Of a stretch of DNA of 64,000 bases, positions 1-64,000 are shown one piece after another; position 1 is the stretch's first letter, and each line of letters starts with the position of its first letter. The notes under the pieces were generated by a model, which had not been told where the DNA came from, did not search any database, and was given only the letters and a program-made list of their open reading frames with translations. Both the position numbers and the translations under genes were made by a program. This DNA is from Ramlibacter albus (lineage in GTDB: Bacteria > Pseudomonadota > Gammaproteobacteria > Burkholderiales > Burkholderiaceae_C). The stretch is taken from contig NZ_JACORU010000012.1 of the NCBI RefSeq assembly GCF_014297445.1, forward strand, positions 1 through 64,000. The letters are read 5' to 3'.

Positions 1-749
1 CTCGCGCCTGGAGCCGCGTCATCTGGAGAATCTGGACCGATGGCTCCACCTACAACCCGGCCTTGCACACCTCGGCCATGATCCAAAACATTGAAGAGGG
101 TTGACACCGGATGTCTCATGCGGTGCGCCTCGCGCATGATGGAGGCGGAGCACTGGGGTGCGCGTGGGCACTCGCCGCGGGCCGCGCCAAGCCCGGCCGC
201 ATACCCTTCGATGGCGCGCAGCGGGCTGCGCAGGTGGTGCGCCATCGCCTGCGCCACGGCTTCGAGCCCCGCCAGCGCCTCGTCCAGGTCGGCGGTGCGC
301 TGGGCGACACGCGACTCCAGCTGCGCATTGAGGCGGGCCACTTCGGCACGCGCCTGCGCCAGCTCGCGGTCCATGCGGTGCCGCTGCAGCGCGATCTCGA
401 TGTTGACGCGCAGCTCCTGGGCGTCGAAGGGCTTGAGCATGTACCCATAGGGGGAAGCGTCCTTCGCGCGCGCGAGCGTCGCCTCGTCCGAGTACGCGCT
501 CACGATGATCACGGGCAGCGCATGCTCGTCGCGCAGCACGCGCGCAAGCGCGATGCCGTCCATGTCGCCGTGCATGGCGATGTCGGAGATCACCAGGTCG
601 GGGCGGCAGCTGCGGACCTCGGCGAGCGCCTCGGTGGCGTCGGCCGCGATGCCCGTGACGCGGTAGCCGAGGGCGATGAGCCGTGCCTCCAGGTCGGCGG
701 CGACCGGCGCGATGTCTTCGACGACCAGCACGCAAGCCGCCATGCTCAT
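1..749 (-). CDS. Receiver-histidine kinase protein, 3' part replaced or cut by window edge
   Basis: Cytoplasmic signalling protein. The N-terminal receiver domain (about residues 1-120) has the acidic pair after 'VLVVED', the phospho-acceptor Asp in 'DLVISDIAMHGD' and the conserved Lys in 'GYMLKPFD'. A coiled linker and an H-box follow ('MAHHLRSPLRAIEGYA'). The ATG overlaps the stop of the upstream kinase gene (ATGA), so it belongs to the same operon. Below about position 119 the frame stays open but no longer resembles a kinase, and no ATPase domain is visible. Either the gene continues outside the window or, as I think more likely, it was cut by an insertion whose plus-strand reading frame ends at 104. 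The receiver assignment is firm. The state of the 3' end is inference. Confidence 0.75.
   Translation of the reverse strand, partial: MSMAACVLVVEDIAPVAADLEARLIALGYRVTGIAADATEALAEVRSCRPDLVISDIAMHGDMDGIALARVLRDEHALPVIIVSAYSDEATLARAKDASPYGYMLKPFDAQELRVNIEIALQRHRMDRELAQARAEVARLNAQLESRVAQRTADLDEALAGLEAVAQAMAHHLRSPLRAIEGYAAGLGAARGECPRAPQCSASIMREAHRMRHPVSTLFNVLDHGRGVQGRVVGGAIGPDSPDDAAPGA
3..104 (+). other. C-terminal tail of a plus-strand reading frame, possibly a transposase
   Basis: An open frame enters from the window edge and stops with TGA at 102-104. Its last residues include 'RIWTDGSTYNPALHTSAM'. The W-x-DG-x-x-Y-x-P-x-x-H spacing resembles the tails of IS110-type transposases as I remember them, but 33 residues are too few to be sure. 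It runs antisense to the part of the neighbouring kinase frame that has lost homology, which fits an insertion sequence ending between about 104 and 119. Confidence 0.3.
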
Positions 750-2254
750 GCCGCCGGCAGCGTGAAAAAGAAGGTGGCTCCCCGGCCCGGCTCGCTTTCC
801 GCCCACAAGGTGCCGCCATGCTGCAGCACGATGCGCCGCGCGATCGCCAGCTCCAGGCCGGCGGCGGGCGGCTGGTCGCCGCCGTAGCCGCGCTGGAAGG
901 GGTCGAACAGCCGCCGCGTCACGTCGAAGCCCCTGCCGTTGTCGCGCACGTAGAAGGTGTGCAGCGGGTCCGCGGTGGTCGCGCCCAGCTCGACCGCGGG
1001 GCGGTCGGCTTCGCAGGCGAGATTCGACGCATTGCGCACCAACGTGGCAAGCAGCCGCCGCAAGAGCGCTTCGTCGCCGCGCACGGCCGGCAGCGCCCCG
1101 ACGCGGATGCTCCCGCCGGGAAGTGTGGCCCGGGCGGCTTCGAGCACACCCGCCGCCAGCGCGCGCATGTCCACCGGCGCGTCCGCCAGCGGGCGTTCGC
1201 GCGCCTCGCGCAGGAGGGTGAGGTACTCCTCCATCATGTCCGTCATCTGCTCCGCGTTCTGGCGCAGCCGTTGCAGGAAGTGCCTGCCGGCGGCGTCGAG
1301 TGCCGTGCCGTAGCGTTGCGACAAGGCCTCCGAGAAGCCGTTGATGGCACTCAGTGGCGCGCGCAGGTCGTGGCTCACGGCACCGGCAACGACCTCCAGC
1401 CGCAGGCGCTCGTCGATTTCGCGTTCGGCCTGCTGCGACAGGCAGGCAACCTGCGTCTCCAGGGCGCGCGCGCGTGCGAGCGCCTGGCCGCGTCGGCTCG
1501 CATCCACCAGCACGACGACGGCGGCCGTGACGGCGCCGTCTTCGTCGACCACGCACGACGCGCTTTCGTCAACAAGGATGCGCTCGCCGTTCCTGCGCAC
1601 CAGCTCGGTGTCGTCGCCGACGCGCGTCGCGCTGCCGCTTCGCAGGGCACGCGTGGCAGGGTCTTCCACCGGCTCGCCGCCGCCATTGCGCGCGAGCCGG
1701 ATCACCTCCGAACACGGGCGGCCCACCGCCTCCTGCTGCGTCCAGCCCGTGAGCGCCTGCGCCGCCTGGTTCATGAGGACGATGGCGCCCGCGCCGTCGG
1801 TGGCGACCAGCGCGTCGCCGAGGCAACCCATTGCCGCCCCGAGCCACGACGCGGCCAGCTGCGAGCGCCGCTGCAGGCGTACGCGCGCGCCGGCCGTGAC
1901 GATGGCCGCGCGCACCTGGTCGTCCTGGAAGGGCTTGACGACGTAGCCCGCCGGGCCGGCCTGCGTCGCCCGGGCGAGCGTGGCCGAGTCCGAGTGCGCG
2001 GTGAGGAAGATCACCGGGATGCCGCACCGGTCCGCGATCGCTTCGGCGGCCTCGATGCCGTCGGCGTGACCGTGCAGCATGATGTCCATCAGCACCACGT
2101 CCGGCCGCGCCGAGCTGGCAAGCGCGATCGCTTCCTGCGCGTCGTCGGTGCTGCCCACGACCTCGAAGCCCATTCGTTCCAGCCGGTCCTTCAGGTCCTC
2201 GGCCACCACCAGCTCGTCCTCGACGACGAGCACCTTCTGCCTGCGCATGTCCAT
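746..2254 (-). CDS. Receiver-PAS-histidine kinase
   Basis: A 502-residue soluble signalling protein. Residues 1-125 form a receiver domain (Asp in 'PDVVLMDIMLHGHADG', Lys in 'GYVVKPFQDD'). Residues 140-265 form a PAS domain ('NQAAQALTGWTQQEAVG'). A HisKA dimerisation helix has the phospho-accepting His in 'VSHDLRAPLSAINGF'. The HATPase_c domain shows 'LVRNASN' in the N-box position and 'DNGRGFD' and 'GLELAI' in the G-boxes. No membrane segment is present, so the input must be cytoplasmic: phosphotransfer to its own receiver or a ligand of the PAS domain. It starts 3 bases after the upstream kinase gene's stop and its own stop overlaps the next ATG, so expression is probably coupled. The real signal is unknown. 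Confidence 0.93.
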   Translation of the reverse strand: MDMRRQKVLVVEDELVVAEDLKDRLERMGFEVVGSTDDAQEAIALASSARPDVVLMDIMLHGHADGIEAAEAIADRCGIPVIFLTAHSDSATLARATQAGPAGYVVKPFQDDQVRAAIVTAGARVRLQRRSQLAASWLGAAMGCLGDALVATDGAGAIVLMNQAAQALTGWTQQEAVGRPCSEVIRLARNGGGEPVEDPATRALRSGSATRVGDDTELVRRNGERILVDESASCVVDEDGAVTAAVVVLVDASRRGQALARARALETQVACLSQQAEREIDERLRLEVVAGAVSHDLRAPLSAINGFSEALSQRYGTALDAAGRHFLQRLRQNAEQMTDMMEEYLTLLREARERPLADAPVDMRALAAGVLEAARATLPGGSIRVGALPAVRGDEALLRRLLATLVRNASNLACEADRPAVELGATTADPLHTFYVRDNGRGFDVTRRLFDPFQRGYGGDQPPAAGLELAIARRIVLQHGGTLWAESEPGRGATFFFTLPAA

Positions 2255-2257
2255 GGT

Positions 2258-3532
2258 TCACTCCTCCTTGAAGCGCATCTCGAAATAGGTCAGGCCCGGG
2301 CGGGACTGCACGTCCACCGCCGCGCGCAGCTGCCGCGCGAACATCCGCACCAGCCGCAGCCCGAGCGTGGCGACGGTGCCGAAGTCGAAGCCCGGTGCAA
2401 AGCCGACGCCGTCGTCCTGCACGCGCAGCAGGTACGCGCCCGGCGACTCGCAGCGCAGCGCGACGCGCAGCGTGCCGCTGCGCCCCTGCGGGAACGCGTA
2501 CTTCAGGGCGTTCGTCACCAGCTCGTTGAGCTGCAGGCCCACCGGCACGGCGGTGTCGATGCTGACCGAGACCTGTTCGAGGTCCAGCTCGAGCGCCACG
2601 TGCGGGTTGCCGGTGTAGGTGCGCATGAGGATGTCGCCGAGGCCGCGGATGTAGTCGGTCAGGTCGATCCTCGCGAGCGTCTCGGACTGGTACAGCTTCT
2701 CGTGGATCAGCGCCATGGAGCGGATGCGGCCCTGGCTTTCCTGGAAGTGCTCCAGCAGCACCTCGTCGCGGATGTAGCCGGACTGCAGCGACAGCATGCT
2801 GGCGATGATCTGCAGGTTGTTCTTGACGCGGTGGTGGATCTCCTGCAGCAGCGCCTCCTTCTCGCGCAGCGAGCTGCGCATCTGCTGCTCGATCTCCTTG
2901 GCGCGGGTGATGTCGCGCACGGCGGCCGAAACGAGCAGCCCCTCCTCGGCCTCCATGGGGCTGAGCAGCACGTCGGCCGGGAACTCGCCGCCGTCGCGGC
3001 GGCGGCCCTGAACCTGCAGGCTCGTGCCCATCGCCGGGTAGGTCCCGGCCATGCCGCGCTCGGCGGCGACGAGCTGGGGGAGCAGCTGGTTGATCGACTC
3101 GCCGAGCAAGGCCTCGCGTTCATGGCCGAACATCTTTTCGGCCTGTGCGTTGACCAGCACCATGCGGCCGCGCGCGTCCGCGATCACGATCGCGTCGGGC
3201 GCCGTCTCCAGCAGGCCGCGGAAGCGCTTTTCGAGCCGCCCACGCTCCTGCATCTCGCCGGCCAGGTCGTCCAGGATGTTCAGCACGGCGCTTTGCACCT
3301 CCTGCAGGCGCCGCTTTTCCTCCGACGCGTCGTCCAGGATGTTGAGGACGGCTTTCTGCGTGACCTCCAGGCGCGCGCGCTCGCCGGCGGCGTCTTCCAG
3401 GATGTTGACGACCGCGCGCTGGGTCTGGCGCAGCCGCTCGCGCTCCGAGTCGGCGTCCTCCAGGATGTTGAGCACGGCGCGCACGTAGTCGGCCGGCGCG
3501 AAGTCCGGCGTGCCGCCGTGCACACCGTTCAC
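2258..3532 (-). CDS. PAS sensor histidine kinase of the HisKA_2 (HWE-like) type with a four-fold helical repeat
   Basis: A 424-residue soluble kinase. Residues 19-102 hold four 21-residue repeats built on 'AVLNILEDxxxExxRL', predicted to be a signalling helix or coiled coil. One PAS domain follows (about 105-215, 'ETAPDAIVIADARGRMVLVNAQ'-like). A HisKA_2 H-box comes next ('EIHHRVKNNLQIIASMLSLQ') and an ATPase domain closes the protein ('LVTNALKYAFPQG', 'VQDDGVGF'). The start is GTG at 3532 and overlaps the stop of the upstream PAS gene (GTGA). Kinases of this type often phosphorylate stand-alone receivers or anti-sigma switch proteins. Several receiver proteins lie in this array. The partner cannot be read from sequence. 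Confidence 0.92.
   Translation of the reverse strand: MNGVHGGTPDFAPADYVRAVLNILEDADSERERLRQTQRAVVNILEDAAGERARLEVTQKAVLNILDDASEEKRRLQEVQSAVLNILDDLAGEMQERGRLEKRFRGLLETAPDAIVIADARGRMVLVNAQAEKMFGHEREALLGESINQLLPQLVAAERGMAGTYPAMGTSLQVQGRRRDGGEFPADVLLSPMEAEEGLLVSAAVRDITRAKEIEQQMRSSLREKEALLQEIHHRVKNNLQIIASMLSLQSGYIRDEVLLEHFQESQGRIRSMALIHEKLYQSETLARIDLTDYIRGLGDILMRTYTGNPHVALELDLEQVSVSIDTAVPVGLQLNELVTNALKYAFPQGRSGTLRVALRCESPGAYLLRVQDDGVGFAPGFDFGTVATLGLRLVRMFARQLRAAVDVQSRPGLTYFEMRFKEE
3227..3478 (-). repeat. Four tandem 63-bp coding repeats (21-residue helix unit)
   Basis: In-frame tandem repeat inside the HisKA_2 kinase gene. Each unit encodes a variant of 'AVLNILEDADSERERLRQTQ'. The period is 21 residues, exactly three heptads, which is what a continuous coiled coil extended by unit duplication would show. 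Confidence 0.8.
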
Positions 3533-4854
3533 GCGCCCGCCCCGTCGCGGGCCGTTCGTGCCGTGCCCAGCTCCTTCTTCAGGTCGCCGATCTCCTTCTT
3601 CAGCTCGATCATCTTCAGCTCGCGGCCGACGGTGAGGCGCTGGAAGCGCTCCAGTTCGGCCAGGCGCTCCAGCTCCTTGGTGCGCTGCTCGGCGACCTCG
3701 GCCTCGGCGAGCCGCTGCGCCGTCACGTCGCGGGCTGCGGCGAACACGCCCAGCACGTTGCCGCGCGTGTCCTTGTAGACCGACGCGTTGTAGAGCACGT
3801 CGGTGAGCTTGCCGTCGCGGTGGCGGATGGTCAGCGGGTAGTCCGAGACCGAACCGTTCTCGAACACCTGCTTGTAGCCTTCGCGAGCCTGCTCGGGTTC
3901 GGTGAAGTAATCGGAGAAGTCGGTGCCGATCAGCTTGCCGCGCGGCACGCCCGTGATGTCCGCGGACGCGGCGTTCACGTCGGTGATCTTGCCTTCGGCG
4001 CTGATCGTCACCAGCGGGTCGAGCGACGCCTCGATCAGGCTGCGCGCGTACTGCGACGCCTGCTTCTGCGCGGTGACGTCGCGCGCGGCGGCGAACACGC
4101 CGAGCACGCGCCCCTTGGCGTCCTTGTACACCGACGCGTTGTAGAGCACGTCGGTCAGGCGTCCGTCCTTGTGCCGGATGGTCAGCGGGTAGTCCGTGAC
4201 CGAGCCCTTGGAGAACACCTGCTGGTAGCCCTCGCGCGCCTTGTCGGGCTCGGTGAAGTAGTCGGAGAAGTCGGTGCCGATCAGGTCCTCTCGCAGCACG
4301 CCCGTGACGTTGATCGAACCCTCGTTCACGTCGGTGATCTTGCCCTCGGGGCTGATGGTCACCAGCGGGTCGAGCGAGGCCTCGATCAGGCTGCGCGCGT
4401 AGAACTGCGTGGACTTCAGCTCCTCGGTCAGGCGGATCTCGTCGGAGATGTCCTTGGAGATGAGCAGGAAGCCCTCGGGCCGCCCGGCCGCGTCGCGGCG
4501 GGGCGTGAGGACCACGCGCGCCGTGAAGTGCTCACCGTTGCGGCGCACACGCGCCACGGTGCCTTCCCACTTGCCGGCCGCGAGCGCCTCCCGGCGCATC
4601 TGGGCCGGGTAGCCTGCGGCAATATCCTGCGGCTCGTGGAGCATGTCGCAGTGCGCGCGCGCCACGACGTCTTCCGGGGCGTACCCGTACAGCCGCTGGG
4701 CGCCCGCGTTCCACAAGAGGATGTTGCCGTCCAGGTCGGTCGCCACCATCGAATACTCGGTGGAGGACTCCAGGATGTTGTGCAGCAGCGCAGGCTGCTC
4801 GGTGTAGTTGCCATGCTGCGCTTGCGGCGTGGCTGGGGAGGGAACATTCGACAA
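3529..4854 (-). CDS. Triple-PAS protein without a kinase domain
   Basis: Soluble protein with three PAS domains (one divergent, then two nearly identical) and a C-terminal coiled coil rich in Lys and Glu ('ELKMIELKKEIGDLKKEL'). No H-box, ATPase, GGDEF or DNA-binding domain follows. It may therefore work as a sensor subunit that docks on the kinase encoded next to it. I place the start at TTG 4854 because 'GGAG' lies 6 bases upstream. A TTG at 4923 would add 23 residues but has no obvious ribosome site. The stop overlaps the GTG of the next gene. The PAS calls rest on motifs such as 'ITDVNAASADITGVPR' and the terminal 'GVFAAARDVTAQ'. Confidence 0.85.
   Translation of the reverse strand: MSNVPSPATPQAQHGNYTEQPALLHNILESSTEYSMVATDLDGNILLWNAGAQRLYGYAPEDVVARAHCDMLHEPQDIAAGYPAQMRREALAAGKWEGTVARVRRNGEHFTARVVLTPRRDAAGRPEGFLLISKDISDEIRLTEELKSTQFYARSLIEASLDPLVTISPEGKITDVNEGSINVTGVLREDLIGTDFSDYFTEPDKAREGYQQVFSKGSVTDYPLTIRHKDGRLTDVLYNASVYKDAKGRVLGVFAAARDVTAQKQASQYARSLIEASLDPLVTISAEGKITDVNAASADITGVPRGKLIGTDFSDYFTEPEQAREGYKQVFENGSVSDYPLTIRHRDGKLTDVLYNASVYKDTRGNVLGVFAAARDVTAQRLAEAEVAEQRTKELERLAELERFQRLTVGRELKMIELKKEIGDLKKELGTARTARDGAGA
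3705..4400 (-). repeat. Tandem duplication of a PAS-domain unit, 348-bp period
   Basis: Two consecutive 116-codon units begin with the same 'YARSLIEASLDPLVTIS' and end with 'GVFAAARDVTAQ'. The units remain very similar at both DNA and protein level, for example the shared stretch around 'IGTDFSDYFTEP'. This indicates recent in-frame duplication or ongoing gene conversion within the triple-PAS gene. Confidence 0.85.
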
Positions 4855-4945
4855 GGCAACTCCAGGGCGTCCCACATCGGGGGAACGAAGGATAGGGATG
4901 CGCGGCGAATCCGCACTTGACAAGGCTCAACGCATGCGCACGCCC

Positions 4946-6966
<2,021 letters not shown>

Positions 6967-6970
<4 letters not shown>

Positions 6971-8082
6971 GGTTGCGCGTGGAGGTTGGGGTTGGCTGGG
7001 ATGTGCAGGCGCACCGACGTGCCGGTGCCGGGGCGGCTGGCGATCTCGAGGTCGGCGCGCAGGAGCGCCGCGCGCTCGCGCAAGCCGACCAGGCCGAGCG
7101 ACTCGCGGCGGCGTGGCGCGCCGGGGTCGAACCCGCACCCATCGTCGTTGACGGTGATCGCCAGCTCGCCGCCGGCGGCCACCGCATGGACGTGCGCATG
7201 GCCCGCCCGCGAATGCCGTTGCACGTTCGCGAGCGACTCCTGCACGATGCGGAACACGGTGCTGGCCTGCGGTTCGCCAAGGTCGATCTCGCGCGGAGCG
7301 ACGAGCGTGCAGGGGATCTGGCAGCGGCGCGTGAAGTCCTGCACGAGCCAGCGCAGCCCGGCGGCCAGGCCCAGCTCGTCGAGCACGGCGGGGCGCAGCG
7401 CGCAGGCGATCCGGCGTGTCTCGTCGATGCTGCCGTCGATGCGCGACAGCAGCGAGTCGAAGCGCGCCGAGAGCGCGTGCGGCGGCGGTGCAAGCTCGTC
7501 GCGCAGCAGCAGCACGTCGAGCTTCAGCGCGGCGAGCGGCTGCGCCAGCGCGTCGTGCAGGTCGCGCGCCACGCGGGCCCGCTCCTGCTCGCGCGCGCCG
7601 TTGGCATCGGCCGCGTAGCGCGCGAGCTCCTCCGTGCGTTCGCGCACGCGCCGCTCGAGGCAGAGGTTGAGTTCGAGCACCCTGCGGTTGGCCAGTTCCA
7701 GCTCGCGATCGGTGGCGTGGCGCGCCAGCGCCACCTCGATGGCGGTGCCCAGCTCGCGCGGGTTGAATGGCTTGAGGAGGTAACCGTAGGACTGGGCGGC
7801 CTTGGCGCGCTCCACGGTCGCGGGGTCGCTGTGCGAGCTGAGGAACAGCACCGGGATCTGCAGCTCGGCGCGCACGCGCGCGGCCGCGCCCACGCCGTCG
7901 GTCGCGCCGCGCAGTCGGATGTCCATCAGCACCAGGTCGGGCCGGTGGGTGCGCGCCGCATCGACCGCTTCGTCGCCCTCGATGACGCTGGCGCAGACGC
8001 CGTAGCCGAGCTTCGCCAGTGCGTTCTCCAGGTCGGCCGCGATGACCGCTTCGTCTTCGACGACCAGGACGCGGGCTTTCAT
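6967..8082 (-). CDS. Receiver-HisKA_3 histidine kinase (NarX/UhpB-type core)
   Basis: A 371-residue soluble protein. The receiver domain covers residues 1-120 (Asp in 'LVLMDIRLRGATDG', Lys in 'GYLLKPFNP'). The HisKA_3 helix carries the His in 'RVARDLHDALAQPLAALKLD'. The ATPase domain has 'VFRIVQESLANVQRHSRA' and 'DDGCGFDPG'. HisKA_3 kinases normally phosphorylate LuxR/NarL-type regulators, and one is encoded 121 bp upstream on the same strand (8204-8848), so these two are a likely pair. The receiver fused in front suggests the kinase is itself controlled by another phosphorelay. Confidence 0.93.
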
Positions 8083-8182
8083 GGCGGGAAGTATCGAAGG
8101 CGGCTTGCGCGGGCGCCATCGGAATCGGCCGAAAGCGGCATGGGCGCATGCCGCTGCCGGACACCGGCGCCGGCCGATCCGC

Positions 8183-8201
8183 GCTCGGGATTTTCCGGGT
8201 G
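8183..8201 (-). repeat. Copy 1 of a GC-rich imperfect palindrome near the LuxR regulator gene
   Basis: The 19-base element 'gctcgggattttccgggtg' sits just downstream of the LuxR gene stop and upstream of the receiver-kinase gene. It matches the element at 8982-9000 at 17 of 19 positions. It could be an operator for the regulator, but no experiment supports this. Confidence 0.35.
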
Positions 8202-8203
8202 CA

Positions 8204-8848
8204 TCACACGTCCAGCGGTTCGGCCAGCCCGTGCTTCAGCGCGTACCGCACGAGGTCGGTCTGCGTGGAGACGCCGACTTTCTGCATCACGTTCGACTTG
8301 TGCGAGCTCACTGTCTTGGGCGACAGGTGCAGCTCGCGGCCCGCTTCGTTGACCGACCAGCCGGCCACGAGGAGCGTGAAGATCTGCCACTCGCGCTCGG
8401 TCAGGGATTCGTGCGGAAACTGCTCCCCGCCCATCGCGCTCAAGGCAAGCTGCTCGGCGACTTCGCTGCTGATGCTGGCGCCGCCCGCCATGACCTTGTG
8501 GATCGCCTGCACCAGCTGGTCGCCCGCGCTTTCCTTGGTGAGGTAACCACTGGCGCCGGCCTTGATCGCGCGCACGGCGTACTCGGTCTCGGCGTGCATG
8601 CTCAGGACGAGCACCTTGGCCTGCGGCTTGTCCGCGCGCACGGCCTTGATCACCTCCATGCCGCCCTTGCCCGGCATCGACAGGTCGGTCACCAGCAGGT
8701 CGAAGTCCAGGCGGCGCGCAAGTTCGACCGCCTGCACGCCGTCGCACGCTTCGCCCACGATTTCCAGGCCGGGAGCGCGGCCGATGATGCGCTGCACGCC
8801 CTCGCGAAAGATGGCGTGGTCGTCGGCGACGAGGATCCGGATCGGCAT
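8204..8848 (-). CDS. LuxR/NarL-family response regulator
   Basis: A 214-residue regulator. The receiver domain covers residues 1-120 ('ILVADDHAIFREGV', Asp in 'FDLLVTDLSMPGKGG', Lys in 'GYLTKESAG'). The helix-turn-helix output domain covers about 145-210 ('LTEREWQIFTLLVAGWSVNE', 'LSPKTVSSHKSNVMQKVGV'). The start at 8848 follows a purine-rich 'AGAGAGATAGAC'. It heads the two-component array and is divergent from the fimbrial operon starting at 9173, so it is a candidate regulator of either unit. The most probable cognate kinase is the HisKA_3 protein at 6967-8082. Confidence 0.94.
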   Translation of the reverse strand: MPIRILVADDHAIFREGVQRIIGRAPGLEIVGEACDGVQAVELARRLDFDLLVTDLSMPGKGGMEVIKAVRADKPQAKVLVLSMHAETEYAVRAIKAGASGYLTKESAGDQLVQAIHKVMAGGASISSEVAEQLALSAMGGEQFPHESLTEREWQIFTLLVAGWSVNEAGRELHLSPKTVSSHKSNVMQKVGVSTQTDLVRYALKHGLAEPLDV

Positions 8849-9172
8849 GTCTATCTCTCTGGCTGCGATGCAGCGTGCGGGATTGAAGCACGGCGGATTT
8901 GCCGCGCAGATGATCGAGCGCAAGCTTCGTCCGATCCGGCGGGTCTTTTGCTGAATCTCGCGGCAGCGCCGGCCCAGGCCGGCTCGGGAAATTCCGGGTT
9001 TTCATTGGGAAACACGCCCTGCGGCATGCGATGTGGCGAATTCGTGGCCCGACATGCGCAGCACCGCGACCTTGAGCCGTCTCAACATCGATTCCGCAGC
9101 TCGCGGCTCTACTTGACTTGCCGGATGAAGAAACCAGAGCGAACACGGCAAAACCCATGAAAGGAAATTGAA
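8849..9172. promoter_or_regulatory. Divergent intergenic region between LuxR regulator and fimbrial operon
   Basis: 324 bp without a gene must hold the promoters of both divergent units. A ribosome site 'aaaggaaattgaa' precedes the fimbrial ATG at 9173. A TTGACT hexamer near 9113 is a possible -35 element, but I see no convincing -10 at the right distance. The palindrome copy at 8982-9000 lies within it. Confidence 0.5.
8982..9000 (-). repeat. Copy 2 of the GC-rich imperfect palindrome, in the divergent promoter region
   Basis: The element 'gctcgggaaattccgggtt' shares 17 of 19 bases with the copy at 8183-8201. Its arms are partly complementary around 'gaaattc'. Its place between the regulator gene and the fimbrial operon would suit an operator. 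Confidence 0.4.
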
Positions 9173-9706
9173 ATGAGAGCGAAGACATCCAAACTTGCCG
9201 CGCTGGTCGTGGCACTTGCGGCAGCCGGCTCGGTGCTGGCGGCCAACGACGACGCGACCTTCGCCGTGACGGCGAACATCGCGAGCCAGTGCGTGGTGGG
9301 TAACACCACCGCCATGGCGTTCGGCGACCTGGCCATGCTCAACCTGGCCAGCGGCGGCCTGTCCACCGCGAAGAACAACGCCACGGCCACGTTCGACACG
9401 ACCTGCACCAACGGCACCGGCGCGCCCACGCTGAAGTTCGCTTCGGCCAATGGCGGCGGCACGGCGTTCAAGATGCGCGGCGGCAGCGGCAGCGACACGA
9501 TCACCTACACGCTCTACGAGGGCGCCACCGACGCGGGCACCTCCATCGCGCACGACACGTTGGCGGCCTACACCGGTTTCGCCGCGGACGGCACGGTCAA
9601 ATCGCTGTCGGTCACGGGCCAGGTGGCCGCCGCCGACAAGAACGGCAAGCCGATCGGCGCGTACAGCGACACGGTCACGATCACCGTCGGCTTCACGCCC
9701 GACTGA
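9173..9706 (+). CDS. Spore coat U domain fimbrial subunit (Csu-type)
   Basis: A 177-residue exported protein. The signal peptide runs to about residue 23 (ends 'AAAGSVLA'). It is followed by a SCPU/Csu pilin domain with a Cys pair ('NIASQCVVGNTTAMAFGDL', 'FDTTCTNGTGAP') and the usual C-terminal beta strand ending 'YSDTVTITVGF'. Such subunits are assembled by donor-strand exchange into archaic chaperone-usher pili. It heads the operon. Its stop overlaps the chaperone start (TGATG). As the first and longest-spaced subunit it is a good candidate for the major pilin. Confidence 0.9.
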   Translation: MRAKTSKLAALVVALAAAGSVLAANDDATFAVTANIASQCVVGNTTAMAFGDLAMLNLASGGLSTAKNNATATFDTTCTNGTGAPTLKFASANGGGTAFKMRGGSGSDTITYTLYEGATDAGTSIAHDTLAAYTGFAADGTVKSLSVTGQVAAADKNGKPIGAYSDTVTITVGFTPD

Positions 9707-10476
9707 TGATGCGGCGCGCCGCAGGCCTGCTGCTCGCATTCGCCGCCACGGCGCAGGGGCAGGTGCTGATCCAGCCCGTGGTGGTGCAGTTCGCCGCCAA
9801 GCAGAAGGTGGTGGCGGTCAGCCTCGCGATGAGCGAGCGGGCCGCCGCGCCGATGCAGTTGCAGGCGCAGGTGCTGCGCTGGACCCAGGACAGCGAGGGC
9901 GGCGCCGTGACGCAGCCGGCCGACGATGTCCTCGTGTCCCCCGCCATCACCCAGCTGCACCCCGGCCAGCGCCAGGTGTTCCGGCTCGCCCTTCGCAACC
10001 CGCAGCCCGCGGGCGTGGAGAAGGCGTACCGGCTCGTGCTGGAGGATGTAGCACAGGTCCCCGCGGACGCCTCGGGCAGCCCGCAGGCCGGGCTGCACAT
10101 CCGCATGCGCTACGACCTTCCCGTGCTGGTGCCGCCGCAGGGGCCGCCGCTGCAGGCGCTGCAGTGGGCGCAGTGCCCCACGCTGGGGCCGCAAGGCGCG
10201 CGCGTCGCGAGCGGGCCCGCCGCGGACGCGTATGCGCTGGCGTGCGTGCGGCTGCTCAATGCGGGCAATCGCCGCGTCCGGCTTCACGCCGTGCGCGTGA
10301 CCGGCGAAGGCTGGCAGGAAGACCTGCCCCTGAAGCAGGATGCGCCCGCGATCCTGGCCGGTGCGCAGCGCGAATTCCGTTTCCAGCTGCCGCCATCGAG
10401 CGGCGGCGCCATCCGCGGCGTGCAGGCGCAGACCACCCGCGGCGAGGTGCTGCGGGCGGAACCCGCTACCTTCTGA
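9706..10476 (+). CDS. Periplasmic fimbrial chaperone (archaic/Csu-type)
   Basis: A 256-residue protein with a short signal peptide (ends 'TAQGQVLIQP'). The two-domain PapD fold is seen from 'VVVQFAAKQKVVAVSLAMSE' through 'LHPGQRQVFRLALRN' and 'IRMRYDLPVLV'. The N-terminal hydrophobic 'VLIQPVVVQF' strand is typical of archaic chaperones. It would hold unfolded SCPU subunits in the periplasm and deliver them to the usher. Start and stop are tightly packed between the pilin and usher genes. Two ATGs lie in tandem at 9706 and 9709. The first overlaps the pilin stop. Confidence 0.9.
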   Translation: MMRRAAGLLLAFAATAQGQVLIQPVVVQFAAKQKVVAVSLAMSERAAAPMQLQAQVLRWTQDSEGGAVTQPADDVLVSPAITQLHPGQRQVFRLALRNPQPAGVEKAYRLVLEDVAQVPADASGSPQAGLHIRMRYDLPVLVPPQGPPLQALQWAQCPTLGPQGARVASGPAADAYALACVRLLNAGNRRVRLHAVRVTGEGWQEDLPLKQDAPAILAGAQREFRFQLPPSSGGAIRGVQAQTTRGEVLRAEPATF

Positions 10477-10486
10477 GGCAGCGGCC

Positions 10487-13267
10487 ATGAACCGCGTCGC
10501 AGCCTTCACCGCCGCAACCCTCGCCGTCGCCGGCCTGCCTGCGCATGCGGCCGCGCCGGCCATCCAGGTGGTGGAAATGCGCGACGGCGGTAACGCGGTG
10601 CGGGTGCGTATTCCCGGCGTCGCCGGTGTCGAGCCCGAACTGGCATGGACCGGCTCGGCCGGCGGTGTGCGCAAGCTCTCGTTGACCTGGCGCGGTGCGC
10701 GCCCGTCGCAGCCGCTGCCGCAACACCTGCAGGAAGACGGCAGCGGCCCGGTTGCCTCGGTGGGGCTGCGCAGCGAGCCGGATGAAACGCGCGTCGAACT
10801 GGTCATGCTGCGGTCCGTCGCGCCGTACCTGCGGCGCGACGGCGACGCGTGGCTGCTCAGGTTGCTGCCGGACGAGCGTGAACCCGCTCGCGAGGTGATC
10901 GTGGCAGCAGCACTGCCGGCGGCGCCGCCACCGGCATTGCCGCCGGCACCGGCACCGGCATCGATCATGGGCGCGCCCCCACTGGCCGCGCCAGCCGCAC
11001 CCGCTGCGCGCGAACTGCTGCTGGTGGACCTGGCCGTGAATGGCCAGCGCCAGGCGGAGATCGTGCGCGCCGAACAACTCCCCGATGCGAAAGTGCTGCT
11101 GGCCGCCGCGGCATGGACCGACGCGCGGCTCGCGGCCGTGGGCCAGCCCGCGACCCTCAGCGACGGCACGCCGGCCTACATGCTCGACGCCGTGGCGGGG
11201 CTCACCTACCGCATCGATCGCTCCACCATGCGCCTGGAGGTCAATGCACCGGCCACCGCATTCGTGGGCTCGAAAGTAGGGCCGCAACCGACCGAGGCGC
11301 CGGCCCTGCAGCCGCCCGACCCCGGCGTGCTCCTCAACTACGACGTCTCGGTGGCGCGCGCGGGCCGCGGCAGCGGCACGTCCGCCGGCGCGCAGGTGGA
11401 GGCCGCTGTCTTCGGCAGCCTCGGCACCTTCGCGACATCGGCACTGCTCGTGCACGACGGCGCCCAGCGCTCGCTGTCGCGGCTGGACACCTACTGGCGC
11501 CTCGACATGCCCGAGCGCATGGAAACCCTCGTGGTGGGCGACACGGTTGGCACCGGCGGTGCGTGGAGCCGGCCCGTGCGCTACGCGGGCGTTCGCTGGG
11601 GCCGCGACTTCGGCATGCGGCCCGGGTTCGTGACGATGCCGCTGCCGGCGCTGTCGGGGCAGGCCGCGCTGCCGTCCACCGTGGACGTGCTGGTGAACAA
11701 CGCACGCACGATCAGCCAGCAGGTGGCGCCCGGCCCGTTCGACATCACGCAGGTGCCCGTCGTCTCGGGTGCGGGCGAAGTGAACCTGGTGGTGCGCGAC
11801 ATGCTGGGCCGCGAGACCATGCTGCGACAGAGCTACTACGCGTCGCCGCGCCTGCTGGCGCCGGGCCTGACGGACTACTCGTTCGAAGCGGGCCTGCTGC
11901 GCACGGGCTACGGCCGCAACGACCGCTATGGCGACGCCTTCGTCGCCGGGACGCTGCGCGCGGGCCTTGTCGCCGGCTTCACCGGCGAAGTGCGGGCCGA
12001 GCTGCAGCGCGACCGGCGCGCGGCCGGCGGCGAGGTGGCCGCCGTGCTGGGCGACTGGGCCGTGGGGCGCGTGGCGGTTGCCGTCTCGGACAGCAAGATG
12101 CATGGCAACGCCGAGCGCGGCGCACTGCTGCAAGCCGGCATCGAGCGGCAGACGCCGACGGGTGGCTGGTCGGTGCAGCACCAGTCGGCCAGCCGCGGCT
12201 TCGACCCGTTCGGCGAGACCACGGGGGCGCTGCCGGCGCGACGCACGCGCAGCCAATGGTTCGCCAGCGCCGGCGGCGCACTGGGCGGCGGCTTCAGTGG
12301 CGGCGTCAGCCTGGCAAGGCAGACGCGGTGGGACGGCGAGACCGCGACGGTCGTGGGCGCGTCCTTCGGAATGGCACTTCCGCACAGCGCGACGCTGGGG
12401 CTCAGTGCCACCCGGCGCATCGGCAGCGCGCATGGCTGGAGCGTCGGCGTCAACATCACGATCCCGCTGGACGACGGAACGTATGCGTCGACCCGCGTCG
12501 ACCGCGGCGCCGACGGGCGCCTGGTTGCGAATGCGGGAGCCGTGCACAACGCGCCGTCCGGCACCGGCCTCGGCTGGCGGGTGGAAGGCTCCACCCAGGC
12601 GGCGCAGCGGGCGAGGGCGGGCTTGCAGTACAACGCTGAGCATGCGGAGTTTGCGGCGGACCTCGCCGCGACCGCTTCCACGGGCCTTGCCATGCGTGCA
12701 GGCGCTCGCGGCTCCATCGGCATGCTCGGGGGCATCCCCTTCGCGTCGCGCCCCGTCGGGCAGGGCAGCTTCGCCATCGTCGAGACCAACGGCATGCAGG
12801 GCGTGCCGGTGCTGCGCAGCCACCAGGTGGTCGCCACCACCGACGCGAACGGCCGCGCGTTCATCCCCGGCCTGCTGCCGTGGCAGAAGAACGCGATCGA
12901 ACTCGATGTCGATGCGGTGCCGATGGACGTCGAATCGCAGGACCTTGCGCAGGACGTCACGCCTCATGCGCGCAGCGGACGCGTCGTGCGCTTCGCCCTG
13001 CGCCACTCGCGCCAGGCGCTCGCCGTGTTCGAGCAGCCCGGCGGCGAACCCGTGCCGGTGGGCACGCAAGTGCGGCTTGGCGAGGGCGGCGAGCCGTTCA
13101 TCGCAGGGCGCCGCGGCGAGGTGTGGCTGACCGGGCTGGCCGCGCACAAGCAGTGGGTGCAGGTGCGCTGGCCCGGCGGCGGCTGCGAGCTGGAACTGGA
13201 CGTCCCCGCGATGGAGGACGGCCTGCCCGGGCGGATCGGGCCCGTGACATGCGGGAGTGCGAAATGA
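10487..13267 (+). CDS. Outer-membrane fimbrial usher with an N-terminal AMIN-like extension
   Basis: A 926-residue outer-membrane usher that would secrete and assemble the pilus. The C-terminal three quarters show usher features ('VLLNYDVSVARAG', 'FGMRPGFVTMPLPALSGQAA', 'VDVLVNNARTISQQVAPGPF', 'VRDMLGRETMLRQSYYASP', and the conserved 'PFASRPVGQGSFAIVE' plug/C-domain region). Residues about 25-130, after the signal peptide, look like an AMIN-type beta domain, as in PilQ or AmiC ('VVEMRDGGNAVRVRIPGVAG'). A Pro/Ala linker of about 35 residues follows. AMIN domains bind peptidoglycan, so the extension might anchor or localise the usher. The start at 10487 lies 10 bp after the chaperone stop. Confidence 0.9.
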   Translation: MNRVAAFTAATLAVAGLPAHAAAPAIQVVEMRDGGNAVRVRIPGVAGVEPELAWTGSAGGVRKLSLTWRGARPSQPLPQHLQEDGSGPVASVGLRSEPDETRVELVMLRSVAPYLRRDGDAWLLRLLPDEREPAREVIVAAALPAAPPPALPPAPAPASIMGAPPLAAPAAPAARELLLVDLAVNGQRQAEIVRAEQLPDAKVLLAAAAWTDARLAAVGQPATLSDGTPAYMLDAVAGLTYRIDRSTMRLEVNAPATAFVGSKVGPQPTEAPALQPPDPGVLLNYDVSVARAGRGSGTSAGAQVEAAVFGSLGTFATSALLVHDGAQRSLSRLDTYWRLDMPERMETLVVGDTVGTGGAWSRPVRYAGVRWGRDFGMRPGFVTMPLPALSGQAALPSTVDVLVNNARTISQQVAPGPFDITQVPVVSGAGEVNLVVRDMLGRETMLRQSYYASPRLLAPGLTDYSFEAGLLRTGYGRNDRYGDAFVAGTLRAGLVAGFTGEVRAELQRDRRAAGGEVAAVLGDWAVGRVAVAVSDSKMHGNAERGALLQAGIERQTPTGGWSVQHQSASRGFDPFGETTGALPARRTRSQWFASAGGALGGGFSGGVSLARQTRWDGETATVVGASFGMALPHSATLGLSATRRIGSAHGWSVGVNITIPLDDGTYASTRVDRGADGRLVANAGAVHNAPSGTGLGWRVEGSTQAAQRARAGLQYNAEHAEFAADLAATASTGLAMRAGARGSIGMLGGIPFASRPVGQGSFAIVETNGMQGVPVLRSHQVVATTDANGRAFIPGLLPWQKNAIELDVDAVPMDVESQDLAQDVTPHARSGRVVRFALRHSRQALAVFEQPGGEPVPVGTQVRLGEGGEPFIAGRRGEVWLTGLAAHKQWVQVRWPGGGCELELDVPAMEDGLPGRIGPVTCGSAK

Positions 13268-13770
13268 AGAACGTGATGGTGTGGGTCCCCGCGTTGCGGA
13301 CGGCCGCGCTCGCAGCCGCCCTGTCGATGGCCGGCAGCGCGTTCGCCGGCGCTTGCAGCGTGAGCTCCACCGGCCTCGCGTTCGGCGCCTACCAGCCGCT
13401 GACGCTGCCAGGCAAGGTGGTGTCCGCGGCAGCCACGAGCAATGCCACCGTGCAGGTCACCTGTACCGGGATCACGACGGGCGGCAGCTATTCGATCGCG
13501 CTGGGCCCGTCCACGGGCGGCACCATCGTCCCGCGCTACCTGGACAACGCCGCGGGCGGGCCGGCGATGTCGTTCAACCTGTATGTCGATCCCTCCTACT
13601 CCACGGTGTGGGGGGACGGCTCGACGGGCACCGCGCTGACCGGTTCGATCCCGACCGGCTCCAGCAGCCAGGCCCATGCCATCTACGGCCGCATCCCGGC
13701 CGGGCAGGGCACCGTACGCGTGGGGTCGTTCACCGGCTCGATGACGATGACACTCACCTACAACCCATGA
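13264..13770 (+). CDS. Second spore coat U domain fimbrial subunit, likely tip or minor pilin
   Basis: A 168-residue exported protein. The signal peptide ends near 'AGSAFAGACSVSSTGLAFG'. The SCPU domain has Cys residues in 'AGACSV' and 'VQVTCTGIT' and the terminal strand 'GSFTGSMTMTLTYNP'. The ATG overlaps the usher stop (ATGA). In Csu systems the subunit encoded after the usher is often the tip adhesin, but this one is a single short domain, so a minor pilin role is equally possible. It is the last structural fimbrial gene. Its stop overlaps the start of the HD-GYP gene. Confidence 0.88.
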   Translation: MKNVMVWVPALRTAALAAALSMAGSAFAGACSVSSTGLAFGAYQPLTLPGKVVSAAATSNATVQVTCTGITTGGSYSIALGPSTGGTIVPRYLDNAAGGPAMSFNLYVDPSYSTVWGDGSTGTALTGSIPTGSSSQAHAIYGRIPAGQGTVRVGSFTGSMTMTLTYNP

Positions 13771-15557
13771 TGCGAACCGCTTCACGGCCCGGCGAGCGCG
13801 AGCAGGCGTTGCGCATGATGATCGAGGCGTCGCCGGAGGCCATCGTGCTCATGGGCGAGGAGGGCCGCGTGGAGTCGTGGAATCCCGCTGCCGAGCGCAT
13901 CTTCGGCTACCCCGCCGCGGAGATCGTCGGCAAGGACCTGCACGCGATGCTCGCGCCGCCGCGGCACGAGGCTGCCTTCCGCGCGGCGCACGAGGCTTTC
14001 CGGGCGCACGGCGAAGGCGCCGCGTTCGACGGCGCGCTCGAGCTTTCCGCGAAGCGTCGCGACGGCTCCGAGTTCCCGATCGAGCTGGCACTCGCACGGC
14101 TGCAGATCGATGGGAGGTGGTGCGCCGTCGGCTTCGTGCGCGACATCTCGCGCCGCAGGGAGCGCGAGCTGGCGCTTGCGCGAACGGACCGCGCGTTGCG
14201 CACGCTCAGTGCCTGCAACGCTTGCCTGGTGCGCGAGCGCAGCGAGGGCGAGCTGCTGCTGCAGGTCGTGCGCGCCATCCACGAGACGGGCGGCTACCCG
14301 CTGGCGTTCGTGGACTGCGGCCCCGCCGGCGGCGGCCTGCGCGCGGCCGCGGGGCGCGGACTGGCGCGCTCCGGCGAGGCGGCGCTGCGCAACGCCATGC
14401 AGGGCGCCGTCGCCGGCGCCGCCGTGCAGGTGTGCCGCTCGAATGCGGGTGAAGCGGTCGCCGTCCTGCCGCTGGGCGCGGACGGCCGCGAGCCGGCGCC
14501 CGGGGTGCTGGTCGTCCTGGGCGAGGGGCCGGCCTTCGACGAGCCGGAGCTGCGGCTGCTGGCGGAGCTGGCCGAACAGGTCGGCTATGGCATCGCGAAC
14601 CTGCGCGCACGCGAGCAGCAGGCGGCGCTGGACGAGCGCGTGCGCGTGCTCGCCCGGCTACCCGAAGAGGACCCCGGCGCCGTCATGCGCGTGGCGGCCG
14701 CGGGGACGGTGCTGTACGCCAACCCGGCGGCCCAGGCGTTCCTGCGCGCGTGCGGCTGCGAAGTGGGCGCGCCCGCGCCGGCAGGGTGCCACGCGATGGC
14801 GCAGGAGGCGCTCGCGGCGGGCGCGGTACGTGTGGAGGAGTTGGCGCTCGCGGGCTGCCTCTACCAGGTGACCTTCGCTCCCGTGCCCGACGCCGGCTAC
14901 GTGAACGTCTACGCGCGCGACGTGACGGCGCAGCGCGACGCCGAGCGCGAGCTGGAGCGTTCGCGCAGGCGCCTCATGGACAGCCTGGTGCAGACCATCG
15001 ATACCGTGGCGCGGGCCGTCGAGAAGCGCGACCCGTACACGGCCGGCCACCAGCACCGCGTCGCGCAGATCGCGGTGGCGATCGCGCGCGAGATGGGCCT
15101 GCCGCCGGCGCGCGTGGAGGGCGTGCGGCTCGGGGCGATGGTGCACGACATCGGCAAGATCTACGTCCCGGCCGAAATCCTCTCGCGGCCGGGCAAGCTG
15201 CTGCCGGCCGAGTACGAGCTGATCCGCTCGCACGCGCAGGTGGGCTACGACATCATGGCCGGCATCGACTTTCCCTGGCCCGTGGCCGAGATGATCGTGC
15301 AGCACCACGAGCGCCTGGACGGCTCGGGCTACCCCGCGGGGCTCAAGGGCGACGAGATCGTGCTCGAAGCGCGCATCCTTGCGGTGGCCGACGTCGTCGA
15401 AGCGATGGCGGCATTCCGCCCGTACCGGCCCGCGCTGGGCATCGACGCCGCGCTGCAGGAGGTCGAGTCGCGGCGCGGCCAGTGGTTCGACGCCCAGGTC
15501 GTGGATGCCTGCGTGCGCATCTTCCGCGAGCGGAACTTCCGCCTGCCCGCGCAGTAA
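13767..15557 (+). CDS. PAS-GAF-HD-GYP cyclic-di-GMP phosphodiesterase
   Basis: A 596-residue soluble protein. The PAS domain lies at about 15-135 ('IEASPEAIVLMGEEGRVES'), followed by a GAF-like region (about 155-290) and a short PAS-like region. The C-terminal HD-GYP domain (about 410-590) has the metal and signature residues 'VHDIGKIYVPAEILSRPG' and 'QHHERLDGSGYPAG'. The intact HD and GYP motifs predict hydrolysis of cyclic di-GMP. Start ATGATG at 13767 overlaps the stop of the pilin gene, so translation is coupled to the fimbrial genes. This is an unusual position for such an enzyme. Confidence 0.93.
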   Translation: MMRTASRPGEREQALRMMIEASPEAIVLMGEEGRVESWNPAAERIFGYPAAEIVGKDLHAMLAPPRHEAAFRAAHEAFRAHGEGAAFDGALELSAKRRDGSEFPIELALARLQIDGRWCAVGFVRDISRRRERELALARTDRALRTLSACNACLVRERSEGELLLQVVRAIHETGGYPLAFVDCGPAGGGLRAAAGRGLARSGEAALRNAMQGAVAGAAVQVCRSNAGEAVAVLPLGADGREPAPGVLVVLGEGPAFDEPELRLLAELAEQVGYGIANLRAREQQAALDERVRVLARLPEEDPGAVMRVAAAGTVLYANPAAQAFLRACGCEVGAPAPAGCHAMAQEALAAGAVRVEELALAGCLYQVTFAPVPDAGYVNVYARDVTAQRDAERELERSRRRLMDSLVQTIDTVARAVEKRDPYTAGHQHRVAQIAVAIAREMGLPPARVEGVRLGAMVHDIGKIYVPAEILSRPGKLLPAEYELIRSHAQVGYDIMAGIDFPWPVAEMIVQHHERLDGSGYPAGLKGDEIVLEARILAVADVVEAMAAFRPYRPALGIDAALQEVESRRGQWFDAQVVDACVRIFRERNFRLPAQ

Positions 15558-15563
15558 GGCCAC

Positions 15564-17624
15564 ATGCACGCGACCGACCTCCTTTCACGCTGGCGCGCGG
15601 CGCTTCCCGCCCTGGTGCTGGTCGCCGGCATCGCGCTGTCGTTCGGCATCGCGAGGCTGTTCGAGCAGGAGTCGGTCGAAGAGGCGCGCGCTGTGTTCGA
15701 GGCCAGGTCGGCGATGAATGTCGCGCAGGTCGAAGACCGGCTGCGTGCGTACCAGGACCTGCTGCACGCGATGCGCGGCTTCTTCGATGCGAGCCGGGCG
15801 CCGGGGCGGGACGAGTACCGCGCTTTCACGGGCGCGCTCGAAGCGGGTTCGCGCTACCCGGAGCTGTCGGCTCTGGAATACGCCGAACACGTCACCGCCG
15901 CAGCGCACGACGCGTTCGCACTGCGTACCGCGGCCTCGCCGATCCATCCGCCGGGAGAGCGTCGCGACTACCTGGTCGCCACGCTGGCCGAGCAGGTGCC
16001 GGCGGGCGAAGACAGGCTGGGGCTCGACTGGCGCTCGGTCGCCCAGCTGGGCGGCGCTGCGGAGCGGGCGCGCAGTTCGGGGACGGTGGCGGGCACGACG
16101 CGTTTTTCGACGCCGGAGACTGCCGCGCAGCCCGGCCGCGATGCGAGCGCCACGCTGATGCTGGCCGTGTACGAGGGCGGCGGCGTTCCGGCCGATGCGC
16201 GGGGGCGCTGGCTGCAGCTGCGCGGCGTCGCCGCCGTGCACCTGCGCATCGAGGCGCTCGTGGCCGCCGCGCTCGGCGCGGAGGCACTGCAGAAAGTGCG
16301 CGTGCGGATCGTCGAGCGCGGTGCGGGCGACCCGCTTTCGCAAGGGGCCAGGCGCGTGCTGTTCGACAGCATGCCCGGCATGCCGCCCGAGAAAGTGCGC
16401 CTCAACAGCATCTACACCACCACGCATTTCATCGCGCTGGGTGACGAGCACTGGGCCTGCGACCTCATGCCGCTGGACGACCCCATGGATGCCTTCGACG
16501 TGGTCAAGCAGGCCGCGATCCTCGCAGCGATGCTTGTGGCCAGCTGCCTCGCGGCGTGGCTCGTGCACGCCCATGGCACGCTGCGCCGCAGCCGCGAGCA
16601 GCTCCTGCAGGCCAACACGACGTCCACGCGGCTGCTGGCGCTCGGCGAGGGCCTGCAGGCGTGCGGCAGCCTCGGCGACGCGTTCGACGTCCTGGCCAGC
16701 GAGATCCCGATGCTGCTGCCGGCAACGAGCGGCGCCGTGCTGCTGCGCGAGGGTGGCGAATATGTGGAACACGCTTCGTGGGGGCTGCCGGCGACCACTG
16801 CGGTGTTCGGCACGGCACACTGCCAGGCCCTGCGGCGCGGCCACCTCTACGCCAATGAAGGCACGGCCGTGCGCTGCGCCCACCTCGGCGGCGGCCAGGT
16901 CGAGTTCGCGCGTTACGCATGCGTGCCGCTCGTTGCGCAGGGCGAACCGGTCGGGTTGATGCACGTGCAGCTCGAGACGCTCGACCCGCTGGCCTCGCCG
17001 ACGCTGGCCGAAACTTCGGCGCTCGCCGCCGCGGTCGCGCAGGAAGTGGCGCTGACCCTCGCCAACCTCCGGCTGCGCGGCCAGCTCGAATCGCAGGCGA
17101 TGCACGACCAGCTCACGGGGCTCTACAACCGCCACTACATGGAGTCGTGGCTGGAGCAGGAAACCCGGCGCACGCTGCGCAGCGGCAAGCCGCTGGCCGC
17201 GCTGATGATCGACATTGACCACTTCAAGCGCATCAACGACACGTGGGGGCACGAGGCGGGCGACAGGGTCCTGCGCGAGGTTGCGCTCGCGCTCAAGGAC
17301 CTGGCGCGGGGCTCCGACGTCGTCTGCCGCTACGGCGGCGAGGAATTCCTCGTGCTGCTGCCCGAGGCCGCCCTCGAGCCTGCCCTGCGCCGCGCCGAGC
17401 AGTTGCGCGAAGCGGTCGCGCGCCTGGCGATCGAGCTGGGCGCACGCGGCGCCGAACGCGTGACCGTCTCGGTCGGGGTCGCCGCCTTCCCGGGGCAGGC
17501 CGCCTCGGCCGAAGCGCTCGTCGCGGCCGCCGATGCCGCGCTGTACGACGCGAAGGCAGGCGGACGCAACCGCGTCTGCGCCGCCGCACCCATCCGACCT
17601 GCCGCCGAGGCGGCGCCCGCCTGA
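15564..17624 (+). CDS. Membrane CHASE-GAF-GGDEF diguanylate cyclase
   Basis: A 686-residue protein. Membrane helix near 15-32, periplasmic CHASE-type sensor (about 45-300), second helix near 313-335 ('AAILAAMLVASCLAAWLV'), cytoplasmic GAF domain (about 360-505) and GGDEF domain (about 515-675). The active site reads 'RYGGEEF', competent for GTP condensation. An inhibitory I-site 'RGSD' lies five residues before it. It starts 6 bp after the HD-GYP gene, so an opposing cyclase and phosphodiesterase are co-expressed. The CHASE domain would sense a periplasmic small molecule, identity unknown. Confidence 0.94.
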   Translation: MHATDLLSRWRAALPALVLVAGIALSFGIARLFEQESVEEARAVFEARSAMNVAQVEDRLRAYQDLLHAMRGFFDASRAPGRDEYRAFTGALEAGSRYPELSALEYAEHVTAAAHDAFALRTAASPIHPPGERRDYLVATLAEQVPAGEDRLGLDWRSVAQLGGAAERARSSGTVAGTTRFSTPETAAQPGRDASATLMLAVYEGGGVPADARGRWLQLRGVAAVHLRIEALVAAALGAEALQKVRVRIVERGAGDPLSQGARRVLFDSMPGMPPEKVRLNSIYTTTHFIALGDEHWACDLMPLDDPMDAFDVVKQAAILAAMLVASCLAAWLVHAHGTLRRSREQLLQANTTSTRLLALGEGLQACGSLGDAFDVLASEIPMLLPATSGAVLLREGGEYVEHASWGLPATTAVFGTAHCQALRRGHLYANEGTAVRCAHLGGGQVEFARYACVPLVAQGEPVGLMHVQLETLDPLASPTLAETSALAAAVAQEVALTLANLRLRGQLESQAMHDQLTGLYNRHYMESWLEQETRRTLRSGKPLAALMIDIDHFKRINDTWGHEAGDRVLREVALALKDLARGSDVVCRYGGEEFLVLLPEAALEPALRRAEQLREAVARLAIELGARGAERVTVSVGVAAFPGQAASAEALVAAADAALYDAKAGGRNRVCAAAPIRPAAEAAPA

Positions 17625-17634
17625 AAGCCCGCCG

Positions 17635-19980
17635 ATGTCCGCCCTTGCCATGCCCCAGCCTGCCGACGCTTCCCGTTCGCAATGGCCGAGCCCGCACCAC
17701 ATGCGGCTTGTCGACACCGGCACGCCGGGCGAAGGTGAGCGCGGGATGGCCACGCTCATGGGCGGCGAGAAGATGATGGGCCGCGTGGCGGAGATCGACT
17801 TCGACGCGCAGCTGCTCGCCTTCCAGGGCGAAGCGGGGCCGCGCCGCATGATCCCCTTCGACACGCTGCGCTCGCTCTTCCTGGCCCGCACGGTCGAACT
17901 GGAGGGCATCCCGCTGGCGGTGCCGCCGGGTGCCCTCGCGGCGAAGGCGCGGCCGCGCAAGCAGCGCTGCATCGTGCGCACCCGCGACGGCGGCAGCGTC
18001 GAGGCCGACGTGGCCGCCGTGCTGCCGCGGCCGAGCGGCCTGTTCCTCTTCGTGATCGGCTACGGCTCGTCGATCCTGCGCTGGTTCGTGCCGGCGCAGG
18101 CCATCGAGAACTACGAGCTCGCCGATGCGGACGCGCCGCCCCGTGCGGCCGCGACGCAGGGCGGTGCAGCCTTCACCCCGGGCGCCACGCAGGAGACCCC
18201 CGCGCAGGTGCAGACGGCGCTGGAGCGACAGAAGTCGCTGCCGCGCCGCCGCCTCGGCGACCTGCTGGTGGAGGACAAGCTGATCACGCCGGCGCAGCGC
18301 GACGAGGCGGCCGAGCGGCAGAAGCGCGACCGCCACAAGCTGTTCGGCGAGATCCTCGTGGACATGGGGGCCGTCGGCCCCGAGGCGGTGCGGCGCGTGC
18401 TGGTCACGCAACTGGGCGTGCCCTGCGTGAACCTCTCCCGGTTCCAGTACGACCCGAACGGGCTGCGCGCGCTGTCAGCGGAACTTGCGCGCAAGCACCT
18501 GGCCGTGCCGCTGTACCGCAGCGCCAAGCGCATCGCCATCGCCATCGAGAACCCGCTGTCGTGGCAGGCGCTTCACGAGATCGAGTTCTTCTGCGGGCTG
18601 AAGGTCGATCCGGTCTTCGCGGCGCACGACGAACTCGAGGCCGCGGTGGACCAGCTCTACGGGCCCGCCGCGGGCGAGAAGATCTCGCAGCTCGTGGACC
18701 GCCTCGACGCCGAACGCGAGGCCGACGACGCCGCGCCCGACCTCGTCGCCGAATCGGACAACACGCTCGTGCGCCTGGTCAACAAGATGATCATGGACGC
18801 GTGGCAGCAGGGCGCGTCCGACATCCACATCGAGTCGCGCGGCGACGACAAGGCGAGCCGCATCCGCCTGCGCACGGACGGGGTGATGAGCACGTACATC
18901 GAGGTGCCGCGCGGCTACCGCGCGGCGCTCGTTTCGCGCATCAAGATCATGGCGGGCCTGGACATCTCCGAGCGGCGGCGGCCGCAGGACGGCAAGATCC
19001 GCTTCCAGGACTTCGGCCCGCGCCGCATGGAGCTGCGCGTGCTCACGATGCCCACGGTCAACGGCCTGGAGGACGTCGTGATGCGCATCCTGGCCGCGCC
19101 GCGAGCGCTCACCATGGACCAGCTCGGCCTGTCGCCGCGCGACCTCGCGCAGCTGCGCACGATGGGCGCCCGCTCGTACGGGCTGCTGTTCGTGTGCGGC
19201 CCGACCGGTTCCGGCAAGACGACGACGCTGCACTCGGTGCTGGCGTCGATCAACACGCCCGACCGCAAGATCTGGACGGTGGAGGACCCGGTGGAGATCA
19301 CGCAGGAGGGGCTGTGCCAGGTGCAGGTGAACATGCAGACCGGCCTGACTTTCGCGGCGGCGCTGCGCAGCTTCCTGCGCGCGGACCCCGACGTGACCAT
19401 GGTCGGCGAGACGCGCGACGAGGAAACCGCGCGGACGGTCATCGCGGCCTCGCTGACCGGGCACCTCGTGCTGTCGACCATGCATACGAACAGCGCCGTG
19501 GAGAGCATCACGCGGCTCATCGACTTCGGCGTGGACCCGTTCAGCTTCTCGGATGCGCTGCTCGGCGTGATGGGTCAGCGGCTCGTGCGCCGGCTGTGCA
19601 GCTGCAAGGAGTCCTATGAGCCCGGCGTCGAGGAGTTGCAGGCGCTTGCGCGCGAGTGGACGCTCGGTTCCGAAGAGCAGCCCCAGAACCTCGTGGAGCG
19701 GTGGAAGGCACGCTACAGCGGCCCCGATGGCACGCTGCGCCTCTTTCGCCCCGCAGGGTGCGACGCCTGCGAACACACGGGCTACCGGGGACGCGTGGGA
19801 GTCTACGAGCTGCTGGTGGGTACCCCGAAGATGAAGGCGGCCATCGTCGCGAAGGCCGCGACCGCCGAGCTCGTGGCGCTGGCCTGCGCGGAGGGGATGG
19901 CCACCCTCGTGCAGGACGGCATCGAGAAGATTCTGCAAGGCCACGCCGACCTCGTGCAGGTGCTCGCGAGCTGCCGCTGA
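17635..19980 (+). CDS. GspE/PilB/MshE-type assembly ATPase with an apparent cyclic-di-GMP-binding N-domain
   Basis: A 781-residue cytoplasmic ATPase. Residues 1-175 are a poorly defined N-terminal extension. Residues about 210-300 hold two MshEN-like motifs in tandem ('RLGDLLVEDKLITPAQ' and 'LFGEILVDMGAVGPEA', each ending in Gln), the class that binds cyclic di-GMP in MshE. The motor domain has Walker A 'GPTGSGKTTT' near residue 522, an Asp box 'VEDPVE', a Walker B-like 'DVTMVGETRDEETA', and a zinc-type Cys set ('LCSC...CDACEHTGYRGR'). Start ATG 17635 is 10 bp after the cyclase stop. No type IV pilus or type II secretion partner genes are in the window. The role beside a chaperone-usher operon is unexplained. 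Confidence 0.92.
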   Translation: MSALAMPQPADASRSQWPSPHHMRLVDTGTPGEGERGMATLMGGEKMMGRVAEIDFDAQLLAFQGEAGPRRMIPFDTLRSLFLARTVELEGIPLAVPPGALAAKARPRKQRCIVRTRDGGSVEADVAAVLPRPSGLFLFVIGYGSSILRWFVPAQAIENYELADADAPPRAAATQGGAAFTPGATQETPAQVQTALERQKSLPRRRLGDLLVEDKLITPAQRDEAAERQKRDRHKLFGEILVDMGAVGPEAVRRVLVTQLGVPCVNLSRFQYDPNGLRALSAELARKHLAVPLYRSAKRIAIAIENPLSWQALHEIEFFCGLKVDPVFAAHDELEAAVDQLYGPAAGEKISQLVDRLDAEREADDAAPDLVAESDNTLVRLVNKMIMDAWQQGASDIHIESRGDDKASRIRLRTDGVMSTYIEVPRGYRAALVSRIKIMAGLDISERRRPQDGKIRFQDFGPRRMELRVLTMPTVNGLEDVVMRILAAPRALTMDQLGLSPRDLAQLRTMGARSYGLLFVCGPTGSGKTTTLHSVLASINTPDRKIWTVEDPVEITQEGLCQVQVNMQTGLTFAAALRSFLRADPDVTMVGETRDEETARTVIAASLTGHLVLSTMHTNSAVESITRLIDFGVDPFSFSDALLGVMGQRLVRRLCSCKESYEPGVEELQALAREWTLGSEEQPQNLVERWKARYSGPDGTLRLFRPAGCDACEHTGYRGRVGVYELLVGTPKMKAAIVAKAATAELVALACAEGMATLVQDGIEKILQGHADLVQVLASCR

Positions 19981-19989
19981 CGCGGCAGC
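19970..19989. terminator. Hairpin at the stop codon of the ATPase gene, between convergent genes
   Basis: Perfect 8-bp stem (gctgccgc / gcggcagc) around a TGAC loop. It includes the ATPase stop codon and lies just before the stop of the convergent GAF gene. There is no U-tract on either side, so termination activity is uncertain. Confidence 0.4.
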
Positions 19990-19995
19990 CGGCCG

Positions 19996-20532
19996 TCAAC
20001 GCAGCTCCAGCCTGGCAACGGTGGAGGAGGCCCACGCGCGGCCCATGTCCGGGGGGGCCTGGGGGCGCAACGTGGTCGAAATCACCTTCGCGATGCTGTG
20101 CAATGCATCCTTCTCGCGCTGACGCTCGATGGCATCGGAGCTGTCCTCCATCGCACAGCACAGCGTGCCGAGCGTCGACTCCTCGTCGGCGACGACGGGC
20201 TCCGTGATGCAGGCGTCCGGATCGATGTGCTCGTGCGCGAGCGCCTCGTGCCTGCAATCGGCGACGTGCTGCGCGAAGAGCTCCTCGAGCGGATCGCACG
20301 GCACGCCGTCTTCGACGCGGTTCAGGTGCCGCCGCATCGGCACGCCGTCCACGAACTGCGAGACGAACACCACGTCCATCGACAGCTTCTGGCGGATGCG
20401 CTTGAGCAGGTCCGAGATCGGCTGGTACAGCGGATGGTCGGCGCCGTCGGCCGTGACGGTGACGAATTCGCCTTCGAGCACGACGGTGGCGCCGGCGTTC
20501 GTGCCGGATTCGAGGTCGGTGCGGTCATCCAT
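19996..20532 (-). CDS. Small GAF-domain protein
   Basis: A 178-residue soluble protein. About residues 35-135 resemble the GAF domains found in front of diguanylate cyclases and kinases ('LLKRIRQKLSMDVVFVSQF', 'DPLEELFAQHV', 'STLGTLCCAMED'). No output domain follows. The start at 20532 has a good ribosome site (AGGAG, 7 bases before ATG) and begins 'MDDRTDLESG'. It lies downstream of a kinase-regulator pair on the same strand. It may be a free sensor subunit, or a remnant of a larger GAF protein. The GAF call is by pattern only. Confidence 0.75.
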   Translation of the reverse strand: MDDRTDLESGTNAGATVVLEGEFVTVTADGADHPLYQPISDLLKRIRQKLSMDVVFVSQFVDGVPMRRHLNRVEDGVPCDPLEELFAQHVADCRHEALAHEHIDPDACITEPVVADEESTLGTLCCAMEDSSDAIERQREKDALHSIAKVISTTLRPQAPPDMGRAWASSTVARLELR

Positions 20533-20623
20533 GTGGGTTCTCCTGTTTTTCGCCCAACGACCGGGCTTGTTCCAAGTAGAACCGGCCGCGCGACGCGCGC
20601 AGGCGTGAAATGGCTGCACCGGA

Positions 20624-20672
20624 TGCAGTGAAATGCCTAAGCCGCGACCAGCCCTTCGCGCAGGGCGCAGCG
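20624..20672 (-). pseudogene. Relic of the 3' end of a LuxR-type response regulator gene
   Basis: This 49-bp stretch matches 22905-22953 at 44 of 49 positions by my count. It includes the regulator's last codons (encoding '...ALREGLVAA' then stop) and 16 bases downstream of the stop. Nothing upstream of it can be read as a receiver or helix-turn-helix. It is the leftover of a second copy of the neighbouring regulator gene, placed at the other end of the kinase gene. Confidence 0.6.
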
Positions 20673-20698
20673 AATCGGCGTCGCTTGATTGCGTCAGG

Positions 20699-22825
20699 TC
20701 AAGCGCAGCGGTCCGTCAATCCGCCGCTTCTTCGTCCGGCAGCGGGATCCGCGCGACGATGCGCGTGCCCTGGCCCGGGGCGCTGTCCAGGGTGACACTG
20801 CCATTGAGCAGGTAGGCCCGCTCGCGCAGGCCGACGAGCCCGATCGACAGCGGCTTGCGCGGGTCGGCCGTGTTGAAGCCGACCCCGTCGTCGTCGATCC
20901 GCAGGACGAGCTGGCCGCCGTTGCGCCACGTCGACCCGCACCGCGCGCGCCTTGGCGTGCTTGGCGATGTTCTGCAGCGACTCCTGCACGATGCGGAACA
21001 CGGCCGTGGCATACGGTTCGGGAAGCTCGACGTCTTCTCCCAGCGTGAGCTCACAGGCAATGCCGGTGCGCCGGGAGAAGTTGTTGGCAAGCCATTCGAT
21101 GCCCGCTTCCAGCCCCAGGTCGTCCAGCACCATGGGGCGCAGGTCCGCGGCGATGCGCCGCGTCGCGGCGACGCTCGCGTCCAGCATGGCGGTCATTTCG
21201 TCCAGCTTGGCGGCCGCCCCCGCGTCGGCGGCGGATCGTTCCGCGAGCCAGCGCACGTCGAGCTTCATCGCCGTGAGGCTCTGCGCCAGCTCGTCGTGCA
21301 GCTCGCGCGCGATGCGCGCCTTTTCCTGCTCGCGCGCGGTGCTTGCCTCCGTGGCGAAGAGCGCCAGTTCGCGCTGCGCCTGTTCGCGCTCGGTGACGTC
21401 GCGCACGATGACGGTGTAGAGCTTGCCCTCGGGCGTGTCGATCTGCGAGATCGAGGCGTCGATGGGAAACTCCTCGCCGGACTCGCGCAGGCCGCGAATG
21501 ACCATGCCGCCGCCCATGCGCCGCGACGTGACGCCCGTGCGGCCGAATTCCCGCACGAAGTCGGCGTGCCCGTGCCGGAAGCGGGCCGGCAAGAGCATTT
21601 CCAGGGGCTGTCCGACCACCTGCTCGCCCGGCCAGCCGAAAATCTGCTCGGCGGCCCGGTTGTAGATCACGATGCGCTGCGACTCGTCGATGGACAGGAT
21701 GCCGTCCATGGCGGAGTCGAGCACGGCACTCCACCGCGCCTCGTTGCGCGCCACATGATCGTGCTGTTCGCGCTGGCGACGGCCGGCCTCCGCGAGCGCG
21801 GCGCCCAGCTGGTCCGCTTCGCGAAAGCCAAGGGAAGGCAACTGGACGGGCTCGCCGCGCCCGAGCATCGCGGAGCCGTCCACCAGGCGCGCGAGCGCGC
21901 CGGCCACCTGGCGCCCCTGAACCCATGCAACCAGGGCGCTCAGCGCCAAGACCAGCAGGGTGCCGGCCGCGACCCACAGCAATGCCGTGGTGAGCTCGCG
22001 CGCCAGCTCGCTCTTGGGGATCCCGATGCCCACGCCCCAGCCCGTGGCGGAAGCCTTGCTGTAGACCGTGGTGACCTCGATGCCTTCGAGGGTGCGTCCG
22101 TCGAGCGCCCCCGCGGTGGAACCGGCCAGGGCGTTGCGCAGCACCGGAGCGGCCGGTTGGCCGACGAAGCGCTCCGGCTGGGCGGTGCGGGCGACGATGA
22201 TGCCATTGCCGTCCACCACCGCGCCGATCCAGCCGGCCGGCAGGCGCTGCTGCGCGATCAGCGCGGCGAAACGGTCGAACGACAGCCCCGCCGACAGCGC
22301 GTATCGCAAGGTCCCGTCGATGCGCACGGGCACGGCGACCACGGCGATCGGCTTGCCGGAGAACCCGGCGGGTACGACCCTGAACATGGGGCGGCCCTCG
22401 CGCACCACGGCCAGGGCGGGCGCCTTGTCACCGAGGACCGGCAATGCCGTGCCCCAGGGCCGGGATGTGTTGACCACCTGGCGGCCCTCGGCGTCCAGCA
22501 GGACGACGTTGGTGATGCCGAGCGAGGCGTGCATGCGCGCCGCGCGTTCGTGGAACAAGGCCAGGTCTCCGCGCGCGAGCGATGCCGAGCCCGCCAGAAC
22601 CTCCAGGCCGGTCTCGAGTTCCTTCAGTTGGTGATCCACGGCCACCGAGAGCGCGCGCGCCGTGGCGAGGGCGGCGCCGCGCGCATCCGCCACGTTCTGG
22701 AAGTATTGCGCGACCACCAGCGCGAGCACGAGCAGCACCGCCGGGACCAGCGGCAACAGCACGATACGCAGCAGGCGCGCGCCGATCGTGGGCGTCTGCG
22801 GCCCAGCGCCAACCCTCGACTCCAT
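20699..22825 (-). CDS. Membrane sensor histidine kinase (dCache-PAS-HisKA_3), frameshifted in the ATPase domain
   Basis: Start ATG 22825 follows 'GGAGGGGTGCAG'. Membrane helices near 18-40 and 292-312 bracket a periplasmic double-Cache-like sensor. A linker, a PAS domain ('AVLDSAMDGILSIDESQRIV') and HisKA_3 ('RIARELHDELAQSLTAMKLD') follow, then the first half of the ATPase domain ('VFRIVQESLQNIAKHAKARAV'). At about 20921-20931 the frame slips. The annotated frame continues as low-complexity Arg/Pro to 20699, while the missing half ('GGQLVLRIDDDGVGFN', 'IGLVGLRERAYLL') lies in another frame ending at 20716. One extra G, or a missing CG, explains it. It is either a true lesion that would inactivate the kinase or a sequencing error. 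Confidence 0.85.
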   Translation of the reverse strand: MESRVGAGPQTPTIGARLLRIVLLPLVPAVLLVLALVVAQYFQNVADARGAALATARALSVAVDHQLKELETGLEVLAGSASLARGDLALFHERAARMHASLGITNVVLLDAEGRQVVNTSRPWGTALPVLGDKAPALAVVREGRPMFRVVPAGFSGKPIAVVAVPVRIDGTLRYALSAGLSFDRFAALIAQQRLPAGWIGAVVDGNGIIVARTAQPERFVGQPAAPVLRNALAGSTAGALDGRTLEGIEVTTVYSKASATGWGVGIGIPKSELARELTTALLWVAAGTLLVLALSALVAWVQGRQVAGALARLVDGSAMLGRGEPVQLPSLGFREADQLGAALAEAGRRQREQHDHVARNEARWSAVLDSAMDGILSIDESQRIVIYNRAAEQIFGWPGEQVVGQPLEMLLPARFRHGHADFVREFGRTGVTSRRMGGGMVIRGLRESGEEFPIDASISQIDTPEGKLYTVIVRDVTEREQAQRELALFATEASTAREQEKARIARELHDELAQSLTAMKLDVRWLAERSAADAGAAAKLDEMTAMLDASVAATRRIAADLRPMVLDDLGLEAGIEWLANNFSRRTGIACELTLGEDVELPEPYATAVFRIVQESLQNIAKHAKARAVRVDVAQRRPARPADRRRRGRLQHGRPAQAAVDRARRPARAGLPAQWQCHPGQRPGPGHAHRRADPAAGRRSGGLTDRCA
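20716..20931 (-). other. Out-of-frame continuation of the kinase ATPase domain
   Basis: This segment encodes the expected C-terminal half of the HATPase_c domain ('RIDDDGVGFNTADP', 'GLVGLRERAYLLNGS', 'APGQGTRIVARIPLP'), but in a different frame from the preceding kinase. It shows that the gene was intact until recently, or is intact in the living cell. Confidence 0.8.
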
Positions 22826-22917
22826 CTGCACCCCTCCGCGCCGCAGGACCGGCGCCCACGGGGCCACTTTACAGTGTCTGTTCCGGGGCGCCGGGCCGGT
22901 CGCGTGCAGTGAAATGC

Positions 22918-23616
22918 CTAAGCGGCGATCAGGCCCTCGCGCAGGGCGAAGCGCGTGAGGCCGGCAACGTCGTGGATGCCCAGTGCCTCCATGATCCTGG
23001 CGCGGTGCGCGTCGACGGTCTTGGGGCTCAGCCCCAGCGCCCACGCGATCTCCTTGCTGGCCTTGCCGGTGGCGACCAGCACGAGCACCTCGCGCTGGCG
23101 CGGCGACAGCGTGACGGCCGCGCTTGCCTGGCGCTGAACCAGCAGGTGCGCCGCGGCGGGCGTGAAGTGGTCGCCCCGCGAAAGCACGCCGCGGATCGTG
23201 TCCTCCAGGTCGCGCGGCGGCCCATACTTGAGCACGAAGCCGCGTGCGCCGGCTGCGACGGCCCGGTACACAGCGGCCGGCGAGTCGTCCATGGAGAGTG
23301 CGATCACGGGCAGCCGGGGCCGCGTTTCGCGCAGCTTCGCGATGGCTTCGAAGCCGCTCACGCCAGGCATCATGAGGTCGGTCAGGACAAGGTCGGGGCG
23401 CAGGCCTTCGACGAGGCCAAGCAGCTCGGCACCGTTGCCGGCCTGTGCGACCACGGCCATGCCCGGCATGCCATCGAGCAGCGCCACGATGCCCGCACGG
23501 ACCATCTGGTGGTCGTCCGCGATCACGATCCGGGTCACGCCGGGCGAGGTGCGGGCGTCGGGGGTCTCTGTGGGCGTCACTGGCGCGATTCTCGGGCACC
23601 AGTCCCGAGGCACCAT
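22918..23616 (-). CDS. LuxR/NarL-family response regulator
   Basis: A 232-residue regulator. The receiver domain has 'IVIADDHQMVRAGI', Asp in 'DLVLTDLMMPGVSG' and Lys in 'GFVLKYGPP'. The output domain is LuxR-type ('LSPRQREVLVLVATGKASKE', 'LSPKTVDAHRARIMEALGI'). It precedes the HisKA_3 kinase gene by 92 bp on the same strand and is its likely partner. The ATG at 23616 has no clear ribosome site. GTG codons at the 'VTPTE' and 'VTRIV' positions are alternative starts that would leave the receiver intact. Confidence 0.92.
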   Translation of the reverse strand: MVPRDWCPRIAPVTPTETPDARTSPGVTRIVIADDHQMVRAGIVALLDGMPGMAVVAQAGNGAELLGLVEGLRPDLVLTDLMMPGVSGFEAIAKLRETRPRLPVIALSMDDSPAAVYRAVAAGARGFVLKYGPPRDLEDTIRGVLSRGDHFTPAAAHLLVQRQASAAVTLSPRQREVLVLVATGKASKEIAWALGLSPKTVDAHRARIMEALGIHDVAGLTRFALREGLIAA

Positions 23617-23625
23617 TGCGCCGCG

Positions 23626-24015
23626 TCAACCCGCAGCGAAGCGCTCGCCGCACACCTTTTCGATCACGCCCACCACGACGCTCGTTTCAGCGCCCTTGGA
23701 GAAAGCCGGGTGGCCGCTGATCACGCCGCCGAGGTCGTCCACTTCGTCGGGTGTGGCCAGTTCCGTCATGAACACGACCGGGACGGCGGAAGTCGCGGGG
23801 TCGGCCGCGATGGCTGCCGCGAGTTCGCCGCCACCCATCCCGGGCATGTCGATGTCGCACAGCACGGCGTGGGGCTGGTGCTCTTGCAGCAGCCCCTTGA
23901 CCTTGCGGGGGTCGCCCGTGGCGAGCACGTCGTAGAACGGCGCAAGGCGCCTTGCCATCAACCGGAGGACAGTTTCGTCGTCATCCACGATGACGACCCG
24001 GGGTCGCAGCGTCAT
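23626..24015 (-). CDS. Stand-alone receiver-domain protein
   Basis: A CheY-like single domain of about 130 residues: 'VVIVDDDETVLRLMARRL', Asp in 'HAVLCDIDMPGMGGG' and the Thr in 'VVFMTELATPDEVDD'. The Lys lies near 'HPAFSKGAETS'. No output domain is present. I chose ATG 24015 because AGGGA lies 8 bases upstream. ATG 24024 would add three residues. It is the first gene of the minus-strand cluster with the LuxR regulator and membrane kinase, and could act as a phosphate sink or relay. Confidence 0.88.
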   Translation of the reverse strand: MTLRPRVVIVDDDETVLRLMARRLAPFYDVLATGDPRKVKGLLQEHQPHAVLCDIDMPGMGGGELAAAIAADPATSAVPVVFMTELATPDEVDDLGGVISGHPAFSKGAETSVVVGVIEKVCGERFAAG

Positions 24016-24103
24016 GGAGTTCATCCCTGTGTCATGCCTGGCGTGCAGTTTGGACCGAACCCGCGCGCCGTTCAATGCGCTGCAAGCGAATCGCGGTTGC
24101 GTC

Positions 24104-25360
24104 CTACACCTTGCGGCCGCTTGTCCGCCGCAGGCGACCGGCTGTTTTCCAGGCGCGCGCGGCGCACCGCTTCACGCACTGCGAAACCGCGGCGACGACC
24201 TTCTCACGCGTGGCCTTGCGCACGCCCGCATCGGCGAGCAAGGGCCCGAGTTGCGCCGCCTGCTCGCACGCCTGCTCGATGCATTGCGCGGCAAACGCGC
24301 GCGGCAGGCCCGAGTCCGCCGCGAGCTTGTCGAGGTCCGTGCGCGAGGGCGCGCGTGCCTCGCCCATCACGCTGGTCTGGTGCCAGCCGGCCGGGCCGCT
24401 GCTGAACGTGAGGTCGTAGGCGGGCGAGAGCTTCCACTCGAAGCGCCGGTCCATGCGGAAGGCGAAGTTCTTCGCGTGGTCGTCGCGGTTGTGGAAGACG
24501 ACGTTGAACACGCAGCGCGCGAAGGCCTTGCGCACCTCCTGCTCGTCGCGCGTGAAGAAGCGCGTGGCGCGCAGCAGGGCCTGGTAGTCGAGCGAGGGCA
24601 GGCGGAAGTCCGCGTGCAGCGCGCCGGCGGCGGAGAGGACCGGCACGCGCATGCCGTCCACGCGGTCGAAGCGGGCAACGCCGAAGGCGGCGAGGTCGCA
24701 GCCGAGGTCGAAGTGGCGGCTGTCGGGCATGTCGATGCCGCAAAGACGCGCGAGTTGCGCGTACGCGGCCTCGATCGCGCAGACCTCCTTGTGCTCGCCG
24801 CGGGCGGGGAATTTCACCAGCCACGGCTGGCCCGGTGCTTCCGGGTGTGTGCTGATGCGCCCGGTGGCGGGCTCGAGCTGCACGAGCGCCTTGGGGCGTG
24901 CGCCGTGGGGGGAGCCGCCGATGATGGCGAGTGTCTTGAGCGTGTCGAGGTCGCCGTCTTCGAACACCTCCGCGGCTGCGCGGCCGAGTTCGAGCAAGCT
25001 GTAGTCGCGCGCATCGAGTTCCAGCAGGGCGGCGGGGCGGAAGGCGAGGGCGCCCATTGCGCGCTCGCCGATGAAACTCAGGCGGTCGAGCGGCGAAAGC
25101 GTCTCCGGCTGCAGCCCGTGCTTGCGGAACACGCGGTCCATGAGCAGCATGCCCCAGCCGTCGGGCAGGGCGTCTTCGACAAGGCCGGGCAGGCCGACAT
25201 GGGCCTGCGTTCCAAGCGGCAGCCGCAGCGGCGAGAGCTCGATTCCGCGGCGAACAGCCTCGGCGGAGTACTCGAAGATCGGCCCCTGCCCGATGTCCGC
25301 GAGCGTGCCGAGGTGCCACTGCTGCCCCCAGCCGCGGAACTCGACCTCGATCTTCTTCAC
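24104..25360 (-). CDS. hipA: HipA-family serine/threonine kinase (toxin component)
   Basis: A 418-residue HipA-like kinase. The N-terminal coupling domain (about 1-105) includes 'GLPGLVEDALPDGWGMLLMD'. The kinase core includes 'PWLVKFPARGEHKEV' (ATP Lys), the catalytic loop 'FHNRDDHAKNFAF' near residue 290 and the metal motif 'LSPAYDLTF'. HipA enzymes phosphorylate tRNA synthetases and stall growth. All key residues are present, so it should be active. It starts with GTG at 25360 and overlaps the antitoxin stop (GTGA), the usual antitoxin-first order. Substrate cannot be predicted. Confidence 0.93.
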   Translation of the reverse strand: MKKIEVEFRGWGQQWHLGTLADIGQGPIFEYSAEAVRRGIELSPLRLPLGTQAHVGLPGLVEDALPDGWGMLLMDRVFRKHGLQPETLSPLDRLSFIGERAMGALAFRPAALLELDARDYSLLELGRAAAEVFEDGDLDTLKTLAIIGGSPHGARPKALVQLEPATGRISTHPEAPGQPWLVKFPARGEHKEVCAIEAAYAQLARLCGIDMPDSRHFDLGCDLAAFGVARFDRVDGMRVPVLSAAGALHADFRLPSLDYQALLRATRFFTRDEQEVRKAFARCVFNVVFHNRDDHAKNFAFRMDRRFEWKLSPAYDLTFSSGPAGWHQTSVMGEARAPSRTDLDKLAADSGLPRAFAAQCIEQACEQAAQLGPLLADAGVRKATREKVVAAVSQCVKRCAARAWKTAGRLRRTSGRKV

Positions 25361-25674
25361 GTGGCGCGCCGCCGTGGCGCGCGGCGACGCTTCGCGCGCT
25401 CGGCCCGTTCCATGTCCGCGATGCTGGTTGCCTGCTTGAGCGAGAACAACGAGTCCAACTCGCCGGCCAGCCCCAGGGCCATGGCGACACGCACCAGGCT
25501 CAGGACATGGCCCTGGCCGTCCTTTTCCAGCTTCTTGATCGCACCGCCCGACACCCCGGCACGCTGCGCCAGTTCCTCCTGCGTGAGCAGAAGTGCGAGA
25601 CGCTGCTCGCGCAGCCGCGTGCCGAGCTCCCGGCAGAGTTCGTCGGCGGTTGCGAGGCGTGCATCCGATGGCAT
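25357..25674 (-). CDS. hipB: HipB-like helix-turn-helix antitoxin
   Basis: A 105-residue Xre-type DNA-binding protein. The HTH is at about residues 17-72 ('LREQRLALLLTQEELAQRAG', 'GGAIKKLEKDGQGHV'). The C-tail is Arg-rich. It should bind HipA and repress its own promoter. I place the start at ATG 25674, where a TATAAT box lies only 9 bases upstream and no ribosome site is seen, so the message may be leaderless. A longer frame to 25725 would run through the operator and is less likely. Confidence 0.88.
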   Translation of the reverse strand: MPSDARLATADELCRELGTRLREQRLALLLTQEELAQRAGVSGGAIKKLEKDGQGHVLSLVRVAMALGLAGELDSLFSLKQATSIADMERAERAKRRRAPRRRAT

Positions 25675-25738
25675 ATGGACATCATTATATCTGTTAACCG
25701 GCCAATTGCTAGTTAACGGACACAATAATGTCCATATA
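25675..25738 (-). promoter_or_regulatory. hipBA promoter with two nested inverted repeats
   Basis: Outer arms TATGGACAT and ATGTCCATA lie at the two ends of the region. Inner arms are two GTTAAC palindromes 20 bp apart. A perfect TATAAT -10 box (complement of positions 25682-25687) sits between them and the start codon. A protein bound to these arms would cover the promoter, as expected for HipB autorepression. The -35 is weak (CTAGCA at 17-bp spacing). Confidence 0.7.
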
Positions 25739-25787
25739 CCGACGCGCGGCCGGCCGGTCCTGACCCGCCCGGCCGCCGTTCACGGCA

Positions 25788-26780
25788 TCAGCGAACCTGA
25801 ACCGAGCCGTTGGCCTGCGCCGACGTCGACGAACGCGTGCTCGTCGACGCCGAGGGTTCGCCGCCCGTCGAAGCCTCGGTGCGCTCCTCCGTACGGGACG
25901 ACGCGCTCACGTTGCCGTTGCCGGACACGCGGCGCGACCCGTTCGTCGCGACCGTGGCGCGGCGTTCCGCCTTCGTCTCGGTGCTGGTGCCCCCGGCGTG
26001 CACGGCCGGCCGCAGCGTGGGCTGCGAGCCGGACTGCGCTGCGGCCGCCGCCTGCACCGCGGACCGCGCTTGTGCCTGCGAGGAGGACCGTGCCGAGGCC
26101 GCAACACGCTCCACAGCGCGCGCGTTCGGCTCCACACGGCTCTTCGCCTTGGCGGTGCCGGTCGCGGCCACGCGGGTGGCGGTCGATTGGGTAGCCGCGC
26201 CCGCCGTGGTTGCCTTTGCGGACGTGTCTGTTGCCGTCGTCGTTGCGGTTGTGGCCGCGGTCCTGGTTGCCGTCGCAAGGCCTGCATCGGCGCGGTGGCG
26301 TGCCTCGCCGTAGACGATGTTGCCGTTGCCCGAGATCGTGACGAGGTCGCCGCGGGCCTGCGTTGCAGCCGAGTTGGCCGCGCCGGTCGTGAACGAAGGC
26401 GCCGTGGCCAGCGTCGCGGTTCCTGCATTGAGCGTCGACGTTCCCACGTTCGACGTGCCGCGCGCGGTGCCCGCGACGTTTCCGGCGGCGCTGCCCGCCG
26501 CATTGCCGAAAGTACCGGCGACGGGCGGCACGGGCACGGCCGCGCGGGTCGCGGCAGCGGCGTTGGCCGTTGCAGCAGCCGCCGCGTTGGCGCCGAAGTT
26601 CGCGCCCGCGGTGGGCGCCGGGAAGGCGGGGACCGCGGGGCGTGCAACCGCGCCCGCAGCCGCGCCCACCGCGCCTTGCCCCGTGGCTGTCGCGCTCCCC
26701 ACGACGTTCAGGGGCGCCACCTGCGCGCTCGCGGCGGCAGCGAAGAACCCGGTCAGCATGATGCCGAGCAGTCTGGACAT
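25788..26780 (-). CDS. Ala/Thr-rich secreted protein of unknown function
   Basis: A 330-residue protein. It has a clear signal peptide ('LLGIMLTGFFAAAASAQ') and then a long stretch of low complexity (Ala, Thr, Gly, Ser; few hydrophobics). Two related motifs stand out, 'VTISGNGNIVYGEARH' in the middle and 'RRVSGNGNVSASSRTEE' near the end. No known catalytic domain is visible. The start at 26780 has AGGAG 7 bases upstream. The antisense frames are also open because of the composition, but only this one has a signal peptide and ribosome site. A surface or matrix role is possible but is a guess. Confidence 0.7.
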   Translation of the reverse strand: MSRLLGIMLTGFFAAAASAQVAPLNVVGSATATGQGAVGAAAGAVARPAVPAFPAPTAGANFGANAAAAATANAAAATRAAVPVPPVAGTFGNAAGSAAGNVAGTARGTSNVGTSTLNAGTATLATAPSFTTGAANSAATQARGDLVTISGNGNIVYGEARHRADAGLATATRTAATTATTTATDTSAKATTAGAATQSTATRVAATGTAKAKSRVEPNARAVERVAASARSSSQAQARSAVQAAAAAQSGSQPTLRPAVHAGGTSTETKAERRATVATNGSRRVSGNGNVSASSRTEERTEASTGGEPSASTSTRSSTSAQANGSVQVR

Positions 26781-26923
26781 GAATGAACTCCTGTTTTCTT
26801 TCCCGACACGACGTCGGAGACGCGTGTTTAACCGCTCAGGAGAGGCCGGGGTAAGCAGGCGTTGCACGGGAGCGGCGCCCGCAACATGCGCTCCCGTTTT
26901 GTTGCATCCGCAATGGGTTCGAT

Positions 26924-26937
26924 GTGACCGCGGTCAC
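26924..26937. promoter_or_regulatory. Perfect 14-bp palindrome GTGACCGCGGTCAC
   Basis: It lies 27 bp after the fdsA stop and about 145 bp before the start of the Ala-rich secreted protein. The core TGAC-N4-GTCA equals the core of the two Fnr-type boxes found elsewhere in the window, with G/C instead of T/A at the outer positions. It could be a weaker operator of the same regulator or a site for another Crp-family protein. Confidence 0.4.
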
Positions 26938-26963
26938 GATACCTTGCGGTACCTTCGGGCCGC

Positions 26964-29792
26964 TCAGGCCGTGCCGAGCGCCGCCAGCGCCTGCCCGCCG
27001 CCGAAACTCACCTGCTTCGGCGCCTCACCGCCCGCCGTCACCCGCACCGCGCAGTACTTCAGCTCCGGGATCTTCGCCACCGGGTCGAACTTGTCGTTGG
27101 TCACGCGGTTGATCGCCGCCTCGTAGTAGCAGAAGGGCACGAACACCGCGCCGCGCGGCGAGCTGTCGTCGGCGCGGCCGTACAGCGTGATCTTGCCGCG
27201 GCGCGACTCGATCGTGAGCAAGCCGCCAGGCTGCACGCCGAGCGCGTCGAGGTCCAGCGGATGCACGAGTGCCACCGGGTCGGGCTCGATCGCATCGAGC
27301 ACGCCCGCACGCCGCGTCATGCTGCCGGTGTGCCAGTGTTCGAGCTGCCGGCCGGTGATCAGCACCATCGGGTACTCGGCATCGGGCCGCTCGGCAGCGG
27401 GGATGATGTCCGCGGGCACGAAGCGCGCCACGCCGCCTTCGCGCGGGAAGTCGTGGTCGAACACGACGGACGTGCCGGGGTCGCCTTCCTTGACGCACGG
27501 GTAGGTCACTGCGTGCTGCCGCTCCAGCCGGTCCCACGTGATGCCGCCGATGCTGGGCATGGTGTGCCGCATCTCGTCGAACACTTCGCTCACGTGCTCG
27601 TAATTCCAGTCGAGCCCGATGCGCCGCGCCATCTCCTGGATGATCCACAGGTCCTGCTTCGCATCGCCGGGGGGCTGCAGCGCCTGGCGGCCCAGTTGCA
27701 CGAGCCGGTCGGTGTTGGTGAAAGTGCCGGTCTTCTCCGGGAAGGCACTGGCGGGCAGCACCACGTCGGCGAGGCAGGCCGTCTCGGTGAGGAAGATGTC
27801 CTGCACGACGAGGTGGTCCAGCTTGGCCAGCGCCTCGCGCGCATGGTTCGCGTCGGGGTCGGACATCGCGGGGTTCTCGCCCATGATGTACAGGCCCTTG
27901 ACCTTGCCTTCGGCGGCGGCGTGCATCACTTCCACCACCGTCAGGCCCGGCTTGTCGTCGAGCGTGCCCGGCTTCAGTTTCCACATCTGCTCGAACTTCG
28001 CACGCACCTGCGGCTCGATTACCTTCTGGTAATCGGGGAACATCATCGGGATCAGGCCCGCGTCCGATGCACCCTGCACGTTGTTCTGGCCGCGCAGCGG
28101 GTGCAGCCCGGTGCCGGGGCGGCCGATCTGGCCCGTCATCAGCGCGAGCGCAATCAGGCAGCGCGCGTTGTCCGTGCCGTGCACGTGCTGCGACACGCCC
28201 ATGCCCCAGAGGATCATCGAGCCCTTCGACGTGGCGTACGTGCGCGCCACTTCGCGCAGGGTTTCGGCGGGGATGCCGCAGATCGGCGCCATCGCCTCGG
28301 GGCTGTAGCCCTCGACGTTCTTCTTCAGCTCGTCGTAGCCGATGGTGCGGCTCTTGATGAAGTCCTCGTTGACCAGGCCCTCGTGCACGATGACGTGCAT
28401 CATCGCGTTGAGCATGGCCACGTCGGTGTCGGGCTTGAACTGCAGGAAGCGCCACGCCAGCCGCGACAGGTCCGACTTGCGCGGGTCCATCACGATCAGC
28501 TTCTTGCCGTTCTTCGCGGCGTTCTTCATCCACGTCGCCGCGACGGGGTGGTTCACCGTGGGGTTGGCGCCGATGACGATGATCACGTCGGCCTGCGTCA
28601 CGTCCATCACGGGGTTGGACACGGCGCCGGAGCCGATGCCTTCCAGCAGCGCGGCCACCGACGACGCGTGGCACAGGCGCGTGCAGTGGTCGACGTTGTT
28701 GCTGCCGAAGCCGGTGCGCACGAGCTTCTGGAACAGGTAGGCCTCTTCGTTGCTGCCCTTGGCGGAGCCGAAGCCGACGAGGGCCTTGGGGCCATGCGTG
28801 TCGCGGATCTTCTTCAGGCTGTTGCCGGCGAGGTCGAGCGCTTCTTCCCAGCTCGCTTCGCGGAAGTACTCGTGCACGCGTGCGGGGTCGATCGTTTCGC
28901 CGGGGACCTTGGGCACGCCCGCCTTGCGGATCAGCGGCTTCGTGAGGCGCTGCGGGTGGCTCGCGTAGTCGAAGCCATAGCGGCCTTTCACGCACAGGCG
29001 CCCGTGGTTCGCGGGGCCGTCGCGGCCTTCCACGTAGAGGATCTTGTTGTCCTTGATGTTGTACGTCAGCTGGCAGCCGACGCCGCAATACGGGCACACC
29101 GACTCCACCTTCTTGTCCGGCACCTGCAGGCCGACGCCGCGCGCGGGCATCAGCGCGCCGGTGGGGCAGGCCTGCACGCACTCGCCGCAAGCGACGCAGG
29201 TGGACACACCCATCGGGTCGTCCATGTCGAAGACGATCTTCGAATGTTCGCCGCGGAAGGCCAGGCCGATCACGTCGTTGACCTGCTCGTCGCGGCAGGC
29301 GCGCAGGCATCGCGTGCACTGGATGCAGGCGTCGAGGTTCACCGCGATGGCGGGGTGCGAGACGTCCTGCGGAACCTGCACGCGCGAGGGGAAGCGCGGC
29401 TTGCCGACGCCGAGCTTCGCTGACCACAGGTCCACTTCGTTGCGGCGCGTGTACTCCGCCTCGGGCATGTCGGCCTGCAGCAGCTCCAGCACCATCTTCT
29501 GCGACTTGACGGCCCGGTCGCTGTCGGTGGTCACCTCCATGCCGTTGGCCGGGTTGCGGCAGCAGCTCGGGGCGAGGACGCGCTCGCCCTTGATCTCCAC
29601 CATGCACGCGCGGCAGTTGCCGTCGGGGTCGAGGCCGGGCTTGTAGCACAGGCGCGGCACTTCCACGCCTTCGCGGTCGGCGACCTGGATGATGGTTTCG
29701 CTTGCCTTCGCCGTGACTTCCTTGCCGTTGAGCTTGAAGGTGACGGTGGGCGCGTCGAGTTGCGCGAGTTCGGCTCGGGTGACGGCGTTCAT
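26964..29792 (-). CDS. fdsA: NAD-dependent formate dehydrogenase, molybdenum catalytic subunit
   Basis: A 942-residue cytoplasmic enzyme that oxidises formate to CO2. An N-terminal [2Fe-2S] domain ('CYKPGLDPDGNCRACMVEI', 'CCRNP'), two [4Fe-4S] sites ('CIQCTRCLRAC', 'CVACGECVQACPTGAL') and a further cluster next to the cofactor ('CPYCGVGCQL') are all present. The molybdopterin domain has Cys rather than selenocysteine as metal ligand ('DHCTRLCHASSV'). It overlaps the fused diaphorase subunit gene by ATGA. Electrons would go through that subunit to NAD. The usual accessory genes fdsC and fdsD do not follow. Confidence 0.95.
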   Translation of the reverse strand: MNAVTRAELAQLDAPTVTFKLNGKEVTAKASETIIQVADREGVEVPRLCYKPGLDPDGNCRACMVEIKGERVLAPSCCRNPANGMEVTTDSDRAVKSQKMVLELLQADMPEAEYTRRNEVDLWSAKLGVGKPRFPSRVQVPQDVSHPAIAVNLDACIQCTRCLRACRDEQVNDVIGLAFRGEHSKIVFDMDDPMGVSTCVACGECVQACPTGALMPARGVGLQVPDKKVESVCPYCGVGCQLTYNIKDNKILYVEGRDGPANHGRLCVKGRYGFDYASHPQRLTKPLIRKAGVPKVPGETIDPARVHEYFREASWEEALDLAGNSLKKIRDTHGPKALVGFGSAKGSNEEAYLFQKLVRTGFGSNNVDHCTRLCHASSVAALLEGIGSGAVSNPVMDVTQADVIIVIGANPTVNHPVAATWMKNAAKNGKKLIVMDPRKSDLSRLAWRFLQFKPDTDVAMLNAMMHVIVHEGLVNEDFIKSRTIGYDELKKNVEGYSPEAMAPICGIPAETLREVARTYATSKGSMILWGMGVSQHVHGTDNARCLIALALMTGQIGRPGTGLHPLRGQNNVQGASDAGLIPMMFPDYQKVIEPQVRAKFEQMWKLKPGTLDDKPGLTVVEVMHAAAEGKVKGLYIMGENPAMSDPDANHAREALAKLDHLVVQDIFLTETACLADVVLPASAFPEKTGTFTNTDRLVQLGRQALQPPGDAKQDLWIIQEMARRIGLDWNYEHVSEVFDEMRHTMPSIGGITWDRLERQHAVTYPCVKEGDPGTSVVFDHDFPREGGVARFVPADIIPAAERPDAEYPMVLITGRQLEHWHTGSMTRRAGVLDAIEPDPVALVHPLDLDALGVQPGGLLTIESRRGKITLYGRADDSSPRGAVFVPFCYYEAAINRVTNDKFDPVAKIPELKYCAVRVTAGGEAPKQVSFGGGQALAALGTA

Positions 29793-31489
29793 GACAGCTC
29801 GTGCGGGAAGTATTTGATGACGCAGTCGACCGGGTTCGGCGCTGCCTGTCCCAACCCGCAGATCGACGCATCGCGCATCACCTGCGAGAGATCGGCCAGC
29901 GTTGGCAGGTCCCACTTCGGCTGGTCCATCAACGCCACCGCCTTCGCGGTCCCGGCCCGGCAAGGCGTGCACTGCCCGCACGACTCCTCGCGGAAGAACC
30001 GCATCGTGTTCTTCGCGGCCATCGTGGCGCTGTCCTTGTCCGAAAGCACGACCACAGCCGCGGACCCGATGAAGCAGCCGTACGGCTGCAGTGTGTCGAA
30101 ATCCAGCGGGATGTTGTTCATGCTGGCCGGCAGGATGCCGCCCGACGCGCCACCGGGCAGGTAGCCGTAGAACTTGTGGCCGTCGAGCATGCCGCCGCAG
30201 TGCTCCTCGATCAGCTCCTGGATCGTCACCCCCGCGGGTGCGAGCTTCACGCCGGGGTTCTTGACACGTCCGGAGACCGAGAACGAGCGCAAGCCCTTGC
30301 GCCCGTTCGCGCCCTGCGACGAGAACCAGTCCGCGCCGCGCTCCAGCAGCTCGCGCACCCAGTACAGCGTCTCGAAGTTGTGTTCGAGGGTGGGGCGGTT
30401 GAACAGGCCCACTTGCGCAACATAGGGCGGGCGCAGCCGCGGCATGCCGCGCTTGCCCTCGATCGATTCGATCATCGCGGACTCTTCGCCGCAGATGTAT
30501 GCACCCGCGCCGCGCCGCAACTCGATTTTCGGCAAGCCTGCGCTCGGCGGGTCGGCTTGCAGGCGGTCCAGCTCCTGCTGCAGCAGCGCGCGGCAGCCGT
30601 GGTATTCGTCGCGCAGGTAGATGTAGATCGCGTCGATGCCGACCGCCCACGCGGCGATCAGCATGCCTTCGAGGAAGCGATGCGGATCGCGCTCGAGGTA
30701 AACGCGGTCCTTGAAGGTGCCGGGCTCGCCCTCGTCGATGTTCACCGCCATCAGGCGCGGCGCCGGCTCGGCGCGCACGATCTTCCACTTGCGCCCTGCG
30801 GGGAAGCCCGCGCCGCCCAGGCCGCGCAGGCCCGACGATTCGAGCGTGCCGATCACGTCGTCGACTTTGCGCTTGCCGGCGAGGCACTCTTCCAGCAGCT
30901 TGTACCCGCCCGAGGCGCGGTACTGCGACAGGCCGATGTAGCCTTCGGGCTCGTGCTTCGTCGCGCCGGTCTTCACCGCGTCGACCACCTTCTCGGAGGT
31001 TGCGCACGGCACCGGGTTCTGTCCAACCACAGCCGCAGGCGCCTGCTCGCATCGCCCGATGCAAGGCGCAGCCACAACGCGCACGTCAGGGCCGAGCAGC
31101 GCAGGCAGCTTCGCCAGCAGCTTCTGTGCCCCCGCCATCTCACAGGACAACCCATCACACACGCGCACCGTCAACGCAGGCGGCGCCGTGTCGGCTTCCT
31201 TCACGATGTCGAAGTGGTGGTAGAACGAAGCGACTTCGTACACCTCCGCCTGCGGCAGGCGCATCTCGTCCGCCAATGCGGCAAGGTGCGGGGCAGAAAG
31301 ACAACCGAAACGGTCCTGCAGCTTGTGCAGGTGCTCGATCAGCAGGTCGCGGCGCAGCGGGGCGTCGCCGAGTGTTTCGCGCACTTCGGCAACGGCCACC
31401 GCGTCGGGGCGCCGGCCCTTCGGCCCCTTGCGCTTGCGCTCGCGCAAGTCCTCGCCACCGGCGACGATAGGGATGACTCGCGCTTGCAT
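29789..31489 (-). CDS. fdsB: Formate dehydrogenase diaphorase, fused gamma-beta subunit (NuoE-NuoF type)
   Basis: A 566-residue fusion. Residues about 30-165 are NuoE/FdsG-like with [2Fe-2S] cysteines ('CDGLSCEMAG', 'PCIGRCEQAP'). Residues about 170-566 are NuoF/FdsB-like with FMN and NADH sites ('GLRGLGGAGFPAGRKW', 'GAGAYICGEESAMIES') and a [4Fe-4S] motif ('ESCGQCTPCRAGT'). In many bacteria these are two genes (fdsG, fdsB). Here one protein would pass electrons from FdsA to NAD. The start at 31489 has AAGGA upstream, 7 bp after the acyl-CoA ligase gene. Confidence 0.93.
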   Translation of the reverse strand: MQARVIPIVAGGEDLRERKRKGPKGRRPDAVAVAEVRETLGDAPLRRDLLIEHLHKLQDRFGCLSAPHLAALADEMRLPQAEVYEVASFYHHFDIVKEADTAPPALTVRVCDGLSCEMAGAQKLLAKLPALLGPDVRVVAAPCIGRCEQAPAAVVGQNPVPCATSEKVVDAVKTGATKHEPEGYIGLSQYRASGGYKLLEECLAGKRKVDDVIGTLESSGLRGLGGAGFPAGRKWKIVRAEPAPRLMAVNIDEGEPGTFKDRVYLERDPHRFLEGMLIAAWAVGIDAIYIYLRDEYHGCRALLQQELDRLQADPPSAGLPKIELRRGAGAYICGEESAMIESIEGKRGMPRLRPPYVAQVGLFNRPTLEHNFETLYWVRELLERGADWFSSQGANGRKGLRSFSVSGRVKNPGVKLAPAGVTIQELIEEHCGGMLDGHKFYGYLPGGASGGILPASMNNIPLDFDTLQPYGCFIGSAAVVVLSDKDSATMAAKNTMRFFREESCGQCTPCRAGTAKAVALMDQPKWDLPTLADLSQVMRDASICGLGQAAPNPVDCVIKYFPHELS

Positions 31490-31496
31490 TGCTTCC

Positions 31497-33638
31497 TTAG
31501 GACTTCGGGATCAGTCCGGCCGCACGGGCCCACTGGTACTTGGCGCCGAGGATCTCGACGGGAATCTCCGTCGAGTACGCATACGCCGGGATGCCGTTCT
31601 CGTACAGGTACTGCGCGGCTTCCTCGACTTCGACGTCGCCCGCGAGCGAAGCGACCACGGGCTTGATCTTGCCCTTCTCCTTCATCTCGTTGACCACCGT
31701 CACCATGTTCTTCGCGAACACCATGGGCGGCGTCACGATGGTGTGCCAGTAGCCCAGGATCAGCGCATGGATGCGGTCGTCCTCCAGGCCCAGCTTCACG
31801 GTGTTCATGTAGGTGATGGGCGGCTCGCCGCCGGTGATGTCCACCGGGTTGCCGGCCGCGCCGAACGGCGGGATGAACTTGCGGAAGGCTGCGTCCAGGT
31901 CCGCGGGCATCGGCTTGAGCAGCTTCAGGCCGTTGTCCACGCACGCGTCGGACAGCAGCACGCCCGAGCCGCCCGCGCCGGTGATGATCACGACGTTCTC
32001 GCCCTTGGGCGTGGGCAGGATCGGCACGCCGCGCGCGAAGTCCAGCATCTGGCGCAGGCTGCGCGCGCGGATCACGCCGCTCTGGCGCAGCACGTCCTCG
32101 TAGATCTTGTCGGTGCCGGCGACGGCGCCGGTGTGCGAAGCAGCGGCGGCAGCGCCCATTGCCGTGCGGCCGGCCTTGAGCATGATCACCGGCTTCTTCT
32201 TCGAGACGCGCTTGGCGACTTCCGCGAAAGCGCGGCCGTCCTTCAGGTCTTCCGCGTGCTGCGCGATCACCTTCGTGTTGTCGTCCTGCTCGAAGAACAG
32301 CAGCAGGTCGTCCTCGTCGATGTCGCTCTTGTTGCCCAGGCCGACGATGGCCGACACGCCCATCTTCGCGCTGCGCGAGTAGCCGATGATCGCCATGCCG
32401 ATGCCGCCGGACTGCGACGAGAGAGCCGTGGAGCCCTTGTAGTCGTAGGCCGTGCAGAACGTGGCGCACAGGTTCGAAGGCGTGTAGTAGAAGCCGTAGA
32501 TGTTCGGCCCCATCAGGCGGATGTTGTACTCGCGCCCGATCTTCTGCAGCTCCTCCTGCCCCTCGATGTTGCCGGTCTCGCCGAAGCCGGACGGGATGAG
32601 GATCGCGCCCGCGATCTTCTTCTCACCGCACTCCTTCAGCGCACCGGCCACCAGCGGCGCGGGAATCGCGAAGACGGCCGTGTCGATCTCCTCCGGCACG
32701 TCCTTGACGCTCTTGTACGCCGTGAGGCCCATGATCTCGCCGCCCTTGGGCGTGATCGGGAAGATCTTGCCCTTGTAGCCGCCGTTGATGAGGTTCTTCA
32801 TCACCGAGTTGCCGATCTTGCCGGCCTGGTCCGATGCGCCGATCACCGCCACGGCCTTGGGCTTCATGATGCGGTTCATCGACGCGACCACGTCCTTCTC
32901 GTCGGGGCGATAACGCGGCGCCTTCGGCGCGAAGTTCACGACGATGCGCACGTCGGCGGCGATCGCGCCTTCCTCGCTGGCGAAGATGGGGTTGAGGTCC
33001 ATCTCGGCGATCTCGGGGAAGTCCGTCACCAGCTGCGACACGCGCACGATCACGTCCTGCAACGCCTCGCGGTTGACCGGCTTGCCGCCGCGCACGCCGC
33101 GCAGCATCTCGGCCGCCTGGATGCCGTCGAGCATCGATGCCGCATCGTCCTTTGTCGCGGGCGCGAGGCGGAAGGTCACGTCCTTCAGCACTTCCACCAG
33201 CACGCCGCCCATGCCGAAGGCCACGAGCTTGCCGAAGCTGTTGTCGGTCATCGCGCCGACGATCACTTCCTGCCCGCCCTTGATCATCTGCTGCACCTGC
33301 ACGCCCAGGATCTTCGCGTCGGCCTTGTACTTCTTCGCGTTCGCAACGATCTGCTCGTAAGCGGTGACGGCGTCGTCGGCGTTCTTCACGCCCACCACCA
33401 CGCCGCCGGCTTCGGTCTTGTGCAGGATGTCGGGCGAAACGATCTTCATCACGACCGGGAAGCCCATCCCCGAAGCGAGCTTCGATGCTTCCGCAGCACT
33501 GGATGCCACGCCTTCGCCGGGCACCTTGATGCCGTAGGCATCGCACAACAGCTTGCCTTCGGGCGCCGTGAGCGAGTCACGACCCGACTTCTTGACCTCG
33601 TCGAGGACCTGACGGACTTTGGCCTTGTCGTAGCTCAT
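31497..33638 (-). CDS. NDP-forming acyl-CoA synthetase with N-terminal ATP-grasp domain
   Basis: A 713-residue enzyme. The ATP-grasp domain comes first (about 15-230, 'FPVVMKIVSPDILHKTEAGG'), then a CoA-binding Rossmann domain (about 245-340, 'AVAVIGASDQAGKIG') and two ligase domains, with the phosphohistidine motif 'SHTGAVAGTD'. Most homologues have the ATP-grasp part at the C-terminus or as a separate subunit. Placed between frc and formate dehydrogenase, it may make oxalyl-CoA (or another CoA ester that primes Frc) at the cost of ATP. The substrate is inferred from the operon only. The start at 33638 has AAGGAG 7 bases upstream. Confidence 0.9.
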   Translation of the reverse strand: MSYDKAKVRQVLDEVKKSGRDSLTAPEGKLLCDAYGIKVPGEGVASSAAEASKLASGMGFPVVMKIVSPDILHKTEAGGVVVGVKNADDAVTAYEQIVANAKKYKADAKILGVQVQQMIKGGQEVIVGAMTDNSFGKLVAFGMGGVLVEVLKDVTFRLAPATKDDAASMLDGIQAAEMLRGVRGGKPVNREALQDVIVRVSQLVTDFPEIAEMDLNPIFASEEGAIAADVRIVVNFAPKAPRYRPDEKDVVASMNRIMKPKAVAVIGASDQAGKIGNSVMKNLINGGYKGKIFPITPKGGEIMGLTAYKSVKDVPEEIDTAVFAIPAPLVAGALKECGEKKIAGAILIPSGFGETGNIEGQEELQKIGREYNIRLMGPNIYGFYYTPSNLCATFCTAYDYKGSTALSSQSGGIGMAIIGYSRSAKMGVSAIVGLGNKSDIDEDDLLLFFEQDDNTKVIAQHAEDLKDGRAFAEVAKRVSKKKPVIMLKAGRTAMGAAAAASHTGAVAGTDKIYEDVLRQSGVIRARSLRQMLDFARGVPILPTPKGENVVIITGAGGSGVLLSDACVDNGLKLLKPMPADLDAAFRKFIPPFGAAGNPVDITGGEPPITYMNTVKLGLEDDRIHALILGYWHTIVTPPMVFAKNMVTVVNEMKEKGKIKPVVASLAGDVEVEEAAQYLYENGIPAYAYSTEIPVEILGAKYQWARAAGLIPKS

Positions 33639-33648
33639 GGTTCGCTCC

Positions 33649-34896
33649 TTAGATGACTTTGGACTCTTTGAGGTCGGCAATCTGGGCCTGCGTGTAGCCC
33701 AGTTGCTCGAGCACTTCGACGGTGTGCTCGCCCAGCAGGGGCGAGCGCGTCACTTCGGTCGGGCTGTCGGACAGCTTGATCGGGTTGCCCACCGACAGGT
33801 ACTTGCCGCGCTTGGGGTGATCGACTTCCACGATCGTGCCCGTCTCGCGCAGCGACGGTTCCTCGGCCAGCTCCTTCATCGACAGGATCGGCCCGCAGGG
33901 GATGTCGTACTTGTTGAGGATCTCCATCGCCTCGAACTTCGTCTTGGTCTTGGTCCACTCCTCGATGCGCGAGAAGATGGTCTTCAGGTGCGGCAGCCGC
34001 GCCTTGGGCGTGCTGTAGCTCGGGTCGGTGATCCACGTTTCCTCGCCGATCACCTTGCAGATCGACTCCCACACCGGCGCCTGCGTGATGAAGTAGATGT
34101 AGGCGTTGGGGTCGTGCTGCCAGCCCTTGCACTTGAGGATCCAGCCCGGCTGGCCGCCGCCCGATGCGTTGCCCGCGCGCGGCACGGCTTCGCCGAACTC
34201 GCCTTCGGGGTACTGCGGGTACTCCTCGAGCACGTGCTTGCGGTCCAGGCGCTGCTGGTCGCGCAGCTTCACGCGGCAGAGGTTGAGCACGGCGTCCTGC
34301 ATGGCGGCGAGCACGCGCTGGCCGCGGCCGGTTTTCTCGCGCTGGAACAGCGCCGTGACGATGCCCAGGCACAGGTGCAGGCCGGTGCCGCTGTCGCCGA
34401 TCTGCGCACCGGTCACCAGCGGCGGGCCGTCGTCGAAGCCGGTGGTGCTGGCGGCGCCGCCCGCGCATTGCGCGACGTTCTCGTAGACCTTGCAGTCCTC
34501 GTACGGGCCGGGGCCGAAGCCCTTGACCGACGCCATGATCATGCGCGGGTTGATCTTCTGGATGTTCTCCCAGCCGAAACCCATGCGGTCCAGCGCGCCG
34601 GGGGCGAAGTTCTCCACCAGCACGTCGCACTCCTTGATCAGGCGCGTGAGGATCTCCTTGCCCTTGGGGTCCTTCGTGTTGACGGTGATGGACCGCTTGT
34701 TGTGGTTCAGCATCGTGAAGTAGAGGCTGTCCACGCCGTCGATGTCGCGCAGCTGCCCGCGCGTGGCGTCGCCTTCGCCCGCCTTCTCCACCTTGATGAC
34801 GTCCGCGCCGAACCAGCCGAGCAGCTGCGTGCAGGTGGGGCCCGACTGCACGTGCGTGAAGTCGAGGATCTTGATGCCGTCGAGTGCCTTGCCCAT
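33649..34896 (-). CDS. frc: Formyl-CoA:oxalate CoA-transferase
   Basis: A 415-residue class III CoA-transferase that moves CoA from formyl-CoA to oxalate. It is recognisable along its length ('[20 protein letters not shown]', '[14 protein letters not shown]', '[15 protein letters not shown]' with the likely catalytic Asp, 'GEETWITDP', '[11 protein letters not shown]'). The length is close to characterised Frc. I start at ATG 34896 behind GGAGAAAGAG rather than TTG 34911. It lies between oxc and the acyl-CoA ligase on one strand with gaps of 10-18 bp. Confidence 0.95.
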
Positions 34897-34914
34897 GTGC
34901 TCTTTCTCCAAAAG

Positions 34915-36642
34915 TTATTTCTTCCTGGCCATGGCCGGGTTCAGGCTGGTGATGCGCCCGCTTTCCGTGCCCGCCGTCTCGTCGATGATCGCGTTGATGA
35001 GGGTCGGTTTGCCCGAAGAAACCGCCTCATCGATCGCCGCACGCAGCTCCGCACGCGACGCGGCGCGCACGCCCACGCCGCCGAAGGCCTGCATCATCAG
35101 CTCGTATTTCGCGTCCTTGACGAACACCGTGGGCGCCACTTCCGTGCCGCGCGGGTTGGTGTCCGTGCCCTTGTAGATGCCGTTGTTGTTGAACACCACC
35201 ACGCACACGGGCAGGTTGTAGCGGCACACCGTCTCCACTTCCATGCCGGAGAAGCCGAAGGCGCTGTCGCCGCACACGGCGATGACGGGCTTGCCGGTCG
35301 CGACCGCGGCCGCAACGGAGTAGCCCATCCCGATGCCCATGATGCCCCACGTGCCCACGTCGATGCGCTTGCGCGGCTCGTACATGTCGACGATGGAGCG
35401 GCAGAAGTCCAGCGTGTTCGCGCCCTCGTTGACGAGGATGGCGTCGGGCCGCTCCTTGATCTTGTCCTTGATGACCGACAGCGCCGTCTGGAAGGTCATC
35501 GGGTTCGTGTCCTTGGCCATGTTCTCGGCCATCTTGGACAGGTTCTTGTCCTTCCTGTCCGCGATGGCGCCGGTCCAGTCGGACGGCGGCTTCTGCCAGC
35601 TGCTGCCGATGGCCGCGTTCATCGCGCAGATGCACGAGCCGATGTCGCCGATCACGGGCGCGGCCGTGGCGACGTTGCTGTCCGCCTCGGTCGGCGAGAT
35701 GTCGACCTGGATGAACTTCGCCTTCGACGTTTCCTTGGACGACGCGGCGCCCCAGGTCTTGCCCTTGGCGTGCGACAGCAGCCAGTTCAGGCGCGCGCCG
35801 ACCAGCATCACGACGTCGGCTTCGGCCAGCACGTACGACCGCGCAGCGGACGCGCACTGCGGGTGCGTGTCGGGCAGCAGGCCCTTGGCCATCGACATCG
35901 GCAGGTAGGGCACGCCGGTGGTTTCGATGAACTTCCTGATCTCGGCGTCGGCACGCGCATAGGCGGCGCCCTTGCCGAGGATCACCAGCGGCTTCTTCGC
36001 GGACTTGAGCAGGTCGATGGCGCGGGACACCGCGTCCGGCGCGGGGATCTGCTTCGGCGCCGGGTCGACGACTTCGATCAGCGACTTCCTGCCTACGTCC
36101 TTCGGCAGCGTCTGCGCGAACAGCTTGGCCGGCAGGTCGAGGTACACGCCGCCGGGGCGGCCGGACACGGCGGAGCGGATGGCGCGCGCGATGCCCACGC
36201 CGATGTCCTCGGCATGCAGCACGCGGAAAGCCGCCTTGCACAGCGGCTTGGCGATGGCCAGCTGGTCCATCTCCTCGTAGTCGCCCTGCTGCAGGTCGAC
36301 GATCTCGCGCTCGCTGGAGCCGGAGACCAGGATCATCGGGAAGCAGTTGGTGTTGGCGTTGGCCAGCGCCGTCAGGCCGTTCAGGAAACCGGGCGCCGAC
36401 ACCGTGAAGCAGATGCCGGGCTTGCCGGTGAGGAAGCCGTGCGCGGCGGCGGCGTTGCCCGCGTGCTGCTCATGGCGGAACGAGATCACCTTCATGCCTT
36501 CGGCCTGCGCCATGCGCAGGAAGTCCGTGATGGGGATGCCGGGGAGGGCGTAGATGGTGTCGATGCCGTTCAACTTCAGCGCTTCGATCACCAGGTGGAA
36601 GCCATCGGTGGTTTCGGCGGCGGCTTGGACTTCGTTCGTCAT
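34915..36642 (-). CDS. oxc: Oxalyl-CoA decarboxylase
   Basis: A 575-residue thiamine-diphosphate enzyme converting oxalyl-CoA to formyl-CoA and CO2. It has '[19 protein letters not shown]' and '[15 protein letters not shown]' (catalytic Glu region) near the N-terminus, and the cofactor-binding motif '[19 protein letters not shown]...NNN' near residue 450. Length and sequence fit Oxc rather than other members such as acetolactate synthase. It is the first gene of the oxalate operon. A -10-like TATCAT and an Fnr-type box lie upstream, with GGAG 10 bases before the ATG. Confidence 0.96.
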
Positions 36643-36669
36643 GTCAAGGGTTCTCCGAGGGTCGGGGCT

Positions 36670-36675
36670 ATGATA
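36670..36675 (-). promoter_or_regulatory. Probable -10 element of the oxc operon (TATCAT)
   Basis: On the minus strand TATCAT matches TATAAT at five of six bases. A transcript starting 7 bases further on (about 36663) would have a 21-base leader containing GGAG. The Fnr-type box is then centred about 42 bases upstream of the start, the usual position for class II activation. Confidence 0.55.
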
Positions 36676-36698
36676 GGAATCGCCCTTTCGGAAAGCTC

Positions 36699-36712
36699 TT
36701 GACCGCAGTCAA
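36699..36712. promoter_or_regulatory. Fnr-type operator TTGAC-CGCA-GTCAA between oxc and its divergent regulator
   Basis: Perfect 5-bp arms with a 4-bp spacer, the geometry of Crp/Fnr-family sites. It lies 57 bp before the oxc start and 25 bp before the regulator start. It could activate oxc and repress the regulator. The same element occurs at 41332-41345 before tctC. Confidence 0.75.
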
Positions 36713-36736
36713 TTTTTGAAAATTTCCCTTTAAGCC

Positions 36737-37345
36737 GTGTCCTCCATCGAACAGCATCCCGAGCGCAACGTCATCCGCGTGCAACTGGCGCACAACGTGG
36801 TGCTCAAGGGCATGACCGCGGCCCAAATGGCAGAGCTGGAGCCGCTCCTCGTCGTGGTGGATTGCCAGAAAGGGGAGGGGTTGCTGCAGCAGGGCGTGCA
36901 CGAGATGGAGCAGTACTTCATCCTCGACGGCATCTTGAAGCGCGTGGTTTCCAACCAGGAGGCCAAGGAGATGATCCTGCGCTTTGCCCACGAAGGCGAG
37001 ATGGAAACCAGCTATGCGGCGTGGCGGCTGGGCACGCCGGCGCCCTACAGCATCGTCTGCGTCACCAAGGCGCGAGTGGCCAAATTACCGCTGCGCGACT
37101 GGGTGGCATTCATCGAACGGCACCCGGGGCTGAAACAAACTTTCGAGTACGAGGTGATGCACCACATGAGCGAGATCATGGGGCACACGATCACGCTGCA
37201 CCTCCTCGATGCGCCGGGGCGGTTCAAGCGCTTCATGCGCAAGCACGCCGAGCTGTTCGAACGCATCCCTAAAAAGGAACTGGCAACTTACCTCAACCTT
37301 TCCGCCGAAACGCTTTCGCGGCTGAAGCAGCGCGGGAAGATCTAG
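36737..37345 (+). CDS. Crp/Fnr-family transcriptional regulator, likely controlling oxalate genes
   Basis: A 202-residue protein. The cyclic-nucleotide-binding-type beta roll is at about 25-120 ('MEQYFILDGILKRVVSNQEA'). The C-terminal HTH has the recognition helix 'LSAETLSRLKQRGKI'. The E-x-x-S-R pattern in that helix is the one Fnr uses to read TTGA half-sites, which fits the box beside this gene. No Cys cluster for an iron-sulfur centre is present (only two isolated Cys), so it is not an oxygen-sensing Fnr. The effector might be oxalate, a CoA ester or redox. GTG start at 36737, no clear ribosome site. The stop overlaps that of the convergent gene (CTAG). Confidence 0.9.
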   Translation: MSSIEQHPERNVIRVQLAHNVVLKGMTAAQMAELEPLLVVVDCQKGEGLLQQGVHEMEQYFILDGILKRVVSNQEAKEMILRFAHEGEMETSYAAWRLGTPAPYSIVCVTKARVAKLPLRDWVAFIERHPGLKQTFEYEVMHHMSEIMGHTITLHLLDAPGRFKRFMRKHAELFERIPKKELATYLNLSAETLSRLKQRGKI

Positions 37346-38175
37346 GTTTTGCTGTAGGTGAACCGGCGCGAGATCGACATCACTCGCAGCTGGTTGTCCA
37401 CATTCCCCGTCCCGGCCACGACGCCCGCCACGCGGGCGACCTCGGCCAGTTCCTGGTCGTTCACCACCATGCCCGAAAGCGTCACCTTGCCGCCTTCGGA
37501 ATCGATGTCGACATTGGTGCTGGCCGTCGATTCGTTGGCCTTCAGCGCGGCGCGCACGCGCGCGTTCAGTGCCAGCGCCTCCAGGCGCGCACGCGAGGCG
37601 TCCGTCTCCTGGAACTCGGGCCGCGCCGCCAGCGCAAGGATCTGCGCCACCGCGCTGTCCACCGTGATGCGATCCATGTTGATGACCAGGTCGTAGAGCA
37701 CCGGGTCGCCCCAGTTCACGCCGAACTGCGCGCGCATGCGGCTGGCGTGCGCCTCGTCGCTTCGGCGCACTTCCGCTTCCGCCGCCGCACGGTCTTCGGT
37801 GCCGAGGTTCTCCATCAGCCACGCCACGCGGTTGGCGAAGGAGCGCGTGATGCGCACGCTCACCACATGCGACACCGGCCGCAGCAGGAGTGTCGCACCC
37901 CAGCCGCGCAGCACCACGTTGCCGCGCTGCGCCTGCGAGAACACTTCCTCGGCCGTGTAGACGGCCACGCTCTTCGCGTCGGTGGAGAGGCGCTCCACGA
38001 GGCCGGCCTTGCCGCCACGCAGGCGGTTGATCAGGCTCGTGGGCACCTGCATGCGCTCGGCCACGTTCTCGACGACTTCGTGTCGCGTCACCGCGAGGCC
38101 GGCGGTCTCCCCCAGCCGTACGGCCACGTCCTTGGCCAGCGAGCCCATTTCCTGGGTGAGGGCGATGACCGGCAT
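37342..38175 (-). CDS. Cytidylate-kinase-like P-loop protein fused to a BON domain
   Basis: A 277-residue protein. About residues 1-190 resemble the cytidylate-kinase-like family ('IALTQEMGSLAKDVAVRLGE', 'RHEVVENVAERMQVP', 'VLRGWGATLLL', 'VRITRSFANRVAWLM', 'YDLVINMDRITVDSAV'). Residues about 205-270 form a BON domain ('ALKANESTASTNVDIDSEGG', 'GTGNVDNQLRV'). The first P-loop Gly-rich stretch is replaced by 'TQEMGSLAKD', as in this subfamily. It starts 1 bp after tctA and so belongs to the transporter operon. The combination of a nucleotide-kinase fold with a BON domain, which usually binds phospholipid or protein, has no function I can name. Confidence 0.85.
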   Translation of the reverse strand: MPVIALTQEMGSLAKDVAVRLGETAGLAVTRHEVVENVAERMQVPTSLINRLRGGKAGLVERLSTDAKSVAVYTAEEVFSQAQRGNVVLRGWGATLLLRPVSHVVSVRITRSFANRVAWLMENLGTEDRAAAEAEVRRSDEAHASRMRAQFGVNWGDPVLYDLVINMDRITVDSAVAQILALAARPEFQETDASRARLEALALNARVRAALKANESTASTNVDIDSEGGKVTLSGMVVNDQELAEVARVAGVVAGTGNVDNQLRVMSISRRFTYSKT

Positions 38176-38176
38176 G

Positions 38177-39706
38177 TCAGTCCACCGGTTGCTCTTGCGC
38201 GAATTCCACCGGCTTGGGCTTGCGCAGCTTCTGCACCAGCTTCGACAGCAGCGGCCAGAACAGCAGCACCAGCGCCAGCGTGGTGATGGAGCCCACCAGC
38301 ATGTTGGACCACATGATGCCCAGGTCGCCCTGCGACACGAGCATGGCCTGGCGGAACGAGTCCTCGGCCTTGTCGCCCAGCACCAGCGCCAGCACCAGCG
38401 GCGCCAGCGGGTAATCGAGCTTCTTGAAGATGTAGCCGATGACGCCGAAGCCGAGCATGAACCACACGTCGAGCATCGCGTTGTGCACGGTGTATGCGCC
38501 GATCACGCAGATGACGATGATCACCGGCGCGATGATCGCGAAGGGCACGCGCAGGATCGCGGCGAAGAGCGGCACGGTCGTCAGCACCACCAGCAGGCCG
38601 GCGATGTTGCCCAGGTACATGGAGGCGATGAGGCCCCACACGAAGTCCTTCTGCTCCACGAAGAGCAGCGGGCCGGGCTGCAGGCCCCAGATCAGCAGGC
38701 CACCCAGCAGCACGGCCGCCGTGGGCGAGCCGGGGATGCCCAGGGCCAGCATGGGCAGCAGCGCGCTCGTGCCGGCCGCGTGGGCCGCCGTCTCGGGCGC
38801 GACCACGCCCTCGATCTGGCCAGTGCCGAACTTCGCGCCGTCGCGGGACATTTTCTTCGCCAGGCCGTACGACATGAACGACGCAGGCGTCGCGCCACCG
38901 GGCGTGATGCCCATCCAGATGCCGACCAGCGAGCTGCGCAGGGACGTCACCCAGTAGCGCGGCAACTCCTTCCAGGTCTCCCACACCACCTTCGTGTTCA
39001 GCTTGGCGCTCTTGCCGCTGAAGGCCAGGCCTTCCTCCATCGACAGCAGGATCTCGCCGATGCCGAAAAGGCCGATGACCGCGATCAGGAAATCGAAGCC
39101 GCGCATCAAATCCGGGATGCCGAAGGTGAGGCGCAATTGGCCGGTCACGGTGTCCATGCCCACGGCCGCCAGCGCGAAGCCTATGGCCATCGAAGCGAGG
39201 ATCTTGAACGGCGACCCCTTGCCCATGCCCACGAAACTGCAGAAGGTGAGCAGGTAGACCGCGAAGAACTCCGGCGGCCCGAACTTCAGCGCGAACTTCG
39301 CGACCAGCGGCGCGAGGAAGGTGATCATCACCACCGCGACGAAGGCGCCGACGAAAGACGACGTGAACGCCGCCGTGAGCGCGCGGCCCGCCTGCCCCTG
39401 CTGTGCCATCGGGTAGCCGTCGAACGTGGTCGCCACCGACCAGGGCTCGCCCGGTATGTTGAACAGGATCGACGTGATCGCCCCGCCGAACAGCGCGCCC
39501 CAGTAGATGCACGACAGCATGATGATCGCCGACGTGGGCGACATGCTGAAGGTCAGCGGCAGCAGGATGGCCACGCCGTTGGCGCCGCCGAGCCCCGGCA
39601 ATACGCCGATGAGTACGCCGAGCACGATGCCCACCAGCATCAGGCCGATGTTGGTGGGCGACAGGACGACCTGGAAGCCGTGGAACAGTGCGTTGAGTTC
39701 TTCCAT
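38177..39706 (-). CDS. tctA: Tripartite tricarboxylate transporter, large membrane subunit TctA
   Basis: A 509-residue inner-membrane protein with about a dozen hydrophobic helices. Family signatures include 'VLIGVLPGLGGANGVAILLP', 'GAITSILFNIPGEPWSVAT', 'GMGKGSPFKI' and 'MGITPGGATPASFMSYGLAK'. It would form the sodium- or proton-driven channel of a TctABC importer. It follows tctB by 5 bp. In this setting the substrate is plausibly oxalate or a related dicarboxylate, suggested by the shared operator with the oxalate operon. Confidence 0.95.
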   Translation of the reverse strand: MEELNALFHGFQVVLSPTNIGLMLVGIVLGVLIGVLPGLGGANGVAILLPLTFSMSPTSAIIMLSCIYWGALFGGAITSILFNIPGEPWSVATTFDGYPMAQQGQAGRALTAAFTSSFVGAFVAVVMITFLAPLVAKFALKFGPPEFFAVYLLTFCSFVGMGKGSPFKILASMAIGFALAAVGMDTVTGQLRLTFGIPDLMRGFDFLIAVIGLFGIGEILLSMEEGLAFSGKSAKLNTKVVWETWKELPRYWVTSLRSSLVGIWMGITPGGATPASFMSYGLAKKMSRDGAKFGTGQIEGVVAPETAAHAAGTSALLPMLALGIPGSPTAAVLLGGLLIWGLQPGPLLFVEQKDFVWGLIASMYLGNIAGLLVVLTTVPLFAAILRVPFAIIAPVIIVICVIGAYTVHNAMLDVWFMLGFGVIGYIFKKLDYPLAPLVLALVLGDKAEDSFRQAMLVSQGDLGIMWSNMLVGSITTLALVLLFWPLLSKLVQKLRKPKPVEFAQEQPVD

Positions 39707-39711
39707 GGCCC

Positions 39712-40224
39712 TCAATACCCCGTGAACGAGAGCAGGTTGACCGCGCCCTTGAAGAGCGGCACCTTGAACCAGACCTCGAACATCATGAAGAACAGGCCCA
39801 TGATGATCACCGCCGCGACGATGCTCTTGGGCCACGCGAACTTGCCGAGCACCGCCATGAAGACCGCGATGTACACGGCCGACGCGATGTAGACGCCGAA
39901 CACCTGCACCGCGCCGATGTACAGCGCCGCGGGCACCAGCACCGTCAGCACCTGCTTGAGCTGCTCGTTGTCGACGAAGACGTCGGTGCGGCGCCTGCGC
40001 AGCGCCTGCAGGAAGATGCCCGCGCCCGAGACGGTGAGGATCAGCCCGATGTAGAACGGGAAGTAGCCCGGCCCGGGCCCGTCGCTGGTCCACTTTGAGC
40101 CGAGGTTCCAGCTGCCGATGAGCACCGTCAGGCCGAAGGCCGCCACCAGGGCGGCCACGACGAGCTCGACGGTGTGGGTGCCGATGCCGCGCGGCTCCTC
40201 GCCGCCTTGTTGCGTCGCGTCCAT
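39712..40224 (-). CDS. tctB: Tripartite tricarboxylate transporter, small membrane subunit TctB
   Basis: A 170-residue protein with four predicted membrane helices ('VELVVAALVAAFGLTVLIGS', 'GYFPFYIGLILTVSGAGIFL', 'VLVPAALYIGAVQVFGVYIA', 'SIVAAVIIMGLFFMMFEVWF'). It includes the typical 'DGPGPGYFPFY' region. It starts 4 bp after tctC and precedes tctA in the usual order. Confidence 0.93.
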   Translation of the reverse strand: MDATQQGGEEPRGIGTHTVELVVAALVAAFGLTVLIGSWNLGSKWTSDGPGPGYFPFYIGLILTVSGAGIFLQALRRRRTDVFVDNEQLKQVLTVLVPAALYIGAVQVFGVYIASAVYIAVFMAVLGKFAWPKSIVAAVIIMGLFFMMFEVWFKVPLFKGAVNLLSFTGY

Positions 40225-40228
40225 CTGC

Positions 40229-41242
40229 TTACTTCGCCAGGAAGCCGGCGTCCTTCATCAGCTCGCGGTGCATCTGCTCCGCCTTGCCCAGCCACTGGAA
40301 GTACGCGTCGCCGTCCATGTAGGTCTGGTTGAACGCGCCTTTCTCCATGTAGTCCTTCCACTCCGGCGTGGCGCGGACTTTCTTGAGCAGGTCCACGTAG
40401 AACTGCGTCTGCTCCTTCGTGACGCCCGGCGCCATGAAGATGCCCCGCAGCATGGTGTAGGTCGTCGGCACGCCCGACTCCTTGCAGGTGGGCACGTCCT
40501 GCCATGACTGCGTGTCGGTGATCTTGGCGGGGTAGGGCATGCGCTTGTCGTCGAACACGCACAGCGCCTTGAGCTGCTTGGCGCGCCACTGCGCCACCGC
40601 TTCGATCGGGTTGTTGACCGTGGAGTCCACGTGCTTGCCCACCAGCTGCACGGCCACCTCGCCGCCGCCCTTGAACGGGATGTAGATGAACTTGGTGCCG
40701 GTGGCCTTCTCGATGCCGACGGTGAGGATCTGGTCTTCCTGCTTGGAGCCGGTGCCGCCCATCTTCATCTTGTTGGGGCCGGCCGCTTTCACGGCGTCGA
40801 GGTATTCCTTCGCGGTCTTGTACGGCGTGTCCGCGTTGACCCACAGCACGAAGTTGTCCAGGGCCATCATCGACACGGGCGTCATGTCCCGCCAGTTGAA
40901 AGGCACGCCGGTTGCCAGCGGCGTCGTGAACAGGTTGGACAGCGTGACGACGATCTTGTGCGGGTCGCCCTTGGCGCCCTTGATGTCGAGGAAGCCTTCC
41001 GCGCCCGCGCCGCCCGACTTGTTGACGACGACCATGGGCTGCTTCATCAGGTTGTGCTTCACCACCACGCCCTGGATCAGCCGCGCCATCTGGTCGGCGC
41101 CGCCGCCGGTGCCCGCGGGCACGACGAATTCGACGGGCTTGGTGGGCTCCCACGCCGCCTGCGCGAGCGGCGCGAAGAGGCCTGAAACGGCAAGGGCGAG
41201 CGCGGTCGCCAGGCGGGGGAAACGTGAACTACGAGGATGCAT
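40229..41242 (-). CDS. tctC: Tripartite tricarboxylate transporter, periplasmic binding protein TctC
   Basis: A 337-residue exported solute-binding protein. The signal peptide runs to about residue 28 ('LALAVSGLFAPLAQA'). Mature features include 'PVEFVVPAGTGGGADQMARL', 'VVNKSGGAGAEGFLDIKGAK', 'KFIYIPFKGGGEVAVQLVGK' and 'GVPTTYTMLRGIFMAPG'. AGGAG lies 10 bases before ATG 41242. It heads the operon tctC-tctB-tctA-kinase/BON. An Fnr-type box lies 90 bp upstream. The ligand is unknown. Oxalate is a reasonable guess from the shared regulation. Confidence 0.95.
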   Translation of the reverse strand: MHPRSSRFPRLATALALAVSGLFAPLAQAAWEPTKPVEFVVPAGTGGGADQMARLIQGVVVKHNLMKQPMVVVNKSGGAGAEGFLDIKGAKGDPHKIVVTLSNLFTTPLATGVPFNWRDMTPVSMMALDNFVLWVNADTPYKTAKEYLDAVKAAGPNKMKMGGTGSKQEDQILTVGIEKATGTKFIYIPFKGGGEVAVQLVGKHVDSTVNNPIEAVAQWRAKQLKALCVFDDKRMPYPAKITDTQSWQDVPTCKESGVPTTYTMLRGIFMAPGVTKEQTQFYVDLLKKVRATPEWKDYMEKGAFNQTYMDGDAYFQWLGKAEQMHRELMKDAGFLAK

Positions 41243-41331
41243 CGCTTTTGTCTCCTGCTGTTGTGTTCGTGCCGGCCCTGTGCCCGGGCCTGTGCACATG
41301 CGATGCTCACTCCAACGCGCCGCGCGCGCTC

Positions 41332-41345
41332 TTGACTGCGGTCAA
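41332..41345. promoter_or_regulatory. Second Fnr-type operator TTGAC-TGCG-GTCAA, upstream of tctC
   Basis: Perfect 5-bp arms identical to those of the oxc site. Its centre is 97 bases before the tctC start. It overlaps the stop codon of the small gene at 41342-41551. I see no good -10 at the class II distance, so the promoter position is uncertain. Confidence 0.7.
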
Positions 41346-41551
41346 GAACGCGGGTTTGTACCGAGGGGAGGAATCTGTGTCGAAACGAAACGCGTGCCCA
41401 GCGTTTCGATCGCCTTCACCAGGAAATCGGCGTCGTAGGCACGCAGCAGGTGCGGATGTTCACGTTCGATGTATTGCCGGACGGGCTCACTTGCATCCCA
41501 GTGCCAGTCGAGGCCGAGTTCTTCCAGCGCGAGCTGTTGAGTAGCGGTCAT
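41342..41551 (-). CDS. Small protein of unknown function (69 residues)
   Basis: Acidic soluble protein beginning 'MTATQQLALEELGLDWHWD'. A strong ribosome site (AAAGGAG, 7-8 bases before ATG) supports it as a real gene. No family is recognised. It is divergent from the LysR gene (99-bp spacer) and ends inside the Fnr-type box in front of tctC. Confidence 0.65.
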   Translation of the reverse strand: MTATQQLALEELGLDWHWDASEPVRQYIEREHPHLLRAYDADFLVKAIETLGTRFVSTQIPPLGTNPRS

Positions 41552-41589
41552 GGTGGGGCTCCTTTTGCGCAGACTCTAGGTCGCCTGGA

Positions 41590-41618
41590 CGATCAATGAC
41601 AGTGAAAGTATTTGATCG
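41590..41618. promoter_or_regulatory. Inverted repeat CGATCAA-N15-TTGATCG in the LysR divergent spacer
   Basis: Perfect 7-bp arms lie 33 bp before the LysR-family gene start and 39 bp before the divergent small gene. Size and position suit a LysR-type operator controlling both directions. A TATAGT hexamer near 41637 could be the -10 of the LysR gene. Confidence 0.5.
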
Positions 41619-41650
41619 TTTCCATCCATGAACGCTTATAGTCACTTTGC

Positions 41651-42604
41651 ATGAGGAACGCGACGCTCCGGCAGCTGAAGGTGTTCGAGGCCGTGGCGCG
41701 GCACCTGAGCTTCTCGCGCGCGGCCGAGGAGCTGCACCTCACGCAGCCCGCGGTGAGCACGCAGGTGCGCAAGCTGCAGGAGCACGTGGGGTTGCCCCTG
41801 TACGAGCAGCTGGGCAAGAAGGTGCACCTCACGCCGGCGGGCGCGCAGATGCTCGTGTCCAGCCGCGAGATCATCCAGAAGTTCAAGGAGGCCGAGGAGG
41901 CGCTCGCGGCGTACAAGGGCGTGTCGGGCGGGCGGCTGAACGTGGCGGTGATCAGTGCCGGCGACTACTTCTTCCCGAGCCTGCTGGTGGAGTTCGCGCA
42001 GCGGCATGAAGGTGTCACGCTCAACTTCGGCGTGTGCAACCGCGAGGAACTGCTCGCGCAGCTGGCCGGCAACCTCACCGACCTCGGGATCATGGTGCGG
42101 CCGCCCGATGCCGATTCGACCGACACTGTCGCCGAACCATTCGCGCCGCACCCTTATGTGATCGTCGCCCCACCGTCGCATCCGCTCGCGTCGCGCAAGC
42201 GCATCCCCGTCGCGCGCATCGCGAAGGAGCCCTTCATCGTGCGCGAGAAGGGGTCCGACACGTGGCATTCGATGGTGGAGGCGTTCGGCGAGCGCATCGA
42301 CGACGTCAACATCGCGATGGAGATCAAGAGCACCGAGACGATCAAGCAGGCCGTTGCCGCGGGCATGGGCGTCGGCTTCCTCTCCGCGCACACGATCAGC
42401 CGCGAGCTGAAGTCACGCAGCCTCGTGGTGCTGGACGTGCTGGGTTTTCCGCTGATGCTGAACTGGTACGTGGTGCACCGGCGCACCAAGCGGCTGCCGC
42501 CGGTGGCGCAGGCGTTCAAGCTGTTCCTGGTGGAGGAGGGTGCGTCACAAATCGAACGCGCGCTTTCGGCGGCGCCGCGGCCCGCTAGACGCCATTCCGG
42601 CTAG
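41651..42604 (+). CDS. LysR-family transcriptional regulator (CbbR-like)
   Basis: A 317-residue regulator. The N-terminal winged HTH ('RQLKVFEAVARHLSFSRAAE', 'LTQPAVSTQVRKLQEHVG') is followed by a two-lobed effector domain from about residue 90 ('GRLNVAVISAGDYFFPSLLV', 'FIVREKGSDTWHSMVEAF', 'AAGMGVGFLSAHTI'). The overall match is to the CbbR/CysB-like branch. It stands divergent from the 69-residue gene and the tct operon, so either may be its target, or it may serve a gene outside the window. Confidence 0.92.
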   Translation: MRNATLRQLKVFEAVARHLSFSRAAEELHLTQPAVSTQVRKLQEHVGLPLYEQLGKKVHLTPAGAQMLVSSREIIQKFKEAEEALAAYKGVSGGRLNVAVISAGDYFFPSLLVEFAQRHEGVTLNFGVCNREELLAQLAGNLTDLGIMVRPPDADSTDTVAEPFAPHPYVIVAPPSHPLASRKRIPVARIAKEPFIVREKGSDTWHSMVEAFGERIDDVNIAMEIKSTETIKQAVAAGMGVGFLSAHTISRELKSRSLVVLDVLGFPLMLNWYVVHRRTKRLPPVAQAFKLFLVEEGASQIERALSAAPRPARRHSG

Positions 42605-42682
42605 CGGGGCCCAACTTTGCCGGTGATGGACATTCGAAATTTCATCATCGGTGTCGAAGCACACGCGCAAATAGTTTCTTGC

Positions 42683-42702
42683 ATCGGTTCGTTAGAACCG
42701 AT
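42683..42702 (-). terminator. Hairpin at the stop codon of the DUF4184 gene
   Basis: Perfect 8-bp stem ATCGGTTC / GAACCGAT with a 4-base loop that contains the TAA stop of the minus-strand gene. Only a short T-rich stretch follows, so it may act with Rho or as an mRNA stabiliser. Confidence 0.45.
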
Positions 42703-43441
42703 CCCGATGCATCCAGTAAATGACAAGTGCAGCGTAGGCAATCGCGAACCCGGCCGTGGCGGCGAAGATGCTCTGCACGAACATTGCGGAAAAAGAGGCT
42801 CCTCCACGTGCGAAGGTGAACGCCACGCCAAACGCCATCGCGGCTAGTGCGGACGTCCACAGCAGCGCCCATCGCAGGCGCTCTCGCTCGCCGACGGGAA
42901 ACTGTTTCCGGCGAATCCATCCCCGATAGCCCAGCACCACAGCCAACAACCCAGCGACGCTGCTGAGATGTTGGAGAACGCCGTACAAGTAAATCGTCCT
43001 GCCTCGAATCTGTCCCAGTTCAAGCCGGAGCACCGGAAGCGCCTTCACGGCTTCACCGGAAGCATGCGTAAACGAATCCCACGCCACATGGGTGAGCGCC
43101 CCGATAAAAATGGCCGCCGCCAACGCGAAGAGGCCACGGACGGAATTCAATTCCGGCACTCGCAGCGCCTGCACTGCGCGACGGTGGGGTTGTGGCAGAG
43201 GCGACGCGAGTTGGACGTGCCACCTGCACAAGATAGAGGCAAGCAGTGTGCAAATCGGGACGCAAATCAGCAAAGAACCGAGGGTCGAGTGCGCTGCCGT
43301 CGCGATGTCAAACCGTCCAACGTAGTACGCAAAATCAGGAGAAAAGCTTCCGAGAACCAAGCCCAGGAATGGAAGCCCTTGGCGTGCCGCTGCCTGGCGG
43401 ATTGGCATGACAGCCGCGGCATGCGAGAGGGTGAGCGGCAT
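42692..43441 (-). CDS. DUF4184 family integral membrane protein
   Basis: A 249-residue protein. The N-terminal signature of this family is 'MPLTLSHAAAVMPIRQ', then 'LPFLGLVLGSFSPDFAYYVG', with conserved Asp and His in 'HVAWDSFTHASGEAVKALPV'. About six hydrophobic helices are predicted. Members resemble metal-dependent membrane hydrolases of the YdjM/LexA-binding type, but no function is established. It starts 18 bp after the stop of the upstream gene on the same strand. Confidence 0.85.
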   Translation of the reverse strand: MPLTLSHAAAVMPIRQAAARQGLPFLGLVLGSFSPDFAYYVGRFDIATAAHSTLGSLLICVPICTLLASILCRWHVQLASPLPQPHRRAVQALRVPELNSVRGLFALAAAIFIGALTHVAWDSFTHASGEAVKALPVLRLELGQIRGRTIYLYGVLQHLSSVAGLLAVVLGYRGWIRRKQFPVGERERLRWALLWTSALAAMAFGVAFTFARGGASFSAMFVQSIFAATAGFAIAYAALVIYWMHRDRF

Positions 43442-43459
43442 AGGAGAGCCTGCCGAAGA

Positions 43460-44038
43460 TCAGGCGCCGAATCCTTCATTGATACAGGTCAAGCCATGGG
43501 TCGGATACGGTTCGAACTTGTGGGTTTGAACGTTCACGAACCACGCCCGATGGATCTTGCGCAACCGCGCCTTCTGTTCTCCCTTCACGACTGCAATGAC
43601 TTCAGGGGCCTCAACACCTCCCCTTTCGCACAAGCCGGCCATCGCAACAACATGGCCCCTCGGTATGTCCGGCTCCGGCATGACGGCCACGACCTCCCAA
43701 CTGGGTTTTCCCGCCCGGTCGCGCGAGATCAGCTTCTGCAACCACCACATGCGTCCTCTTGGCGAGCTCACCTCGGCAATAGCATATTCGCTGTCGGCCT
43801 GGATCCTTAGCATGGAACCGCCAAGGTCTTCGTGATCTGCAGGTATGGGCGGGACCCGAAGCCCGACATATGGAGAAGATTCGCCGGGGATACTCGATGC
43901 GCAAAACAATGCAGTTGAGGCGACCAGTGTGATGAGACCCCAGCGCACGAACGGCGAACGGGCTGGCACGCAGCGCGCAAACGGAGCAGGAACGTGGGTG
44001 ATCGCGTCCAATTGCAAGCTGGGTTCGGGCAGGCTCAT
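43460..44038 (-). CDS. Hypothetical membrane-anchored protein
   Basis: A 192-residue protein. An N-terminal hydrophobic helix ('FVRWGLITLVASTALFCASS') follows about 25 residues and suggests a single-pass anchor or long signal peptide. The rest is probably periplasmic ('SEYAIAEVSSPRGRMWWLQK', 'WFVNVQTHKFEPYP'). No family is recognised. The start at 44038 ('MSLPEPSLQ') or 44050 ('MIRCMS') is uncertain, and neither has a clear ribosome site. It is divergent from the first higBA copy. Confidence 0.6.
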   Translation of the reverse strand: MSLPEPSLQLDAITHVPAPFARCVPARSPFVRWGLITLVASTALFCASSIPGESSPYVGLRVPPIPADHEDLGGSMLRIQADSEYAIAEVSSPRGRMWWLQKLISRDRAGKPSWEVVAVMPEPDIPRGHVVAMAGLCERGGVEAPEVIAVVKGEQKARLRKIHRAWFVNVQTHKFEPYPTHGLTCINEGFGA

Positions 44039-44117
44039 GCAGCGGATCATATGGGCGCACCGACAAAAATCCTTGAAGCGAGACCTTTGTCGCGGCACGA
44101 CGTAGAAGTCCCGAGCA

Positions 44118-44665
44118 GCGTAACGCGACGCTATACAATTTGGGGTATGATCAAGTCGTCGTCTTGGCGCGCAGCTCGGGCGCCTGAACATGGCTCGCGC
44201 ACCGCTGCACATGAACGTGCCGGGGTGGAAGCTGCACCCGCTCACGGGCGGGCTTGCAGGCCATTGGGCCGTGTGGGTCAGCGGAAGCTGGCGCATGACT
44301 TTCGCGTTCGAAAATGGCGACGCCGTTCTCGTGGAATATCAGGACTATCACTGAAGGAGTACCGTGATGGCACGCATGCATAACCCCCCACATCCCGGCC
44401 TGACGCTGCGCGACGATGTCCTGCCGGCGCTCGGCCTGAGCGTCACTGAAGCGGCGGCGCAACTCGGAGTGACCCGCGTGGCTCTGTCGCGGGTGTTGAA
44501 CGGACGTGCCGCAATCTCGCCCGAGATGGCGCTGCGGCTGGAAGCGTGGCTCGGCGAGGAAAACGGAGGAGCCGCGCACCTGTGGCTGGCGGAGCAGTCC
44601 GCCTATGACGAGTGGCAGGCGCGCAAGGCGCTCAAGGCAAAGCCGCTGCGCGTGAAGCGGGTCGA
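44118..44665 (+). repeat. Left copy of a directly repeated higBA locus
   Basis: Similarity to 48388-49006 begins at 'agcgtaac', just before a shared 'gacgctatacaatt' promoter-like stretch, and ends inside the antitoxin 3' end. This copy lacks about 71 bp of the toxin gene. Confidence 0.8.
44147..44354 (+). pseudogene. higB: higB-type toxin gene with an out-of-frame internal deletion
   Basis: ATG 44147 begins as a HigB toxin ('MIKS'). Compared with the second copy about 71 bp are then missing, and the rest of the toxin continues in another frame ('RLGAQLGRLNMARA...VPGWKLHPLTGGLAGHW', 'WRMTFAFENGDAVLVEYQDY') to the stop at 44354. Only an internal ATG could give a fragment of about 55 residues. 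The RelE/HigB fold would lack its first strand and helix, so activity is unlikely. Confidence 0.8.
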
Positions 44666-44687
44666 AATGCCGAGCACTACTTCCTGA
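44367..44687 (+). CDS. higA: HigA-family antitoxin, copy 1
   Basis: A 106-residue Xre-type HTH protein of the HigA (plasmid maintenance) family ('[20 protein letters not shown]', '[20 protein letters not shown]', '[20 protein letters not shown]'). AGGAG lies 8 bases before ATG 44367. It is nearly identical to copy 2 over the first 90 or so residues, but ends differently ('VEMPSTTS'). It overlaps the 3' end of the convergent ankyrin gene by 11 bp. It should still bind DNA although its toxin partner is broken. Confidence 0.92.
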
Positions 44688-47136
44688 GTTCCTCGATCTC
44701 TTTGGCGAGATCGGCGGCCGGGAGCTCGGCGAACGCGCGCAGAAGCTCGATGATTTCGTCGCAGCGGCCAAGGGAGGGGTTCTCGCGAACCTGAGAAACC
44801 ATCTCCTGGACATCGGCTGTATTCTGGCGTTTCGCGTACTCAATGAATGGTGAGTGCTGCACCAGCATCATCAGCTCCGGGTGAGCCTGCCGAAGTCTGC
44901 CAACCGCAGCTTCCACTTGTTCCGCCTGCCCTGGAGCGATGCGTTTGCACATGTCGATGGCACCGTCTGTAATCCGGTAATAGCTGTAGACAGAGTGCCT
45001 CTTCTTTTGCTCAATATCGAAACGCTTCAGCGCTTCAGGAGCTTCGGCTATCACGGCTTCGAGAATGTCTCGTGACCCCTGGACGTTGGCTCGCGTCTGC
45101 TCCTGCTGCGTCCTGCAGGTCTCCTGCCATAGTCTCTTTGCCTGGTCCGCAGAGGTTCTTGCCCCTGCCTGTTCAAGCAGCCTCCTGGTTCTCAGATAAG
45201 GACTCTCCGGCGGGCCAAGGTAGTAGTACTGGGCGGCAAGCAATTGCTTTCGAGCCGCGGCCTCGTTCAACACCGCCGGCCTGCAAACCCACATGGCTTG
45301 CCATGAAGCCGTGTTTGCGTACAGCCAAGCCGTCATGCCCTGCGGATTGATCTCATCGATTGACTCGCGCACTCCTGGCGACTTCAGCAACTCCTCGACA
45401 AGCCCGGAGAAGCCCATGAACGCCGCTGCCATCAACGGCGTCTGTCCCATGCTGTTCCTTTCCACGAGCCCCGCCCGGTCGCCATTGCTGGCGTAGTCCC
45501 CAATCTCGTCGGCGGCCATCTTTCCCGCGGCAATGAAAGCCAGGATCTGGCGTTCACGAACGCGGCTGGCGCCGATTGAAATCATCCGCAGGCGAAGCTC
45601 CGTAATGATCTGGTGGGGCTTCTTCCACCCGTCTGCTGCCGGACCCGGCAAATAGGGCGTGGTAACGCGTAGCAAGGGGTCAGGGATCCACCCGAAGACG
45701 CTCTGCCGAAGAAGCGCGTACTTCAATGAAGAGTCCACTTTGCTGGTCAGCCTGCAGAAGGCGCGCTCAATGTTCTGAACGCACGCAATAGCGTGTTGCA
45801 CTGGAAACAGCGCCGCGAGTGCGGTGAGGTACGTCGCCTCCTCGCTGCTCGTGGAGGCCGTGTATTCACAACCTGCCTCGCAACCGAGGTCGTTCCATTT
45901 CGCGTCGGGTTGCTTTCCCATTCCTTCCAGGATCCATTTGCCGCTCGATCTGGACAAATGGATCTTGCCAAGCTCATCGTTGGCGTCGGCAAGCGCGTAG
46001 GTGCCAATGTCGTAGTCGGTCAGTTCGCCCTCAGGGCGCTGCTTCGCGTCAACCTGGCGGGGTGGTTCGACGCCCTCCACGGACGTGCAGGGTCTTGCTG
46101 CGATCCTTGTGTCGCACACCATGGTGCTGCGCAGGTACTGCGTCCATCGAGCGACCTGCCTTGCGTCCGGCTTGAACCTGAAAGTCTTTTGAACGACGTA
46201 GAGCCCGTCATTTCCCTTGACCGCCTTGATCCATTTGTATTCCGGTTTTCCGGCCGCCTCGCTTCGCGCGCAGGACAGCATCCACATGGCGAAGGGGTAA
46301 CCGTTGTCCTCACCTTCCATGATGGACGCGGACTCGGCCTTCTCGCAGGCGGCCAGCCACTGCCGCTGCATGTCGGAACGGAAACCTTCAAGGGTCGGGG
46401 GATTCGGTCCGAGGAAGTATTGTGTGCTGACCTTCCGGGACCAGCTATCGATGCTCTCGGCGACCGGAATCACCTCCCCGGTCACGACATGGTCGTTTCT
46501 CGCTCGATAACCGACCTTGTAGCCGGCTGGCAATTTCTGAAGAAGGTTTTCGTTCCTGAGCGCGCTCATCTCGCGTTGGGCGCAAGCTCGAGCACTTCCC
46601 ACGACAAGCTCACTCGCAGACTTCTCCCACTCCGCCCGCGCCACAGGCATGATCCGGTTGAGGGCCTCGGCGGTCGGTGTCTTCAAGAAGTCAAGCAGCG
46701 CTTTGAGGTCCGCAGCAGCGAGCGAGTCCGCTGCCTTGCAACCTGACGGGGCGCCGGGCAAACCGCATGCGCGGACGGCCAGATTGAACTTCGATCCGCT
46801 CGGGCTCTCCAGGAAGTCCGCGACAGCGCCGGCATCGATTGATTTCAAATGCTGCTCATGAATACGGATCCAATCGCGGAGCATCGAAGCCTCCAGGTTC
46901 TTCTCCGTAAAGCAGTCGAGCGTACGTGCGACCAGCAGGGGCTTGTGCCGCATCGTGTCGGCGAGCGCCCTTTCGACGAGCTTGTCTATTTGTTCCTGTA
47001 CGCGCAGCACTTTGGCGAGGCGGCCCATCGGCTCATCGGGCCGTATGGCCTCCGTGGCACAGGCCGAGTGCGCGAGCGTGGCCAAGAGCGCATAGGTTCC
47101 CCTGCGCGCAATCGTGGTGATCAGGCTCGGTGCCAT
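44677..47136 (-). CDS. Large exported ankyrin-repeat protein with DUF2059-like N-domain
   Basis: An 819-residue protein with a signal peptide ending near 'AHSACATEA'. Residues about 35-230 contain two motifs like DUF2059 ('[17 protein letters not shown]', '[20 protein letters not shown]'). About 330-570 hold module 2 ('[17 protein letters not shown]', '[17 protein letters not shown]'). About 580-730 hold module 1 with an ankyrin unit ('[20 protein letters not shown]', '[16 protein letters not shown]', 'LLEQAGAR'). An alpha-helical tail follows. The start at 47136 has TAGGAG upstream and lies 7 bp after the paralogue gene, so they form an operon. Many Cys suggest periplasmic disulfides. Function unknown. 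Confidence 0.8.
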
Positions 47137-47143
47137 AGCGCTC

Positions 47144-48241
47144 CTACCGTAGGGCATCAAGGCTCGACGCACTCTTCGCAGGCGGCGTGAGCCGGCGCAG
47201 GGACTGCGCGATGGGCTCGCCCGTCGCGAGGCGAACAAGTGCATACCCCACCTTCGTCGGGTCGTCCTTCTTATTGAGCCTGCAGAACGCCTGTCCCGCA
47301 TTCTGGATGCACGCAATTTCGAATAGCAGTGGAATGTCGCCCGGAAACGAATGGACCAGTTCGAGCAGCTCCTTGTTGCTCGAGGTCCTGAAGTCGGTCG
47401 CGCCTTTGTCGTTTTCGACCATGACCCACTTACCATCCGTCCTGTGAAGAGTGACTTCGATGCCGCCAGGTCCCCCTTTCTTGTCGACTATCGTGTAGCT
47501 GCCGATGTCGGACTCCGTGATTCCGGCCGCCTTGATGCGTGAGTGCTGCTCCGCGATGTAGCGGGTCAGCGATTCGGCGCCCTCGGCCAGGACCGCGTCG
47601 AGTGTGTCCCGAGCCCCCTGGATCCTGGCGCGCGCGAGGCCGTCGTGAACGATGCAGAGGTCGTGCCAGATTTGCCTTGCCCGGTCCGGGTCGGGTCTTG
47701 CGCCGGCCTGCTCCAGCAGGAGCCTGGATTTGCGATACGGGTTCTCGACGGACAGGCGGTAGTAATACTGCGTTGCAAGCAGCGGCACGAGGCTGGATGG
47801 GGACTCGACCAACTTCGGGTTGCAAACCCACATCGCCTGCCGCGGCGCCATGCTCGTGTACAACCAGGCGGTCAAGCCTCGCGGACCGGCGTCGTCGATC
47901 GACTTGCGAACTTCAGCGGACTTCAGCAACTCGTCGATGACCCGCGAATAGCCCATGAATGCCGCTGCCATCAAAGGGGTCTGCCCCTCGCGGTTCTTTT
48001 CGACGAGGCGCGCCGCGCCGCCGGCGTTGATCGTGTCCCGAATGGCGCGACCCGCCTGTTGTTCGGCCTGGACGAACTCCTCGAGGCTGCCGGTGGTGTC
48101 ACCTATCAAATACATTTGCTGCCGAAGGTCGGCAATGACCTGGTGGGGCGTCCTCGGCTCCCCGGCAAATGCGAACGAAGCCGGCCCGCTCAGCGCAGAA
48201 CAGGCGAGAAGAAGGAGAAAGTGGCGGAGAGCTGCGCGCAT
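47144..48241 (-). CDS. Exported ankyrin-repeat protein, paralogue with swapped module order
   Basis: A 365-residue protein with a signal peptide ('ALRHFLLLLACSALSGPASF', cleavage near 'AFAGE'). Module 1 comes first (about 30-225: '[20 protein letters not shown]', 'AWLYTSMAPRQAMWVC', '[10 protein letters not shown]'). Module 2 follows (about 235-340: 'ESDIGSYTIVDKKGG', 'IACIQNAGQAFCRLNKK'). The larger neighbour has the same two modules in the opposite order. The start at 48241 is the best ATG in front of the signal peptide but has no clear ribosome site. Confidence 0.8.
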   Translation of the reverse strand: MRAALRHFLLLLACSALSGPASFAFAGEPRTPHQVIADLRQQMYLIGDTTGSLEEFVQAEQQAGRAIRDTINAGGAARLVEKNREGQTPLMAAAFMGYSRVIDELLKSAEVRKSIDDAGPRGLTAWLYTSMAPRQAMWVCNPKLVESPSSLVPLLATQYYYRLSVENPYRKSRLLLEQAGARPDPDRARQIWHDLCIVHDGLARARIQGARDTLDAVLAEGAESLTRYIAEQHSRIKAAGITESDIGSYTIVDKKGGPGGIEVTLHRTDGKWVMVENDKGATDFRTSSNKELLELVHSFPGDIPLLFEIACIQNAGQAFCRLNKKDDPTKVGYALVRLATGEPIAQSLRRLTPPAKSASSLDALR

Positions 48242-48387
48242 GAGGAGTGGCCGTTGAAAAGCGCAAAGCCTATCGGCCGCTGCGGGCGATCGCACCAGAC
48301 CTTAGTCTCGCGAAGCGCCCTTAATTCGCCTGCGTCCCTCACTTGATCCCGCTTCCTGACCCCTGGATCTCTCTGGCAGCCTGATGG

Positions 48388-49006
48388 TTGAGAAGCGTAA
48401 CTCGACGCTATACAATTCGCGCTATGGATCAGGGCGTTCCGGCACAAGGGCTTGCAGGCGTTTTTCGAAACGGGGTCCAAGGCCGGCATTCAGGCCGCGC
48501 ACGCGGCGCGCCTTGGTGGCCAACTCAGGCGCCTTAATGTCGCCCGTGTGGCCCAGGACATGAATCTGCCCGGGTGGAAGCTGCATCCGCTGAAGGGTAG
48601 TCTTGCTGGCCACTGGGCGGTGTGGGTCAGCGAGAACTGGCGCATGACCTTCGCGTTCGAGGATGGCGACGCCGTTCTCGTGGATTACCAGGACTATCAC
48701 TGAAGGAGTACCGTGATGGCACGCATGCACAACCCCCCACATCCCGGCCTGACGTTGCGTGACGATGTCCTGCCGGCGCTGGGCCTGAGTGTCACCGAAG
48801 CGGCGGCGCAACTTGGCGTGACTCGCGTGGCGCTGTCTCGGGTGCTGAATGGGCGTGCCGCGATCTCCCCGGAGATGGCGCTGCGGCTGGAGGCTTGGCT
48901 TGGCGAGGAGAACGGTGGCGCCGCCCACCTGTGGTTGGCGGAGCAGTCTGCCTATGACGAGTGGCAGGCGCGCAAGGCCGTGAAGGCCAAGCCGCTTCGC
49001 GTGAAG
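48388..49006 (+). repeat. Right copy of the directly repeated higBA locus
   Basis: Same orientation as the copy at 44118-44665. About 3.7 kb lies between the two, holding only the two ankyrin genes. Recombination between the copies would delete both. Confidence 0.8.
48424..48703 (+). pseudogene. higB: higB-type toxin gene with a one-base insertion after the start codon
   Basis: The body is intact ('RHKGLQAFFETGSKAGIQAA', 'WKLHPLKGSLAGHWAVWVSE', 'WRMTFAFEDGDAVLVDYQDY'), but ATG 48424 is followed by one extra G, which puts it out of frame with everything after it. The first usable in-frame start is TTG 48452, giving 83 residues and losing the first strand of the fold. The gene is either dead or weakly expressed as a shortened protein. 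The ribosome site of higA lies over its end. Confidence 0.7.
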
Positions 49007-49027
49007 CGGGCTGCACTGCCGGCTTGA
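48716..49027 (+). CDS. higA: HigA-family antitoxin, copy 2
   Basis: A 103-residue HTH protein nearly identical to copy 1 in the DNA-binding part, ending '...KRAALPA'. AGGAG lies 8 bases before the ATG. The conserved core of both antitoxins, against two damaged toxins, suggests selection on the antitoxin, for example as a repressor or as protection against an external HigB. Confidence 0.92.
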
Positions 49028-49046
49028 ATGAATAGCGGCTCGGCGC

Positions 49047-49172
49047 CTACTTCAGTACGTCGAGTCCTTTTTGCGCCGCCCACTCCCCGGCATCTTCTTC
49101 CCGCTCGCCACCCGCAGCCGCTGCACCTCGATCTGCCCGCCATGCGCGTTGAAGAAGATCGCGTGCGGCGTG
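49047..49172 (-). pseudogene. Decayed copy of the formyltransferase 3' end
   Basis: The minus strand encodes 'PHAIFFNAHGGQIEVQRL' and, after a small indel, 'AGEWAAQKGLDVLK' then stop. This matches the end of the formyltransferase at 49668-50594. Nothing of the rest of that gene is present. It marks a duplication or integration boundary on the edge of the accessory region. Confidence 0.75.
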
Positions 49173-49178
49173 AGGGGA

Positions 49179-49550
49179 TCACAGGCAGTTGCCGTAGTAG
49201 CAGGCGACCAGCAATGCCATGCAAATCCATGTGGGCCACAGCAGCACGAGCGCGACTACCGAGAAGCCCGCGACTCGAATGCGGTCAAAGTCACGTTTCC
49301 GAAGGCTGGTCGCCAAGCTGATGGCGTAGGTGAAAACTCCAACGAGCAGGGATGGCCAGTCCGGTCCCCGCGATATCAGCGCAACGGCTGTGGACGTGAA
49401 GACTGCGAGTCCCCATCCAAGGCACACGACTCGCAGGTTTGCGCTACTTGACCCTGGTCGACTGCCGTACCAGCCCCAGGCTGATACGGTGAGTACAGGA
49501 ACAAGGGTGACGCCGGCGACGAGCAGGAAGTCGAGAATCGATGCATGCAT
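49179..49550 (-). CDS. Hypothetical four-helix membrane protein
   Basis: A 123-residue hydrophobic protein with helices at about 5-25, 41-60, 66-84 and 92-115 ('FLLVAGVTLVPVLTVSAWGW', 'LGWGLAVFTSTAVALIS', 'LLVGVFTYAISLATSL', 'VALVLLWPTWICMALLVACY'). No family is recognised and no clear ribosome site is seen before ATG 49550. It sits between the formyltransferase gene and the decayed copy of its 3' end, so it may have arrived with the accessory DNA. Confidence 0.55.
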   Translation of the reverse strand: MHASILDFLLVAGVTLVPVLTVSAWGWYGSRPGSSSANLRVVCLGWGLAVFTSTAVALISRGPDWPSLLVGVFTYAISLATSLRKRDFDRIRVAGFSVVALVLLWPTWICMALLVACYYGNCL

Positions 49551-49667
49551 GGTTTGGACTCAAGTTCGACATGGGTCCAGTTTGGCCGGCGCCGGAAAAC
49601 AAACACGTTGGAAAACGTGGAGGAGACAGGTACGCACCAGCCGGTATCGCAAGCCGATACGGGCTGC

Positions 49668-50594
49668 TCACGACGCGCTGACTACCAGCCCTTTCGCCGC
49701 CGCCCACTCCCCCGCATTCATCTTCTTCCCGCTCGCCGCCCGCAGCCGCTGCACCTCGATCTGCCCGCCATGCGCGTTGAAGAAGATCGCATGCGGCGTG
49801 ATCGCGCTGATCTCACCGGGCTTGCCGCGCACGGCGCCGAAGGTGCCGACGGCGTGCTTGTGGCAGTCGAACAGGTACACCTTCTCGCCCGCAATCTCGG
49901 TCCACGCGCCCGGCGCGGGGTTGCAGCCGCGGATGAGGTTGTAGATGTGGTCCACGTGCTGGTGCCAGTGGATGCGCGACTCCTCCTCGTGCATCCAGCC
50001 CTCGTACGTGGCGAGCGATTCGTTCTGGTGGTGCTGCTCGTGCGTGCCGGCGATCACCTGGTCGGCGGCTTCGAGCAGTGCCGCGACGCCGAGGGGGAAG
50101 AGCTTGTTGAAGTACAGCTCGCCGAGCGTCTCGTCCGGCTCGATCGCGCAGCGCTTCTGCAAAATCACCGGGCCTTCGTCCAGGCCGTCGGTAGGCCGGA
50201 AGATGGTGATACCCGTCTCCGGTTCGCCCAGCACGATGGGCCAGCTGATGGAAGACGGCCCGCGATGGCGCGGCAGCAGCGAGGGGTGATACTGGATCGT
50301 GCCCAGGCGCGGAATGGTCACGAGCGAATGCGGCGCGAACTGCGTCACGTACGCCATCACGCCGAGGTCGGGCGCGAGTTCGCGCATCTTCGCGTCGGCC
50401 TCGCTGCTGCGCAGGCTGGCGAACTGGAACACCGGCACGCCCTTGTCCTGCGCGGCCTGCCGCAGCGCGTCGGGCTTGGTGCCCGGCGCCTCCGGCTTGC
50501 AGAAAACCCCCACCACTTCGTCGCCGCGCGCGAGGAAAGCCTCGAGGACGGCCTTGCCGAAGTCCTGTTGTCCGAGCAATGCGATCTTGGTCAT
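49668..50594 (-). CDS. Formyltransferase-family protein (Fmt / formyl-THF hydrolase-like)
   Basis: A 308-residue protein. The N-terminal formyl-transferase fold has 'ALLGQQDFGKAVLEAFLARG' and the active-site region 'YHPSLLPRHRGPSSISWPI', with 'LDEGPVILQKR'. A C-terminal domain follows ('INxIRGCNPAPGAW'-like region, 'KVYLFDCHKH'). It is shorter and more divergent than true methionyl-tRNA formyltransferase. The closest type I can name is the folate-binding hydrolase half of 10-formyltetrahydrofolate dehydrogenase. Its start overlaps the stop of the TauE gene (ATGA). Confidence 0.85.
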   Translation of the reverse strand: MTKIALLGQQDFGKAVLEAFLARGDEVVGVFCKPEAPGTKPDALRQAAQDKGVPVFQFASLRSSEADAKMRELAPDLGVMAYVTQFAPHSLVTIPRLGTIQYHPSLLPRHRGPSSISWPIVLGEPETGITIFRPTDGLDEGPVILQKRCAIEPDETLGELYFNKLFPLGVAALLEAADQVIAGTHEQHHQNESLATYEGWMHEEESRIHWHQHVDHIYNLIRGCNPAPGAWTEIAGEKVYLFDCHKHAVGTFGAVRGKPGEISAITPHAIFFNAHGGQIEVQRLRAASGKKMNAGEWAAAKGLVVSAS

Positions 50595-51394
50595 CTGAAA
50601 AGGAAGTATGCCGCCAGAGCGTACAGCACGAACGCGAACACCTTTTTCAGCGGCCGGATGTCCATGGCGTGCGCCGTGCGCGCCCCCAGCGGGGCGAGCG
50701 TCATGCTGGCGATGGAAATGACCGCGAGCCCCGGCAGGTACAGGTAGCCGATCGAGCCCGGCGGCATCTGCGGCAGGTCGCGGCCGGCCCAGATGTAGCT
50801 GAGCGTGCCCGCGAAGGCCAGCGGGAAGCCGAGCGCGGAGGAAGTGCCCACGGCCTCATGGATCTTCACGTTGCACCACGTCATGAACGGCACCGAGACG
50901 AACGCGCCGCCCGCGCCCACGAGCGCCGACAGGCCGCCGATGAGGTTGCCCATCAGGAACATCGGCACGGTGCCGGGCAGCGTGCGCGTGGGCTTGGGCT
51001 TGCGGTCCAGGAACATCTGCGTCGCCGAGAACGCCACGAAGATCGCGAAGAGGATGCCGAGCGCCTTGGCCGGGATGGCCACCGCCAGCTGCGCCCCGAT
51101 CATCGAGCCCACGAGGATTCCCGGCGCAAGCCGCACGACCACCGGCCACAGCACCGCGCCGCGGCGCGAATGCGCGCGCACCGAAGAGATCGAGGTGAAG
51201 CAGATCGTGGCGAGCGACGTCGCCACCGCCATCTTCACCGTGTATTCCGCGGGGTAGCCCTTGGCGGTGAGGATGATGGTGAGGAAGGGCACCATCAGCA
51301 TGCCGCCGCCGATGCCGAGAAGCCCGGCGAGGAAACCGGTGCAAACGCCGAGGGCGAGGAGCTCGAGGACCAACTGCAATGTCACGGCGCGCAT
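50591..51394 (-). CDS. TauE/SafE-family sulfite/sulfonate exporter
   Basis: A 267-residue membrane protein with about eight helices and the family's internal repeat ('GFLAGLLGIGGGMLMVPFLT' and 'GLSALVGAGGAFVSVPFM'). Such proteins export small organic or sulfur anions. It is followed by the formyltransferase gene with a 4-base overlap, so the two may share a substrate pathway, but none can be named. Confidence 0.92.
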   Translation of the reverse strand: MRAVTLQLVLELLALGVCTGFLAGLLGIGGGMLMVPFLTIILTAKGYPAEYTVKMAVATSLATICFTSISSVRAHSRRGAVLWPVVVRLAPGILVGSMIGAQLAVAIPAKALGILFAIFVAFSATQMFLDRKPKPTRTLPGTVPMFLMGNLIGGLSALVGAGGAFVSVPFMTWCNVKIHEAVGTSSALGFPLAFAGTLSYIWAGRDLPQMPPGSIGYLYLPGLAVISIASMTLAPLGARTAHAMDIRPLKKVFAFVLYALAAYFLFR

Positions 51395-51430
51395 TGTCGC
51401 AGCACGCCGGGAGCCACTTCTCGCGCGGCG

Positions 51431-52465
51431 CTAGGACGTGCGCCAGTACTGCGGAAGTTTCGCGGCCAGCCAGCGCGCCAGGTTGGCGTTGACCAGCTCC
51501 GGCCGCTCCTGCGCCATCCAGTGGCCGGTGGGCAGCGTGGCCTCGGTCAGGTCCCGGCAAGCTTCGCGCATCGGCGCGACCAGCAGCGGCGCGTCGGTCG
51601 TGTCGCAGGTGTAGTCGCGGCTGGCATGCAGGAACAGGACCGGCATGTCGAGGCGGCCTTCGTTGCGGGCGCGGCGCGCGTAGGCGGCGTTGGCGTCGCC
51701 GTTCATGTACCACGCGCCCGGCCCGAAGAAGCCGTTGCGCGCGAGCGAACTCGCGTAGCGGTGCAGGTCCTCGTCGGTGAGCAGGTCGCGGTCGACAGGC
51801 ACGTCCGGCGCCTCGGCTGCCCCGCCGAACCAGCCACCGTCGCGCCGGACCGTCGCCGTGCGCGCGGGCGTGTTGCGCAGGTCCGGGTTGCCCTTGCGGA
51901 AGAGTGCCTTGGCCGTGTTCAGGGGGTTGGCTTCGAACGTGGCGCGCGCCTTGTCGAAGTTCTCCCGGTAGAACAGCTGGTAGTCCCACTGCCCCGCCGG
52001 GTACTCGTCCAGGGGATAGCGCTCGCGATTCACCGTCGGGATCAGGTTGTCGACCGTGAAGCCGCGGGGTTGGTAAGGCACGCACAGGCTGGCCACCGCC
52101 AACGCACGTTCAGGGTGGTGCTGCGCGAGGCTCCACACCGCCGGGGCGCCCCAGTCGTGCCCCACCCACACCGCCTGCTCGCGCCCGAGCGCGCGCAGCA
52201 GCGCGAGAAGGTCCCCCACGATCGGCTCCATGGCGTAGTCCTCGAGCCGCAGGTGCACCGTAGAGCCGCCGTAGCCGCGCATGTCCGGCGCGACTGCGCG
52301 GAAACCGAGATCCGCGAAGCACCGCAACTGATGCCGCCAGCTGATGGACAGCTCCGGCCACCCGTGCACGAAGACGATCAGCGGCGCCGAAGGCGCGCCG
52401 CAGGCGAGGTACCAGGTGGTGTGGCCGTCCGACTTGACGACGTGTTCGGTGACCGGAAACCGCAT
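51431..52465 (-). CDS. Alpha/beta hydrolase, epoxide-hydrolase type
   Basis: A 344-residue enzyme. Oxyanion motif 'FVHGWPELSISWRHQL', nucleophile elbow 'VWVGHDWGAPAVWSLA' (Asp nucleophile), cap region with Tyr ('YQLFYRENF'), and a C-terminal His in 'LPTGHWMAQERPELVN'. The HGxP plus HDWG pairing is typical of epoxide hydrolases and related dehalogenases. The start at 52465 ('MRFPVTEHVV') has GAGGGG upstream. The substrate is unknown. Confidence 0.9.
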   Translation of the reverse strand: MRFPVTEHVVKSDGHTTWYLACGAPSAPLIVFVHGWPELSISWRHQLRCFADLGFRAVAPDMRGYGGSTVHLRLEDYAMEPIVGDLLALLRALGREQAVWVGHDWGAPAVWSLAQHHPERALAVASLCVPYQPRGFTVDNLIPTVNRERYPLDEYPAGQWDYQLFYRENFDKARATFEANPLNTAKALFRKGNPDLRNTPARTATVRRDGGWFGGAAEAPDVPVDRDLLTDEDLHRYASSLARNGFFGPGAWYMNGDANAAYARRARNEGRLDMPVLFLHASRDYTCDTTDAPLLVAPMREACRDLTEATLPTGHWMAQERPELVNANLARWLAAKLPQYWRTS

Positions 52466-52528
52466 GGGGTGCCCCTCGAAGCTCGACGGGAAACTATGCA
52501 GCACGCACGCCTTGCGTTCAAGCAAAAG

Positions 52529-52555
52529 AAAAGGCCGGAACGAGTCCGGCCTTTT
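52529..52555 (-). terminator. Intrinsic terminator of the 6S RNA
   Basis: Perfect 11-bp stem (aaaaggccgga / tccggcctttt) with a 5-base loop. On the minus strand it is followed by a T-rich run and begins right after the predicted 3' end of the 6S RNA. Confidence 0.85.
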
Positions 52556-52725
52556 GCCTGTGGGTTCCGAGCCGGCATCCTGAACCGGGGTTCAGGTGGG
52601 CGAGGTCAACATGGTATTGGGTTCGTCTGACGCGAGACGATCACGCCTACCATGCGATGTTCCAAGCCCGCGCTCAAAGAGCATTGGTTCAAGGAAATAT
52701 AAAGCCCGAAATGCACCGCAGACGG
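52556..52725 (-). ncRNA. ssrS: 6S RNA
   Basis: Placed directly downstream of zapA, the usual site of ssrS in beta- and gammaproteobacteria, and followed at once by a strong terminator. The ends pair over two blocks: GUCUGCGG near the 5' end with CCACAGGC at the 3' end, and UUUCGGGC with GCUCGGAA just inside. This forms the long closing helix of 6S RNA. The 3' half has the hairpin CCUGAACC/GGUUCAGG, like the one in E. coli 6S RNA. A TAGAAT -10 box (52731-52736) puts the start at about 52725, giving about 170 nt. It would bind sigma70 RNA polymerase in stationary phase. Confidence 0.8.
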
Positions 52726-52730
52726 ATTGC

Positions 52731-52736
52731 ATTCTA
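52731..52736 (-). promoter_or_regulatory. Probable -10 box of ssrS (TAGAAT)
   Basis: Lies 6 bases upstream of the predicted 6S RNA 5' end. No good -35 is seen at 17 bp. Confidence 0.55.
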
Positions 52737-52819
52737 GATGCATGCGGCGCTCGCGGGTGCGCACCGCGTGTCGTTTCCGCATTGACGAAAGGGGTTGACA
52801 ACGCCGAAGCGAAGCTCAA

Positions 52820-53158
52820 CTACAGCAGGCGTCCGTCGTCGCCGAGGGCGCGATCGAGCCGCACGACGAGCGATGCAAGCCGCACGTTGTCGGCCGCGTC
52901 GAGCCCTGCGGCGGTGGTCTCACCCGCGATGGCCGCACCCTGGATAGGAGGCTGCGCCGCCTTGTCGGCCACATCGAACGCGAGGTTGAGCGCCGCCAGC
53001 ACCGCGATGCGGTCACGCGCCTTCACCTTGCCTGCGTCGCGGATCTTGCACATGGCCGTGTCCACCTTCTCCACGGCTTCGAGCAGGCGCTGCTCGCCGC
53101 CCTCGGGGCAGCCGAGCAGGTAGCTCTGGCCCATGATCTGGACTTCCAGCTGTTTCAT
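52820..53158 (-). CDS. zapA: Cell division protein ZapA
   Basis: A 112-residue cytoplasmic protein that bundles FtsZ. N-terminal 'MKQLEVQIMGQSYLLGCPEG' and 'LLEAVEKVDTAMCKIRDAGK', then 'RDRIAVLAALNLAFDVADKA' leading to the tetramerising helix. It follows the zapB-like gene by 9 bp and precedes 6S RNA, a conserved order. Confidence 0.95.
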   Translation of the reverse strand: MKQLEVQIMGQSYLLGCPEGGEQRLLEAVEKVDTAMCKIRDAGKVKARDRIAVLAALNLAFDVADKAAQPPIQGAAIAGETTAAGLDAADNVRLASLVVRLDRALGDDGRLL

Positions 53159-53167
53159 TGATGCAGG

Positions 53168-53374
53168 TCAGTTCTGGAGGTCGGGGAGGCGTTCGAGCAA
53201 TGCGTCGACGCGCGAGCGTGCGGCCGAGAGGCGCGACTTGAGCGAGTCGCGCTCCTGCGTGAGCAGCTCCACCTGCTCGGCCAGCAGCGCGTTGGTGCGC
53301 TGCAGCTCCTCGTAGCGCACGAGCAGCCGCTCGACACGTTCGACGAGGGGGTCGATGGGGTTGGCGCTGGCCAT
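53168..53374 (-). CDS. ZapB-like small coiled-coil protein
   Basis: A 68-residue protein, one long helix with heptads ('LVERVERLLVRYEELQRTNA', 'LLTQERDSLKSRLSAARS'). It is the short coiled-coil protein usually encoded before zapA in this group and thought to act in division. I use ATG 53374 ('MASANPID'), the conserved start in relatives as I recall them. ATG 53383 or 53398 are alternatives. It is divergent from the cobalamin riboswitch. Confidence 0.85.
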   Translation of the reverse strand: MASANPIDPLVERVERLLVRYEELQRTNALLAEQVELLTQERDSLKSRLSAARSRVDALLERLPDLQN

Positions 53375-53410
53375 GCGGCTCATTGTAAGGTTGGGCATCG
53401 TAAAATCCAG

Positions 53411-53657
53411 CTCGTTGGTGCTCGCGGTGTGGTTCGCATGCCGCAGTTCAACGGGAAGCAGGGCGCCGCACGCGGCCAACCTGCGCTGCCCCCGCAACGG
53501 TAAGCGGAGGAACGTCGCCCGACACGGCGGCCGTTCCGCACCCATCGACAACAGCCACTGGCCAGCGCTTGCGCGCAGCTGGGAAGGTGATGGGAACGAT
53601 TCCGCCAGCCCGGATACCGGCCAACACGGTGGCCGCGCCTGCTGTCAGGGCGCGGCC
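53411..53657 (+). promoter_or_regulatory. Cobalamin riboswitch
   Basis: AdoCbl-type riboswitch with its conserved blocks in order: 'ggtgctcgcggtg' (P2 start), 'aacgggaagcag', 'gctgcccccgcaacggtaag', 'gccactgg', 'ctgggaaggtgatggg' and the B12 box 'gccagcccggataccggcc' (about 53604-53622). After it a perfect 9-bp hairpin (ggccgcgcc / ggcgcggcc, 53631-53657) can serve as the expression platform. It lies 60 bp before btuB and should turn the whole B12 operon down when cobalamin is plentiful. Confidence 0.95.
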
Positions 53658-53716
53658 GTGATGCCCATACGCCGGCGGGGAAGCCGGCCCGGGTGACGTG
53701 ACTTCTCTCTCTTCAA

Positions 53717-55528
53717 ATGACGATTGTGCTCCGCATGCGCCGCGCCGCCTTGCCGCTCGCGCTGGCTGCCGCTTTTACCCCTTCCGCTTTCGCCCAGGTG
53801 GCGACCCTCGCCGAAACCGTGGTCACCGCCACGCGCGTGGCGACGCGCGCCGACCAGCTGGTGAGCGACGTGACCGTGATCGACCGCGCAGCGATCGAGG
53901 CCGGCACCGCGCGCACGCTCACCGAGCTGCTGGCGCGCACGCCCGGCCTGCAGATGACCGGCAACGGCGGGCGCGGCAAGCAATCCGGCGTGTTCATCCG
54001 CGGCGCCGAGCCGCGCCACACGCTGCTGCTGGTGGACGGCGTGCGCGTGGGCTCCGCCACCGCCGGCATCCCCAACTGGGAGACGATCCCGCTGGAGATG
54101 ATCGAGCGCATCGAGATCCTCAAGGGCCCGGCTTCCGCGCTGTACGGCAGCGATGGCGTGGGCGGTGTGGTGCAGGTGTTCACGCGCAAGGGTGTTGAAG
54201 GCTTCCACCCGTACGCCGCCATCACGGCTGGCAGCACCAGCCACTGGGATGCATCCGGCGGCGTGTCGGGCGGGCGCGGCGGCTGGACCTACTCGTTCGG
54301 CGCGCAGCGCACGCAGGAAAAGGGCTTCAACGCGACGCAGCCCTACGTGCCCTTCGGCAACTTCAATGCGGACCGCGACGGCTTTCGCCAGACCGCCGTG
54401 AACGGCTCGCTCGGCTACAGGTTCAACGAGAACTGGCGCGCCGATGCGACCGTGCTCGCTTCCGACGGCCGCAGCAATTACGACGACGGCGCAGGCGTCG
54501 ATTCGCTGGCCGCGATCCGCTCGCTGGCCGCGCAGGTGGGCGTGAAGGGCCGCATCCTGCCGGGGTGGCAGAGCGAGCTCAGCGTCGCGCAGGGCAACGA
54601 CACCAACAACTCCATCCGCGCGAGCTTCCCCGGCAACTTCCGCACCGAGCAGACGCAGTGGACCTGGCAGAACAACATCGACACGCCGGTGGGTGTGGCG
54701 GTGGCGGGGCTGGAGCATCGCGTGCAGGACGTGAGCGCGACGACGGCGTACACGGTGACGAGCCGCACGATCAACTCCGCTTTCCTCGGCCTGAACGGCA
54801 ATGCCGGCGGGCACGCGTGGCAGCTCAATGCGCGGCAGGACCGCAACTCGCAGTTCGGCGACGCCAACACGTGGTTTGCGGGCTACGGCTACCGCTTCAC
54901 GCCCAGCTGGCGCGTGCATGCGTCGTATGGCACGTCGTTCGTCGCGCCCTCGTTCAACCAGCTGTACTTCCCCGGCTTCGGCAACCCGGCGCTGCAGCCC
55001 GAGCGCGGGCGCAACCGCGACTTCGGCGTGACGTACACGCAGGGCGCGCACGAAGTGAAGCTGGTGCGCTTCGACAACCGCATCCGCGGGTTCATGACGA
55101 ACACCACGCTGCCGGTGAACATCCCGCGCGTGCGCATCGAGGGCTGGTCGCTGGCGTACACGGGCAAGGTGGACGCGCTCAACCTGAGCGCGTCGGCGGA
55201 CTCGCTCGACCCGCGCAACCAGGTAAGCGGTGCGCGCCTGCCGCGGCGCGCGAAGGAGCAGTACACGGTGGCGGCGGACTACCGCCTCGGTGCGTGGAGC
55301 TTCGGTGGCTCGCTGCTGCACGTCGGCAGCCGCTATGACGACGTGGCCAACCGCATCGCCATGGGGTCCTACACGACGGCCGATGCGTTTGCCACGTGGC
55401 AGTTCGCGAAGGACCTGAGCGTGCAGCTGAAGCTGAACAACCTCGCGGACAAGCGCTACGAAACCGCTTACGGCTACAACCAGCCCGGTCGCGAGTTCTA
55501 TGCAACGCTGCGCTGGCAGCCCAAGTAA
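53717..55528 (+). CDS. btuB: TonB-dependent vitamin B12 outer-membrane receptor
   Basis: A 603-residue outer-membrane protein with a signal peptide (ends 'TPSAFAQ'), TonB box near 'LAETVVTATR' and plug domain ('LLARTPGLQMTGNGGRGKQS', 'FIRGAEPRHTLLLVDGVRVG', 'IEILKGPASALYGSDGVGG'). The beta barrel ends in the typical aromatic strand 'GREFYATLRWQPK'. The riboswitch upstream identifies the substrate as a corrinoid. ATG 53717 is the first start. ATG 53735 would also keep the signal peptide. Confidence 0.95.
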   Translation: MTIVLRMRRAALPLALAAAFTPSAFAQVATLAETVVTATRVATRADQLVSDVTVIDRAAIEAGTARTLTELLARTPGLQMTGNGGRGKQSGVFIRGAEPRHTLLLVDGVRVGSATAGIPNWETIPLEMIERIEILKGPASALYGSDGVGGVVQVFTRKGVEGFHPYAAITAGSTSHWDASGGVSGGRGGWTYSFGAQRTQEKGFNATQPYVPFGNFNADRDGFRQTAVNGSLGYRFNENWRADATVLASDGRSNYDDGAGVDSLAAIRSLAAQVGVKGRILPGWQSELSVAQGNDTNNSIRASFPGNFRTEQTQWTWQNNIDTPVGVAVAGLEHRVQDVSATTAYTVTSRTINSAFLGLNGNAGGHAWQLNARQDRNSQFGDANTWFAGYGYRFTPSWRVHASYGTSFVAPSFNQLYFPGFGNPALQPERGRNRDFGVTYTQGAHEVKLVRFDNRIRGFMTNTTLPVNIPRVRIEGWSLAYTGKVDALNLSASADSLDPRNQVSGARLPRRAKEQYTVAADYRLGAWSFGGSLLHVGSRYDDVANRIAMGSYTTADAFATWQFAKDLSVQLKLNNLADKRYETAYGYNQPGREFYATLRWQPK

Positions 55529-55530
55529 CA

Positions 55531-55616
55531 TGGCCCCCACGCTCCCCGCTTCGCGAGGATCGCTGCCCCCCGAGGGGGCTGTCGCTCCTTGGGGCGGCCC
55601 GGCGGAGCGACGTCGC
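55531..55616. repeat. GC-rich intergenic repeat between btuB and the next gene
   Basis: Contains 'cccccgaggggg' and 'cttcgcgag' stem-loop elements and 'ttggggcggcccggcgga'. I recognise this layout as a repeat seen often between genes in Comamonadaceae genomes. Copy number cannot be checked here. It ends at the start codon region of the next gene. Confidence 0.6.
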
Positions 55617-55618
55617 TC

Positions 55619-56431
55619 ATGACCTTCACCATCCCGCAGGGCCCGCGCCGCATCGTCTGCCTGACCGAGGAGACGACGGAGTGGCTGTACCTGCTGGGCG
55701 AGGAGGCGCGCATCGTCGGCATCTCCGGCTACACCGTGCGGCCGCGCCGCGCGCGCGAGGAGAAGCCCAAGGTGAGCGCCTTCCTCTCGGCGAAGATCGA
55801 CCGCATCCTGGAGCTCGAGCCCGACTGCGTGTTCGGTTTCTCCGACCTGCAGGCCGACATCGCGAGCGAGCTCGTGAAGAAGGGCGTGCAGGTCACCATC
55901 TTCAACCAGCGCAGCGTGGAGGAGATCTTTTCCATGCTGTACCAGGTGGCGGCGATGGTGGGGGCGGCGGATCGGGGGTTGGTGCTGCTCGAGAAGATGC
56001 GGTCGCGTTTGACGGAGATCGAGGCCGCGGGGCGCGCGTTGCCGCGCCGGCCGCGGGTGTTCTTCGAGGAATGGGACGATCCGCTGATCAGCGGCATCCG
56101 CTGGGTGAGCGAACTGGTGGGGGTCGCCGGTGGGGACGACGTGTTCCCGGAGCTGGCCGTGCAGGCGCTGGGCAAGGACCGCATCCTTGCGGACGCTTCC
56201 GAAGTGGTGCGCCGCAACCCGGACATCGTGTTCGGCTCGTGGTGCGGCAAGAAGTTTCGTGCGGAGCGGGTTGCGGCGCGTGGGGGCTGGCAAGCCGTGA
56301 ACGCCGTGCGCGATGCGCAGTTGTTCGAGATCAAGTCGGCGGACATCCTGCAGCCGGGGCCGGCGGCGTTGACCGATGGCGTGGAGCAGTTGCATCGCGC
56401 CATTGTGCAATGGAGCCGAAACCATGCCTGA
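55619..56431 (+). CDS. BtuF-fold cobalamin-binding-like protein without a signal peptide
   Basis: A 270-residue protein with the two-lobe metal-receptor fold ('RRIVCLTEETTEWLYLLGEE', 'RILELEPDCVFGFSDLQ', 'VFFEEWDDPLISGIRWVSEL', 'VRRNPDIVFGSWCGKKF'). It begins 'MTFTIPQGPRRIV' with no signal peptide, so it should be cytoplasmic. This is odd for a binding-protein family. It overlaps cobU by 8 bp. A second, exported BtuF follows two genes later, so this protein probably has a different role (intracellular corrinoid handling or sensing). Confidence 0.85.
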   Translation: MTFTIPQGPRRIVCLTEETTEWLYLLGEEARIVGISGYTVRPRRAREEKPKVSAFLSAKIDRILELEPDCVFGFSDLQADIASELVKKGVQVTIFNQRSVEEIFSMLYQVAAMVGAADRGLVLLEKMRSRLTEIEAAGRALPRRPRVFFEEWDDPLISGIRWVSELVGVAGGDDVFPELAVQALGKDRILADASEVVRRNPDIVFGSWCGKKFRAERVAARGGWQAVNAVRDAQLFEIKSADILQPGPAALTDGVEQLHRAIVQWSRNHA

Positions 56432-56990
56432 GCTGCGCGTGGTGAAAAGCGAGCTGGTGCTCGGGGGCCAGAAGAGCGGCAAGACCGCGCGCGCCGAGCG
56501 CCTCGCGGCTGCGTGGCTGGATGTGTCCGAGGTGCACCGCGCCGTGTACATCGCCACCGCGCAGGCCTGGGACGAGGAGATGCGCGAGCGCATCGAGCGG
56601 CACCGGCGCGACCGCGCGGAGCGCGTGCCGCGCATGTCCACGGTGGAGGAGCCGTTCGAGCTGGCGCGCGCGATCGGGGAGCACAGCCGCGCCGACACGC
56701 TGATCGTGGTGGACTGCCTCACGTTGTGGCTGACCGGGCTGCTGATGCCCGCGGTCGACAAGCCGATGACGCAGGCGACGCCGCTGCACCTGGCGCACAC
56801 CATCGCCTCGTGCGCGGGGCCGCTGGTGCTGATCAGCAACGAGATCGGGCTGGGCGTGGTGCCGATGGGGCGGGACGTGCGGCACTTCGTGGATTCGCTC
56901 GGCACGCTGAACCAGGCGGCGGCTTCGGCCTGCGAGCGCGTGACGCTGATGTCGGCGGGGCTGGCGATGGTGTTGAAGGGGGAGCCGTGA
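56424..56990 (+). CDS. cobU: Adenosylcobinamide kinase / adenosylcobinamide-phosphate guanylyltransferase
   Basis: A 188-residue enzyme that phosphorylates cobinamide and adds GMP for nucleotide-loop assembly. P-loop 'LVLGGQKSGKTARAERLA', 'YIATAQAWDEEMRERIERH' (with the guanylylated His), 'VDCLTLWLTGLLM' and 'SNEIGLGVVPMGRDVRHFVD' with 'GTLNQ'. Start ATG 56424 overlaps the previous stop. Its own stop overlaps the GTG of btuF. Confidence 0.95.
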   Translation: MPELRVVKSELVLGGQKSGKTARAERLAAAWLDVSEVHRAVYIATAQAWDEEMRERIERHRRDRAERVPRMSTVEEPFELARAIGEHSRADTLIVVDCLTLWLTGLLMPAVDKPMTQATPLHLAHTIASCAGPLVLISNEIGLGVVPMGRDVRHFVDSLGTLNQAAASACERVTLMSAGLAMVLKGEP

Positions 56991-57796
56991 TCCGCTTCCT
57001 GCTTTGGATTTGTATGTGGTTCGGCGTCGCGCATGCGGCCGAGCCGCCGAAGCGCATCGTGACGATGCTGCCTTCGCTGACGGAAGTGGTCTGCGAGCTC
57101 GGCGCGTGCGAGCGGCTGGTCGGCGTCGACAATTTCTCCAACTGGCCCCAGCCGGTGCGCAATCTGCCGCACCTCGGCGGGCTGGAGGACGCCAACATCG
57201 AAGGCATCGTCGCGCTCAAGCCGGACCTGGTGCTGCTGCCGGTGTCGTCGCGCGCCACGGAGCGCCTGAAGTCCCTCGGGCTGCGCGTGGTATCGCTGGA
57301 GCCGCGCAGCCTCTCGGACCTGCAACGCGTGCTGGCGGAAGTCGCGCAACTGCTGGGCGCGAGCGATGGCGCGAGCGCCTGGAAGCGCATCAACGAAGGC
57401 GTGGACGCCGCGGCCCGCGAGCTGCCGCCCGCGCTGCGCGGCACGCGGGTGTACTTCGAAGTGAACAGCGGGCCGTATGCGGCGAGCGAGTCGTCGTTCA
57501 TCGGCGAAGTGCTGGCGCGCGTGGGTGCGGCGAACATCGTGCCGGGGTCGTTGGGGCCCTTCCCGAAACTCAACCCGGAGTTCGTGGTGCGCGCGGACCC
57601 GCAGGTGATCATGGTGTCCGACCGCAACGCGCAGGCGCTCGCGTCGCGGCCGGGCTGGGCACGCATCGATGCACTTCGCAGCGGCCGCGTGTGCATGTTC
57701 ACGCCGGCGCAGGGCGACGTGCTCGTGCGCCCCGGCCCGCGCATGCCCGAGGCGGCGCAGCTGATGGTGCGGTGCCTCACCGGCAGGCTGAAGTGA
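56987..57796 (+). CDS. btuF: Periplasmic vitamin B12-binding protein
   Basis: A 269-residue exported receptor for the BtuCD importer. Signal peptide ('FLLWICMWFGVAHAAEPP'), then 'RIVTMLPSLTEVVCELGACE', 'LVGVDNFSNWPQPVRNLPHL', 'IVALKPDLVLLPVSSRATE' and the C-lobe 'GVAANIVPGSLGP'-like region. It starts with GTG 56987 behind GGGGGAG. Its stop overlaps the permease GTG (GTGA), so the transport genes are translationally coupled. Confidence 0.92.
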   Translation: MIRFLLWICMWFGVAHAAEPPKRIVTMLPSLTEVVCELGACERLVGVDNFSNWPQPVRNLPHLGGLEDANIEGIVALKPDLVLLPVSSRATERLKSLGLRVVSLEPRSLSDLQRVLAEVAQLLGASDGASAWKRINEGVDAAARELPPALRGTRVYFEVNSGPYAASESSFIGEVLARVGAANIVPGSLGPFPKLNPEFVVRADPQVIMVSDRNAQALASRPGWARIDALRSGRVCMFTPAQGDVLVRPGPRMPEAAQLMVRCLTGRLK

Positions 57797-58770
57797 CGCG
57801 TTCGCCGTTTTCGTTGTTCGTCACGCTCGTGGTTGCGAGCGTGCTGCTGCTGGCGTTGGGCACGGCGATCGGCAGCACAGGTTGGGAGAACCTGTGGGCG
57901 GGCGGTGGCACGACGCAAGCGATCCTGTGGGAGATCCGTTTGCCGCGCAGCCTGGGGGCATGGCTGGCGGGGGCGTTGCTGGGGCTGGCGGGTGCCGTGG
58001 CACAGGGGCTGTTTCGCAATCCGCTGGCCGACCCGTATTTGTTGGGCAGTGCAACGGGTGCGGCTTTGGGTGTCGCGTTGCTGCTGGTGTTGTTCGGTGC
58101 GTCACCGGCTGCTGCGGGCTGGGCGGCTCGCGTGGGGCTCACCGGGGCGGGCTTCGTTGGCGCCGTGGCTGCCGTGATGGTCACGCTGGCGCTCGCGAAA
58201 GGTGTGCAGCACACATTGCGCTTGCTCCTCGCCGGCGTGATCGTCGGGATGGTGTTCGGCGCGTTCGCGGCGCTGGTGATGTTCTGGGTGCCGGACATCA
58301 TGCGGGCGATGCAGGCGTTCCTGCTCGGCACGACCGGCTACCTCGGGTGGAGCAGCGTGGCGCTGCTCGGTGTGTTGTTCGTCGTGAGCCTGGGGGCGGT
58401 GGTGGTGTTCAGCCGCGCGCTGGATGCGCTGTCGCTCGGGGAGACCACGGCTGCGAGCCTGGGCATTGCGCTCGGCCCGGTGCGCTTCGTGCTGATCGCG
58501 GTGATGGCGTTGGCAACCGGGGCCGCGGTGGCGCAGGTGGGGCTGATCGCGTTCATCGGGTTGATCGCGCCGCATCTCGTGCGGGCCGCGGTGAAGCCGA
58601 CGCATCGCTGGCTGCTGCCGCTTGCCGCGCTTGCCGGCGGGGTGCTGCTGCTGGCGGCCGATGTGCTGGCCCGTTGGGTGCTGGCGCCGCAGGAGTTGCC
58701 GGTGGGCGTGCTGACGGCGGTGCTCGGAGGTGGGTACCTGTTGTGGTTGATGCATCGGAGGCCCGCATGA
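57793..58770 (+). CDS. btuC: Vitamin B12 ABC transporter permease
   Basis: A 325-residue FecCD-family permease with about ten helices. Typical motifs are 'LPRSLGAWLAGALLGLAGAV', 'QGLFRNPLADPYLLGSATGA', 'LLAGVIVGMVFGAFAAL', and the coupling loop 'AFIGLIAPHLVRAAVKPTHR'. GTG start at 57793. The stop overlaps the ATPase ATG. Context (riboswitch, btuF) supports B12 rather than siderophore. Confidence 0.94.
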   Translation: MTRSPFSLFVTLVVASVLLLALGTAIGSTGWENLWAGGGTTQAILWEIRLPRSLGAWLAGALLGLAGAVAQGLFRNPLADPYLLGSATGAALGVALLLVLFGASPAAAGWAARVGLTGAGFVGAVAAVMVTLALAKGVQHTLRLLLAGVIVGMVFGAFAALVMFWVPDIMRAMQAFLLGTTGYLGWSSVALLGVLFVVSLGAVVVFSRALDALSLGETTAASLGIALGPVRFVLIAVMALATGAAVAQVGLIAFIGLIAPHLVRAAVKPTHRWLLPLAALAGGVLLLAADVLARWVLAPQELPVGVLTAVLGGGYLLWLMHRRPA

Positions 58771-59585
58771 CGCCTGCGCTGACCGCGCGCGGCTTGCGTG
58801 TCGCATTGGGCGGCGTGGAGGTGCTGCATGGTGTCGACGTCGACATCGCACAGGGCCGCTGGACCGCGATCGCGGGGCCGAACGGCGCGGGCAAGACGAC
58901 GCTGCTCAAGGCGCTGGCGCACCTGCTGCCTTGCCGTGGCGAGGTGACGCTGCTCGGCCGTGACATCGCGCAGTGGCCGCACAAGGAGCGCGCGCGGGCG
59001 ATGGCGTGGCTGGGGCAGGGCGAGACCGGTTCCGAGGACCTGCTCGCGCGCGATGTCGTGATGCTCGGGCGATTGCCGCACCAGGACTGGCTGGGCACGC
59101 CGAGTGCGGCGGATCGTGCGGCGGTGGAAGCGGCGATGCGCGAGACACAGTCGTGGGACTGGCGCGACCGCGCGCTGGGGCAGCTCTCCGGCGGGGAGCG
59201 CCAGCGCGTGCTGCTCGCGCGTGCGCTTGCCGTGCAGGCGAGCGTGCTGCTGATGGACGAGCCGCTGGGCCACCTCGACCCCCCGCACCAGGCGGACTGG
59301 CTCGCGATCGTGCGGCGGCACGTCGCGCGCGGCGGTACGGCGGTGAGCGTGCTGCACGAGATCACGATGGCGCTGCAGGCCGACGAACTGCTGCTCGTGG
59401 ACAAGGGGCGCATCGTGCATCACGGTGCGTGCTCGGATGCCGAGACGCATCGCGCGCTGGAACAGGTGTTCGAAGCACGCATCGCCGTACACCAGGTTGC
59501 GGGCCAATGGGCTGCGTTGCCGAGGGAGAAATTGGAATCTGACCCCGATTCTTTTGCGGGGGTGCGGGAAAAAATTGGAATCTGA
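58767..59585 (+). CDS. btuD: Vitamin B12 ABC transporter ATPase, C-terminus altered by a repeat insertion
   Basis: A 272-residue ATPase. Walker A 'GPNGAGKTTLLKAL', Q-loop 'AWLGQGETGSEDLL', signature 'LSGGERQRVLLARALA', Walker B 'VLLMDEPLGHLDPPHQ' and H-loop 'VSVLHEITMAL'. The natural protein seems to end near 'HQVAGQWAALP'. The last 17 or so codons ('LESDPDSFAGVREKIGI') come from a repeat element at 59529-59589. The catalytic part is complete, so transport should work. Confidence 0.94.
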   Translation: MTPALTARGLRVALGGVEVLHGVDVDIAQGRWTAIAGPNGAGKTTLLKALAHLLPCRGEVTLLGRDIAQWPHKERARAMAWLGQGETGSEDLLARDVVMLGRLPHQDWLGTPSAADRAAVEAAMRETQSWDWRDRALGQLSGGERQRVLLARALAVQASVLLMDEPLGHLDPPHQADWLAIVRRHVARGGTAVSVLHEITMALQADELLLVDKGRIVHHGACSDAETHRALEQVFEARIAVHQVAGQWAALPREKLESDPDSFAGVREKIGI

Positions 59586-59589
59586 CCCC
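59529..59589. repeat. Repeat element with an 18-bp direct repeat and hairpin at the btuD-cbiB junction
   Basis: 'aaattggaatctgacccc' occurs at 59529-59546 and again at 59572-59589. Between them a hairpin (accccg / cgggggt, 59542-59563) can form. I recall the reverse complement (ggggtcagattccaattt) as a dispersed motif often found near REP-type (Y1) transposase genes in proteobacteria. Here it supplies the tail of btuD and lies where the start of cbiB should be. Confidence 0.75.
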
Positions 59590-59604
59590 AATTGTTGGGC
59601 GATC

Positions 59605-60528
59605 GTGGTGGCGCTGGTGCTGGACCGCGTGTGGGGCGAGCCGCGGCTGCGGTGGCATCCGGTGGCGTGGATGGGCAGGTACCTGGGGTGGATCGGGGGC
59701 TTGATCGCGCCGAGAAGCGCGCAGCCTTCGCCGAACTGGACGGCGTTCTGGGCGGGAGCGCTCGCGTGGTACGGCGGGGCGGTGATGGTGGGTATCGCCG
59801 CGTGGGGCTTGCAATGGGATGCCATGACGCTGCATCCGTTGGCAGCGGGTGCGCTGGTGGGCGTGATGCTCAAGCCGATGCTGTCGTGGAAGATGCTTCG
59901 CGACGAGGTGATGCAGGTGGAACAGGCGCTTTCGCAATCGCTCGACGCGGGCCGCAGGCAGCTGGGGCGCATCGTGAGCCGCGAGGTGATGCAGCTCGAT
60001 GAATCGCAGGTGCGCGAAAGCGCGATCGAGTCGCTGGCCGAGAACCTGAACGACTCGGTGGTGGCGCCGCTCTTCTGGTTCGTGGTGGCGGGGCTGCCCG
60101 GCGCGGTGGTGTACCGCTTCGCGAACACGGCCGATGCGATGTGGGGCTACCGCGGCTTCCGCGCGGGTGTGCATTGGGAATGGGCCGGCAAGTGGGCGGC
60201 GCGTGCCGACGACGTGCTGTCGTGGATCCCGGCGCGGCTGACGGCCTTGCTCCTCGCGATCGCATCGGCCGATGTGGCGGTGTGGCGCTTGCGCAGGGAG
60301 GCGAAGCAGACGCCGTCGCCCAACAGCGGCTGGCCGATGGCGGCGATGGCGCTCGCGCTGGGTGTGCGGCTGCGCAAGCCGGGCGTCTATGCGCTCAATG
60401 CCAGCGGCCGGGCGCCCGGCAGCGACGACACGGTTCGCGCCGTCGCGCTTGGCAGCCGCAGTATCGTCATCATGGCCGCATGGGCAGTGCTGATGCTGCT
60501 CGCGCTGCAATGGGGCAGGGCGGTTTGA
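59605..60528 (+). CDS. cbiB: Adenosylcobinamide-phosphate synthase
   Basis: A 307-residue membrane enzyme that attaches aminopropanol phosphate to the corrin ring ('ALVLDRVWGEPRLRWHPVAW', 'REVMQLDESQVRESAIESLA', 'ENLNDSVVAPLFWFVVAGLP', 'YRFANTADAMWGYRG', 'WAARADDVLSWIPARL'). No ATG is available because the upstream sequence is a repeat element. GTG 59605 or 59608 gives a normal family N-terminus. TTG 59575, inside the repeat, is the alternative. Initiation may be weaker than in the original gene. Confidence 0.9.
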   Translation: MVALVLDRVWGEPRLRWHPVAWMGRYLGWIGGLIAPRSAQPSPNWTAFWAGALAWYGGAVMVGIAAWGLQWDAMTLHPLAAGALVGVMLKPMLSWKMLRDEVMQVEQALSQSLDAGRRQLGRIVSREVMQLDESQVRESAIESLAENLNDSVVAPLFWFVVAGLPGAVVYRFANTADAMWGYRGFRAGVHWEWAGKWAARADDVLSWIPARLTALLLAIASADVAVWRLRREAKQTPSPNSGWPMAAMALALGVRLRKPGVYALNASGRAPGSDDTVRAVALGSRSIVIMAAWAVLMLLALQWGRAV

Positions 60529-60562
60529 TGCGGCTGATCACCAAACGGGCGGGAGCGACTTG

Positions 60563-61990
60563 ATGCGCGCGAAGTGCGTGATGGTTCTGGGCACCACCAG
60601 CGGCGCCGGCAAGAGCTGGCTGGCCACGGCGCTGTGCCGCTGGTACGCGCGGCAAGGCCTGAAGGTGGCGCCGTTCAAGGCGCAGAACATGAGCAACAAC
60701 GCGCGCGTTGTCGCCGGCGGCGAGATCGGCAGCGCGCAGTACTTCCAGGCACTGGCTGCGCGCGCGGAACCGGAGGTGCGGATGAACCCGCTGCTGCTCA
60801 AGCCCGAGCGCGACACGCACAGCCAGGTGGTGCTGCTCGGGCAGGTGAGCGACGAGCTCACGCATGCGCCCTGGCGCGGGCGCAGCGAGAAGGTGTGGCC
60901 CGTTGTCGCGAAGGCACTCGACGAACTGCGCGAAGAGAACGACGTCGTCGTCATCGAAGGCGCCGGCTCGCCGGCCGAGATCAACCTCAAGGACGCCGAC
61001 ATCGTCAACATGCGCATCGCGCGGCATGCCGGCGCGCGCTGCCTGCTCGTCACGGACATCGACCGCGGCGGCGCCTTCGCGCACCTCTACGGCACGTGGG
61101 CGCTGCTGGACAACGAGGAGCGCAAGCTGCTCAAGGGCTTCGTGCTGAATCGCTTTCGTGGCGATGCCTCGCTGCTCGCGCCCGGCCCGCAGCAACTGCA
61201 GCAACTCACCGGCGTGCCGACCGTCGCCACGCTGCCGATGTGGTGGCATCACGGCCTGCCGGAAGAAGACGGCGTGTTCGACGACCGCAGCACGGCCGCG
61301 GGCGAGGTGAAGCTCACGATCGCCGTCGTCGCATACCCGCGCATCAGCAACCTCGACGAGTTCCAGCCGCTGAAGAACGTGCCCGGCGTGCGCCTCGTGT
61401 GGGCGCGCAGCCCGGCCGCGTTGGCCGGTGCCGACTGGATCGTGCTGCCGGGGTCCAAGCACACGACGGGCGACCTCGCGTGGCTGCGCGCGCAAGGGTT
61501 GGACCGCGCGATCGCCGCGCACGCGCAACGCGGCGGCCGCGTGCTGGGCATCTGCGGCGGGCTGCAGATGCTGGGCGAGGCGCTGGTGGACACGCACGGC
61601 ATCGACGGCAATGCGCCCGGGCTCGGGCTGCTGCCGCTGGTGACGCACTTCGAGCCCGACAAGACCGTGAAGCGCACGGCAACGCGGTTCGCGGAGCTCG
61701 CCCAACCATGGGCCGCGCTGTCGCACGTCAGCGTGAGCGGCTACGAGATCCACCACGGCCGCACGTTGCAGCACCCGGCGATGGCACCCGCGCGTGAGCT
61801 CATCCCGGCGCTGGCGTGGCAGTCGGGCAGCGTGCTGGGTGTGTACCTGCATGGCATGTTCGAGGACACGGCCGTGCTGCAAGCGCTGTTCGGTGCCGCC
61901 GCACCTACGCTTGACAGCGTGTTCGAAGGCCTCGCCGATTTCATCGACCGACACTTCGACCGCGGCCGCCTGCAGGCCCTCATTGCATGA
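60563..61990 (+). CDS. cobQ: Cobyric acid synthase
   Basis: A 475-residue glutamine amidotransferase that amidates the corrin side chains. P-loop 'VLGTTSGAGKSWLATALCRW', 'APFKAQNMSNNARVV', 'VVIEGAGSPAEINL', then the class I amidotransferase with catalytic Cys in 'VLGICGGLQMLGEAL' and His in 'SGYEIHHGRT'. Start ATG 60563 has GGGAG 9 bases upstream. Confidence 0.95.
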   Translation: MRAKCVMVLGTTSGAGKSWLATALCRWYARQGLKVAPFKAQNMSNNARVVAGGEIGSAQYFQALAARAEPEVRMNPLLLKPERDTHSQVVLLGQVSDELTHAPWRGRSEKVWPVVAKALDELREENDVVVIEGAGSPAEINLKDADIVNMRIARHAGARCLLVTDIDRGGAFAHLYGTWALLDNEERKLLKGFVLNRFRGDASLLAPGPQQLQQLTGVPTVATLPMWWHHGLPEEDGVFDDRSTAAGEVKLTIAVVAYPRISNLDEFQPLKNVPGVRLVWARSPAALAGADWIVLPGSKHTTGDLAWLRAQGLDRAIAAHAQRGGRVLGICGGLQMLGEALVDTHGIDGNAPGLGLLPLVTHFEPDKTVKRTATRFAELAQPWAALSHVSVSGYEIHHGRTLQHPAMAPARELIPALAWQSGSVLGVYLHGMFEDTAVLQALFGAAAPTLDSVFEGLADFIDRHFDRGRLQALIA

Positions 61991-62991
61991 ACCTCGAACA
62001 GACATTGCGCGAAAGGCTCGACGCCAAGACCAAACCCATCGGCTCGCTCGGCCGCCTCGAAGACCTCGCGGTGCAACTCGGCGTCGCGCTCGGCACCGAC
62101 GAACCTTCGCTCGACCACCCGCAGATGATCGTCTTCGCGGGCGACCACGGCGTGGCCGCCGCGCACGGCGTCTCGGCGTACCCGCGCGACGTGACCTGGC
62201 AGATGGTCAAGAACATCCTCGCGGGCGGCGCCGCGGTCAGCGTGCTCGCGCGCCAGCATGGCATCGCGCTCACCGTCGTCGACTGCGGCGTCGACCACGA
62301 CTTCGCGCCGCAGCCCGGGCTGGTGTTGCGCAAGGTGACGCCGGGGACCGCCGATTCGACGCAAGGCCCCGCGATGACGGCCGCCGAGTGCGCGCAAGCC
62401 ATCCAGCATGGGCGCGAAGTCGTGCGCGCATTGCCCGGCAACGCCGTGCTGCTGGGCGAGCTGGGCATCGGCAACACGTCGGCGGCATCGCTGCTGTGCG
62501 CGGCGCTGGCCGGGTGCACGCTGGACGACTGCGTGGGGCCCGGCACGGGGCTGGACGCCGCCGGTGTGCTGCGCAAGCGCGGCGTCCTGCAGCGCGCGCT
62601 CGAGCTGCACAAGCACGCGAGCGAGCCGCTGCAGGTGCTCGCGGCCTATGGCGGCTTCGAGATCGCGGCCATGGTCGGCGCGATCCAGCAGGCCGCGCAG
62701 GAGCGCCGCGTCGTGGTCGTGGATGGCTTCATCTCGACTTCCGCCGTGCTGGTGGCGCACGCCGTCGACCCGAAGGTGCTGCCAAGCTGCGTCTTCTCGC
62801 ACCGCTCCGGCGAGCGCGGGCACGAACTGATGCTGCGCCACCTCGGTGCGAAGCCCTTGCTGGACCTGGGCCTGCGGCTCGGGGAGGGTTCCGGGGCTGC
62901 GTTGGCGTGGCCGCTGCTGGTCTCCGCGTGCCTCATCATGCGGGACATGGCCACTTTCGAGTCCGCGAGGGTTTCGGGTAAGACCCCATAG
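61987..62991 (+). CDS. cobT: Nicotinate-nucleotide:dimethylbenzimidazole phosphoribosyltransferase
   Basis: A 334-residue enzyme that activates the lower ligand of B12. 'RLDAKTKPIGSLGRLEDLAV', 'VFAGDHGVAAAHGVSAYPRD', 'NAVLLGELGIGNTSAASLL', 'CVGPGTGLD' and 'DGFISTSAVLVAHAVDP' are hallmark motifs, with the catalytic Glu expected near the C-terminal 'LRLGEGSGAALAWPLL'. It overlaps cobQ by ATGA. It ends the B12 operon as far as seen. cobS and cobC do not follow. Confidence 0.96.
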   Translation: MNLEQTLRERLDAKTKPIGSLGRLEDLAVQLGVALGTDEPSLDHPQMIVFAGDHGVAAAHGVSAYPRDVTWQMVKNILAGGAAVSVLARQHGIALTVVDCGVDHDFAPQPGLVLRKVTPGTADSTQGPAMTAAECAQAIQHGREVVRALPGNAVLLGELGIGNTSAASLLCAALAGCTLDDCVGPGTGLDAAGVLRKRGVLQRALELHKHASEPLQVLAAYGGFEIAAMVGAIQQAAQERRVVVVDGFISTSAVLVAHAVDPKVLPSCVFSHRSGERGHELMLRHLGAKPLLDLGLRLGEGSGAALAWPLLVSACLIMRDMATFESARVSGKTP

Positions 62992-63055
62992 AAACCAGTT
63001 GTGGCGCCGCGTCCCCGGGGCTATCCTCCGCGCATTACAAAGCCTGGGAGCGCAC

Positions 63056-63493
63056 ATGTACAAGCGAATCCTCCTCGCCTATGACGGCTCGGACGCGGGC
63101 CAGAAGGCCCTGCTGGACTGCGGCGAGCTTGCGCAGTGGAGCCAGTCCGAAATCTTCCTCGTGGCCGTCATGCCGTCGGCCATGAGCTTCGTGGGCCTCG
63201 AAGGCGGCGTGTACGACGTGGAGCTCGAGGAGCGCGAGAAGAAGAAATACCAGGCCGTGCTGGAAGACGGGCTTCGGCGCCTGTCCGAGCGCGGATGGGC
63301 GGCCAAGGGTGAAGTGGTCGTGGGCGAGGCCATCGACGAGATCACCAAGTACGCGAGGAAGGTCGACGCCAACCTGATCGTCGTCGGCCACAAGCACCTG
63401 GACAGCTGGGCCGCGCGCTGGTGGCGCGGCTCGATCTCCGGTGCGCTGATCGAGCACGCACCGTGCAGCGTGCTGGTCACCATCACGCATTGA
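63056..63493 (+). CDS. Universal stress protein (UspA family)
   Basis: A 145-residue single-domain protein. 'YKRILLAYDGSDAGQKALLD' at the N-terminus and 'ANLIVVGHKHLDSW' to 'RGSISGALIEHAPCSVLV' at the C-terminus. The ATP-binding G-x2-G-x9-G-S/T loop lacks its second Gly, so nucleotide binding is uncertain. Start ATG 63056 has GGGAG 5 bases upstream. It stands alone. Confidence 0.92.
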   Translation: MYKRILLAYDGSDAGQKALLDCGELAQWSQSEIFLVAVMPSAMSFVGLEGGVYDVELEEREKKKYQAVLEDGLRRLSERGWAAKGEVVVGEAIDEITKYARKVDANLIVVGHKHLDSWAARWWRGSISGALIEHAPCSVLVTITH

Positions 63494-63543
63494 GGTTGCA
63501 CCCGGATTGCGAGGGCGAGTCATCTGCCCTTAAGCTCGCGGGC

Positions 63544-64000
63544 ATGAAGCAAGCACGCTGTACTTTCCTTGCCGCCTCCCTTGTCGTCCTGCTGGCCGGC
63601 TGCGCCGGCATGGCGCCCAGCGCGTCCGCGCCGCCGCCGAAGCTGGTGGTGTTCATGGCCGTCGACGGCCTGCCGCAGCGGCAGGTGCTGGCCTACCGCG
63701 ACCAGCTCGCGCCCGACGGGTTCGCCCGCTTCCTCGACCGCGGCGCGTGGTTTGCCGACGCGCACTACGCGCACTCGTTCACCGTCACGGCCGCGGGACA
63801 CGCCACCATGCTCACGGGCGCCTACCCGCACCGCACCGGCATCATCGGCAACGAATGGAAGGACCAGGCCACCGGCGCCGACGTCTACAACACGGGCGAC
63901 ACGTCCTGCCAGTACATCGGCAACCGCACGCGCCCGCTGGACGGAACCAGCCCGCGCAACCTGAAGGTCGAGACGGTGGGCGACGTGCTGCGCCGCGTGA
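63544..64000 (+). CDS. Alkaline-phosphatase-superfamily lipoprotein, 5' part
   Basis: The frame is open to the window edge (152 codons). It begins with a lipoprotein signal ('LAASLVVLLAGCAGMAPS', lipobox LAGC). The PafA-like phosphatase fold follows: metal Asp in 'LVVFMAVDGLPQR', nucleophile Thr in 'SFTVTAAGHATMLTGAYP', then 'GIIGNEWKDQATG'. It is probably a periplasmic phosphomonoesterase or phosphodiesterase anchored to a membrane. The C-terminal metal ligands lie outside the window. Confidence 0.88.
   Translation, partial: MKQARCTFLAASLVVLLAGCAGMAPSASAPPPKLVVFMAVDGLPQRQVLAYRDQLAPDGFARFLDRGAWFADAHYAHSFTVTAAGHATMLTGAYPHRTGIIGNEWKDQATGADVYNTGDTSCQYIGNRTRPLDGTSPRNLKVETVGDVLRRV

Follow-up and report, generated by a model that had tools for sequence, protein, structure and literature searches.

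A palindrome common to oxalate-oxidation and Tct transporter genes of Ramlibacter albus, and a candidate Crp/Fnr-superfamily regulator to read it

Is oxalate breakdown in Ramlibacter albus coupled to the uptake of its substrate by one local regulator? The host is a soil bacterium, and the same DNA switch stands before its oxalate-breakdown genes and before the genes of a Tct transporter. From the window (the whole stretch of 64,000 nucleotides analysed) and its relatives, we consider it likely that a dedicated oxalate regulator encoded at 36737-37345 activates oxc-frc and an oxalate-importing tctCBA operon through this palindrome. If true, oxalate import is a new job for the Tct transporter family, and part of a large family gains a substrate. 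Oxalate uptake by many aerobic oxalate users without OxlT would be explained, and the operator could be used to predict oxalate genes in new genomes. A catalogue of bacterial oxalate metabolism published in 2026 gives OxlT as its one transporter, and its main text does not contain the word "regulator" (PMC12927642).

Oxalate and transporter genes beside a wingless regulator

The genes of type II oxalate degradation lie on the minus strand, where oxc for oxalyl-CoA decarboxylase (34915-36642; TIGR03254, 961.7 bits, cut-off 739.4) adjoins frc for formyl-CoA transferase (33649-34911; TIGR03253, 732.2 bits, cut-off 504.2), both above their NCBIfam equivalog cut-offs. Downstream on the same strand are a gene for an NDP-forming type acyl-CoA ligase (31497-33680), which has Pfam ligase domains over cut-off and reaches no NCBIfam cut-off, and formate dehydrogenase genes (26964-31489; TIGR01591, 767.8 bits, cut-off 666.25) for an alpha subunit and a NuoE/NuoF-like subunit (29789-31489), the NuoF-like part of which falls below its cut-offs. 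A tripartite tricarboxylate transporter is encoded in one minus-strand gene run by tctC for the periplasmic binding protein (40229-41242; PF03401, 108.1 bits, cut-off 27), tctB (39712-40224; PF07331, 69.9 bits, cut-off 29.1) and tctA (38177-39706; PF01970, 510 bits, cut-off 28.9). The tctC start was placed at the ATG at 41242, which has AGGAG before it and is better than the first start of the reading frame at 41299.

On the plus strand at 36737-37345 is the gene for a 202-residue regulator (REG) of the Crp/Fnr superfamily, with barrel and helix-turn-helix (PF00027, 34.7 bits, cut-off 27.5). Its structural model (pLDDT 93.9) has the CRP/GlxR/FNR fold, with a Foldseek E-value of 5.6e-14 to GlxR. 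The E-x-x-S-R recognition helix described in the sequence-only reading is borne out, as the stretch E-T-L-S-R-L is invariant in 48/48 orthologues; the E-x-x-S-R motif is as in FNR. The label "Fnr-type" holds for this helix alone. REG has no FNR-type N-terminal cysteine cluster, since the only positions at which cysteine recurs are 42, 96 and 107, none of them kept in all 48 orthologues. CRP-type cAMP residues are also absent: the pocket Glu and Arg of CRP (presumably E72 and R82) align with Ser and Ala/Thr. The C-terminal wing is missing as well, with the stop after the recognition helix at the same place in 80/80 orthologues (the best 80 of 130 loci) and no strand there in the model. The signal sensed is probably oxalate or an oxalate-derived CoA compound. 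No report of this regulator was found in a literature search.

The palindrome and its promoters

The operator occurs as TTGACCGCAGTCAA at 36699-36712, between the regulator gene and oxc, and as TTGACTGCGGTCAA at 41332-41345, 5' of tctC. Both are exact copies of TTGAC-N4-GTCAA, as had been read from the sequence, and they are reverse complements with 16 bases in common once one is turned. With up to one mismatch allowed, this motif has six sites in the window against 0.91 expected, a number reached in 0/100 shuffles. The sequence-only reading had proposed a genome-wide search for the box: the R. albus genome holds 12 TTGAC-N4-GTCAA sites (reversed control pattern, two), so the box is not unique, and of these only the two window sites have the N4 core in common. 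With open reading frames read by eye and no family search, one site was located 34 bases 5' of an FNR gene whose product has a cysteine cluster at the N-terminus, and two others near cytochrome-c-like genes. The motif is thus not exclusive, because similar sites also adjoin genes that look FNR-controlled. Use of similar sites by other genes of R. albus counts against a dedicated regulator.

The predicted -10 element of oxc, TATCAT (36670-36675, minus strand), lies 23 bases after the box, which puts the box centre at about -42.5. At tctC, a predicted weak -10, GAGCAT (41303-41308, minus strand), has the same spacing. A -10 was present 22-23 bases after the box in 81/81 oxc-side promoters (the window and the best 80 of 130 regulator loci) and in 53/54 tctC promoters, where the highest shuffle values were 0.27 and 0.33; the pattern used, NANNNT, was devised after the aligned promoters had been viewed, so this test was not blind. 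With an earlier, simpler -10 score, no single offset stood out at tctC. The class II distance first noted at oxc, about 42 bases from the box to a predicted start with TATCAT, is therefore a conserved spacing (81/81). With starts as predicted, the oxc side and tctC each have a site near -41.5 and a matching -10, as class II activator-dependent promoters do, and REG would act as a class II activator of both operons because of this position. We rejected the idea that the box is simply a -35 element, since at both oxc and tctC it is placed further upstream than a -35 would be. For transcription towards the regulator gene, the left half of the box might serve as a -35 followed by a 17-base spacer (offset 9 was the best hexamer offset in 21.9 of 75, with no more than 8.0 in shuffles), which hints at autorepression by the regulator. 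The window's own regulator side has no good -10 for such a box-overlapping -35.

Distribution of the box across genomes

Four sets of loci were compared, and since they are related by descent the counts are not independent. The window and the best 80 of 130 loci (the named loci) make up 81 regulator loci. To these were added 20 family stretches from 19 genomes, picked for a missing TctA or an odd arrangement, 60 of the 73 oxc loci found outside the family at order level, and 20 of 79 TctA places as sister tct loci. The box was counted at 78 oxc loci (19/20 family, 59/60 order), leaving out L156 (no oxc) and L230 (no upstream region), and at 18 of the 20 sister loci, leaving out L165 (tctC start not covered) and L176 (a regulator-positive genome).

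Across the named loci (best 80 of 130) and the window, the box stands on the divergent side of the regulator in 81/81 (73 strict) and 5' of tctC in 54 of 57 testable promoters (39 strict), against about 0.8% in shuffles; in the other three close tctC promoters the relaxed box was also missing. Strict boxes reach 112.5 per 100 kb in the oxalate-gene promoter flanks of the best 80 of 130 loci and 1.1 per 100 kb elsewhere in those loci. An oxc orthologue was not found in eight of these 80. Regulator and oxc occur together in 49 of 299 family genomes and singly in three, and the regulator is present in 34 of the 35 genomes with a TctA of at least 83% identity.

The box follows the regulator beyond the named loci as well. 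It was found within 350 bases of oxc at 61/61 loci with the regulator and at 5/17 without, and four of those five genomes carry the regulator elsewhere. Three genomes speak against this pattern: in G052, where oxc is at a contig end, the box is present and the regulator was not found, and G474 and G349 have the regulator and no box at oxc. The regulator does not adjoin oxc in L147 and L158, and each of the two genes has its own box there. In a regulator-positive genome whose tct operon is unlinked, that operon has the box too; the box is absent at 18/18 sister tct operons of regulator-less genomes. Outside the close families, at order level, 13/28 tctC promoters have a box within 300 bases and 15/28 do not. 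No TTGAY-N4-RTCAA precedes tctC in L212, L216 and L220, three oxc loci that lack the regulator and contain tct as well; L212 has one looser TTGA-N6-TCAA match there. Conservation of the box with the regulator across genera, its tracking of the regulator rather than FNR and the fixed -10 spacing support, on comparative sequence grounds, the earlier suggestion that REG controls both oxc and tctC.

Substrate of the transporter and comparison with known systems

Tct and the antiporter OxlT alternate at these loci. Among the best 80 of 130, an OxlT-like gene was found in 14 of 15 evaluable loci without Tct, and counterparts of both oxalate-binding residues are present in the OxlT-like proteins that replace Tct in those 14; five loci have both transporters. 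The tally for 17 selected family loci was OxlT 13, both one, Tct one and neither two, and for 45 order loci it was Tct 31, OxlT four, neither seven and locus incomplete three. A homologue of oxalate-CoA ligase and a PanE-type reductase lie beside 17/18 sister tct operons of regulator-less genomes, and the ligase is missing in L184; as this ligase reaches no NCBIfam cut-off, its putative activity is taken from PDB relatives. The OxlT replacement and the sister ligase support the view that oxalate is the likely Tct substrate.

Three other explanations were weighed. FNR reads TTGAT-N4-ATCAA-type sites, and this general oxygen regulator could read these boxes too; both operons would then respond to oxygen, and the local regulator would be incidental. 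We took this seriously because the FNR gene has its own box, and cytochrome-c-like genes are neighbours of some of the other sites. Against it, oxc has no box in nine genomes that carry an FNR homologue and lack the regulator; after this result FNR was set aside as the box reader. The boxless sister tct operons and the separate boxes of L147 and L158 also speak against FNR, which makes this account very improbable, although some cross-binding by FNR may occur. Only slightly less improbable is that tct is governed mainly by a LysR-type protein at 41651, the tctC box playing a secondary part. In the window the LysR gene points away from tct, and its homologues recur in many loci, but none was found near boxed tctC in many Polaromonas loci, in other loci LysR and its small open reading frame stand apart from tct, and the -10 spacing of tctC is fixed to the box (53/54). 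LysR and the regulator may control tct jointly.

The substrate is where an alternative carries somewhat more weight, while still being unlikely. Binding proteins of the Tct family accept many carboxylates, and the transporter could take a related small acid (e.g., malonate, tartronate or glyoxylate) and share the control of oxalate oxidation on other grounds. Under the thresholds used, no TctC residues separated the boxed from the regulator-less groups, and the ligase-free L184 points the same way. The OxlT-like replacements in the 14 loci above and the ligase homologue at 17/18 sister operons argue instead for oxalate.

In the reading that we prefer, a regulator dimer would bind TTGACC-N2-GGTCAA (looser form TTGAY-N4-RTCAA) at about -41.5/-42.5 of tctCBA and of oxc-frc with its downstream acyl-CoA ligase and formate dehydrogenase genes. 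TctC would catch periplasmic oxalate for import by TctAB, Frc would load oxalate on CoA, Oxc would decarboxylate it and formate dehydrogenase would oxidise the formate. Because formate would be oxidised inside the cell, an importer could substitute for the formate-exporting OxlT. With more reserve, we lean towards a wider proposal in which TctABC is an oxalate importer swappable with OxlT in a Burkholderiales-wide oxalate regulon, the wingless Crp/Fnr-type regulator senses oxalate or oxalyl-/formyl-CoA and not cAMP or oxygen, and the Tct family also serves a decarboxylase-free route through oxalate-CoA ligase and oxalyl-CoA reductase.

Among known regulators, E. coli CRP (1g6n), GlxR (3r6s) and A. 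fischeri FNR (5e44) have the cyclic-nucleotide-binding-type barrel, long dimer helix and helix-turn-helix seen in REG (TM-score to query 0.72-0.81 for the CRP, GlxR and FNR entries), whereas REG is without their wing, the FNR cysteine cluster and the CRP cAMP-pocket Glu/Arg. The best PDB sequence match of REG (7.3e-9) is the Cytophaga hutchinsonii regulatory protein 3dn7, which is likewise short (about 194 residues) and has no long C-terminal tail, but is only about 20% identical in the fold alignment. We know of no operator or target for 3dn7.

The window's TctC matches chains of BugD (2f5x) and the terephthalate-binding TBP (8hka). A literature search found no demonstrated Tct oxalate importer, and a 2010 genome paper mentions oxalate in passing among possible ligands of the family (PMC2864759). 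The predicted oxalate substrate sets the window's TctABC apart from known tripartite tricarboxylate transporters, for which the parts of the literature available contain no test of oxalate. OxlT, like the window's Tct, would provide oxalate entry under the same regulator. OxlT is a one-protein antiporter that exports formate, whereas Tct belongs to a different family and is an importer that depends on a binding protein.

Oxalate genes and copies of the box

The palindrome TTGAC-N4-GTCAA (hereafter the box; TTGAY-N4-RTCAA in its looser form) occurs at 36699-36712, between oxc (oxalyl-CoA decarboxylase) and the divergent gene of a Crp/Fnr-superfamily regulator (36737-37345, + strand, 202 aa), and at 41332-41345, before tctC. 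Both copies are exact sequence matches at the positions claimed in the sequence-only reading, and the gene identities proposed there were borne out by profile cut-offs: oxc and frc (formyl-CoA transferase) passed equivalog cut-offs, and all three subunits of the Tct transporter passed Pfam cut-offs. A formate dehydrogenase alpha subunit gene lies downstream of oxc-frc on the same strand. Between the regulator and tctA, a gene at 37342-38175 fuses a cytidylate-kinase-like domain to a BON domain and is found at the same place in many regulator loci. A small ORF (41345-41551, - strand, about 69 aa) runs with its stop codon into the tctC-side box. Searches against Pfam and NCBIfam gave it no family; its homologues adjoin the LysR gene in relatives. 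By reading, two look-alike ORF pairs within 44151-48928 (44151-44843/48422-48928 and 44677-47436/47144-48295) appear duplicated.

The proposal that a shared operator ties the two operons together was supported. The box is not unique, with 12 TTGAC-N4-GTCAA sites in the 6.15-Mb genome versus 2 for a reversed control pattern, and one core is common to the two window sites only. A further sequence, TTGATACAGGTCAA at 43479-43492, is a box with one mismatch and has no tie to oxalate genes. When ORFs were read by eye, one genomic box lay 34 bases upstream of an FNR gene whose product has a cysteine cluster at its N-terminus; cytochrome-c-like genes were near two of the ten non-window boxes. The motif class is therefore common to the window operons and the apparent FNR regulon, so FNR needed testing as a rival reader of the box.

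Conservation and promoter spacing of the box

A species genome collection was scanned for relatives of the regulator, and the best 80 of 130 were kept, giving 81 loci with the window. Genera among these 80 include Ramlibacter, Polaromonas, Curvibacter, Herminiimonas, Oxalicibacterium, Massilia and Collimonas; the best named match is from Ramlibacter pallidus (92%), which by this protein's similarity places the source organism in Ramlibacter or very close to that genus. TTGA-N6-TCAA was present on the divergent side of the regulator in 81/81 loci, in its strict form in 73. Within 300 bases upstream of tctC, the relaxed box was found in 54 of 57 loci and the strict form in 39. The values from first-order shuffles were 0.8% and under 0.1%. 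Across the 80 loci, strict boxes numbered 112.5 per 100 kb in the promoter flanks of regulator, oxc, frc, tctC and OxlT (oxalate:formate antiporter) genes versus 1.1 elsewhere. By reading, one of the latter, in Oxalicibacterium, stands upstream of a gene for a periplasmic binding protein, after which comes a gene resembling the window's formate dehydrogenase subunit. An oxc orthologue was present in 72 of the 80 named loci and absent from eight, in some of which frc adjoins the regulator. In two Collimonas loci (L112, L116), the gene divergent from the regulator encodes a TPP enzyme other than an oxc orthologue (29% over 222 aa in L112), and two OxlT-like genes are present. At the OxlT-type locus L163, a box at 5942 precedes a porin-like gene (6049-7635), whose homologue in L149 matches PF00267; the oxalate regulon may include outer-membrane entry.

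The box had been placed at the class II activation distance before oxc, and this held throughout: a NANNNT hexamer, mostly TATGAT (51) or TATCAT (18), starts 22 or 23 bases past the box on the oxc side in 81/81. The same spacing was seen at tctC in 53/54, where GACCAT (20) and CACTAT (8) prevail; 300 shuffles never gave more than 0.27 and 0.33. This spacing puts the predicted box centre at -41.5 or -42.5 in both promoters. The poorer -10 element of tctC suggests greater dependence on the activator.

The regulator and FNR as candidate readers of the box

Of 299 family genomes, 50 have a regulator orthologue (E below 1e-80), 51 have oxc and 49 have both. TctA of at least 83% identity occurred in 35 genomes. 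The regulator accompanies it in 34; in the remaining one (G107), tct lies at a contig end. For 78 oxc loci the upstream region was covered, and a box lay within 350 bases of oxc in 61/61 loci containing the regulator versus 5/17 without it. Whole-genome searches found the regulator elsewhere for four of these five; in the fifth genome (G052), where oxc is at a contig end, it was not found. Nine of the 12 box-less oxc loci belong to genomes without the regulator (G049, G584, G683, G453, G604, G607, G547, G415, G539). Among the other three, oxc in G197 comes after a boxed tctC-tctB-tctA run; in G474 and G349 no box lies at oxc even though the regulator is present, and these two stand as exceptions. 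An FNR homologue was present in 13/13 genomes searched, including those nine. Box presence is predicted by the regulator, not by FNR. Where the regulator is apart from oxc (L147, L158), each has a separate box. Among 20 related, "sister" tct loci (L165-L184), no box precedes tctC in any of the 18 from regulator-less genomes with the region covered; the regulator-positive genome G029 carries TTGACCTTGGTCAA before the tctC of its sister locus (L176), on a contig other than that of oxc.

The predicted structure of the regulator (pLDDT 93.9) shares its fold with GlxR, CRP and FNR. The E-x-x-S-R recognition helix noted from the sequence proved constant, as E-T-L-S-R-L is invariant in 48/48 orthologues; these 48 contain no invariant cysteine, and the cAMP residues of CRP are replaced. 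A stop codon follows the helix at the same place in 80/80 named orthologues, so the protein has no wing. By fold the regulator belongs to the Crp/Fnr superfamily; it is neither a CRP nor an FNR. Two paralogues, at L150 13711-14436 (43% identity) and L159 878-1528 (about 33%), each have their own box, lie near an OxlT-like gene and carry E-T-L-C-R instead of E-T-L-S-R. A free-standing PAS-domain protein beside frc (L093 7987-8415; L147 13098-13556), with homologues in 32 of the 80 named loci, is a possible sensor without an output domain.

Oxalate as a probable substrate of the Tct transporter

Among the 80 named loci, 56 have Tct only, 14 an OxlT-like protein only, five both and one neither; four are incomplete. 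The OxlT-like protein of L151 scored 610.3 bits against a cut-off of 335 for the oxalate/formate antiporter equivalog and matched solved OxlT at 1.4e-66. Counterparts of Arg272 and Lys355, given as oxalate-binding residues in PMC10070484, are kept in the OxlT-like matches listed, except for a partial L159 match too short to reach them. Of the 18 sister tct operons of regulator-less genomes, 17 have as neighbours genes for an AMP-forming ligase and for a reductase of the PanE family. The four best PDB matches of the L166 ligase are all oxalate-CoA ligases (best 1.5e-129), and it reached no NCBIfam cut-off. Tct is thus predicted to accompany two oxalate routes. Counted against the oxalate reading were the TctC alignment, in which no residues separate the groups, and the order level (genomes outside the close family), where the box was found at only 13 of the 28 tctC promoters. 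The arrangement at L166 7237-10627 and 16 other sister loci, namely tct, an oxalate-CoA-ligase homologue and a PanE-type reductase, often with an FAH-family hydrolase, is a candidate decarboxylase-free oxalate operon.

Among the matches listed from openly available literature, titles and abstract openings held no report of a Tct oxalate importer or of a Crp/Fnr-type oxalate regulator. A 2010 genome paper mentions oxalate, without test, as one ligand that this receptor family might bind (PMC2864759). The parts are known and their pairing is new, with oxalate a probable new transport substrate for Tct.
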